DNA of 33,471 bases from contig JAJZOZ010000012.1 in the NCBI GenBank assembly GCA_021811405.1, positions 1 through 33,471 of the forward strand, in the 5' to 3' direction. Of the stretch, positions 1-33,471 are shown one piece after another. The first letter of the stretch is position 1, and the number at the start of each line of letters is the position of its first letter. The translations under genes were made by a program, and so were the position numbers. Below the pieces are notes generated by a model, which did no database searches, was not told the DNA's origin, and saw only the letters and a program-made list of their open reading frames with translations. The DNA comes from a bacterium (GTDB taxonomy: Bacteria; Elusimicrobiota; Elusimicrobia; Elusimicrobiales; UBA9959).

Positions 1-139
1 ACAGAAGATATTTACGGAGAACGGGCCCGCCGCGGTATATTTTATTTCCGGCCCGCCGGCCATGATCAGGAGCTTCAAGGAGCGGCTGGCGGCCGAAGGC
101 GTTCCGCCCGGGAATATCCGTACGGACGATTGGGAGTGA
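1..139 (+). CDS. C-terminal fragment of an FNR-type flavin reductase (possible CDP-glucoseen reductase, E3/DdhD)
   Basis: Reading from base 2, the last 45 codons of a gene cut by the window edge end at TGA 137-139. The fragment contains VYFISGPPAMI, the C-terminal NAD(P)-binding signature of the ferredoxin-NADP reductase superfamily, followed by an amphipathic helix and the usual IRTDD-type ending. The family transfers electrons between NAD(P)H, flavin and often a [2Fe-2S] centre. The next two genes belong to the CDP-3,6-dideoxyhexose pathway. That pathway needs an FNR-type reductase (E3, DdhD/AscD) to complete C-3 deoxygenation, so I infer this is that reductase. The fragment alone cannot separate it from other FNR-fold proteins: the FNR-family call is solid, the E3 role is a guess from context. 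Confidence 0.7.
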   Translation, partial: QKIFTENGPAAVYFISGPPAMIRSFKERLAAEGVPPGNIRTDDWE

Positions 140-185
140 GCGGTCTTCGCGAATAGCTGGGTGAAATAGAAGGCGTTTTTCGATA

Positions 186-1079
186 ATGAAAAGCAAGAGA
201 ACTATCCTGCTGACCGGGGCCACCGGCTTCCTGGGCAGCAACCTGCTCGGCACGCTGACCGCCGACGGCTACGATATCATGGTGCTGGCCAGGCGCAGCT
301 CCGACCTCTCGCGCCTTAAAGCCCCGCCCGGAAAGCTGCGCGTAGTCTACGCGGAGGATTGCGACTACGAGGCGCTTTTCAGGGAATCCCGGATAGACGC
401 CGTGGTGCATTGCGCCACCAACTACGGCCGCCGGATGGATTTCCCGGTCTCCGTGCTGGAGGCGAACCTGATGCTGCCGCTGAAGCTGCTGCAGATAGGG
501 CAGGCCTCGGGGCTGAAGTGCTTCCTGAACACGGACACCATCCTGGACAAGCGGGTGAACTATTATTCCCTTTCGAAGAGCCAGTTCCGGGACTGGCTGA
601 AGCTGTACTCGGGGAAGCTGGCCTGCGTGAACGTCTCGCTGGAGCATTTCTACGGGCCCGACGACGACGACTCCAAGTTCGTCACCTGGGCGGTGCAGGC
701 GCTGATAAACGGCTCGCCGAAGCTGGAGCTGACGCCCGGCTACCAGAAGCGGGATTTCATCTACATAGACGACGTCTGCGGGGCGTTCTCCGCTGTCCTG
801 CGGAACTGCCTGCTGAAGGGCAGCGGTTTTTATTCCTACGAGGTCGGCTCCGGCGAGCCGGTCACTATCCGCGATTTCGTGGCGCTGATAAAGCGCCTCG
901 CCCGCAACGAGGCCACCGCGCTGGACTTCGGAGCTATCCCGTACAGGGAGAACGAAGTGATGGAGCACGCCACCGACCTGAGCGGGGTAATGGCCCTCGG
1001 CTGGCGGCCGAAGGTCTCGCTGCGCGACGGCCTTGCCCGCACGGTGGAATTCGAGACCAGGAGGAGAGGCGACAAATGA
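186..1079 (+). CDS. Extended SDR, probable CDP-paratose synthase-type 4-ketoreductase
   Basis: This 297-residue NAD(P)-dependent sugar-nucleotide reductase/epimerase has the Rossmann motif TGATGFLG at residues 10-17. The catalytic YxxxK is Y127/K131 (YSLSK), and a QKRDFIYIDDV segment near 188-197 is typical of extended SDRs. The combination LTPGYQKRDFIYIDDV resembles the RfbJ/RfbS (abequose/paratose synthase) branch as I remember it. Those enzymes reduce C-4 of CDP-3,6-dideoxy-4-keto-D-glucose. Its stop overlaps the start of a clear CDP-paratose 2-epimerase by ATGA, so paratose synthase is the best functional guess. Other 4-ketoreductases or epimerases cannot be excluded. The start ATG at 186 lies about 12 bases after an AAGG, and the protein begins directly with the first Rossmann strand. 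Confidence 0.75.
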   Translation: MKSKRTILLTGATGFLGSNLLGTLTADGYDIMVLARRSSDLSRLKAPPGKLRVVYAEDCDYEALFRESRIDAVVHCATNYGRRMDFPVSVLEANLMLPLKLLQIGQASGLKCFLNTDTILDKRVNYYSLSKSQFRDWLKLYSGKLACVNVSLEHFYGPDDDDSKFVTWAVQALINGSPKLELTPGYQKRDFIYIDDVCGAFSAVLRNCLLKGSGFYSYEVGSGEPVTIRDFVALIKRLARNEATALDFGAIPYRENEVMEHATDLSGVMALGWRPKVSLRDGLARTVEFETRRRGDK

Positions 1080-2098
1080 GATACTTGGTGACTGGCGGCT
1101 GCGGCTTTCTGGGCTCCAACATAGCCGCCGAGCTTATCGGCAGGGGGGAAGAGGTCCTGGTCTTCGACAATCTCTCCCGCCTGGGTTCGGAGCGCAACTT
1201 TTCCTGGCTGAAGGAGAAAGGACGGTTCTCTTTCGTTAAAGGCGACGTGAGGGCCGCGGAGGCGCTGGCCGGGGCGGTGAAGGATCTCAGGCCGGAGGTC
1301 ATCTTCCATCTGGCCGGCCAGGTGGCGATGACCACCTCTATAAAGGACCCGCGGCTGGACTTCGAGACCAACGCCCTCGGGACGCTGAACCTGCTGGAGG
1401 CGGCGAGGGCGCACGCCCCGGGAGCCGCCATCCTCTACTCTTCCACCAACAAGACCTACGGCGACCTGGAGTGGGTGAAGTACTCGGAAACGGACACCCG
1501 CTACGTGCCGGAGGGCTATCCCGCCGGCTTCCCGGAGAATATACCTTTGGACTTCCATTCCCCTTACGGCTGCTCCAAGGGCTCGGCCGACCAGTACATG
1601 CTGGATTACCACCGCATCTTCGGGCTGAGGACCGCCGTGTTCCGCCATTCCTCCATGTACGGCGGCCGGCAGTTTTCGACGTACGATCAGGGCTGGATAG
1701 GCTGGTTCGTGCAGAAGGCGGTAGAGATACAGGAAGGGCGGCTGAAGGAGCAGTTCACCATCTCCGGTAACGGCAAGCAGGTGCGCGACGTGCTGCACGC
1801 CGAGGACATGGTGGCCCTTTACCTGGCCGCTGCGGACAGGATGGAAGCGCTCAAGGGCAAGGCTTTCAACATAGGCGGCGGCATGCCCAACTCCCTGTCG
1901 CTGCTGGAGCTTTTCGCGATGCTCGAGGAGGAGCTGGGGATAAAGATGACCTATACCCGGCTCCCGCCGCGGGAGAGCGACCAGAAGGTGTTCGTGGCCG
2001 ATATCTCCAGGATAAGCGCCCTTACCGGCTGGGCCCCGAAGGTGGGCAAACGCGAAGGCGTGCGCAGGATGATAGAGTGGGTGAAGAATGGCGATTGA
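1076..2098 (+). CDS. rfbE: CDP-paratose 2-epimerase (CDP-tyvelose epimerase)
   Basis: A 340-residue extended SDR that interconverts CDP-paratose and CDP-tyvelose at C-2. Visible signatures are TGGCGFLG (6-13), YSSTNKTYGD (121-130), YGCSK with Y164/K168, and the stretch around 191-210 (SSMYGGRQFSTYDQGWIGW). That last stretch is characteristic of the RfbE/Tyv family and rarely seen in other epimerases. The length matches the family. The ATG at 1076 overlaps the previous stop (ATGA) and follows a strong purine-rich ribosome site at 1059-1069. A longer open frame extends upstream to 359 but only shadows the preceding gene. Together with gene 186-1079 it predicts CDP-tyvelose as a building block. 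The glucose-1-P cytidylyltransferase, the 4,6-dehydratase and the dedicated E1 dehydratase of the pathway are not in the window. Confidence 0.9.
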   Translation: MRYLVTGGCGFLGSNIAAELIGRGEEVLVFDNLSRLGSERNFSWLKEKGRFSFVKGDVRAAEALAGAVKDLRPEVIFHLAGQVAMTTSIKDPRLDFETNALGTLNLLEAARAHAPGAAILYSSTNKTYGDLEWVKYSETDTRYVPEGYPAGFPENIPLDFHSPYGCSKGSADQYMLDYHRIFGLRTAVFRHSSMYGGRQFSTYDQGWIGWFVQKAVEIQEGRLKEQFTISGNGKQVRDVLHAEDMVALYLAAADRMEALKGKAFNIGGGMPNSLSLLELFAMLEEELGIKMTYTRLPPRESDQKVFVADISRISALTGWAPKVGKREGVRRMIEWVKNGD

Positions 2099-2789
2099 AC
2101 CGGAACTCAGCATAGTCCTGCCGGCCTACAGGGAGGCCGAGAACCTGGCCGAGATACTGCCGCGGCTTCAGGCGGTGCTGCCGGGGCTGGGGTTCCCCTG
2201 CGAGATAATGGTAGTGGACACGATGGCGCCGACCGACGACACGCCGGCCGTCTGCGCCGCCGGCGGGGCCCGTTACGTAAATCGCCGGAACTCCGATCTG
2301 TACGGGGACGCGGTGCGTACCGCCATCGCGGAGGCCAGGGGCAGATACGTGCTCTTCATGGACGCCGACGGCAGCCATCCGCCGGAGTTCGTGGCGAAGA
2401 TGGCCGCGGAGCGGGAGAACTGCGACGTGGTGGCGGCCTCGCGGTACGTGGACGGCGGGGGGACGGACAATCCGCGCGTGCTCATACTGATGAGCCGCGT
2501 CCTGAATCTGATCTATTCGGTAGTGCTGAACATAAAGTGCGCCGACATCTCCAACAGCTTCAAGCTGTACCGCCGCGAAAGGCTGGCCTCTCTGCGGCTG
2601 TATTGCCGGAACTTCGACGTGATCGAGGAGATACTTTTCAAGATGGTGAAGGCGCGCCCCGATACCAGGATCAAGGAGATCCCGTTCACTTTCGAGCGGC
2701 GCAAGTTCGGGGTCACCAAGCGCAACCTGCCGGCTTTCATGCTTTCGTTCGCAGTGACTCTTGTGAAACTTAGGTTCGATATACGGTGA
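2088..2789 (+). CDS. GT2 glycosyltransferase, polyprenol-phosphate sugar synthase-like (DPM1 type)
   Basis: A 233-residue family-2 glycosyltransferase. The N-terminus has the LSIVLPAYREAENL start of the GT-A fold, and the metal/nucleotide-binding DADG motif is at 92-95 (MDADGSHPPE). The ending, with an ERRKFGVTKRNL-type segment, resembles the basic SKL-like motif of dolichol/polyprenol-phosphate mannosyl or glucosyl synthases. There is no C-terminal transmembrane pair, as in soluble DPM1-like enzymes. The start overlaps the previous gene by 11 bases. The next gene encodes a GT87-like membrane transferase that would use a polyprenol-phosphate sugar, so I infer this protein charges the lipid carrier for it. 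The donor sugar cannot be told from sequence. Confidence 0.8.
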   Translation: MAIEPELSIVLPAYREAENLAEILPRLQAVLPGLGFPCEIMVVDTMAPTDDTPAVCAAGGARYVNRRNSDLYGDAVRTAIAEARGRYVLFMDADGSHPPEFVAKMAAERENCDVVAASRYVDGGGTDNPRVLILMSRVLNLIYSVVLNIKCADISNSFKLYRRERLASLRLYCRNFDVIEEILFKMVKARPDTRIKEIPFTFERRKFGVTKRNLPAFMLSFAVTLVKLRFDIR

Positions 2790-2790
2790 T

Positions 2791-3984
2791 ATGAAGACTT
2801 CCTGCGTCCCGGGCGAACGTGAACTGGAGCTGCTGGTCTCAGCGGTGCTCGCGGGGCTGCTCGCCTCCGTCGCTTTTCACGCGGCGAAAGCGTTCATCTT
2901 CGGCCTGAACGTCTACCCGCACAACACCTTCCTATTCACCCCGCTGGACAGGTTCAACGACTTCATCAACATATACAAGGCTTCGAGGAAACTGGCCCCG
3001 TTCTCCTCCGCGGTCAGCGTGTATCCGCCGTTCGCTTACGTCGTGATGTTGCCGTTTACGCTGGTAGGTAAAAAGATCGCCCTGTCCGCCATGCTAGCGG
3101 CTTTCACCATCTTCGTCTACCGCTACATGCGGGAGGCCGCCGGGGAGGCGGCCCCCGGTTTCGGCAGGCTCAAGCTAGTCGGCCTGGCGTTCCTCAGCTA
3201 CCCGTTCCTTTTCGTCTTCGACCGCGCGAATATAGAGGCGATGGTTTTCGTCTTCCTGGCCCTGTTCCTGCGATATTACCAGCGGAACGAGCGCCGGTAC
3301 AGCGTGTTCTTCCTGGCCTGCGCCATCGCGATGAAGATCTACCCGGCGGCGTTCCTGCTGGTCTTCCTCAGGGACAGGAAGTTCAAGGAATTCCTTTACG
3401 CCCTGCTGACGGCGGGGGGGCTGACCTTGCTGGCCATGGCCGTTTTCAAGGGCGGGGCGGAAGCCTCGTACCACGGCTTCATCGCGAACCTGGCCCGCTT
3501 TCGAGCGGACTACTTCTTTACAGAGTCTGGCCTGCAGCACAACGCCTCACTGTTCGGCGTGATGCGCCTGGCATACGGCAGGTTCCTGCCCGGGGCCCCG
3601 ATCCCGGAACTGCTGTACTCAGCGGCCGCCGGCGCTTTCGCCCTGCTCACTTTCTACTATGTGGTATTCCTGCGGGCCGAACTCTGGCGCGTTGTGGCGC
3701 TGATTGTCTGCTACATCATCGTCTTCCCGCAGATATCGTTCGACTACAAGCTTATCCACCTCCTGCTGCCGCTGACCCTTTTCCTGCGCAGGCAGGAGCG
3801 GCGGGCCTCCGATATGCTCTATCTGGGCCTCTTCGCCCTGATGCTGGTCCCGAAGGATTACGCCCTGATACGGGGCGACATCAGCATAGCCGTGCTGCTG
3901 AACCCGGCCATTCTGCTGGCGATGGCGGGGCTCCTCGTCGCAGAAGGCTTCCGCTCCGGGGCGGCGGCGGGGGGGCGCGCATGA
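2791..3984 (+). CDS. GT87-like (DUF2029) integral membrane glycosyltransferase
   Basis: A 397-residue polytopic inner-membrane protein with about nine to ten hydrophobic segments. After the first membrane segment comes a periplasmic-type loop with acidic residues D53 and D57 (LDRFNDFINIYKAS), then YPPF at 78-81 and FDRANIEAMVFVF near 145. This pattern is typical of GT87/DUF2029, a GT-C family that includes polyprenol-phosphate-mannose-dependent mannosyltransferases. In GT-C enzymes an acidic residue in the first loop is catalytic. It starts one base after the preceding GT2, which could supply its lipid-linked donor. Its last codons contain a run of seven G (3969-3975), and the stop overlaps the next gene (ATGA). 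The sugar transferred is unknown; it could alternatively act as a polymerase-like membrane enzyme. Confidence 0.75.
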   Translation: MKTSCVPGERELELLVSAVLAGLLASVAFHAAKAFIFGLNVYPHNTFLFTPLDRFNDFINIYKASRKLAPFSSAVSVYPPFAYVVMLPFTLVGKKIALSAMLAAFTIFVYRYMREAAGEAAPGFGRLKLVGLAFLSYPFLFVFDRANIEAMVFVFLALFLRYYQRNERRYSVFFLACAIAMKIYPAAFLLVFLRDRKFKEFLYALLTAGGLTLLAMAVFKGGAEASYHGFIANLARFRADYFFTESGLQHNASLFGVMRLAYGRFLPGAPIPELLYSAAAGAFALLTFYYVVFLRAELWRVVALIVCYIIVFPQISFDYKLIHLLLPLTLFLRRQERRASDMLYLGLFALMLVPKDYALIRGDISIAVLLNPAILLAMAGLLVAEGFRSGAAAGGRA

Positions 3985-4865
3985 GAAGACTGCTTTTAAC
4001 CGGCGGCAGCGGCTTCATAGGCAGGAACCTGCTGGAGTCTCCGCTGGCCCGAGCGCACGAGATAGCCGCTCCGCGTCACGGCGAGCTGGACCTGCTGGAC
4101 GAGGACGCGGTGGCGGGCTTCCTGCGGGACGGGCGTTTCGACGCCGTGATACATTCCGCGACCAAGCCCGGGCACCGCAACGCGAAGGAGCCCGGCAAGG
4201 TACTCTATGAGAACACCAGGATGTTCTTCAACCTCGCCCGCAACGCGGGACGCTTCGGGAAGATGCTGGTGATCGGCTCAGGGGCGATCTATGACATGCG
4301 GCATTACCGGCCTAAGATGAAAGAGGACTATTTCGACGCGCACGTGCCGGCGGACGAGCACGGCCTCTGCAAGTACGCCTGCGGCAAGTACATCGAGAAG
4401 GCCGACAATATCACGGACCTGCGCGTCTTCGGCATATACGGCAAATACGAGGATTACGCGATACGCTTCATCTCCAACATGATCTGCAAGGCCCTGTTCG
4501 GCCTGCCGCTGACGGTGAAGCAGAACCGCAGGTTCGACTATATCTGGGTGGAGGACCTGGCGCCGGTGCTGGAGCATTTCCTGGAGACCGGCGGCGCGCA
4601 CAAGGCCTATAACGTGACCCCCGACGAATCGGTGGAACTGCTGGCCCTGGCCAGGCTGGTCCTGAAGGTTTCCGGAAAAGACCTGCCTATAAGGGTCGCG
4701 CAGGAAGGGCTGGGGACCGAGTACAGCGGGGACAATTCCCTGCTCAGGTCCGAGATGAAGGGGTTCTCCTTCACTCCCTATGAGACGGCCGTCAGGAAAC
4801 TTTATGCCTGGTACGAAGGGAGTAAAGGCTCTATCGACAGGGAAGCGCTGCTTTTAGACAAGTGA
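3981..4865 (+). CDS. Extended SDR sugar-nucleotide reductase/epimerase
   Basis: A 294-residue NAD(P)-dependent extended SDR. It shows TGGSGFIG at 7-14, catalytic S100 in VIGSGAIYD, and Y132/K136 in YACGK. RRFDYIWVEDLAPVLEHF near 181-198 is the late-domain signature of sugar epimerases and reductases. The best broad match is the GDP-fucose-synthase/dTDP-4-dehydrorhamnose-reductase side of the family. It begins by ATGA overlap with the GT87-like gene and ends 10 bases before a TPP-dependent enzyme. One possibility is a YerF-like role, reducing an acetyl branch or 4-keto group made by that TPP enzyme. The substrate cannot be assigned from sequence. Confidence 0.8.
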   Translation: MRRLLLTGGSGFIGRNLLESPLARAHEIAAPRHGELDLLDEDAVAGFLRDGRFDAVIHSATKPGHRNAKEPGKVLYENTRMFFNLARNAGRFGKMLVIGSGAIYDMRHYRPKMKEDYFDAHVPADEHGLCKYACGKYIEKADNITDLRVFGIYGKYEDYAIRFISNMICKALFGLPLTVKQNRRFDYIWVEDLAPVLEHFLETGGAHKAYNVTPDESVELLALARLVLKVSGKDLPIRVAQEGLGTEYSGDNSLLRSEMKGFSFTPYETAVRKLYAWYEGSKGSIDREALLLDK

Positions 4866-4875
4866 GAACCACAGC

Positions 4876-6660
4876 ATGATCAAACTATCCGACTACGTAG
4901 CCAGAAGACTGACCGAGCACGGCGTGCGCGACGTGTTCATGATCTCCGGCGGCGGGGCCATGCACCTGAACGATTCCGTCGGCAAGTGCAAGGGCCTCCG
5001 GTATTTCTGCAATCACCACGAGCAGGCTTCGGCCATAGGCGCGGAAGGCTATTCGCGCGTCTCCGACCGGCTGGGGGTATGCGTGGTGACCACCGGCCCC
5101 GGCGGCACCAACAGCCTCACCGGACTGATAGGCCAGTGGCTTGATTCCATCCCCGCGCTCTACATATCCGGCCAGGTGAAGTTCGCGACCACAAAGGCTT
5201 CCTGCCCGGAGCTGGGCCTGCGCCAGCTGGGGGACCAGGAGATCAACATCGTGGATATCGTGCGGCCGGTCACCAAGCACGCGGTGATGCTGACGGACCC
5301 GTACCGCGTCCGGTACGAGCTGGACAAGGCGATATATCTGGCCACGACGGGGCGTCCGGGCCCGGCGTGGATAGACATACCGATAAACGTGCAGGCGGCG
5401 CTGATAGACGAGCGCAAGCTGCCGGCTTTCCGGCCGCCCCCGGCGCGCAAGCCGGACCTGAAGGCCAAGGCCGCCAAGGCCGCGGCCATGCTGAAGGCGG
5501 CGAAACGCCCGGTGATAATAGCGGGCCACGGCATACGGATAGCCGGGGCCGAGGACGAGTTCTGGAAGCTGGCCTCCCGGCTGGGCGCGCCCGTGCTGGC
5601 CACCTTCGCCGGTTTCGACATAGTCCCCGGCTCCAGCCCGCTCTATTGCGGCCGCATAGGCACCGTGGGCACGCGCGGAGGCAATTTCTCCCTGCAGAAC
5701 GCCGACCTGGTGCTGTCGCTGGCCTCGCGCAATAACGTGCGGCAGGCCAGCTACGACTGGGCTAATTTCGCCCACCGCGCGAAGAAGATCGTGGTGGACA
5801 TAGACCCCGCCGAGCTGGCAAAGCCTACGGTGAAGCCGGACCTGGCGGTGAACGCGGACGTGAAGGATTTCATCTCCGGGCTTCTTAAGGACCTTCCCGC
5901 CGGAGCCGGCGACCGCTCGGACTGGCTGGGCTGGTGCCGCGAGCGGAGCCGCCGCTACCCGGCGGTGCTGCCGGAATACAGGGGGATGAAGAAACTGGTC
6001 AGCCCCTATCATTTCGTGGAGGCCCTGACCTCCGCGCTCAGGCCCTCGGTGCCCGTGGTGGCCGGCAACGGCTCGGCCTGCGTCTGCCTGTTCCAGGCCG
6101 GCGTGGTCCACAAGGGACAGCGGCTGTTCTGGAACTCCGGCTGCGCCTCGATGGGCTATGACCTGCCTGCCGCCATAGGGGCCTGCCTTGGCGCCGGGAG
6201 AAAGGAGACGGTCTGCCTGGCAGGGGACGGCAGCATAATGATGAACCTGCAGGAGCTGGCCACCGTGGCCCATTACCGCCTGCCGCTGAAGATCTTCGTG
6301 CTGAACAACGACGGTTACGTGTCCATACGCCAGACCCAGGAGAATTTCTTCAACGCGCGCTACGTGGCCTGCGACAGCGGTTCCGGGGTCGGCTTCCCGG
6401 ACTTCCCGGCCGTCGGCGCCGCCTTCGGGCTGAAGACCGAGGTGATAGACTCGGTGCGCGGGATGGAGGCGAAGATAAAGAGGGTCATGTCGGCGAAGGG
6501 GCCGGTGCTCTGCGACGTGCGCCTGCCGGCGGACCACAAGTTCGTCCCCAAGCTTTCCTCCGAGAAGAGGCCGGATGGCAGCATGGTCTCAAAGCCCCTG
6601 GAGGACATGTGGCCGTTCCTCGACAGGGAGGAGTTCCGCCAGAACATGATAGCCGGCTGA
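4876..6660 (+). CDS. Thiamine-diphosphate-dependent enzyme, acetolactate synthase-like, of surface-polysaccharide type
   Basis: A 594-residue three-domain TPP enzyme. The N-terminal Pyr domain has the activating glutamate E49 in NHHEQASAIGAEGYSR. A central TPP_enzyme_M domain follows (about 190-330). The C-terminal PP domain has the Mg/TPP motif GDGS at 450-453, ending at N477-N478. The family makes or breaks C-C bonds next to a keto group, for example transferring a two-carbon unit from pyruvate. The tail (about 560-594) carries DGSMVSKPLEDMWPFL, an ending I associate with TPP enzymes of O-antigen loci rather than true IlvB. It is followed by an SDR, a cyclase-like gene, a kinase and a NeuB homologue, so it probably builds an unusual sugar. 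YerE, which adds an acetyl branch in CDP-yersiniose synthesis, is a functional precedent. Substrate unknown. Confidence 0.85.
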   Translation: MIKLSDYVARRLTEHGVRDVFMISGGGAMHLNDSVGKCKGLRYFCNHHEQASAIGAEGYSRVSDRLGVCVVTTGPGGTNSLTGLIGQWLDSIPALYISGQVKFATTKASCPELGLRQLGDQEINIVDIVRPVTKHAVMLTDPYRVRYELDKAIYLATTGRPGPAWIDIPINVQAALIDERKLPAFRPPPARKPDLKAKAAKAAAMLKAAKRPVIIAGHGIRIAGAEDEFWKLASRLGAPVLATFAGFDIVPGSSPLYCGRIGTVGTRGGNFSLQNADLVLSLASRNNVRQASYDWANFAHRAKKIVVDIDPAELAKPTVKPDLAVNADVKDFISGLLKDLPAGAGDRSDWLGWCRERSRRYPAVLPEYRGMKKLVSPYHFVEALTSALRPSVPVVAGNGSACVCLFQAGVVHKGQRLFWNSGCASMGYDLPAAIGACLGAGRKETVCLAGDGSIMMNLQELATVAHYRLPLKIFVLNNDGYVSIRQTQENFFNARYVACDSGSGVGFPDFPAVGAAFGLKTEVIDSVRGMEAKIKRVMSAKGPVLCDVRLPADHKFVPKLSSEKRPDGSMVSKPLEDMWPFLDREEFRQNMIAG

Positions 6661-6671
6661 CGGGAGATATT

Positions 6672-7355
6672 ATGAGAAAAGCTCTGATACTGGGCGGCGA
6701 CGGCGGGATAGGTTCCGCGATCTGCCGCGAGTTCCGGCGCAACGGCTGGAAGGTGCTGGCCCCCGCGATAAAGGAGTGCGACCTCTCCAGCCCGGATTCG
6801 GTCGAGAGGTATCTCGCGGCCAACGCCGGGGCGTTGAAGGGCGTAGACGCTCTGGTGCACAGCGCGGGCATCAATGAGCCGGGGCCCTTCGAGAAGATAG
6901 GCATGGCGGATTTCGAGCGGATAGCCCAGGTGAACACCTTCTCTTTCGTGCGCGTCATGCAGCATTTCGCCCCTCTGTTCAAGAAGAAGCGCCGCGGACA
7001 TATCCTGGCCATATCCTCTCTCTATGGAGGATTTTCGCGCGCTGGCCGCATGCCGTACGCGCTTTCCAAGCACGGGCTGAACGGCGCGGTGAAGACGGCG
7101 GCGCTGGAGCTGGGCCCTTACGGCGTGATCGCGAACACGCTTTCGCCCGGTTTCGTGGATACGCCGCTTACCCGCAAGAACAACGGCCAGGCGGTCATAC
7201 GCTCTTTCGAGGAGCGGATACCGCTGGGCTTCCTCGCCGCGCCGGCCGACATCGCCAGGGCCGCCTACTTCCTCTGCTCGCCGCAGAACACCTACATCAC
7301 CGGCCAGGACATAGTGGCCGACGGCGGCTACTCGGCCGGGGGGTTCCAGAAATGA
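6672..7355 (+). CDS. Classical SDR oxidoreductase (FabG-like fold)
   Basis: A 227-residue classical short-chain dehydrogenase. The cofactor motif is GGDGGIG at 8-14, a variant of TGxxxGIG. HSAG is at 63-66, the catalytic serine is S115/S116 in AISSLYG, Y129/K133 form YALSK, and the C-terminal GQDIVADGGY is typical. I start at ATG 6672, which has GGAG five bases upstream and begins directly at the first Rossmann strand. An in-frame ATG at 6609 would overlap the TPP gene by 52 bases and add unrelated residues. The stop overlaps the next start (ATGA). In this cassette it probably oxidises or reduces an intermediate made by the TPP enzyme or the cyclase. It need not be a fatty-acid reductase. Confidence 0.88.
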   Translation: MRKALILGGDGGIGSAICREFRRNGWKVLAPAIKECDLSSPDSVERYLAANAGALKGVDALVHSAGINEPGPFEKIGMADFERIAQVNTFSFVRVMQHFAPLFKKKRRGHILAISSLYGGFSRAGRMPYALSKHGLNGAVKTAALELGPYGVIANTLSPGFVDTPLTRKNNGQAVIRSFEERIPLGFLAAPADIARAAYFLCSPQNTYITGQDIVADGGYSAGGFQK

Positions 7356-8491
7356 GGAACTCATTTTCTGTGGGAACGAAGAAATTCCGGGTGCCGGCCG
7401 GCTTCGCCGCTTGGCGCTCCTGCGTGATAAACTCCGTGCCTTCCCCGTACCCGGTGAAGGTGGACCAGGCCGGCCCCGCCGCGCAGGTGGCCGCGCTGCT
7501 GGCGGAGAACCCCGGCAACCTGCTGCTGGCCGACAGGCGGGTCTGGGAACTGCACCTGAAGGGCCTGAAGGTGGACCGCAGCCGCGTCTTTTTGGCGCCG
7601 GCCACGGAGAGCTTCAAGACGCAGGCCGGCATATTCAGGGTGGTGGACTTCCTGGCGCGGCGCGGCTTCACGAAAAAGGAGAAGCTGATAGTCGTGGGCG
7701 GCGGGATAATAGAGGACGTCGGCGCCTTCGTGGGCGCGGTATATAAACGCGGGATAGACTGGGTCTATTTCCCGACCACGCTGCTGTCGATGTGCGACAG
7801 CTGCATAGGCGGCAAGACCGGCATAAACTACAAGAAGGCCAAGAACCAGCTGGCGCTCTTCTCCGCGCCGCGCGCGGTGGTCATCAACCCCGCCTACCTC
7901 GGCACCCTGCCCTACCGGCACGTACTTTCCGGCCTCGGAGAGGCCCTGAAGCTGCATATCACCGGCGGGGGGGGGGCGTTCCGCAACTACGCCGCCAACG
8001 TGGACGCCGCGCTGAAGATGGACCTGCCGGCCCTCGTGCGGATCATCAAGGGCTCCCTGACGATAAAGCGGCTGGTGGTGGAATACGACGAGTTCGAGAA
8101 GGACGTCAGGCGCTCGATGAACTACGGCCACACGGCGGGCCACGCGCTCGAGGTGATGTCCGGCTACCGCATCTCGCACGGCGAGGCCGTGACCGTCGGC
8201 ATGATCGTAGCCAACGAGCTGTCCCGGCGGATGGGGCTCCTGTCCGCCGCGAAGGCCGGGCTCCTGGAAGGCGGCATGATGAAGCTGCTCGCGCCGGGGA
8301 CCAGGCGGGAACTGGCGCGCGTGCGCACCGGACAGCTGGCCGCGCTGCTGTTGAAGGACAAGAAGACGCAGGGAAAGAAGGCCAATTTCGCGCTGATAGA
8401 GGACCTCGGCAGGATGAGGATGGTCCCTGTTGCCATCGACGCTTCGCTCTGCGGCGCCATCTCGGAGATATTGGCGGAGAAGTTCAGATAG
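7352..8491 (+). CDS. Dehydroquinate-synthase-like sugar-phosphate cyclase
   Basis: A 379-residue member of the DHQ synthase/sedoheptulose-7-phosphate cyclase superfamily. These NAD+- and metal-dependent enzymes eliminate phosphate and close a six-membered carbocycle. Visible motifs are GGGIIEDVGAF (116-126, NAD binding), PTTLLSMCDS (141-150), IGGKTGIN (152-159) and the three metal ligands E197 (LGEALK), H260 (NYGHTAGH) and H276 (ISHGEAV). The usual GKN.IG.F motif is changed to AKNQLALF (163-170), and the helix after E197 reads LKLHITGGGG, unlike AroB (IKYG). About 33 extra N-terminal residues precede the fold. Its neighbours include a sugar kinase and a NeuB homologue rather than shikimate genes. 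I infer a secondary cyclase making a cyclitol or carbocyclic sugar. A run of ten G at 7967-7976 lies in the coding sequence. Confidence 0.87.
   Translation: MRNSFSVGTKKFRVPAGFAAWRSCVINSVPSPYPVKVDQAGPAAQVAALLAENPGNLLLADRRVWELHLKGLKVDRSRVFLAPATESFKTQAGIFRVVDFLARRGFTKKEKLIVVGGGIIEDVGAFVGAVYKRGIDWVYFPTTLLSMCDSCIGGKTGINYKKAKNQLALFSAPRAVVINPAYLGTLPYRHVLSGLGEALKLHITGGGGAFRNYAANVDAALKMDLPALVRIIKGSLTIKRLVVEYDEFEKDVRRSMNYGHTAGHALEVMSGYRISHGEAVTVGMIVANELSRRMGLLSAAKAGLLEGGMMKLLAPGTRRELARVRTGQLAALLLKDKKTQGKKANFALIEDLGRMRMVPVAIDASLCGAISEILAEKFR
7967..7976 (+). repeat. G10 homopolymer inside the cyclase gene
   Basis: Ten consecutive G cover codons 206-208 and the first base of codon 209, encoding the end of a four-glycine loop. 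It is the longest single-base run I noticed; other G runs (3414-3420, 3969-3975, 9680-9686, 31625-31631) have seven. Gain or loss of one G would frameshift the protein just after the metal ligand E197 and before H260 and H276, so it would inactivate the enzyme. Slippage of this kind is a known phase-variation mechanism in surface-sugar genes of other bacteria. Here it is only a possibility. Confidence 0.9.
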
Positions 8492-9871
8492 ATGCCGAAG
8501 ATAATACTGGTCGATCTCGGCGCCTCGCGCATAAAATCCGCGCTCGCGGACCTGCGCACCGGCACCATTACCCTGGAGCGCAGCCAGCCTTCGCTGCCCC
8601 CGCTCGGCGCGGCGGGCACGTTCGAGGTGCCTGCCGGCCTCCTGGTCCGTAAATTCAGGGAGATCTGCTCCTCATACGCCGAAGAGGCGCGTGGGGGAGT
8701 GGAAGGCGTGGTGCTGTGCTCGGAGATGCACGGCTTCGCGGTGGCCGGCCCGGACGGCCGTTTTAAGACCGGCTATATAAGTTGGAAGGACGCCAGAGGT
8801 CTGGCCGCGCTGAAAGGAGTTTCGGCGCTGGACCTGGTCTCGCGCGGCCTGGGAGCCGGGTTCCGTGCCGCTACCGGGATGACGCTGCGCCCGGGTCTCC
8901 CCTATGTGAACGCCTTTCATCTGGCGCGCGCCCGGGTCCTCCGTACGGGAGACAGGATACTCTCGCTGCCGGAGCTCCTTACGTACCGGGGAGGCCGCCC
9001 TGCCGGCGCGCATGAGACCATGACGGCGGGACTGGGCTTCTACGACATCTACCGCGGAGGGACATCCGCCCGGCTGGCCGATTTCTTCAGACGGGAGACA
9101 GGTGTTTCGCCGGAACTGGCGGAGCCGGCCGGCACTGGCGCATGCGGCTTCGTGCGCTGCGGGGACCGGGAACTGCCTGTCTTCCCTGGCCTGGGAGACC
9201 ACCAGTGCGCGGTGCTCGGCGCCGGGAACGGCCCCGATACCGTTTCAGTGAATATGGGCACCGGGTCCCAGGTCTCGATCCTTTCCAGGAAAAGGGAGCC
9301 CAGGCGTAACCAGCAGCGCCCGTTCTTCGACGGCTATCTGTTGAGCACGATAACTCATATTCCCGGAGGGCGCGCCCTCAACGAGTTCACCGGCTTCCTG
9401 CGGAGCACGGGGGAGCTGTTCGGAGCCGGACGACCGGACGTGTGGAAGGTCCTGGCCGGGATAAGCCGCGCCGAGGCGGAGGCCTCAACGCTGAATTTCG
9501 ACCTGGGGATCTTCCCGGGGGCCTGGGGCGGGACCGGCGCCGGGGCAGTGGGCGGGATGACCGAAGGCTCGCTGACCCCGAGGAACTATCTGGCGTCGCT
9601 GCTCAGGTCTTTCGCGGCGCAGTACTGCGCGGCGGTAGCGGAGCTGCGGCCTCCGGCGGGCCGCCCGGCGCTGCTGAGCGGGGGGGTTTCGCAGAGGCTC
9701 CCGCAGCTGGCCGGGCTGATAGCGGGCGGTACGGGCCGCAGAACGCGGATCTCCGCCGAGCGGGAAGAGACCTTCGCCGGGCTGAGGGCGGCCGCCGCGG
9801 TATATTCGGGAAGGTCTGACAGTTTTATCAAAGCAGTCAAAAAGTACAGACAATGGAGGAAGCGGAAATGA
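8492..9871 (+). CDS. FGGY-family carbohydrate kinase, sedoheptulokinase-like
   Basis: A 459-residue sugar kinase of the FGGY family (ribulokinase, xylulokinase, sedoheptulokinase). The N-terminal phosphate-1 loop is [12 protein letters not shown] (7-18). The catalytic base D236 sits in [11 protein letters not shown], the phosphate-2 loop is [10 protein letters not shown] (253-262), and a C-terminal [17 protein letters not shown] helix matches the adenosine-binding region. The compact length and GDHQ...MGTGSQ arrangement resemble sedoheptulokinase more than glycerol kinase. It begins directly after the cyclase stop. Sugar-phosphate cyclases need a phosphorylated ketose, so this kinase could supply the leaving-group phosphate. 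Which sugar it phosphorylates is unknown. The C-terminus is strongly basic ([10 protein letters not shown]). Confidence 0.85.
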
Positions 9872-10944
9872 GAGACATCTTCGAGGAACTTTTCGTGCTG
9901 GAGGTGGCCAATAACCACTGGGGGAAGCTCTCCCGCGGTCTGAAGATCATAGACGAGTATTCCAAGATCGTCAGGTTCAACAACGTCCGGGCCGCCATCA
10001 AGCTGCAGTTCCGCGACGTGGACAACTTCATCCACAAGGATTTCATGAAGCGCACCGATATCCGCTACATCAAGAAGACCCTCGACACCAAGATGTCGAA
10101 GGACCACTTCGCCAAAATGATGGGGGCGGTCAAGAAGGGCGGCTGCATACCCATGGTGACGCCTTTCGACGAGAAGTCGGTGGACACCGCGGTCGAGCTC
10201 GGAGCCGAGATCCTGAAGATAGCCAGCTACGACATCAACGACTGGTTCCTGCTGGAGAAGATAGCCTCCGTTAAGAAGCCGGTTATAGTCTCTACCGGCG
10301 GCACCTCTCTGAAGGACATAGACGACATCGTCACGTTCTTCTCCAACCGCAACATCCCGCTGGCCATCAACCACTGCGTATCCCTCTACCCGAGCGAGGA
10401 TTGCGAGCTTCACATCAACCAGATAGATTTCCTGAGGCGCCGCTATCCGGAGCACGTCATAGGGTTCTCTACGCACGAGTACCACGACTGGCAGGCCTCG
10501 ATAATGATGGCCTACGCCAAGGGCGCGCGCACTTTCGAGCGCCACGTGGATATCGACGACGACGGGATCCCGGTGTCGCCTTACTGCTCCGTGCCGCACC
10601 AGGTGGACACCTGGTTCAAGGCTTTCCATAAGGCCAAGGAGATGTGCGGCGGCAGCTGCACCGAGAAGCGCGTCCCCAGCGAGAAAGAAGTGGCCTACCT
10701 GGACGCGCTCGTTCGCGGCGTCTACGCAAAACGCCGCCTGCCGAAGGGCCACAAACTGTCGGAGGACGACGTCTATCTAGCCGTGCCGCTGCAGAAAGGC
10801 CAGATATCCTGCCGCGAGTTCATGGCGGGCGAGGTGCTGCTGAAGCACTGCGAGAAGGACCAGGCGCTGATGATAGACATGATAGACAGTCCCTATGCCG
10901 GGAACGAATCTCTCAAGCGGCTCATTTACAAGAGGGGGATCTGA
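9868..10944 (+). CDS. NeuB-family PEP-dependent ulosonic acid synthase (variant)
   Basis: A 358-residue homologue of N-acetylneuraminate synthase, which condenses PEP with an aldose to give a 2-keto-3-deoxy acid. Family features are EVANNHWG with E12, K45 in [16 protein letters not shown] (98-106), LKIASYD (116-122), metal-type histidines H169 (INHCVSLYP) and H193 (STHEYHDW), and ERH with H216. A C-terminal SAF-like domain lies at about 279-315. Differences from true NeuB include an alanine at 42 where sialic synthases have Asp three residues before the Lys, and no SGE motif. I use ATG 9868, which overlaps the kinase stop as ATGA and follows GGAGGA at 9855-9860. ATG 9853 lacks a ribosome site. 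No sialic, legionaminic or pseudaminic CMP-transferase or epimerase is nearby, so the acceptor sugar is probably unusual. Confidence 0.85.
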
Positions 10945-10949
10945 AGCCG

Positions 10950-11603
10950 GTGGCCCGGAAGTTCGACAATATCATCTTTGACCTGGACGGTACCCTCGTC
11001 GATTCCTCGGGAGACATCGGGGATTGTCTGGCGCTGGCCTTTTCCGGTACTCCCGGCGCGGGTGCTTTCTCGCGGCTGGAGAAAGCATGGCTCGGCCTGC
11101 CGCTGAAGGAGATAGTCTCCGCCGCCAGCCCCGGGCTGCCGGCCGAGCGCGCCAGGGCGGTATGTCTGCGGTTCAGGGAGATATACGACGCATCAGAGTA
11201 TCCTCGGACGGGTCTGATGCCCGGGTCCGCCGCGGCCCTGGCCGCGCTGGCGGGGGGCGGGAAGGCGCTGTTCGTGGCCACTAATAAACCTCTAAAACCC
11301 ACCCTTCGCATCGCCGGGCAGCTTAAGATCTCGCCGTTCTTCCGGGAGATAGCCTGTCCCGATCTGCTGGCCGGAAGGCAGATGACCAAAAGCGGCATGC
11401 TGGCCTTCCTGATAGATAAATGGGGGCTGGAGCCCTCCGCGACGCTGATGGTGGGGGATACCGAGCCCGACGTGGCGGCCGCGCGCGCCAACGCGCTCGG
11501 CTGCGCCTACTATGCCGCGGGCTACGGCGGGAGAGAGCTGGGCCGGGCGCTGCGCCCGGATATCTTGCTGGAGGATATGGGGTTGCTGCCCTCCCTTCTC
11601 TGA
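10950..11603 (+). CDS. HAD-superfamily phosphatase (phosphoglycolate phosphatase-like), GTG start
   Basis: A 217-residue HAD hydrolase. Motif I is FDLDGTLVD with nucleophile D11 and acid/base D13. Motif II is T111 in VATNKP, motif III is K147 in MTKSGM, and motif IV is MVGDTEPDVAAAR with D170 and D174. The cap is of the small helical type. The frame has no ATG in this region. GTG 10950 is the plausible start, giving MARKFDNIIFDLDG, with a G-rich stretch (10931-10938) upstream. The NeuB-like gene ends five bases before it. In the cassette it probably removes the phosphate from a sugar or cyclitol phosphate, as KdsC-type phosphatases do after ulosonic acid synthases. It could also be a general phosphoglycolate-like phosphatase. 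Confidence 0.82.
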   Translation: MARKFDNIIFDLDGTLVDSSGDIGDCLALAFSGTPGAGAFSRLEKAWLGLPLKEIVSAASPGLPAERARAVCLRFREIYDASEYPRTGLMPGSAAALAALAGGGKALFVATNKPLKPTLRIAGQLKISPFFREIACPDLLAGRQMTKSGMLAFLIDKWGLEPSATLMVGDTEPDVAAARANALGCAYYAAGYGGRELGRALRPDILLEDMGLLPSLL

Positions 11604-11604
11604 T

Positions 11605-11985
11605 ATGCTTACGATTTTCTGGGATAACAGGTTCCTGCGCTTCCTGCTGGTGGGGGCGCTGAACACGGCTTTCGGCTATTCTGTCTTCGCTCTGTTCATC
11701 TATGCCGGGCTGCATTATTCCCTGGCGGCGTTCCTGGGAACGGCGGTCGGCGTCATGTTCAATTTCAAGTCCACGGGCAGGATAGTGTTCGGCAACAGGG
11801 ATGACCGCCGCATCTTCAGGTTCGTCGCCGTCTACGGCGTGGTATACCTGGTCAACGTCCTGGCGCTGAAGTTGCTGGCCGCGGCGGGGATGAACCTGTA
11901 CGCGGCCGGCGCGGTATTGCTGCTGCCGCTCGCGGCGCTGTCCTTTTTCTTGAACAAGACTTTGGTTTTCCAGGGGGAGAGATGA
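11605..11985 (+). CDS. gtrA: GtrA-family small membrane protein
   Basis: A 126-residue protein with four hydrophobic segments (about 10-32, 38-55, 70-90, 98-116). Two copies of the GtrA signature are visible: FNFKSTGRIVF near 52-62 and FFLNKTLVF near 114-122. GtrA proteins are thought to help move an undecaprenyl-phosphate sugar across the inner membrane for GtrC-type transferases. The ATG at 11605 is one base after the HAD stop. An in-frame ATG at 11512 would add 31 residues that merely read the HAD gene in another frame. The stop overlaps the GtrB-like gene (ATGA), reproducing the classical gtrA-gtrB order. Confidence 0.88.
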   Translation: MLTIFWDNRFLRFLLVGALNTAFGYSVFALFIYAGLHYSLAAFLGTAVGVMFNFKSTGRIVFGNRDDRRIFRFVAVYGVVYLVNVLALKLLAAAGMNLYAAGAVLLLPLAALSFFLNKTLVFQGER

Positions 11986-12911
11986 AATTGGTCAGTATTG
12001 TCACGGCCTGTTATAACGAGGAAGAGAACGTCGGAAAGCTCTGCTCCGCGGTAAGGGAGGTCTTCTCCGGCCTTGGGGGCTACTCGTACGAGCATCTATT
12101 CATAGACAACGCGTCGGAGGACGGGACCTTCGCGGCGCTCAAGCGCGAGGCGGCGGCCGACAAACGCGTCAAGATCATCCGCAACTCCCGCAATTTCGGG
12201 CATATACGCTCCCCTTTCCATGCCCTGCTCCAGGCCAACGGTGACGCCGTGATATCGCTGAGCGCGGACTTCCAGGACCCCCCTGCCCTTATCGCGGATT
12301 TCCTGCGGTTGTGGGAGTCGGGCAGCATGATAGTCGCCGGAGTAAAGACACGCAGCGAGGAATCTCCGCTGCTTTTCCGCCTCCGTCAGTACTCCTACGG
12401 CCTGATGAACAGGATATCGGAAGTGCGCCATGTCGAGAATTTCACCGGTTTCGGGCTTTACGACAGAAGGGTGATAGATATCCTGCGCGGCATAAACGAC
12501 CCGTATCCTTACTTCAGAGGCCTGATAGCCGACATCGGATTCGAGATAGCGAAAGTGGAATACAAGCAGCCCGCCCGTCGCTCCGGGGTTACCAAGAACA
12601 ACTTCTATTCTCTGTACGACATGGCGATGCTCGGGTTCACCAACTATTCCAAGATCCCTCTGCGCGCGGCGACCTTCCTGGGTTTCATAATGTCGGTACT
12701 GAGCCTCTTCGTGGCTTTCGTCTATCTGGTATACAAGCTGATCTACTGGGAGCAGTTCTCGCTGGGCATGGCCCCGGTGGTAATCGGCCTCTTCTTCATG
12801 TTCTCCGTTCAACTCCTCTTTCTGGGCATCGCCGGCGAGTATATATGCTCCATACATACCAAAGTGCTGAGGCGTCCGTTGGTGATCGAGGCGGAAAGGG
12901 TGAATTTCTGA
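11982..12911 (+). CDS. gtrB: GtrB-like polyprenol-phosphate glycosyltransferase (GT2)
   Basis: A 309-residue GT2 enzyme with an N-terminal catalytic domain and two C-terminal membrane helices (about 228-252 and 262-288). The start VSIVTACYNEEENV and the motif SADFQDPP (95-101, with D96 and D99) match the GtrB/ArnC/DPM1-like group. RRSGVTKNNFYSLYD near 197-211 is the conserved segment just before the helices. It would transfer a sugar from a nucleotide donor to undecaprenyl phosphate on the cytoplasmic face. It is translationally coupled to GtrA upstream and followed five bases later by a large membrane protein that could be the GtrC-type transferase. The sugar is not predictable: GtrB is usually glucose-specific, but relatives use other sugars. 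Confidence 0.87.
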   Translation: MKLVSIVTACYNEEENVGKLCSAVREVFSGLGGYSYEHLFIDNASEDGTFAALKREAAADKRVKIIRNSRNFGHIRSPFHALLQANGDAVISLSADFQDPPALIADFLRLWESGSMIVAGVKTRSEESPLLFRLRQYSYGLMNRISEVRHVENFTGFGLYDRRVIDILRGINDPYPYFRGLIADIGFEIAKVEYKQPARRSGVTKNNFYSLYDMAMLGFTNYSKIPLRAATFLGFIMSVLSLFVAFVYLVYKLIYWEQFSLGMAPVVIGLFFMFSVQLLFLGIAGEYICSIHTKVLRRPLVIEAERVNF

Positions 12912-12916
12912 AAACT

Positions 12917-15076
12917 ATGCAGGAATCCAGAGATAAAAAACTGGCGTTGCTCCTGTTCCAGGCCGCCATCGCTTTCTCCGGTCTGGGTGCATTGGCATGG
13001 CAGTCCGGCGAACGGCTGAAGAACCTGCTGCTGTCCGCACCTTTCGACGGGGTCATCGCATGGACACTGCCTTTCTATCATCCCTACCAGAACTCCCTGC
13101 TGAACTATGCGCTGCTCTGCCTCGTGATGTCCGTGGCCGGTCTGTCCGTTTATTTCCTGCTGGCCGGTACGGAGAGGCTTGAGGACGTCGTTTCTGCCCA
13201 GGAACCGCGCCATGCCTGGACAACGGTCGCGATCTGCGTCTTTTTCGCCGCGGGAAGACACTATATGCCACGCGAGCTGATGTTTCTGTCCTTCTTCCTC
13301 TCCCCAGGGTTAGCGCATCTCTCGTTGGCAAATATTAGGCCTTTCCTCCCAGTTGCCTCCGCGGTCCTTCTGCTCGGTCTCTGTCTCGAGCCGGTCCGAG
13401 TGTCCACGGGCAGGGTATTGCTGATGAACGAGTACCCTGACCTGAACGAGGAGACCATGATGGCGGGGCACTACGTGCTGAACCGGGATTTTCTGGTGGA
13501 CATTTCCACGTCTTCCCAGGCCGCCGCTGAGTTCATGAAGAAGAACATCTACGAGTATTCCCACCAGAACATGGGCCGTGGACAGCTTAACCATATCGGA
13601 CATGTCCTGAACCCGCTGAGCGAGTACGAGGCGGGCAAGCCGCGTTCCGCGATATTCATGCAGTACGGTTTTGGGAACACCATGCTTTTCCGCTGGACGA
13701 TGGAACTCTTCGGCGGCCTTTCTCTCCACAACTACTACAAGTGCTACTGGTATTACGTGCTGTACTATATGCTTTTCGCGGCGGCCGCGGTTCTTATCTT
13801 CAGGGACACCTCTTACATCTTCTTCGCGCTCTGCGGCCTTGCTGGCTCGGCTTTCGCCTGCAACTATGTGGGCTTCATACTGGCGCCGGGTATAATCCCG
13901 ACCATACATTTCGCTGATGTCCTGGTCCTCCTGCTTTTGCCGGGATTCTTCGCCAGGCCAGGCTACGGGAAGGCCGCCATGCTGGCCCTGCTCGCCTTCG
14001 GGGCCGTATTCCTTAACCGCCAGTTCGGCGCCGTGCTGGCGTTATCAGCCGGCGCAGCCGCGGCGCTCTATTTCGCGGAGAATTTCAGCATCAGACGCGC
14101 GGCTCCGGCTGTAGCGGCCTGTCTGGTGCTCCCTGCCGCTGCCGTGCTGTTCTCCGTGCTTTCCGCCGGAGGTAGTGCCGGTTCCGACGCGATGGCGCAG
14201 TACCTGTCCGGCTTCCTGTCTTTCAGGCCACCGGGGAAGGTGGTGGACATGACCGTAGTCTACCTGGCGCTCTCCTACCTGTTCCTGTTCCGGCTCAAGC
14301 CGGCGCGTTCGGCCGCTAAATATCTATATGTATTCGTCTTCCTGTACGCCCAGGGTATGTTGTTCTATTTCTACTGGTCCGGCCTGCTGAACCACCTCCC
14401 GATGGCCGCGCCGTTCCTGTGTCTGCAGCTTTTCTTGATGTTCAGGATGGTAGAGAAGAGAGAGGTCGAGCTGCCAGAGGTGTTCCGTGACTGGCTGCCT
14501 TACGCCAGGGGAGTTGCCGGCGGGATCGTGTTCCTGCTGATGCTCAAATTCCTGTTCTTCTTCTATTCCGGGCCGTTCGGAATGCTGGAATTTAGCCGCA
14601 TTTTCGGCGTTCATCGCACCTACAACTGGAGTTTCGAGAGGGCGAGGGTGGAATCTACTACCGACCCGGCCCCGCTGCGGGCGGCGGTAGAGCTGCTGCG
14701 GAAATATTCCGGTGCGGAGAACGGGATAGTGATGGTTTCGCGCTATGACAACCTTGTGCCTTTCCTGGCAGGTAAATACAATAGGCTCCAGTTCTTCGAC
14801 CTATCCTGGTATCTCACCACGGAGAGCCGGCTGAACGCCGTCGTCTCCCGTCTGTGCGCCGAGAGACCAGAGTACCTTTTTGTCGATACCGATATCGACG
14901 CGAACCCGTCGGATCAGCTGGCGAAGCTTTTTGCCGGGCCGCCCCATGATACGGAGAGAGCTTCTAGATTCGGACGACTTGAAGGCCTGCGGCGTGTCTT
15001 CGACTCTATTTCCGGCGACTACCGACTGAAAGAGGCAGGGCAGTTGATCTCCGTATATGAGCGTGTGCGCAGATAG
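12917..15076 (+). CDS. Large polytopic membrane protein, candidate GtrC-like GT-C glycosyltransferase
   Basis: A 719-residue protein I do not recognise by family. It has a first hydrophobic helix (about 9-25), roughly ten to twelve further membrane segments up to about 555, and a soluble C-terminal domain (about 565-719). An acidic/aromatic loop after the first helix (SAPFDGVIAWTLPFYHPYQN, about 41-60) is placed like the catalytic loop of GT-C enzymes. Position directly after GtrA and GtrB matches gtrC, the least conserved member of such cassettes. I start at ATG 12917; a longer in-frame opening to 12311 only shadows the GtrB gene. It uses more A/T-ending codons than the genes at 23096-28803 by eye. 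A polymerase role (Wzy) is an alternative. Confidence 0.65.
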   Translation: MQESRDKKLALLLFQAAIAFSGLGALAWQSGERLKNLLLSAPFDGVIAWTLPFYHPYQNSLLNYALLCLVMSVAGLSVYFLLAGTERLEDVVSAQEPRHAWTTVAICVFFAAGRHYMPRELMFLSFFLSPGLAHLSLANIRPFLPVASAVLLLGLCLEPVRVSTGRVLLMNEYPDLNEETMMAGHYVLNRDFLVDISTSSQAAAEFMKKNIYEYSHQNMGRGQLNHIGHVLNPLSEYEAGKPRSAIFMQYGFGNTMLFRWTMELFGGLSLHNYYKCYWYYVLYYMLFAAAAVLIFRDTSYIFFALCGLAGSAFACNYVGFILAPGIIPTIHFADVLVLLLLPGFFARPGYGKAAMLALLAFGAVFLNRQFGAVLALSAGAAAALYFAENFSIRRAAPAVAACLVLPAAAVLFSVLSAGGSAGSDAMAQYLSGFLSFRPPGKVVDMTVVYLALSYLFLFRLKPARSAAKYLYVFVFLYAQGMLFYFYWSGLLNHLPMAAPFLCLQLFLMFRMVEKREVELPEVFRDWLPYARGVAGGIVFLLMLKFLFFFYSGPFGMLEFSRIFGVHRTYNWSFERARVESTTDPAPLRAAVELLRKYSGAENGIVMVSRYDNLVPFLAGKYNRLQFFDLSWYLTTESRLNAVVSRLCAERPEYLFVDTDIDANPSDQLAKLFAGPPHDTERASRFGRLEGLRRVFDSISGDYRLKEAGQLISVYERVRR

Positions 15077-15125
15077 GTCGCATTTACTCCCCGGGCCTTC
15101 CTATTATTTAATAAAATATTAGCAG

Positions 15126-15155
15126 CCTTTACCCGCGGCTCAGGCCGCGGTAAGG
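15126..15155. other. Inverted repeat (hairpin) in the gap before the colitose genes
   Basis: A perfect 7-bp stem, CCGCGGC (15133-15139) with GCCGCGG (15144-15150), has a TCAG loop. It extends outward with two bulges (CCTT 15126-15129 against AAGG 15152-15155). It lies between the GtrC-like gene and the ColC-like gene. There is no run of T after it, only TATATT at 15156-15161, so it could be a weak terminator, an operator or an mRNA leader structure. The AT-rich segment 15101-15120 just before it may hold a promoter. I cannot decide between these. Confidence 0.55.
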
Positions 15156-15177
15156 TATATTGCATGAGAGGATCTGC

Positions 15178-16107
15178 ATGAGAGTTTTTTTGACCGGTGG
15201 CGCGGGGATGGTGGGCAGGAACATCCTGGAGCATCCCGCGGCTAAAGAGAAAGAGTTCTTCGCCCCGACGCTGCACGAGTTGAACCTTTTCGACTACGCG
15301 GCCGTGAAGTCGTACATAGAGAAAGTGAGGCCTGACATCATAGTGCACGCGGCAGGGCGCGTCGGCGGCATACACGCTAATATGGCCAACCCGGTCGCCT
15401 TCCTGCTCGAGAACCTTGACATGGGCCGCAATCTTGTCTGGTCTGCCCGGCAATGCGGAGTGAGGAACCTTATAAACCTCGGCAGCTCCTGCATGTACCC
15501 GCGCAACGCGCCCAACCCTCTCAGAGAGGAGATGGTGCTGCAGGGGGAGTTGGAGCCTACCAACGAGGGCTACGCCCTGGCCAAGACCGTGGTGGCGAGG
15601 CTCTGCTCCTATATTTCCCGGGAAGCCCCGGACTACCGTTACCGGACGCTCATACCCTGCAACCTATACGGCCGCTGGGACAAGTTCTCCCCGGAGCACT
15701 CGCACATGATCCCCGCGGTGATACGCAAGCTGCATCTGGCTAAAGCGCGTAGGGAGCGTACTGTCGATATATGGGGCGACGGCACCGCCCGCCGGGAGTT
15801 CATGTATGCCGGCGATCTGGCCGACTGTGTGCACCGGGCCATGGAGAACTTCGATTCGCTCCCGGACCTGATGAACGTCGGACTGGGCGGGGACCATTCC
15901 GTTAACGATTATTACGGGGCGGTCGCAGAGGTTGTGGGGTACGATGGGACGTTCTCGCACGACCTTTCGAAGCCGGCGGGCATGGCCCGCAAACTGGTGG
16001 ATATTTCCCGGCTGCAGGACTGGGGTTGGAAGGCGCGGACGCAGCTGAAGGACGGGATCGCGGCGGCCTATGAATTTTTTAAGGCCAATTACGGAGACGA
16101 AAAATGA
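15178..16107 (+). CDS. colC: GDP-fucose-synthase-family enzyme, probable GDP-L-colitose synthase (ColC)
   Basis: A 309-residue extended SDR clearly in the Fcl/WcaG family. It has TGGAGMVG (6-13), RVGGIHANM (61-69), GSSCMYP with S103/S104 and C105, Y132/K136 in YALAK, and the CNLYGRWDKF...EHSHMIPAVIRK block. Fcl epimerises and reduces GDP-4-keto-6-deoxymannose to GDP-fucose. The homologous ColC does the same on the 3-deoxy intermediate to give GDP-colitose. Because the next gene, overlapping by ATGA, is a ColD-type 3-dehydratase, I favour ColC. The start ATG 15178 has GAGAGGA six to seven bases upstream; a TTG at 15160 in the same frame is less likely. GDP-mannose 4,6-dehydratase (Gmd), needed upstream, is not in the window. 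Confidence 0.85.
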   Translation: MRVFLTGGAGMVGRNILEHPAAKEKEFFAPTLHELNLFDYAAVKSYIEKVRPDIIVHAAGRVGGIHANMANPVAFLLENLDMGRNLVWSARQCGVRNLINLGSSCMYPRNAPNPLREEMVLQGELEPTNEGYALAKTVVARLCSYISREAPDYRYRTLIPCNLYGRWDKFSPEHSHMIPAVIRKLHLAKARRERTVDIWGDGTARREFMYAGDLADCVHRAMENFDSLPDLMNVGLGGDHSVNDYYGAVAEVVGYDGTFSHDLSKPAGMARKLVDISRLQDWGWKARTQLKDGIAAAYEFFKANYGDEK

Positions 16108-17279
16108 TACCGCTGATGAAAAATACGTTCCTTAACGAGTACGAGACCAAGAAAGAGCTGGTCGATTTCATCCTCAAGGCCAAGATATTGAGCATGGGAG
16201 AGAAGTGCCTCGAGTTCGAGAAGGCATTCGCTAATTACCAGGGCCGCAGGCACTGCGTCCTCTTCAACAGCGGCGGCAGCGCCAACCTGGCCTTGCTCCA
16301 GGCCCTGAAGAACCTGGGCCGTCTGAAGGACGGGGATACGGTCGGTTTTTCGGCTTTGACATGGTCCACCAACGTGATGCCTGTGCTGCAGCTGGGCATG
16401 AAGGCCGTGCCAGTGGACTGTGAGGCGCAGACGCTCAACTGCATGGCCGCCAATCTGGCTGAAACGCTGAAGAAGGTTAAGTTGAGCGCCTTTTTTATAA
16501 CTAACGCGCTCGGATTTGCCGGAGATCTTGGAGAGATCCGCGAGGTATGCCGCAAGAACGGCGTGCTGCTTATAGAGGATAACTGCGAGTCCCTCGGGAC
16601 AGAACTCCCTGACGGGAAGACCGGGAACTTCGGGATCGGCTCCACTTTTTCCTTCTTCGTGGCGCACCATATGTCCACGATCGAGGGCGGCTGCTGCTGC
16701 ACGGACGACGACGAACTAGACGAGATGCTGCGCATTACCCGCGCCAATGGCTGGGACCGTAACCTCAATTTTGCGGCTCAGCGCCGTCTGCGCGAAAAGC
16801 ACGGAGTGAAGAGCGAGTTCGAAGCGAAGTACACTTTCTACGATCTGGGGTTCAATCTGCGCCCCACGGAGATAACGGGCTTCCTGGGCCTGACACAGCT
16901 TAAATATCTAAAGGAGAACTGCGAGGTCAGGCAGAAGAACTTCCTCGCGCTTGAGGAGGAGGTCCTCAATAACCCCGACCTGCTCCCGATGAAGCGAGGG
17001 CACCTCTCCTTTCTTTCCAACTTCGCCTTCCCCGTGATCTGCAGGTCGCGGGAGATCAGGGCGAAGTATATCGAGCAGTTCTCCGGGGATGGGGTGGAGA
17101 TCCGCCCAGTGATAGCCGGCAACATGCAGCGACAGCCCTTTTATGCCAAGTACGTGGGAGATAGTTTCGACCTGAAGGGCGCTGAATTCCTGCACGAGTG
17201 CGGATTCTACTTCGGGAATTATCCGGAGCTTACTGCTTCGGACCTGGATATGCTCAAGAGCTGTCTGAGGAAGTACTGA
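16104..17279 (+). CDS. colD: PLP-dependent GDP-4-keto-6-deoxymannose 3-dehydratase (ColD)
   Basis: A 391-residue DegT/DnrJ/EryC1-fold enzyme in which the usual PLP-binding lysine is histidine: H188 in FFVAHHMSTIEGG. Histidine at this exact place is the hallmark of ColD and of the CDP-sugar E1 dehydratase, which deoxygenate C-3 instead of transferring an amino group. D159 (LLIEDNCESLG) is placed to bind the PLP ring nitrogen. SMGEKCLEFEKAFA, NGWDRNLN and VEIRPVIAGNMQ match E. coli ColD as I remember it. The length fits ColD (about 388) better than E1 (about 437). Using glutamate as co-substrate, it yields GDP-4-keto-3,6-dideoxymannose for ColC. The cysteine cluster CCC (197-199) is unusual. 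A role as the E1 of the CDP pathway is less likely but possible. Confidence 0.88.
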   Translation: MIPLMKNTFLNEYETKKELVDFILKAKILSMGEKCLEFEKAFANYQGRRHCVLFNSGGSANLALLQALKNLGRLKDGDTVGFSALTWSTNVMPVLQLGMKAVPVDCEAQTLNCMAANLAETLKKVKLSAFFITNALGFAGDLGEIREVCRKNGVLLIEDNCESLGTELPDGKTGNFGIGSTFSFFVAHHMSTIEGGCCCTDDDELDEMLRITRANGWDRNLNFAAQRRLREKHGVKSEFEAKYTFYDLGFNLRPTEITGFLGLTQLKYLKENCEVRQKNFLALEEEVLNNPDLLPMKRGHLSFLSNFAFPVICRSREIRAKYIEQFSGDGVEIRPVIAGNMQRQPFYAKYVGDSFDLKGAEFLHECGFYFGNYPELTASDLDMLKSCLRKY

Positions 17280-17292
17280 GGACGCCGGCTGG

Positions 17293-18306
17293 ATGCACAG
17301 AAGGTGGAACAAGAAGATATTGAACGTCCTGATGCAGTGGAACTATTGCGACAGGAGGCGCGGCCCCGCCGCGGACCGCGCGGTCTGGCACGATAACATC
17401 GCCAAGCTTGCTTCTTCGGCGGAAGTCTTTTACTACGACGATTACATCGCGGATCTTCCCGAGCTGCGCCGCAAAGTGCTTCAGCGCGCCGAGGCCCTCG
17501 GCCCCGACCTCATCTTCTGGCCGTCGTTCACTGACCAGTTCGACGCCGCCACGCTGGACGAGATGAAGCGCCGCTGGGCTACGGCCGTATGGTTCGGTGA
17601 CGATACTTGGCGCTTCGACGACTATTCTTCCAAGTTGTCGCCTCATATAACCTATCCGCTTACCACTGACCCGTTCTGCGTGGGAAAGTATCGCAGGATA
17701 GGAGTGGAGCCTATACTTACCCAGTGGGCCGGGCAGAGATTCGGACCGGACCGCCCGCCGTTGCCTGCGGGGGCGGATTTTAAGTACCAGGTTTCTTTCG
17801 TAGGCAGCAGGGATTACTCCAGGGATTGGTTCATCTGGGAGTTGGGAAAGCGCGGGATAAAGGTGGAATGTTTCGGGGGAGGCTGGCCGAACGGAAGGCT
17901 TCCCGACGAGGATATGGAGCGGGTGTTCAACTCCAGCCGGATAAACCTGAACCTCTCCAATAGCGTGCCGAGGGATGTTCGCTGCGTTCTCAGGAATCCC
18001 AAGAACGTGCTGCGCTATCTGCGCGGTCGCAAGGCGGCGGAACAGGTGAAGGCCCGCAACTTCGAAATACCCCTTGCCGGCGGCTTCCAACTGAGCAATT
18101 ACGCGATAGGGCTGGATCATTACCTGGATATAGGGCGGGAAGTCGCGGTCTTCACTGCTCCCGATGACTGCGCTGAACAGATCCATTATTTTCTGGCCAA
18201 CGAAAACTTGCGGCATGCCGTCGCCGTCGCCGGCTACACGCGCGCTTCGCGTGAGCACACCTACCTGGCAAGGTTGGAGTCCGTGTTCGCCAGGATATGG
18301 CCATGA
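17293..18306 (+). CDS. CgeB-like glycosyltransferase (GT-B fold)
   Basis: A 337-residue cytoplasmic glycosyltransferase with the look of the CgeB/Glyco_trans_1_2 group. It has an N-terminal domain with PDLIFWPSFTDQF (about 75-87) and WFGDDTWRFDDYS (about 99-111). The linker has YQVSFVGSRDYSRDWFIWEL, and the C-terminal domain has FNSSRINLNLSNSV. The late segment (KARNFEIPLAGGFQL...) is typical: the NFEIP glutamate contacts the nucleotide sugar, followed by a Glyco_trans_1_2-type tail. Start ATG 17293 is 13 bases after the ColD stop, with GAGG at 17278-17281. The sugar and linkage are unknown. It sits between the colitose genes and a GT10 gene, so it probably adds a residue of the same repeat unit. 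Confidence 0.78.
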   Translation: MHRRWNKKILNVLMQWNYCDRRRGPAADRAVWHDNIAKLASSAEVFYYDDYIADLPELRRKVLQRAEALGPDLIFWPSFTDQFDAATLDEMKRRWATAVWFGDDTWRFDDYSSKLSPHITYPLTTDPFCVGKYRRIGVEPILTQWAGQRFGPDRPPLPAGADFKYQVSFVGSRDYSRDWFIWELGKRGIKVECFGGGWPNGRLPDEDMERVFNSSRINLNLSNSVPRDVRCVLRNPKNVLRYLRGRKAAEQVKARNFEIPLAGGFQLSNYAIGLDHYLDIGREVAVFTAPDDCAEQIHYFLANENLRHAVAVAGYTRASREHTYLARLESVFARIWP

Positions 18307-19322
18307 AGGAACTGGCCCTCTGGGTCTCGGCGCCCTACGCGGGCGACAGGATATTCGATCCTTCCAGTCCGCTAAACCGCGACGATTGCCTTTCCTCCGC
18401 CAGGATGCTACGCGCTCTCCTGCGTGAGCGCGGATGGGACTGCCATACCCAGGACCATTACCTGGCCGCCGGCGACGTCCCCGACGCGGTGCTGTTCAAC
18501 GATATTCCCGGTGAGGGCGTGCGTCGCGCGTTGGGGCCGTGGTATCCCAGGGTACGTAAGTTCGCAGTGCTGCTGGAGTGCGAGGCAATAAAGCCGGAGA
18601 ACTGGCGCCCCGGCGCCCATGAGCCATTCGAGGCTGTCTTCACGTGGGACGAGCGATACGTGGACGATAGAAAATATTTCAAGGCAAATTTTTCCGTGCC
18701 TTTCCCGTCCCAGGCAGACTCCGATCCGGCAGGCCGGCCGGGGTTCTGCGTGATGATAACAGCCAACAAGAGCAGTCGCCACCCGCTGGAACTCTATTCG
18801 GAGCGCAAAAGCACCGTCAGGTGGTTCGAACGCAACCGGCCGGGAAAGCTGGACCTTTACGGCATGGGGTGGGAGCGGAGGCTCTTCGAAGGGACGCTGC
18901 GCCCGCTTAACCGCCTTTCGCCGCTGACCAGGCTGTTTGCCGAGAAGTTCCCGTCCTACCGTGGTCCCGTGGACCGCAAGCTTCCGGTGCTGCGTAAGTA
19001 CAAATTCGCCATCTGTTACGAGAACGCCAGGGAAATATCCGGCTATATCACGGAAAAGATATTCGACGCTCTCTTCGCCGGTTGCGTGCCGGTATACTGG
19101 GGTGCTCCGGATATAGCGCGGTTCGTGCCGGAGTCGTGCTTCATAGACAGGCGCCGCTTCCGCGACAATGAGGAGCTGTGTCTGTACATGGAACACCTCC
19201 AGGAGGACAGCTACCTGGGCATGCTGTCCGCCGCCGCGGAATATGTTCGCGGCGCCGGTACGGGTCCGTTCTCGGACAGGGCCTTCGCCGCGGCAGTGGC
19301 CGGGAGGATCTGTGCGGGGTGA
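18303..19322 (+). CDS. GT10-family glycosyltransferase (fucosyltransferase-like), candidate colitosyl or fucosyl transferase
   Basis: A 339-residue GT-B enzyme with the GT10 (alpha-1,3/1,4-fucosyltransferase) signature at 235-267: FAICYENAREISGYITEKIF, then DALFAGCVPVYWG. This is followed by PESCFIDRRRF. Preceding it, GPVDRKLPVLRKYKF is typical of bacterial members. GT10 enzymes use GDP-L-fucose. Here the neighbouring genes predict GDP-L-colitose, which is 3-deoxy-L-fucose, so colitose may be the donor. I start at ATG 18303 (ATGA overlap with the previous stop, AGGA at 18292-18295). An ATG two codons earlier at 18297 is too close to that site. Confidence 0.85.
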   Translation: MKELALWVSAPYAGDRIFDPSSPLNRDDCLSSARMLRALLRERGWDCHTQDHYLAAGDVPDAVLFNDIPGEGVRRALGPWYPRVRKFAVLLECEAIKPENWRPGAHEPFEAVFTWDERYVDDRKYFKANFSVPFPSQADSDPAGRPGFCVMITANKSSRHPLELYSERKSTVRWFERNRPGKLDLYGMGWERRLFEGTLRPLNRLSPLTRLFAEKFPSYRGPVDRKLPVLRKYKFAICYENAREISGYITEKIFDALFAGCVPVYWGAPDIARFVPESCFIDRRRFRDNEELCLYMEHLQEDSYLGMLSAAAEYVRGAGTGPFSDRAFAAAVAGRICAG

Positions 19323-20811
19323 CGCCGTGGTGCTTGTCGCGGGCCGTTTCGTACAGGCATTGCTGACGATAGCCGGCTTCCGCGTGCTGACAGCCCTGCT
19401 GTCTCCGGCGGAAGTCGGCAACTATTACCTGATAATTTCGGTCGCTTCCCTGTTCAGCATGTTCCTGATCAGTCCGGTGGGCATGTACGTCAATCGCCGT
19501 TTCTTTGCCTGGTATGACGAACGGTCCCTCACCGCGCATTTCCTCGGTTATAACGCCTACGCCGCCGCGGTATCGCTGCTGGCCTTTCTCTCGGCGCTGG
19601 CGGCCTGGCGTTTCGCCGGCGTGGGGGCGGGACTGAACGGGCCGCTCTTCGCGTTCCTGGTCGCGGCGTACATCTATGTCCTTAACTGGAATCAGAATTA
19701 CATTCCGGCCCTCAATACTCTCGGTTACCGCAGGGATTTCGTGCTGCTCACGCTGGTCACTGTAGGTCTTGCGCTGGCTTTCTCCGCCCTCTTCTCTGTC
19801 GTGCTTTCCCGTGGGGGAACGGAGTGGATGGCCGGGTTAATAGTGGCCAACGGCGCGGCGACGCTTGCTGCGGCCCGGATATTGTATGGTAAGTTGCGGG
19901 AGGATGCTCCGGGTCACTTTGACTTCCGCGGGTTGGCCTCCCGTCCGGCGTTAGACGCTATCGGCGCGTTCGCGCTGCCGCTTGCCGGCGCTTCCTTCTT
20001 CATGTGGGCGCAATCACAGTCGTACCGCGTGATAGTCGAGCGTCTCGACGGGGCCGAACTGCTCGGCTATATGGCGGTTGGATTCAGCATCGCCACCAGC
20101 GTGGCCGGCATCATGGAATCGCTGGTGCAACAGCTGTACCTGCCGGCCTTTTACCGTCGGATAACCTCCGGCGGCAAGGACGAGCGCCGTGCGGCCCTGG
20201 CGGAGCTTGCCGCCAAGAGCGTGCCGGTCTACCTGGTGTACCTCTTCTTTATCGCCGGCAGCGCCGAGCTGCTTGTCAGGACCCTGGTCTCACCAAAGTA
20301 TCGCGATGTGTTCGTTTACGCGCGTTACGGCGCTTTCGTGGAGTTCTTCAGGATGGCCACGAACGTGCTGGCCGCAGCCGCCCATTCCGAGATGCGGACC
20401 CGCAGCCTGGTGAGGCCGTATCTGATCGGCGGCATAACGGCGGCCGTCCTGGTATATTTTTCGGCCGTATCCGGCCGGCCAGGAACGTACGTGCCGCTGG
20501 CGCTGCTGCTTAGCGGCGGCGTGACTTTTTTCTCCATGCAACGCGCTATTCTGCCGATAATAGAGTTCAGGCTTGACCTCCGCGCATTGGCCGCGCCAGC
20601 TGTCGGTTCCCTTGGACTCCTGGCTTTCTCCTTCATTCATCCCGCGGGTACGCTGGGCACTCTTGGCTTGCTGGGGCTTTCCGGCTGCTACTTTGCCGGC
20701 ATGCTCTACTGGACTTCGCGTAAGTGGCTGCGGAACGTGCCTAGCAACCCCCTCAGCGGGCCGAAAGCGGAGACCGAGAATATGTCGCCTGCGGAACCGG
20801 AGGCTTTATGA
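19312..20811 (+). CDS. wzx: Wzx-type oligosaccharide flippase, GTG start
   Basis: A polytopic inner-membrane protein of the MATE/PST polysaccharide-transporter superfamily with about 12 to 14 hydrophobic segments over 499 residues. GRFVQALLTIAGFRVLTALLSPAEVGNYYLI at the start is the classical Wzx N-terminus (LSPEEYGxY type). It would flip the undecaprenyl-linked repeat across the membrane. The frame opens upstream at 19168, but those residues shadow the GT10 gene. GTG 19312 has GGGAGGA just before it, though with a short gap of about four bases, and overlaps the GT10 end by 11 bases. GTG 19327 or 19330 are alternatives. A flippase means a Wzx/Wzy-type rather than an ABC-transporter assembly route. 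Confidence 0.85.
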   Translation: MRGDAVVLVAGRFVQALLTIAGFRVLTALLSPAEVGNYYLIISVASLFSMFLISPVGMYVNRRFFAWYDERSLTAHFLGYNAYAAAVSLLAFLSALAAWRFAGVGAGLNGPLFAFLVAAYIYVLNWNQNYIPALNTLGYRRDFVLLTLVTVGLALAFSALFSVVLSRGGTEWMAGLIVANGAATLAAARILYGKLREDAPGHFDFRGLASRPALDAIGAFALPLAGASFFMWAQSQSYRVIVERLDGAELLGYMAVGFSIATSVAGIMESLVQQLYLPAFYRRITSGGKDERRAALAELAAKSVPVYLVYLFFIAGSAELLVRTLVSPKYRDVFVYARYGAFVEFFRMATNVLAAAAHSEMRTRSLVRPYLIGGITAAVLVYFSAVSGRPGTYVPLALLLSGGVTFFSMQRAILPIIEFRLDLRALAAPAVGSLGLLAFSFIHPAGTLGTLGLLGLSGCYFAGMLYWTSRKWLRNVPSNPLSGPKAETENMSPAEPEAL

Positions 20812-21842
20812 CAGGGACGCGCGAGCCGCTGGTCAGCATCTGCGTCCCGGCCTATAACGCCGAGAAGACGTTGCGCGATACTCTGGATTCAATCGTCGGG
20901 CAGAGCTATCGGAATATCCGCGTGGTAGTCTCCGATAACGCTTCGTCGGATTCTACCCCGGAGATGGTCGCCGAGTACGCGAAGGCCGATCCCCGAGTGA
21001 CCATCTCGCGCCTTGCCTCCAACATAGGCGGGGAAGGGAACTTTTCCGAGTGCATAAGGCTGGGCGAGGGGGAATATACCGCTATCTATCATTCCGACGA
21101 CGTCTATGATCCGGAGATGGTCCGCCGGTCGGTCGAGGCTCTGGAAAATGCGCCGGAGGCCGCGGCGGTATTCGTGATGGCCAGCGGCATAGACGAGCGC
21201 GGGCGCGAGGTGAGGCGCTACCGCTTTCCGGATGATATCCGCCCTGACCCGGACGGCCTATACCGCTTCCCCGCGCTCTTGAAAGCGGTGCTGAAGTACG
21301 GCAACTTTTTTTTCTGCCCCGGCGTAATGGTGCGAACGCGCGTTTACAAAGAGACGGTAGGCACCTGGGACGTAGGGCGCTACAAGACATCTTCGGACCT
21401 GCATGTGTGGTTCCGCATATTCGAGAAGTTCCCTGTGGCCGTGATAGACGAGCCGCTGCTTCATTACCGGCTGGCCACCGCCAGCTACAGCTACAATCTG
21501 GCCAGGAGCCGTACATGGAGGCCCGACATCTTCCTTCTGCTTGATGATTATGTCAGCAATCCCCGCGGCGTGGCGCTTTCCGGCTCCGACTTGATGAATT
21601 ACCGGCTGCAGGAACTGCTAGATAACATACGCAGAGCTTTCAATTTTCTGCTGCAGGGAGAGCGGGGCCAGGGCCTGCGGATGCTGTCCGGGCTTTTCAA
21701 TCCGGCGGTGGCCGCTTTCGCCATGAAGAGCGCTTATCATTTGAAGGTCATGCTTTTCGGCTGGACGGTGCTTTTTTTGCACTTTATCCCGCTCCCCGGC
21801 CTTGTCAAGGAGAAGCTGTTCAAACTGAGATACGGCGGGTAG
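20808..21842 (+). CDS. GT2 family glycosyltransferase
   Basis: A 344-residue GT-A glycosyltransferase. The N-terminal VSICVPAYNAEKTLRDTLDS and VVVSDNASSDSTPEM segments bind the nucleotide sugar. The DxD-like motif is HSDDVYDPE with D97/D98. The acceptor region has SSDLHVWFRIFEKFPVAVID, where the SSD aspartate is in the position of the catalytic base. A hydrophobic C-terminal stretch (about 310-328) may anchor it to the membrane. It is coupled to the flippase by ATGA. A run of eight T at 21306-21313 encodes part of NFFFCPG. The donor sugar is unknown. Confidence 0.85.
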   Translation: MTGTREPLVSICVPAYNAEKTLRDTLDSIVGQSYRNIRVVVSDNASSDSTPEMVAEYAKADPRVTISRLASNIGGEGNFSECIRLGEGEYTAIYHSDDVYDPEMVRRSVEALENAPEAAAVFVMASGIDERGREVRRYRFPDDIRPDPDGLYRFPALLKAVLKYGNFFFCPGVMVRTRVYKETVGTWDVGRYKTSSDLHVWFRIFEKFPVAVIDEPLLHYRLATASYSYNLARSRTWRPDIFLLLDDYVSNPRGVALSGSDLMNYRLQELLDNIRRAFNFLLQGERGQGLRMLSGLFNPAVAAFAMKSAYHLKVMLFGWTVLFLHFIPLPGLVKEKLFKLRYGG

Positions 21843-21897
21843 CTGCGGGAATGTTTTACGGAGAGGCGATACTCTCAGGAGCTGGAACATTGGGGAT

Positions 21898-23028
21898 ATG
21901 AAATTAGCCGTTCTTAATCTGACCGGAGGCGGGGCCAGCGTCGGCTACCGGCGCTACGTTTCCGCCGTGCTGCCGAGGCTGGCGGCCTTCGATGAGGTCG
22001 AGAAGGTCCTCTGCGCCTCGCCTGCAGCTCTCGGAGTCGAGGGATGGCTGGAGCCTTCCCCGAAGATAAACTTTGCCCGCTGCGAGCCGTTCCGTTTCCT
22101 GCGGCATTCCCCGGACCCCGGGCTTAAAGCCGCCCTGGACGCGTTCGGCCCCGACCTGATCTTCGTTCCTCTTGAGCGCTATATCGACTACAAAGGCCTC
22201 CCGGTAGTGACCGTTCTCCACAACATGGCGCCGCTGGCCGGCGTCCCCACTGGCGGCGGCCTGAAGGAGCTTCTCAAGGCGGCGGCGCAGAAGCATGAAA
22301 CGAAACTGGCAGTATCACGGGCCGCGGCGGTGATGGCGCCCAGCGATTTTGTGAGGGATTTCCTAATCGCGAAGGCCGGAGCCGCAGCCGGGAAGGTTCA
22401 CACCGCGCATTTCGGTCCCAGCCCGGTCACGGCCAGTCCTTCGCGCCCTAAAGGGCTGGGGGACGCGACGGGGAAGTTCATCTTTACGGCGGGCTCCATG
22501 GAAAGGTACCGCGGTCTGGAGGACCTGATAGAGGCTATGCCGGCGCTCAAGGCGGCCGTGCCGGGAATAATACTGGCCGTGGCCGGCTCAGCAAGGCCCG
22601 CTACGCGGTATTACCTGGAGGAGTTGAAGGAACTGGCTCTCAAGCGCGGGGCGGGGGGCGATGTTTTCTGGCTGGGAAGCCTGCCGGACGAGGAAATGGC
22701 CTGGTGCTACGCCAGTTGCTCCGCTTTCGTGATGACAAGCCGCATGGAGTCTTTCGGCTTTCCCGCGCTCGAGGCAATGCAGCACGGCTGCCAGTGCGTT
22801 TCAGCAGCTAGCCCCTGCCTGCCGGAAATGTTCGGTGAGGCCGCAGTCTACTATCCGCCCGGAGACCATGCCGCGCTGTCGGCCCGGGTGGCGGAGGTCC
22901 TTTCACGGGACGCATCTGCAAAGGGGAGGGCCTCTGCTCTGGCGCTGGAGCGCGCAGGGAAATTCTCCTGGGATGGGACCGCCTCGCGCACCCTGGACGT
23001 GCTGCGGAAGGCCGCTTCCGGCGCTTAG
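21898..23028 (+). CDS. GT4 family glycosyltransferase
   Basis: A 376-residue GT-B enzyme of family GT4. The N-terminal glycine-rich loop is LNLTGGGASVGYRRYV. The C-terminal domain shows FIFTAGSMERYRGLEDLIEA and the EX7E motif E284-SFGFPAL-E292 used by retaining GT4 enzymes. GAAVYYPPGD-like spacing follows (EAAVYYPPGDHAAL). It is the last gene before a 67-base gap with a promoter-like site, so it probably ends the transcription unit that begins near 15178. Ribosome-binding sequence is only GGGG at 21892-21895, very close to the ATG. Substrate unknown. Confidence 0.86.
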   Translation: MKLAVLNLTGGGASVGYRRYVSAVLPRLAAFDEVEKVLCASPAALGVEGWLEPSPKINFARCEPFRFLRHSPDPGLKAALDAFGPDLIFVPLERYIDYKGLPVVTVLHNMAPLAGVPTGGGLKELLKAAAQKHETKLAVSRAAAVMAPSDFVRDFLIAKAGAAAGKVHTAHFGPSPVTASPSRPKGLGDATGKFIFTAGSMERYRGLEDLIEAMPALKAAVPGIILAVAGSARPATRYYLEELKELALKRGAGGDVFWLGSLPDEEMAWCYASCSAFVMTSRMESFGFPALEAMQHGCQCVSAASPCLPEMFGEAAVYYPPGDHAALSARVAEVLSRDASAKGRASALALERAGKFSWDGTASRTLDVLRKAASGA

Positions 23029-23046
23029 ACGGGTAGTCCCTGTAAA

Positions 23047-23052
23047 TATAAT
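23047..23052 (+). promoter_or_regulatory. Candidate -10 box TATAAT before the UDP-amino-dideoxy-L-hexose operon
   Basis: A perfect TATAAT lies in an AT-rich 67-base gap between the GT4 stop (23028) and the start at 23096, within otherwise GC-rich DNA. TTAGAC at 23025-23030 is 16 bases upstream but is a poor -35 match. It predicts a separate transcript for genes 23096 onward. Confidence 0.5.
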
Positions 23053-23095
23053 TTGTTATTATTAATTGCCGGATTTGTATTTTCCAGGTCATGGG

Positions 23096-23986
23096 ATGGC
23101 TGAATCACATCGCATACTGATATTGGGCGGCGCGGGAACGCTGGGGCACAAGCTCTGGCAGACGCTGCCGGCCCGCTTCCCGGGCACGTTCGTCTCCATA
23201 CGCAAGAAGCGCGATTTCTACGCGAAGACCGGGCTTTTCGGCTCCCCGAACGTCCTGGACGGGACGGACCTGCGCGACTTCGCCAGGGTGAACGCCCTGC
23301 TGGACGAGGTGAAGCCCTCCGTCATAGTCAACTGCGCCGGCGTGACCCTGCGCAGCAAAGAGGCCCTGGACAAGAATTCCGCCATCTCGATAAACGCGCT
23401 GCTGCCGCACCGGCTGGCGGAGTGGTGCGCCCGCTCCGGGGCGCGGCTGATACATTTCAGCACCGTCTGCGTCTACGACGGGAAGAAGGGCGGCTACACC
23501 GAGGAGGACCTCCCCGACGCCCGCGACCTCTACGGCATGACGAAGACGCTGGGCGACGTGAACGCGCCGTTCGCGCTGACGCTGCGCTCCTCGTTCATAG
23601 GCCGCGAGATCTTCGCCGGGACGGAGCTGCTGGAGTGGTTCCTGGCGCAGAAGGGGAAGACTATAAAGGGCTTCCGCATGGCGCTGTTCACCGGCCTGAC
23701 CACCAACAGGCTGGCCGCCCTCGTAGGGAACCTGATAGCGGAGCATCCGCAGCTCAACGGGCTTTACCACGTTTCGAGCGAGACCGTTTCCAAGTACGAC
23801 CTGCTGCTGATGATGAAGGAAGCCTACGGGCTGGACGTGCGGATAGAGCCGGAGGAAGGCTTCTCGATGCGGCGCGACCTGGACGGGTCGCGCTTCGCGG
23901 CCGCCGCGGGGTTCGTCTGCCCGCCGTGGAGGGAGCTGATGGCGGAGATGGCCGCCGACCCCACGCCCTACGAAAACTGGCGCTAG
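23096..23986 (+). CDS. RmlD/WbvR-like 4-ketoreductase for UDP-2-acetamido-2,6-dideoxy-L-hexose
   Basis: A 296-residue SDR of the dTDP-4-dehydrorhamnose reductase group: GGAGTLG (11-17), VNCAGVTLRSKEA, FSTVCVYDG with S122/T123, and Y146/K150 in YGMTK. The next two genes make and process a UDP-4-keto-amino-hexose. In the L-FucNAc pathway the reductase is FnlB/WbjC/CapF, which is longer and ends in a cupin domain. This protein has no such domain and looks like WbvR, which I recall reduces the intermediate towards UDP-L-RhaNAc on the way to UDP-L-QuiNAc. The order reductase-dehydratase-epimerase is compact. Start ATG 23096 is chosen because it opens the Rossmann fold; a TTG at 23066 adds an unlikely extension, and ribosome-site support is weak. 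Confidence 0.8.
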   Translation: MAESHRILILGGAGTLGHKLWQTLPARFPGTFVSIRKKRDFYAKTGLFGSPNVLDGTDLRDFARVNALLDEVKPSVIVNCAGVTLRSKEALDKNSAISINALLPHRLAEWCARSGARLIHFSTVCVYDGKKGGYTEEDLPDARDLYGMTKTLGDVNAPFALTLRSSFIGREIFAGTELLEWFLAQKGKTIKGFRMALFTGLTTNRLAALVGNLIAEHPQLNGLYHVSSETVSKYDLLLMMKEAYGLDVRIEPEEGFSMRRDLDGSRFAAAAGFVCPPWRELMAEMAADPTPYENWR

Positions 23987-23996
23987 CGAGGATAAA

Positions 23997-25010
23997 ATGC
24001 CAAACCTTAAGAACAAGACCCTGCTGATAACCGGCGGCACCGGCTCCTTCGGCCACGAGCTGCTGGACACCATACTGGACAAGGATTTCAGGGAGGTGCG
24101 CATCTTCAGCCGCGACGAGCTGAAGCAGGAGCATATGCGCATAGAACTGAACAACCCGCGCGTGAAGTTCCACATCGGCGACGTGCGCGACCGGGACAGC
24201 GTGGACCAGGTGATGAAGGGCGTGGACCTGGTGTTCCACGCGGCCGCGCTCAAGCAGGTGCCTTCGTGCGAGTTCTTCCCGATGCAGGCCGTGCTGACGA
24301 ATATCGTAGGCAGCCACAACGTGGTGGAGTCCGCCATAGCCAACGGGGCCGAGAGCGTGGTCTGCCTGGGCACCGACAAGGCCGTCTACCCGGTGAACGC
24401 TATGGGCATGACGAAGGCCCTGATGGAGAAGGTGGCGCAGGCCGCCTGCCGCGGGCTGGGCCCGAAGGACACCACGGTCTCCTGCGTGCGCTACGGCAAC
24501 GTGATGTGCTCGCGCGGCTCGGTGATACCGCTGTTCATCAAGCAGATCAAGGAGCGCAAGCCTATAACCGTGACGGACCCGGGCATGACGCGCTTCCTGC
24601 TGCCGCTGCCCGAGGCCATAAAGCTGGTGCTGTTCGCCTTCGACCACGCCAGGCAGGGCGACATCTTCATCAAGAAGGCCCCGGCCTGCACGGTGGGCGA
24701 CCTGGCGCAGGCGCTGAAGGAGCTGTTCAAGTCCGACGTGCCGGTGAAGACCATCGGCATACGCCACGGCGAGAAGGTCTACGAGACGCTGCTGAACGCC
24801 GAGGAGATCCGCCGCGCCGAGGACATGGGCGACTATTTCAGGGTGACGATGGACAGCCGCGACCTGAACTACAACAAGTACTTCACCGAGGGGGACAGGA
24901 AGGAGGCGCTGCTGGAGGACTACACCTCCCACAACACCGGGCGCCTGGACGTGAAGCGGGTGAAGGAGATGCTGCTGAAGCTGCCCGAAGTGAAGGCCGA
25001 ACTGAACTAA
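23997..25010 (+). CDS. fnlA: UDP-GlcNAc 4,6-dehydratase/5-epimerase (FnlA/WbjB/CapE type)
   Basis: A 337-residue extended SDR that would convert UDP-GlcNAc to a UDP-2-acetamido-2,6-dideoxy-4-keto-L-hexose, the first step to L-FucNAc, L-RhaNAc and L-QuiNAc. Motifs are TGGTGSFG (12-19), IFSRDELKQEHMR, HAAALKQVPSCE and GTDKAVYPVNAMGMTK (125-140). The YxxxK tyrosine position is methionine (M136, with K140), as in this dehydratase family. The later MTRFLLPLPEAIKLV and IRHGEKVYETLL segments are also diagnostic. GAGGA at 23988-23992 precedes the ATG. The almost uniform G/C-ending codons suggest long residence in the genome. Confidence 0.9.
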   Translation: MPNLKNKTLLITGGTGSFGHELLDTILDKDFREVRIFSRDELKQEHMRIELNNPRVKFHIGDVRDRDSVDQVMKGVDLVFHAAALKQVPSCEFFPMQAVLTNIVGSHNVVESAIANGAESVVCLGTDKAVYPVNAMGMTKALMEKVAQAACRGLGPKDTTVSCVRYGNVMCSRGSVIPLFIKQIKERKPITVTDPGMTRFLLPLPEAIKLVLFAFDHARQGDIFIKKAPACTVGDLAQALKELFKSDVPVKTIGIRHGEKVYETLLNAEEIRRAEDMGDYFRVTMDSRDLNYNKYFTEGDRKEALLEDYTSHNTGRLDVKRVKEMLLKLPEVKAELN

Positions 25011-25022
25011 GCTGGAGAAACT

Positions 25023-26156
25023 ATGCCTTTGAAACTGATGACGATAGTCGGGACGCGTCCCGAAATAATCAAGCTGAGCCGCGTGATGCACGAGGCCGAG
25101 CAGCACCTTAAACACGTGATCGTGCACACCGGGCAGAACTACGACTACGAGCTCAACGAGATCTTCTTCAAGGAGCTGGGCATCCGCAAGCCGGACTACT
25201 TCCTGGATTCGGCCGGCAAGACCCTGGCCGAGACCATAGGCAACATCATCGCGAAGTCCGACGCGGTGATGGAGAAGGAGAAGCCCGACGCTATCCTGCT
25301 CTACGGCGACACGAACAGCTGCCTCTCCGTGATGCCGGCCAAGCGCCGCAAGATACCGGTGTTCCACATGGAGGCGGGCAACCGCTCGTTCGACCAGCGC
25401 GTGCCCGAGGAGCTCAACCGCAAGGTGGTGGACCACCTGAGCGACATCAACATGACGCTGACCGAGCACGCCCGCCGCTACCTGCTCTCCGAGGGCCTGC
25501 GCCCGGAGACCGTGATAAAGACCGGCTCTCCGATGAAGGAAGTGCTGGCGTTCTACATGCCGAAGATCCTGAAGTCGGACGTGCTGAAGCGCCTGAAGCT
25601 AAAGGACGGGGCCTACTTCGTGGTGAGCACGCACCGCGAGGAGAACGTGGACAGCCCGGAGAATTTCCGCAACCTGCTGGACTCGCTGAACGCGCTGGCG
25701 AAGAAATACGGCATGCCGGTCATAGTGTCCACGCACCCGCGCACCCGCAAGAAGCTCGAGGAGCTGGGCATGAAGGGGCTCGACAAGCGCATCGCCTTCC
25801 TGAAGCCGCTCGGGTTCTACGACTACGTGAAGCTGCAGCTCAACGCCTTCTGCGTGGTTTCCGACAGCGGCACGATAACCGAGGAGTCCACCATCCTCAA
25901 CGTCCCGGCCGTCACGATACGCCAGGCGCACGAGCGCCCGGAGGGGATGGACGAGGGCACGCTGATCATGTGCGGCCTGAAGACCGAGCGCGTGCTGGAG
26001 TCCGTGGCGATAGTGACCGCCCAGCACAGCAAGGCCGACAGGCGGTTCCGCCTGGTAGGCGACTACGACGTGGACAACGTCTCCGCGAAGGTGCTGCGCA
26101 TCATAGAGAGCTATACCGACTACATCAACCGCACCGTCTGGCGCAAGTTCCTCTGA
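25023..26156 (+). CDS. fnlC: UDP-GlcNAc 2-epimerase-family enzyme (FnlC/WbjD/WbvD type)
   Basis: A 377-residue GT-B-like epimerase. It has GTRPEIIKLSR near the start, HTGQNYDYELNEIFFKELGI (38-57), YGDTNSCLSVM, FHMEAGNRSFDQRVPEELNR, STHREENVD and SDSGTITEESTILNVPAVT. GIRKPDYFLDSAGKTLAETIG is typical of FnlC/WbjD rather than housekeeping WecB. It inverts C-2 of the UDP-6-deoxy-L-sugar: from L-RhaNAc-type to L-QuiNAc, or from pneumosamine-type to L-FucNAc. Which product forms depends on the stereochemistry of the reductase encoded at 23096. It follows FnlA by 12 bases. Confidence 0.9.
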   Translation: MPLKLMTIVGTRPEIIKLSRVMHEAEQHLKHVIVHTGQNYDYELNEIFFKELGIRKPDYFLDSAGKTLAETIGNIIAKSDAVMEKEKPDAILLYGDTNSCLSVMPAKRRKIPVFHMEAGNRSFDQRVPEELNRKVVDHLSDINMTLTEHARRYLLSEGLRPETVIKTGSPMKEVLAFYMPKILKSDVLKRLKLKDGAYFVVSTHREENVDSPENFRNLLDSLNALAKKYGMPVIVSTHPRTRKKLEELGMKGLDKRIAFLKPLGFYDYVKLQLNAFCVVSDSGTITEESTILNVPAVTIRQAHERPEGMDEGTLIMCGLKTERVLESVAIVTAQHSKADRRFRLVGDYDVDNVSAKVLRIIESYTDYINRTVWRKFL

Positions 26157-26178
26157 GCCGGGCGGTCCCCGGGCGGCC

Positions 26179-27378
26179 ATGAAGACGCTGATAGTCACCG
26201 AGAGGTTCTACCCGGAGGAGTTCATAGTGAACGACCTGGCGGCCGAGTGGGCCGCCGGGGGGATGGAGGTGTCCGTCCTCACGCAGGCGCCGAGCTATCC
26301 GAAGGGGGAGATCTTCCCCGGCTACCGCAACGTCCCGTTCTCTTCTGAAAAATGGAAGGGGATCAGTATCTTCCGCTTCTTCACGGTGACGGGCTACCGC
26401 GATTCTCTCTTCTTCAAGCTGCTCAACTACCTCAGTTTCGCCGCCGCGGGCACCGCGGCCGCGCTGTTCAAGGCGCGCGGCTGCGACCGCATCTTCGTCT
26501 ACCAGACCGGCCCGCTGACGCTGGCCATCCCGGCCGTGATAGCCGGCAGGCTGTACGGCATACCGGTGACCATCTGGACGCAGGACATCTGGCCCGACAT
26601 GGTCTACTCGTACGGTTTCAAAAAGACGCGCCTGCTGGAGTGGTTCCTCGGCGCCGTCATCCGCTTCGTCTATTCCGGCTGTTCGGAGATACTGGTGTCC
26701 TGCGGGGGCTTCGCCGGGCGCATCCTGGAGTACGTCCCCGGCAGGAGGATAGCGCATTTCCCGAACTGGCCCACCGTGACGGACGACGGGGGGAGCGCCA
26801 GGGCGGAGCTGCCCGCTGGCGTCAATTTCACCTTCGCCGGCAACGTGGGCAAGTTCCAGAACCTGGAGAACATACTGCGCGGCTTCGCGCTGGCGGCTAA
26901 AGAGAGACCGGAGCTGCGGCTGAACATAGTGGGCGACGGCTCGCACCTGGAGGCGCTCAAGGGGATAGCGGCGAAAGAGGGGATACCCGGCGTGAAGTTC
27001 TGGGGCAGGTACAAGAGCTCCGAGATGCCGGCCTTCTTCAGGGCCAGCGACGTGATGATAGTCTCCCTTTCAAATTCTCCCGGCCTGGAGCTGGTAGTGC
27101 CGGCCAAGTTCCAGGCCTACCTGGCCTTCCGCAAGCCGGTGTTCGCCGTGATGAACGGGGAGGTCAGCGCGCTGGTGGAAAAGCACGGCCTGGGGCTCGC
27201 CGCGGACCCGGACAGCCCGCAGGCGATACGCGACGGGTTCCTGAAGTTCGGCTCGATGGGCGCCGAAGGGCTGAAGGCTTTCGCCGGCAGCGCCGGCAGG
27301 CTGCTCGCCGGGGAATACGAGCGCGGGCGGATAATAGCGGGCATACGGGACCGCGTGGCGGCGGCAAATAGACTATAA
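26179..27378 (+). CDS. GT4 glycosyltransferase, WbuB-like (2-acetamido-2,6-dideoxy-L-hexose transferase)
   Basis: A 399-residue GT-B protein. The beginning (FYPEEFIVNDLAAEW) and VWTQDIWPDM-type centre (TIWTQDIWPDMVYSYG, about 133-148) match the WbuB branch of GT4. The C-terminal signature (ELVVPAKFQAYLAFRKPV) also fits; the nucleotide-binding EX7E glutamate region is degenerate, as in other WbuB relatives. WbuB transfers L-FucNAc in E. coli O26 and is found beside fnlABC. Here it follows three such genes, so it probably transfers the L-QuiNAc or L-FucNAc they make. The stop TAA (27376-27378) lies inside a TATAAT sequence, the possible promoter of the next gene. Confidence 0.83.
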   Translation: MKTLIVTERFYPEEFIVNDLAAEWAAGGMEVSVLTQAPSYPKGEIFPGYRNVPFSSEKWKGISIFRFFTVTGYRDSLFFKLLNYLSFAAAGTAAALFKARGCDRIFVYQTGPLTLAIPAVIAGRLYGIPVTIWTQDIWPDMVYSYGFKKTRLLEWFLGAVIRFVYSGCSEILVSCGGFAGRILEYVPGRRIAHFPNWPTVTDDGGSARAELPAGVNFTFAGNVGKFQNLENILRGFALAAKERPELRLNIVGDGSHLEALKGIAAKEGIPGVKFWGRYKSSEMPAFFRASDVMIVSLSNSPGLELVVPAKFQAYLAFRKPVFAVMNGEVSALVEKHGLGLAADPDSPQAIRDGFLKFGSMGAEGLKAFAGSAGRLLAGEYERGRIIAGIRDRVAAANRL

Positions 27379-27379
27379 T
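27374..27379 (+). promoter_or_regulatory. Candidate -10 box TATAAT before the initiating transferase
   Basis: TATAAT overlaps the stop of the GT4 gene, 20 bases before the ATG at 27400, with ribosome site GGGGAAG (27391-27397) between them. No -35 is recognisable. It would let the initiating transferase be transcribed separately. Confidence 0.4.
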
Positions 27380-27399
27380 TTAGGCATGGCGGGGAAGAA

Positions 27400-28803
27400 A
27401 TGCTGATCTTCAGGTGGCGCAGGTTCCTGCTTTTCGTGGGAGACCTCGCGCTGTTCTACGCGGCGCTGGGGCTGGCGCTGCTGGTCCGCCGTTTCAGCGC
27501 GGTGCCGTGGGACTTCTTCCTAGAGCACGTGCGCGTGTTCTCGGTGTTCGTGCCGGTGTGGGCGGCGGTGTTCTACGTGGTGGGCTTCTACGACCTGCGC
27601 CGCATAAACAGGCTGGTGAACCTGATAAACACCAGCCTGCTGGCGTTCGCGGTGAACCTGGCCGCGGCCAGCGCGATGTTCTACGCCTTCTACCTGCAGC
27701 TGGGGCTCACCCCGAAGACGCACCTGGTTCTCACGCTCTTCTTCCTGCACCTGTTCGCCACGCTCTGGCGGCGCATCTGGACGCGCGTGGTGCTGGGCAG
27801 GCTGCTGCTGCAGAAGGTGGCCTTCCTGGGCAGCAACACCCTTATCGAGGAGATAAAGCAGGACCTGGCGCGCTTTCCCCACCTGGGCTTCACCGTAGTG
27901 CCGCTGCCGGACCTCGCGGCCGCGGAGACCTCCGAGGGCTACTGGCGGCCCAACGGCCGCTGCTGCGTGGACATGGCCACGAAGATAGACGTGCTGGTGG
28001 TGGACGCGGAGGACGCCGAGAACAGGCCGGTGGTAGGCGGCCTGCTGCTGTCCACCGCGGTGATGGAGCAGGTCCCGATAATAACGCACCTGGACTTCTA
28101 CGAGGACCTCTACGGCAAGATCCCGCCGGAGCACGCCGCCAAGCCCAGCTGGCTGCTGAGCAACGTGCTGCACCGGGAGAACCGGTTCTATTCCGTCCTG
28201 AAGCGCGTCCTCGACGTGACCGGCGCCTCGGCGGGCCTGCTGCTGACGCTGCCGCTGACCGCGGCCGTCTGGATGGCCATAAAGCTGGAAGGGGGCCTGG
28301 GCGCGCCGGTGTTCTTCGTGCAGAAGCGCGTGGGCTACCTCGGGCGCAGGTTCATCATCTGGAAGTTCCGCACGATGGTGGTGGGGGCGAGCAAGGCCGG
28401 GCCGCTGTACAAGGCCGGCAAGGACGACGAGCGCATCACGCCTTTGGGCAGGTTCCTGCGCTCCAGCCGCCTGGACGAGATACCGCAGCTCTGGAACGTG
28501 CTGAAGGGGGACATGTCGCTGGTGGGCCCCCGCCCGGAGTGGACCAGCGAGGTGCGCATACTGGAGCGCACGGTGCCGCATTACCACCTGCGCCACCTGA
28601 TAAAGCCCGGAGTGACAGGCTGGGCGCAGATAAACTACCACGCCACGTCGAGCCAGGCCGAGTCGGTGGAGAAGCTCCACTACGACCTGTACTACGTCAA
28701 GAACATGTCGCTCGCGCTGGACCTTGGGATAATTCTGAGGACTTTCCGCAGGGTCTTCCAGAAAGACGCGGCCATGGCCGGCAGGACGGCCATTCCTTCC
28801 TGA
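27400..28803 (+). CDS. Polyprenyl-phosphate sugar-1-phosphate transferase (WcaJ/WbaP-like, initiating enzyme)
   Basis: A 467-residue polyisoprenyl-phosphate hexose-1-phosphate transferase that starts the repeat unit. The N-terminal half has four or five membrane helices (about 5-120). A Rossmann-like CoA_binding_3 domain follows (about 135-225). The C-terminal Bac_transf domain starts with the re-entrant helix (KRVLDVTGASAGLLLTLPL), then VFFVQKRVGYLGRRFIIWKF, SSRLDEIPQLWNVLKGDMSL and VGPRPE. The conserved Asp-Glu pair of the active site is in LDEIPQ. Full length for the WcaJ/WbaP group. Its probable substrates are UDP-glucose, UDP-galactose or a UDP-N-acetyl-amino sugar; sequence alone does not say which. 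It ends five bases from the converging ligase gene. Confidence 0.9.
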   Translation: MLIFRWRRFLLFVGDLALFYAALGLALLVRRFSAVPWDFFLEHVRVFSVFVPVWAAVFYVVGFYDLRRINRLVNLINTSLLAFAVNLAAASAMFYAFYLQLGLTPKTHLVLTLFFLHLFATLWRRIWTRVVLGRLLLQKVAFLGSNTLIEEIKQDLARFPHLGFTVVPLPDLAAAETSEGYWRPNGRCCVDMATKIDVLVVDAEDAENRPVVGGLLLSTAVMEQVPIITHLDFYEDLYGKIPPEHAAKPSWLLSNVLHRENRFYSVLKRVLDVTGASAGLLLTLPLTAAVWMAIKLEGGLGAPVFFVQKRVGYLGRRFIIWKFRTMVVGASKAGPLYKAGKDDERITPLGRFLRSSRLDEIPQLWNVLKGDMSLVGPRPEWTSEVRILERTVPHYHLRHLIKPGVTGWAQINYHATSSQAESVEKLHYDLYYVKNMSLALDLGIILRTFRRVFQKDAAMAGRTAIPS

Positions 28804-28817
28804 GGCCCTTAAGCCTC
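28802..28817. terminator. Small inverted repeat between convergent genes
   Basis: GAGGC (28802-28806) and GCCTC (28813-28817) form a 5-bp stem with a six-base loop that spans both stop codons of the convergent genes. There is no T run on either side, so termination is possible but poorly supported. Confidence 0.3.
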
Positions 28818-30026
28818 GTTCCTGCCGGCCGCCGCCGCGAACGCCAGCGCGAGGAAGATGGCGAACGACGTGTGCACGTGCTGGAAGGAAATTTCCGTAA
28901 GGTTCATCACGTAGAAGGCGGGCAGCGCGCACAGCGCCCAGAGGGCGTACGGGCTGGCCGTCTCGCCGTAGCGCCTGCGCGCGAAGCGCAGCATGGCCCA
29001 GAACAGGAACAGCAGCGCCGCCAGCCCCAGCGAGCCGCGCTCCGCCGCCTGGTGGACGTAGAGATTGTTCAGCGTGCCGTAGATGCCTTCCTCCGGAAAG
29101 GGTTTCGGGTGAAATCTTTTGAAGACCTTCTTCACGTTGTCCGGTCCTACGCCCAGCGCGGGGTGGGCCCGGAACATCTTATACCCGAGTTTCCACAGCT
29201 CCAGCCGGACGTTGATGCCTGTGCTGGCGGAGTTGGCCGCGAAGTCCCCGCGCCTGAAGGCCACCGAGGCCTCCACCCTGTTCCTGACGCCGGGGCTGAG
29301 GGCGGCCAGCAGCGCGGCCGCCAGCAGCATGGCCCCGCCGGCGAGGGCCAGCCTCTTCCTGGAGGCCGGAGAGAAAGCGAAGAGGCAGAGCGCTCCGACG
29401 AACAGCCCCAGGTACGCGCCCCTGGTCTGCGTCAGCAGCACCGCGGCGAAAGTGAGGGCCGCGGAAAGCAGGAGGGGGTAGCGGCGCCTATCCGCGTTCC
29501 CGCCGCCGTGGAGCAGCAGGCTGAGCTGCAGCAGCAGGGCGATGGACATGGCCTCGCCGTAACGCACCGCGTTCATGAGCACCCCGGCGCGGGCCAGGCC
29601 CCCGCCGGCCGCAAGCGGGCTCAGCGCCTCGTACAGGGCGAATACGGCGGATACGGCGGCCGCCGCGGCGTAGAAGGCCGACAGGCGGGGGAGGTGCTCT
29701 TTCCTCACCGCCAGCAGCAGCGTGGAGAAGCAGACGTACTTGAGGAAGTCCGAGTTGAGCTGGCCTAAAGCCTTGCCCGGGTAATAGGCGGCCAGCGCGG
29801 TGAGCAGGCAGACTCCGATATAGGCCAGCCACGGAACGAAGAGCGGGTGGGCTCGCAGCTCCGGCCAGACGCCGCGCAGGGAGCCTTCGCCGCGGCGCAG
29901 GGCGAGCAGCAGCAGGAGGGCCAGGAACAGCGAGGCCTCCACCGCGGTCACGGAAAAGACGACGGAAACGGAGAAAAGGGCCAGCGCGCCGGACAGCAAG
30001 GACCGCAGGTCTGGTTTCTGTTGCAT
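28809..30026 (-). CDS. O-antigen ligase/polymerase family membrane protein (WaaL/Wzy-like)
   Basis: A 405-residue polytopic inner-membrane protein with about ten to twelve helices, read leftwards from ATG 30026-30024. The Wzy_C domain is marked by LLTQTRGAYLGLFVG near 205-220, then a large periplasmic loop containing RLELWKLGYKMFRAHPALGVG. LNNLYVHQAAERGSLGLAALLF follows; this HN..L..LAE.G..GL-type motif is typical of O-antigen ligases and polymerases. These enzymes join lipid-linked polysaccharide to lipid A-core or polymerise repeats. Upstream extension of the frame to 30164 is not needed and would cross the divergent promoter. It is the only minus-strand gene. The ligase versus polymerase role cannot be settled; no other clear Wzy is present. 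Confidence 0.82.
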   Translation of the reverse strand: MQQKPDLRSLLSGALALFSVSVVFSVTAVEASLFLALLLLLALRRGEGSLRGVWPELRAHPLFVPWLAYIGVCLLTALAAYYPGKALGQLNSDFLKYVCFSTLLLAVRKEHLPRLSAFYAAAAAVSAVFALYEALSPLAAGGGLARAGVLMNAVRYGEAMSIALLLQLSLLLHGGGNADRRRYPLLLSAALTFAAVLLTQTRGAYLGLFVGALCLFAFSPASRKRLALAGGAMLLAAALLAALSPGVRNRVEASVAFRRGDFAANSASTGINVRLELWKLGYKMFRAHPALGVGPDNVKKVFKRFHPKPFPEEGIYGTLNNLYVHQAAERGSLGLAALLFLFWAMLRFARRRYGETASPYALWALCALPAFYVMNLTEISFQHVHTSFAIFLALAFAAAAGRNEA

Positions 30027-30038
30027 AGCGGGATTAGG

Positions 30039-30051
30039 TAGAATTATAGCA
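30039..30051. promoter_or_regulatory. Overlapping divergent -10 elements
   Basis: On the minus strand TGCTATAAT (30051-30043) is an extended -10 for the ligase-like gene, with transcription starting only about ten bases before its ATG at 30026. On the plus strand TAGAAT (30039-30044) could serve the secreted-protein gene at 30091. The two boxes overlap, so RNA polymerase could occupy only one at a time. The minus-strand box is the better match. Confidence 0.5.
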
Positions 30052-30090
30052 GTTAGACGCCGGCGGCCGCCCAGCCGGGAAGGGGAAATT

Positions 30091-30912
30091 CTGAAACTCG
30101 CTATTTTCGCTCTCTCTTGGGCGCTGCTGCTTCCTCCAACGGCGGCGCGCGCCCAGCAGTACAACCTGCTGACGGAGCCCGCCCCGGCCCCCGATTACGC
30201 CAGGGACTCTACCTGGGATTTCAGCGGGGCCTGGCTGTCAGGGGACGGGGACAGGACCGCGGTGAACGGGCTCGACGTGGCCCTGTTCTTCGCCAAGAGG
30301 ACTTCCACGGGCACCTACGACGGCGGCTCCATCGGCACTTCGCTGGTGGGAAGCCCCGGCCGCGGCGAGATACGGCTGGCCGGGGTCAAGCGGGACCTGG
30401 TCGGCACCACGATACACGCTGCCCCGGCCAGGCATTACCTCTTCGGCGCCCCCGGGATGCCCCGCTGGTCGCTGCAGGTCTCTTTCCCTGTCTCCTACGG
30501 GAATTTTTCCATAGTCAAGAACAACAAGGAGGAGGGCAGGTTCTACAACTTCCTCGCCGGGGCGCGCGCGGGCGCGGCCGTGCATTTTAAGCCGGGGAAC
30601 TTCCTCTTTACGCCTTCCGCGCGGGCCGGCTTTTCCGCCGGCTACAGGGAATCCTACAAGGGGGGAGTTTACTGGAGCAACCGCCGGGCCGGCTGGGTGC
30701 GCGCTTTCCCGGTGCTGGGGCTCTCCGCCGAGCTTTACTACCTGCCGCGCGGTTACCGGCTGCGCTGCTCCTGGGAGCGCGCCTTCGGCAACGGCCGCGA
30801 GCGGGCGATGGACTACCTGGCCCTGCGCCTGGTAGTCGGCTGGACGCCGCGCGCCAGGCCCGCTGCCGCCGGAAAAGGGGCCACGCCCGGGGCCCCTTCC
30901 CGGGTTGATTGA
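30091..30912 (+). CDS. Secreted, probably outer-membrane beta-rich protein, apparent CTG start
   Basis: A 273-residue protein I do not recognise. It begins with a textbook signal peptide (MKLAIFALSWALLLPPTAARA, reading the first codon as Met), with cleavage likely after ARA, before QQYN. The mature part alternates polar and hydrophobic residues with many Gly, Tyr and Phe (for example ARAGFSAGYRESYKGGVYWS and LSAELYYLPRGYRLRCSW). This suggests a small beta-barrel or beta-sandwich envelope protein. No ATG, GTG or TTG occurs in frame near the signal peptide. CTG 30091 follows AGGGG (30081-30085) at normal spacing; ATT 30088 is the other choice. An internal ATG at 30262 would remove the signal peptide. 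It lies between the ligase and UDP-sugar genes. Confidence 0.7.
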   Translation: MKLAIFALSWALLLPPTAARAQQYNLLTEPAPAPDYARDSTWDFSGAWLSGDGDRTAVNGLDVALFFAKRTSTGTYDGGSIGTSLVGSPGRGEIRLAGVKRDLVGTTIHAAPARHYLFGAPGMPRWSLQVSFPVSYGNFSIVKNNKEEGRFYNFLAGARAGAAVHFKPGNFLFTPSARAGFSAGYRESYKGGVYWSNRRAGWVRAFPVLGLSAELYYLPRGYRLRCSWERAFGNGRERAMDYLALRLVVGWTPRARPAAAGKGATPGAPSRVD

Positions 30913-30924
30913 GCGCCGTTATAC

Positions 30925-30933
30925 TGCTAAAAT
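30925..30933 (+). promoter_or_regulatory. Extended -10 promoter element TGCTAAAAT
   Basis: TGC followed by TAAAAT lies in the 50-base gap before the UDP-xylose synthase gene (start 30963). It shares the TGCTAnAAT pattern with sites at 30051-30043 (minus strand) and 33391-33399. It probably drives the UDP-xylose synthase and UDP-glucose dehydrogenase pair. Confidence 0.5.
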
Positions 30934-30962
30934 CTGCCTTTGCGGGGTAAAGGCGCGTATCT

Positions 30963-31907
30963 ATGAAAAGACACAAGATACTGGTTACGGGCGGCGCGGG
31001 CTTCATAGGCTCCCATCTCTGCCGCAGGCTGCTGTCCGAAGGCCACGACGTGCTGTGCGTGGACAGCCTCTTCACCGGCAGCAAGGACAACGTCCTCGAC
31101 CTGCTCGACGACAAGCGCTTCGAGTTCATCCGGCACGACATCTGCTCGCCGCTGGTCCTGGAAGTGGACCGCATCTACAACCTCGCCTGCCCGGCTTCCC
31201 CGGTGCATTACCAGTTCAACCCGGTGCACACCACGAAGACCTCGGTGAACGGCACCATCAACATGCTGGGCCTCGCGCGCCGCACGAAGGCGCGCATACT
31301 GCAGGCCTCGACCAGCGAGGTGTACGGCGATCCCGAGGTGCACCCGCAGCCGGAGGGCTACTGGGGCCGCGTGAACACCATCGGGCCCCGCGCCTGCTAC
31401 GACGAGGGCAAGCGCTGCGCCGAGACGCTGTTCTTCGACTACCACCGCCAGCACAAGCTGGACATCAAGGTGGCGCGCATCTTCAACACCTACGGCCCCA
31501 ACATGCATCCCAACGACGGGCGCGTGGTCAGCAACTTCATCGTCCAGGCGCTGCAGGACAAGGACATCACGATCTACGGCGACGGCTCGCAGACCCGCAG
31601 CTTCCAGTACGTGGACGACCTGGTGGGGGGGCTGCTGGCCTTGATGGAGAGCCCGGCCGGCTTCACCGGGCCCGTCAACATGGGCAATCCGGACGAGTTC
31701 ACCATCAGGCAGCTGGCCGAGAAGGTGCTGCAGCTGCTGCCGGAAAGCAAAAGCAAACTTATCTACAGACCGCTGCCGCAGGACGACCCGAAGCAGCGCC
31801 AGCCGGACATTTCCCTGGCCAGGGAGAAGCTGGGCTGGGAGCCGAAGATAAAACTGGACGACGGGCTGCGCAGGACCGTGGAGTATTTCCGCCGCACGCT
31901 CAAGTGA
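30963..31907 (+). CDS. uxs: UDP-glucuronate decarboxylase (UDP-xylose synthase)
   Basis: A 314-residue extended SDR that oxidises, decarboxylates and reduces UDP-glucuronate to UDP-xylose. Signatures are TGGAGFIG (9-16), [16 protein letters not shown] (73-88), the catalytic STSEVYGDP with S116-E119, and Y146/K150 in [25 protein letters not shown] and [16 protein letters not shown] follow. This set is nearly diagnostic for UXS. Length matches the single-domain bacterial and plant form. TAAAGG at 30948-30953 precedes the ATG at good spacing. The neighbouring UDP-glucose dehydrogenase supplies its substrate, so the pair gives UDP-glucuronate and UDP-xylose for glycan synthesis. Confidence 0.95.
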
Positions 31908-31941
31908 TCTTACAGCGATCCTTACCCACGAGAGAGGCTTC

Positions 31942-33300
31942 ATGAAGAAGATGAACAGATCCATCTGCTGCATAGGCGCGGGCTACATAGGCGGCCCGAC
32001 GATGGCCGCGATAGCCGACCACAACCACGACCGGAAGGTGGTGGTGGTGGACATCAACAAGAAGCGCATAGACGCCTGGAACTCGGACAGGATGCCCATC
32101 TTCGAGCCGGGCCTGGACGAGGTGGTCAAGCGCCGCCGCGGCAAGAACCTGTTCTTCTCCACCGACATAGACAAGGCGATACGCGACTGCGACATCATCT
32201 TCGTCGGGGTGAACACGCCCACCAAGACCTTCGGCCGCGGCGCGGGCTGCGCCTCGGACCTGCAGTTCTGGGAGGCCACCGCGCGCAACATAGTGAAGGT
32301 GGCCAACCGCGACAAGATAGTGGTGGAGAAGAGCACGCTGCCGGTGCGCACGGCGGAAGCCATGGAGCACATCCTGAGCCGCCACCCGAAGTACCATTTC
32401 GAAGTGCTGTCCAACCCGGAGTTCCTCGCCGAGGGCAGCGCGATCGCCGACCTGGAGAACCCGGACCGCGTGCTGATAGGCGGCCACCAGACGCCGCGCG
32501 GCAAGGCCGCCATTAAGGCGCTGGCCGAAGTGTACGCCTCCTGGGTGCCGAAGGAGCGGATACTTACGACCAACCTGTGGTCCTCCGAACTCTCCAAACT
32601 GGCCGCCAACGCGATGCTGGCCCAGCGCATCAGCTCCGTGAATTCCCTGTCCGCGCTCTGCGAGGCCACCGAGGCCGACATAGACCAGGTGGCGAAGGCC
32701 ATAGGCATGGACAGCCGCATAGGTCCCAAGTTCCTGAAGACCGGTCCCGGCTTCGGGGGCTCCTGCTTCAAGAAGGACATCCTCAACCTCGTCTACATCT
32801 GCGAGAGCTACGGCCTTGCGGAAGTGGCCGAGTACTGGCGGCAGGTGGTGGCGATAAACGACTACCAGCAGGAGCGCCTGGCGGGCAATATCCTCAGGAC
32901 GATGTTCAACACGCTGGCCAACAAGAAGCTGGCCGTGTTCGGCTTCGCTTTCAAGGCGAACACCAGCGACACGCGCGAGAGCCCGGCCATAGCGATAACG
33001 AAGCTGCTGGCCGCGGAGAAGGCGCAGATAACCATAACGGACCCCAAGGCCTTGGGGCACGTGGCCGAGGACCTGGGCGGGCTGGCCGCCGGGGTGAAGA
33101 CCACCGCGGACCCGTACGAGGCCGCCAGGGACGCCGACGCCATCATCCTGCTGACCGAATGGGAGCAGTTCAAGGGCCTGGACTACGAGAAGCTCTACAA
33201 GGGCATGCGCAAGCCGGCCTTCCTGTTCGACGGCCGCAACATGCTGGACCACGCGAAGCTGCGCCGGATCGGCTTCGAGGTCAAGGGCGTCGGCAAGTAG
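31942..33300 (+). CDS. ugd: UDP-glucose 6-dehydrogenase, eukaryote-like type
   Basis: A 452-residue NAD-dependent dehydrogenase that converts UDP-glucose to UDP-glucuronate. The order is: NAD domain (ICCIGAGYIGGPTMAAIADH), FEPGLDEVVKRRRGKNLFFS, VEKSTLPVRTAEAM and SNPEFLAEGSAI. TTNLWSSELSKLAANAMLAQ comes next, then the catalytic cysteine C275 in GPGFGGSCFKKDILNLVY. The motifs follow the animal/plant UGDH pattern (AWNSD, NTPTKT, NLWSSELSKL, YWRQVVAINDYQ) rather than the shorter bacterial TuaD/Ugd pattern. Start ATG 31942 follows AGAGAGG by four bases. ATG 31951 is an alternative only three codons in. Confidence 0.95.
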   Translation: MKKMNRSICCIGAGYIGGPTMAAIADHNHDRKVVVVDINKKRIDAWNSDRMPIFEPGLDEVVKRRRGKNLFFSTDIDKAIRDCDIIFVGVNTPTKTFGRGAGCASDLQFWEATARNIVKVANRDKIVVEKSTLPVRTAEAMEHILSRHPKYHFEVLSNPEFLAEGSAIADLENPDRVLIGGHQTPRGKAAIKALAEVYASWVPKERILTTNLWSSELSKLAANAMLAQRISSVNSLSALCEATEADIDQVAKAIGMDSRIGPKFLKTGPGFGGSCFKKDILNLVYICESYGLAEVAEYWRQVVAINDYQQERLAGNILRTMFNTLANKKLAVFGFAFKANTSDTRESPAIAITKLLAAEKAQITITDPKALGHVAEDLGGLAAGVKTTADPYEAARDADAIILLTEWEQFKGLDYEKLYKGMRKPAFLFDGRNMLDHAKLRRIGFEVKGVGK

Positions 33301-33466
33301 GCGGCCTCCGGGCGGCTGCAGGAGGGGGCCCCGCCTGGAAGCGGTGCCCTTTCCGTTTGAGGCGGGTCAAGGGAACGAAAAATCCAAATTTGCTACAATT
33401 ATTGCGTGGCGGCTGGTCCGCCGCGCTTGGTCCGCGATTTAAATTATATTAAGGAGAACCCTGAAA
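33301..33466 (+). promoter_or_regulatory. Intergenic region with extended -10 element and strong ribosome site
   Basis: This 166-base gap is the longest in the window. The left part (33301-33345) is GC-rich with imperfect inverted repeats (for example CCTCC 33305-33309 with GGAGG 33321-33325) that may weakly terminate the upstream transcript; there is no T run. TGCTACAAT at 33391-33399 is an extended -10 element. AAGGAG at 33451-33456 is a good ribosome site, ten bases before ATG 33467. The predicted leader is about 60 bases. Confidence 0.5.
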
Positions 33467-33471
33467 ATGGC
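33467..33471 (+). CDS. First codons of a gene cut by the window end
   Basis: ATG at 33467 followed by GC, after promoter-like TGCTACAAT and ribosome site AAGGAG. Only Met and part of a second codon (Ala if complete) are present, so nothing can be said about function. Having its own promoter and a strong ribosome site suggests it is a separate transcription unit from the sugar-nucleotide genes. Confidence 0.5.

Follow-up and report, generated by a model that had tools for sequence, protein, structure and literature searches.

A swappable module around a DHQS-like enzyme, predicted to serve the synthesis of an unusual branched surface sugar

YerE and JanthE are ThDP-dependent enzymes that transfer the acyl portion of a 2-keto acid onto a keto sugar, JanthE being a YerE-like ketone-coupling enzyme, and a review cites more than 200 predicted YerE-like enzymes, mostly without a known structure (PMC12247030). 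For ErwE, the erwiniose enzyme, the same review gives 4-hydroxy-2-oxo acids as donors and CDP-4-keto-3,6-dideoxyglucose as acceptor, with a similar donor preference for MMAR_2332, its caryophyllose counterpart (PMC12247030). The accessible parts of the erwiniose and caryophyllose literature mention no NeuB or DHQS-like gene and give no origin for the donor acid of caryophyllose, and we found no list of the genes around MMAR_2332 of Mycobacterium marinum in the papers examined. The portions of the YerE-like enzyme literature that were available likewise hold no description of a source for longer 2-keto acids.

Gene clusters built around DHQS-superfamily enzymes other than AroB are known from the ebo operon (EboD) and from ValA-type cyclitol pathways, and both EboD and ValA group with sedoheptulose-7-phosphate (S7P) cyclases (PMC5133447, PMC4426668). 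An eleven-gene cluster that includes a dTDP-glucose 4,6-dehydratase gene has been proposed for bradyrhizose; the paper on that cluster does not mention a dehydroquinate synthase, and a link to bradyrhizose was dropped.

Here we describe a six-gene cassette in a polysaccharide locus of an Elusimicrobiota bacterium, contained in a stretch of 33,471 nucleotides (the window). The cassette shares a YerE/JanthE-type ThDP enzyme with the yersiniose A pathway, and its relatives also share RfbF/G/H and a reductase. YerE uses pyruvate, whereas the cassette and its relatives carry a dedicated candidate maker of 2-keto acids (NeuB or HpcH) and, optionally, a DHQS-like module. With the erwiniose and caryophyllose systems the cassette would have in common a YerE-like enzyme acting on longer 4-hydroxy-2-oxo acids. 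It resembles the ebo and ValA clusters in being arranged around a non-AroB member of the DHQS superfamily, but the partner genes differ. Read from gene content, the product of the cassette is very probably a branched surface sugar of an unusual kind.

Cassette layout and recurrence

The original prediction described six tightly packed genes in a polysaccharide locus, among them a cyclase with three metal ligands, as a sugar pathway without earlier description. The ORF check confirmed all six genes as in frame and tightly packed, the metal ligands E197, H260 and H276 are all present in the cyclase, and we accept the claim of a new pathway. Catalytic motifs are intact on inspection in the ThDP enzyme (GDG at 450, where JanthE has CDG, and the HHEQ catalytic glutamate at 47), the SDR (YxxxK, GGxGGIG), the FGGY kinase (GDHQ) and the HAD phosphatase (DLDGT, GDTEPD). 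The window FGGY protein itself has no Pfam match; its AlphaFold model (pLDDT 85.6) resembles PDB structures of xylulose, gluconate and glycerol kinases. For the HAD gene a GTG start is preferred, position 10941 carrying a CTG codon. Upstream, the two PDB entries matched by the second gene are both CDP-tyvelose 2-epimerases, with the next family reaching only 130 bits, and its neighbour probably encodes a CDP-paratose synthase (RfbS/Prt-like), judging from that adjoining epimerase gene. The GtrA-like and GT2 genes downstream are common 3′ neighbours of such operons, also present in L034, L037, L043 and L052.

Table 1. Genes of the cassette and its surroundings in the window
Feature	Coordinates	Strand	Evidence
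NAD-dependent epimerase/dehydratase family	186..1079	+	Pfam Epimerase; no specific NCBIfam match
CDP-tyvelose (CDP-paratose) 2-epimerase	1079..2098	+	PDB 9rl0 530 bits, 1orr 454 bits
EPI, extended-SDR reductase or epimerase, adjoins ThDP enzyme gene	3981..4865	+	53% identity to L037 EPI
ThDP (TPP) enzyme, JanthE/YerE-like	4876..6660	+	Pfam TPP_enzyme N/M/C; JanthE 8rph 421 bits
Classical SDR	6672..7355 (ATG at 6672)	+	Pfam adh_short
DHQS-like cyclase, B clade	7352..8491	+	Pfam DHQ_synthase + DHQS_C
FGGY kinase	8492..9871	+	FGGY_N in orthologues; fold match
NeuB-family synthase, 3g8r type	9853..10944	+	PF03102
HAD phosphatase	10950..11603 (GTG at 10950)	+	Pfam Hydrolase/HAD_2
GtrA-like membrane protein	11605..11985	+	GtrA_DPMS_TM
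GT2 glycosyltransferase, directly after GtrA-like gene	11982-12911

When named genomes were scanned using only the window cyclase, no relative came up; relatives were obtained when a NeuB alignment served as the query. The order SDR-cyclase-FGGY-NeuB is kept in seven related genomes (L037, L038, L039, L040, L043, L045 and L046), and SDR-cyclase-FGGY also lies near NeuB and the ThDP enzyme in Nitrospirota (L061), Planctomycetota (L110) and Coxiellaceae (L116), in the last of which NeuB is on the opposite strand. The six genes are part of an exchangeable module that occurs in several bacterial phyla. The expectation that the gene set would co-occur elsewhere held for these families, but not for the HAD gene, which is patchy and also adjoins NeuB in many loci that have no cyclase. 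Plasmid and phage collections, searched for the cyclase, yielded AroB and S7P cyclases, which served as the outgroup, but nothing clearly related to the cyclase clade. HpcH adjoins RfbF-RfbG on a plasmid of Novosphingobium humi, with neither a ThDP enzyme nor a cyclase nearby. An Ilyobacter match was judged unrelated.

The NeuB-ThDP core and the module exchange

The window NeuB has in common with the sialic, pseudaminic and legionaminic acid synthases (NeuB, NnaB, PseI) a PEP-using NeuB TIM barrel. It differs from them in lacking a Pfam SAF domain and in scoring below the NCBIfam cut-offs for N-acetylneuraminate and pseudaminate synthases (116 bits against 400 and 105 bits against 340, respectively). 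Among solved structures, 3g8r (229 bits, against 83 for the next NeuB) is nearest to it; that entry is described as a ‘probable’ spore coat polysaccharide protein. The idea that such an enzyme extends a chain with PEP is retained: it would add PEP to an aldose to give a 3-deoxy-2-ulosonic acid. A ThDP enzyme gene is nearby in 74 of the 80 nearest NeuB loci, within 1.5 kb in 61 of them, and genes for CDP-3,6-dideoxyhexoses often accompany the pair. SDR-cyclase-FGGY, by comparison, occurs in only 4 of the 80. NeuB and the ThDP enzyme are therefore a widespread core, and SDR-cyclase-FGGY is an optional insert. In the tree, NeuBs from loci with and without this insert are intermixed; NeuB therefore probably keeps the same acceptor, and the module would act at a later stage.

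The ThDP enzyme had been assigned a tailoring role. Its match to JanthE in the PDB comparison exceeds that to the best acetolactate synthase (266 bits), and we propose instead that it is a YerE/JanthE-like coupling enzyme that needs the 2-keto acid of NeuB and joins it to a CDP-3,6-dideoxyhexose at the 4-keto position. The CDP-tyvelose epimerase gene indicates that the locus handles CDP-3,6-dideoxyhexoses. Because of this epimerase and of the RfbF/G/H genes found in operons orthologous to the cassette, the acceptor is very likely CDP-4-keto-3,6-dideoxyhexose. Against the favoured pathway, no match to RfbG or RfbH exceeded the cut-off in the assembly; the epimerase genes lie close to the start of the contig. 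The EPI gene adjoins the ThDP enzyme or NeuB gene in many relatives, and we propose that EPI would reduce the branch ketone after coupling. For the core as a whole, we consider it likely that NeuB feeds a YerE-like branching of a CDP-sugar. The pair would then be a general answer, spread over many phyla, to where YerE-like enzymes obtain longer 2-keto acids.

Within one genus the operon exists in three states: EPI-NeuB-TPP (L181, L182), EPI-SDR-CYC_B-FGGY-NeuB-TPP (L043) and EPI-HpcH-SDR-CYC_A-TPP (L034), where CYC denotes the cyclase. Comparison with the plain state shows a clean insertion. Between two operons with upstream flanks that are 93% identical, HpcH aldolase-SDR-cyclase A (the A module, formed by TIGR04425 members) is exchanged for SDR-cyclase B-FGGY-NeuB (the B module), and ThDP enzymes from A and B loci interleave in the tree. 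Because the modules swap between such similar flanks, they probably deliver equivalent products. Since nature has exchanged the modules in front of the same ThDP enzyme gene, the cyclase-like step can be tested directly.

The SDR accompanies the cyclase, always adjoining it, in 24 of 24 cyclase loci compared, and it would reduce the ketone of the cyclase product. FGGY is confined to the B module and absent from all A-module loci compared. The suggestion that the kinase installs the leaving phosphate is plausible; it would phosphorylate a terminal hydroxyl and so supply the phosphate that the cyclase expels.

A DHQS-like clade distinct from AroB

The A and B cyclases form one clade with support of 99/99, outside both AroB and the S7P cyclases. 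The window enzyme falls in the B clade, whose loci carry FGGY and NeuB and which is sister to TIGR04425 (‘AroB-related putative sugar phosphate phospholyase, cyclizing’). It has the active site and the adjoining SDR in common with that family, but at 282 bits it does not reach the family cut-off of 400; its score against aroB is 257 bits (NCBIfam). All 14 DHQS active-site positions checked are conserved, the carboxylate pocket included, and the fold is that of AroB. Cys151, Leu236 and Asn288, by contrast, are conserved in 25 of 25 sequences and were seen in none of the AroBs compared. The original prediction that this enzyme is not AroB is borne out by its separate clade and by a true AroB on another contig of the same genome (C209). 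It seems that an enzyme of the type used in aromatic amino-acid synthesis was recruited into a sugar module, where we propose that it acts as an NAD-dependent phosphate lyase or cyclase. Since every checked AroB active-site residue is kept, its substrate is probably the NeuB or HpcH product, a 3-deoxy-2-ulosonate 7-phosphate.

Two readings bear directly on this placement. Polysaccharide loci are mosaics and the cyclase keeps the AroB active site, as one would expect of a duplicated AroB that landed by chance beside unrelated sugar genes in a variable locus; the AroB elsewhere in the genome, the well-supported separate clade, the gene order shared across many genomes and phyla and the clean module swap make this reading scarcely credible. 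A valiolone-type S7P pathway, in which FGGY would supply heptulose 7-phosphate for the cyclase to convert into a C7 cyclitol, the substrate of the SDR and NeuB, could draw on the DHQS-like fold and on the general ability of FGGY kinases to phosphorylate ketoses. The equivalents of K250, R264, N268 and H275 are, however, kept in every A and B cyclase compared, where four annotated or presumed S7P cyclases have M, a variable residue, D or A, and P, and one annotated DOIS has K, G, E and H. The signature residues of S7P cyclases and DOIS are absent from the window cyclase, no A-module locus has FGGY, and NeuB is independent of the cyclase. Sedoheptulose-phosphate chemistry was rejected on the active-site residues, and we rate this pathway as very improbable.

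A candidate route to a C4-branched sugar

Gene identities, the swap and insertion, the clade, the active site and the NeuB-ThDP pairing were computed; from these we infer which substrates are used, in what sequence the steps run and how the cyclase step ends. In the first step of the favoured pathway, NeuB would join PEP to a short aldose to give a 3-deoxy-2-ulosonic acid. In the B module FGGY would then phosphorylate the terminal hydroxyl of this acid. In the A module an HpcH/HpaI-type aldolase would join pyruvate to an aldose phosphate, and the module can be free of a kinase because that aldose is already phosphorylated. The DHQS-like enzyme would bind the carboxylate-bearing ulosonate 7-phosphate and expel phosphate by oxidation, elimination and re-reduction. 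The ring would most likely be left open, because closure would destroy the 2-keto group that the ThDP enzyme requires, and the resulting 7-deoxy-6-keto acid would be reduced by the SDR to a 3,7-dideoxy-hept-2-ulosonate. The ThDP enzyme would decarboxylate this 2-keto acid and add its acyl group to the 4-ketone of the CDP-3,6-dideoxyhexose, after which EPI would reduce the branch ketone. The branch predicted in this way would be 1,3,4,5-tetrahydroxyhexyl, the same as in the published structure of caryophyllose (PMC5706390).

We put forward the whole pathway as a tentative reading with a little under an even chance of being right; its product would be a higher-carbon sugar branched at C4, of the yersiniose/erwiniose/caryophyllose class, destined for a surface polysaccharide. 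That the clade consists of non-cyclizing sugar-phosphate lyases, which with the SDR supply omega-deoxy 2-keto acids for YerE-like coupling, is more tentative still. In AroB, ring closure follows easily after phosphate loss. This ease and the intact residues count against an open chain, the comparison of active sites having revealed no change that would indicate blocked closure; so does the name ‘cyclizing’ that NCBIfam gives the sister family, as a hypothetical equivalog. Also counting against the pathway are the HAD gene, which lies in the same cassette as the kinase and is unaccounted for, and cyclase-SDR pairs that have no ThDP enzyme or 3g8r-type NeuB nearby (L047-L049, L041, L044).

Ring closure could instead follow coupling. 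The ThDP enzyme would couple the phosphorylated ulosonate first, the cyclase would close a cyclohexane on the branch ketone and the SDR would reduce the ring ketone, yielding a C4-cyclitol-branched sugar. An intact DHQS active site in a member of the sugar phosphate cyclase superfamily and the naming of TIGR04425 agree with this order, and a NeuB unchanged by the module permits action after the ThDP enzyme. Yet the carboxylate-pocket residues are kept, although the substrate would by then be decarboxylated and burdened with a CDP-sugar, and EPI is retained in A and B operons, although closure would use up its presumed ketone; we regard this order as unlikely. It is the one nearest to the idea first put forward for the cassette. 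Of the product classes named there, a branched higher sugar is best supported and a carbocyclic one is possible but not the best reading, as closure on the free ulosonate would consume the ketone on which the ThDP enzyme depends.

The fully conserved pocket and the pairs in L047-L049 that occur without a ThDP enzyme would also suit two separate products: the cyclase would close free ulosonate 7-phosphate as AroB does, the SDR would then give a carbocyclic acid resembling quinate, used to decorate the glycan, and the ThDP enzyme would use pyruvate for a yersiniose-type sugar. Among the genes of the operon none was recognised as encoding an enzyme to activate or transfer this acid, NeuB is paired with the ThDP enzyme in most loci without a cyclase, and the modules swap precisely before the same ThDP enzyme gene, which together make separate products distinctly improbable.

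If the favoured open-chain deoxygenation is correct, this family, whose annotation is ring formation, also carries out another chemistry, and a route to sugars of the caryophyllose/yokenose type follows; we know of no earlier open-chain outcome in the DHQS superfamily. If the ring closes, the cyclitol-branched sugars so formed would be a class of their own, and new. In either case, annotation as aroB, neuB or acetolactate synthase is likely to be wrong for members of these families encoded in polysaccharide loci.

An exchangeable module on a constant operon

The six cassette genes called by the original prediction lie where it placed them, as open reading frames with the expected domains, the most likely starts being 6672 for the SDR and 10950 for the HAD gene. 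Their products carry the expected Pfam domains except for the FGGY protein, which has no Pfam match of its own; its orthologues do match, and its structural model has a kinase fold. Catalytic motifs are unbroken. The genome encodes a true AroB separately, on contig C209; the window takes up contig C64 in full.

We compared the loci that encode the 80 closest NeuBs in named genomes from many phyla, a sample picked by similarity and therefore biased in its fractions. A TPP gene is on the locus in 74 of these, on the same strand in 69 and within 1.5 kb in 61, and Rfb genes occur at 41, whereas SDR, cyclase and FGGY genes accompany only 4/80 (L061, L079, L110 and L116). G161, a genome of the window's order, carries a NeuB identical to the one in the named Elusimicrobia MAG at L079, which places the window in the phylum Elusimicrobiota.

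One Elusimicrobiota genus holds three states of the same operon: a plain state, RfbF-G-H-EPI-NeuB-TPP (L181, L182), where EPI is a reductase/epimerase of the extended-SDR type; a B state, RfbF-G-H-EPI-SDR-CYC_B-FGGY-NeuB-TPP (L037, L040, L043), with a window-type cyclase; and an A state, RfbF-G-H-EPI-HpcH-SDR-CYC_A-TPP (L034, L050), with an HpcH aldolase and a TIGR04425 cyclase. The B loci show that the gene set, apart from the HAD gene, recurs outside the window's genome. L034 and L043 share 93% identity up to the EPI end and 88% from the TPP start, with only the module exchanged between; relative to L182, L043 has SDR-CYC-FGGY inserted exactly at the EPI/NeuB junction. Loci of the window's family carry the module after TPP instead, in variants A (L035, L052), NeuB with CYC_A (L036) and B (the window). 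Genome G135 has SDR-CYC_B-FGGY (L041) and NeuB-TPP (L185) on different contigs. HpcH may also associate with CDP-sugar genes by itself, as Novosphingobium humi suggests (Table).

TPPs from A and B operons interleave in their tree, and a single genome holds two that are almost the same (L045, L051), which suggests that both modules supply equivalent inputs to the TPP enzyme. Module-bearing and module-free NeuBs are likewise intermixed, so NeuB probably uses the same acceptor in either context and the module works after it.

The cyclase clade and its predicted substrate

A and B cyclases group together (99/99), apart from both AroB and the sedoheptulose-phosphate cyclases, in keeping with the original view of the window enzyme as no ordinary AroB, in a tree whose long branches leave the exact position of DOIS and some AroBs unsure. 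Cys151, Leu236 and Asn288, conserved in 25/25 cyclases and peculiar to the clade, mark it as distinct without telling the reaction outcome. The compared A and B cyclases retain every one of the 14 active-site positions of DHQS, with D in place of E at position 260 in A, a change that some AroBs also have. Four positions separate cyclases of carboxylate-less substrates and, going by DHQS structures, presumably bind the substrate carboxylate: A and B have K/R/N/H, as AroB does, whereas sedoheptulose-phosphate cyclases have M/variable/D or A/P and DOIS K/G/E/H.

From these residues we predict a 3-deoxy-2-ulosonate 7-phosphate as substrate. This fits an FGGY-phosphorylated NeuB product in B, or an HpcH product formed from an aldose phosphate in A, and would explain why only B carries a kinase. 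DHQS geometry would demand a C7 ulosonate, and hence a C4 aldose acceptor. In L047–L049, TIGR04425-SDR pairs lie beside Gfo/Idh/MocA-type oxidoreductases with no YerE-like TPP gene near them; the pair may therefore have a second use beyond the TPP-linked pathway. No cyclase of the A+B clade could be traced to an organism whose glycan structure is solved.

A possible open-chain route to a branched sugar

The nearest solved relative of the window TPP enzyme is JanthE (8rph, 421 bits), followed by acetolactate synthase (266 bits). JanthE and YerE decarboxylate a 2-keto acid and couple what remains of it to a ketone. For yersiniose A, YerE uses pyruvate as donor and CDP-3,6-dideoxy-4-ketoglucose as acceptor; longer 4-hydroxy-2-oxo acids are preferred by ErwE (erwiniose), and the donor preference of MMAR_2332 (caryophyllose) is similar (PMC12247030). 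A NeuB product is a 4-hydroxy-2-oxo acid, the same kind of compound as these last donors.

Ring closure on the free ulosonate is doubtful, because it would use up the 2-ketone that the TPP enzyme requires; carbocyclization after TPP coupling, or of a side product, is possible. In the open-chain scheme that we favour, the cyclase would expel phosphate and leave the ring unclosed, giving a 7-deoxy-6-keto acid that the SDR would reduce to a 3,7-dideoxy-hept-2-ulosonate. TPP coupling and reduction by EPI, the proposed branch-ketone reductase, would then yield a 3,6-dideoxyhexose bearing a 1,3,4,5-tetrahydroxyhexyl branch, and EPI and SDR would each have a task of their own. Caryophyllose is 3,6-dideoxy-4-C-(D-altro-1,3,4,5-tetrahydroxyhexyl)-D-xylo-hexose (PMC5706390). 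Its skeleton is the same as that of the product predicted by the open-chain scheme. Yokenose, we assume, shares this skeleton.

Sugar setting

The window is a polysaccharide locus with glycosyltransferases, and its CDP-tyvelose 2-epimerase implies CDP-3,6-dideoxyhexoses. RfbG and RfbH, which make the precursor of these sugars, had no match over cut-off in this assembly, but the contig begins just upstream of the epimerase genes, and RfbF/G/H are present in orthologous operons of relatives.

Table. Features of the window and of compared loci
Locus	Position	Feature	Remark
Window	1079-2098	CDP-tyvelose 2-epimerase	530 bits to solved CDP-tyvelose epimerase
Window	3981-4865	EPI	beside TPP gene
Window	4876-6660	TPP enzyme	
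Window	6672-7355	SDR	
Window	7352-8491	Cyclase (CYC_B)	
Window	8492-9871	FGGY kinase	
Window	9853-10944	NeuB	
Window	10950-11603	HAD	
Window	12914-15076	720-residue protein without Pfam match	seemingly many membrane segments; between GT2 and nucleotide-sugar genes
Window	15160-17279	GDP-fucose-synthase-like gene (306 bits, cut-off 500), then RfbH-like DegT gene (211 bits, cut-off 423)	presumably resembles ColC/ColD of GDP-colitose synthesis
Window	18297	GT10 fucosyltransferase-like gene	with the preceding pair
Window	23066-26156	Consecutive RmlD-like, Polysacc_synt_2 and UDP-GlcNAc 2-epimerase genes	usual set for UDP-N-acetyl-fucosamine-type sugars
Window	27400	Bac_transf initiating sugar transferase	after the preceding trio
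L036	10978-12759	Second, divergent TPP paralogue (37% identical)	adjoins EPI and main TPP gene
L047	8500-11100	TIGR04425-SDR pair	
L048	7655-11427	TIGR04425-SDR pair	2-hydroxyacid dehydrogenase also beside it
L049	6398-10152	TIGR04425-SDR pair	2-hydroxyacid dehydrogenase also beside it
L154 (N. humi plasmid)	8037-10807	Consecutive RfbF-RfbG-HpcH	no TPP or cyclase gene nearby
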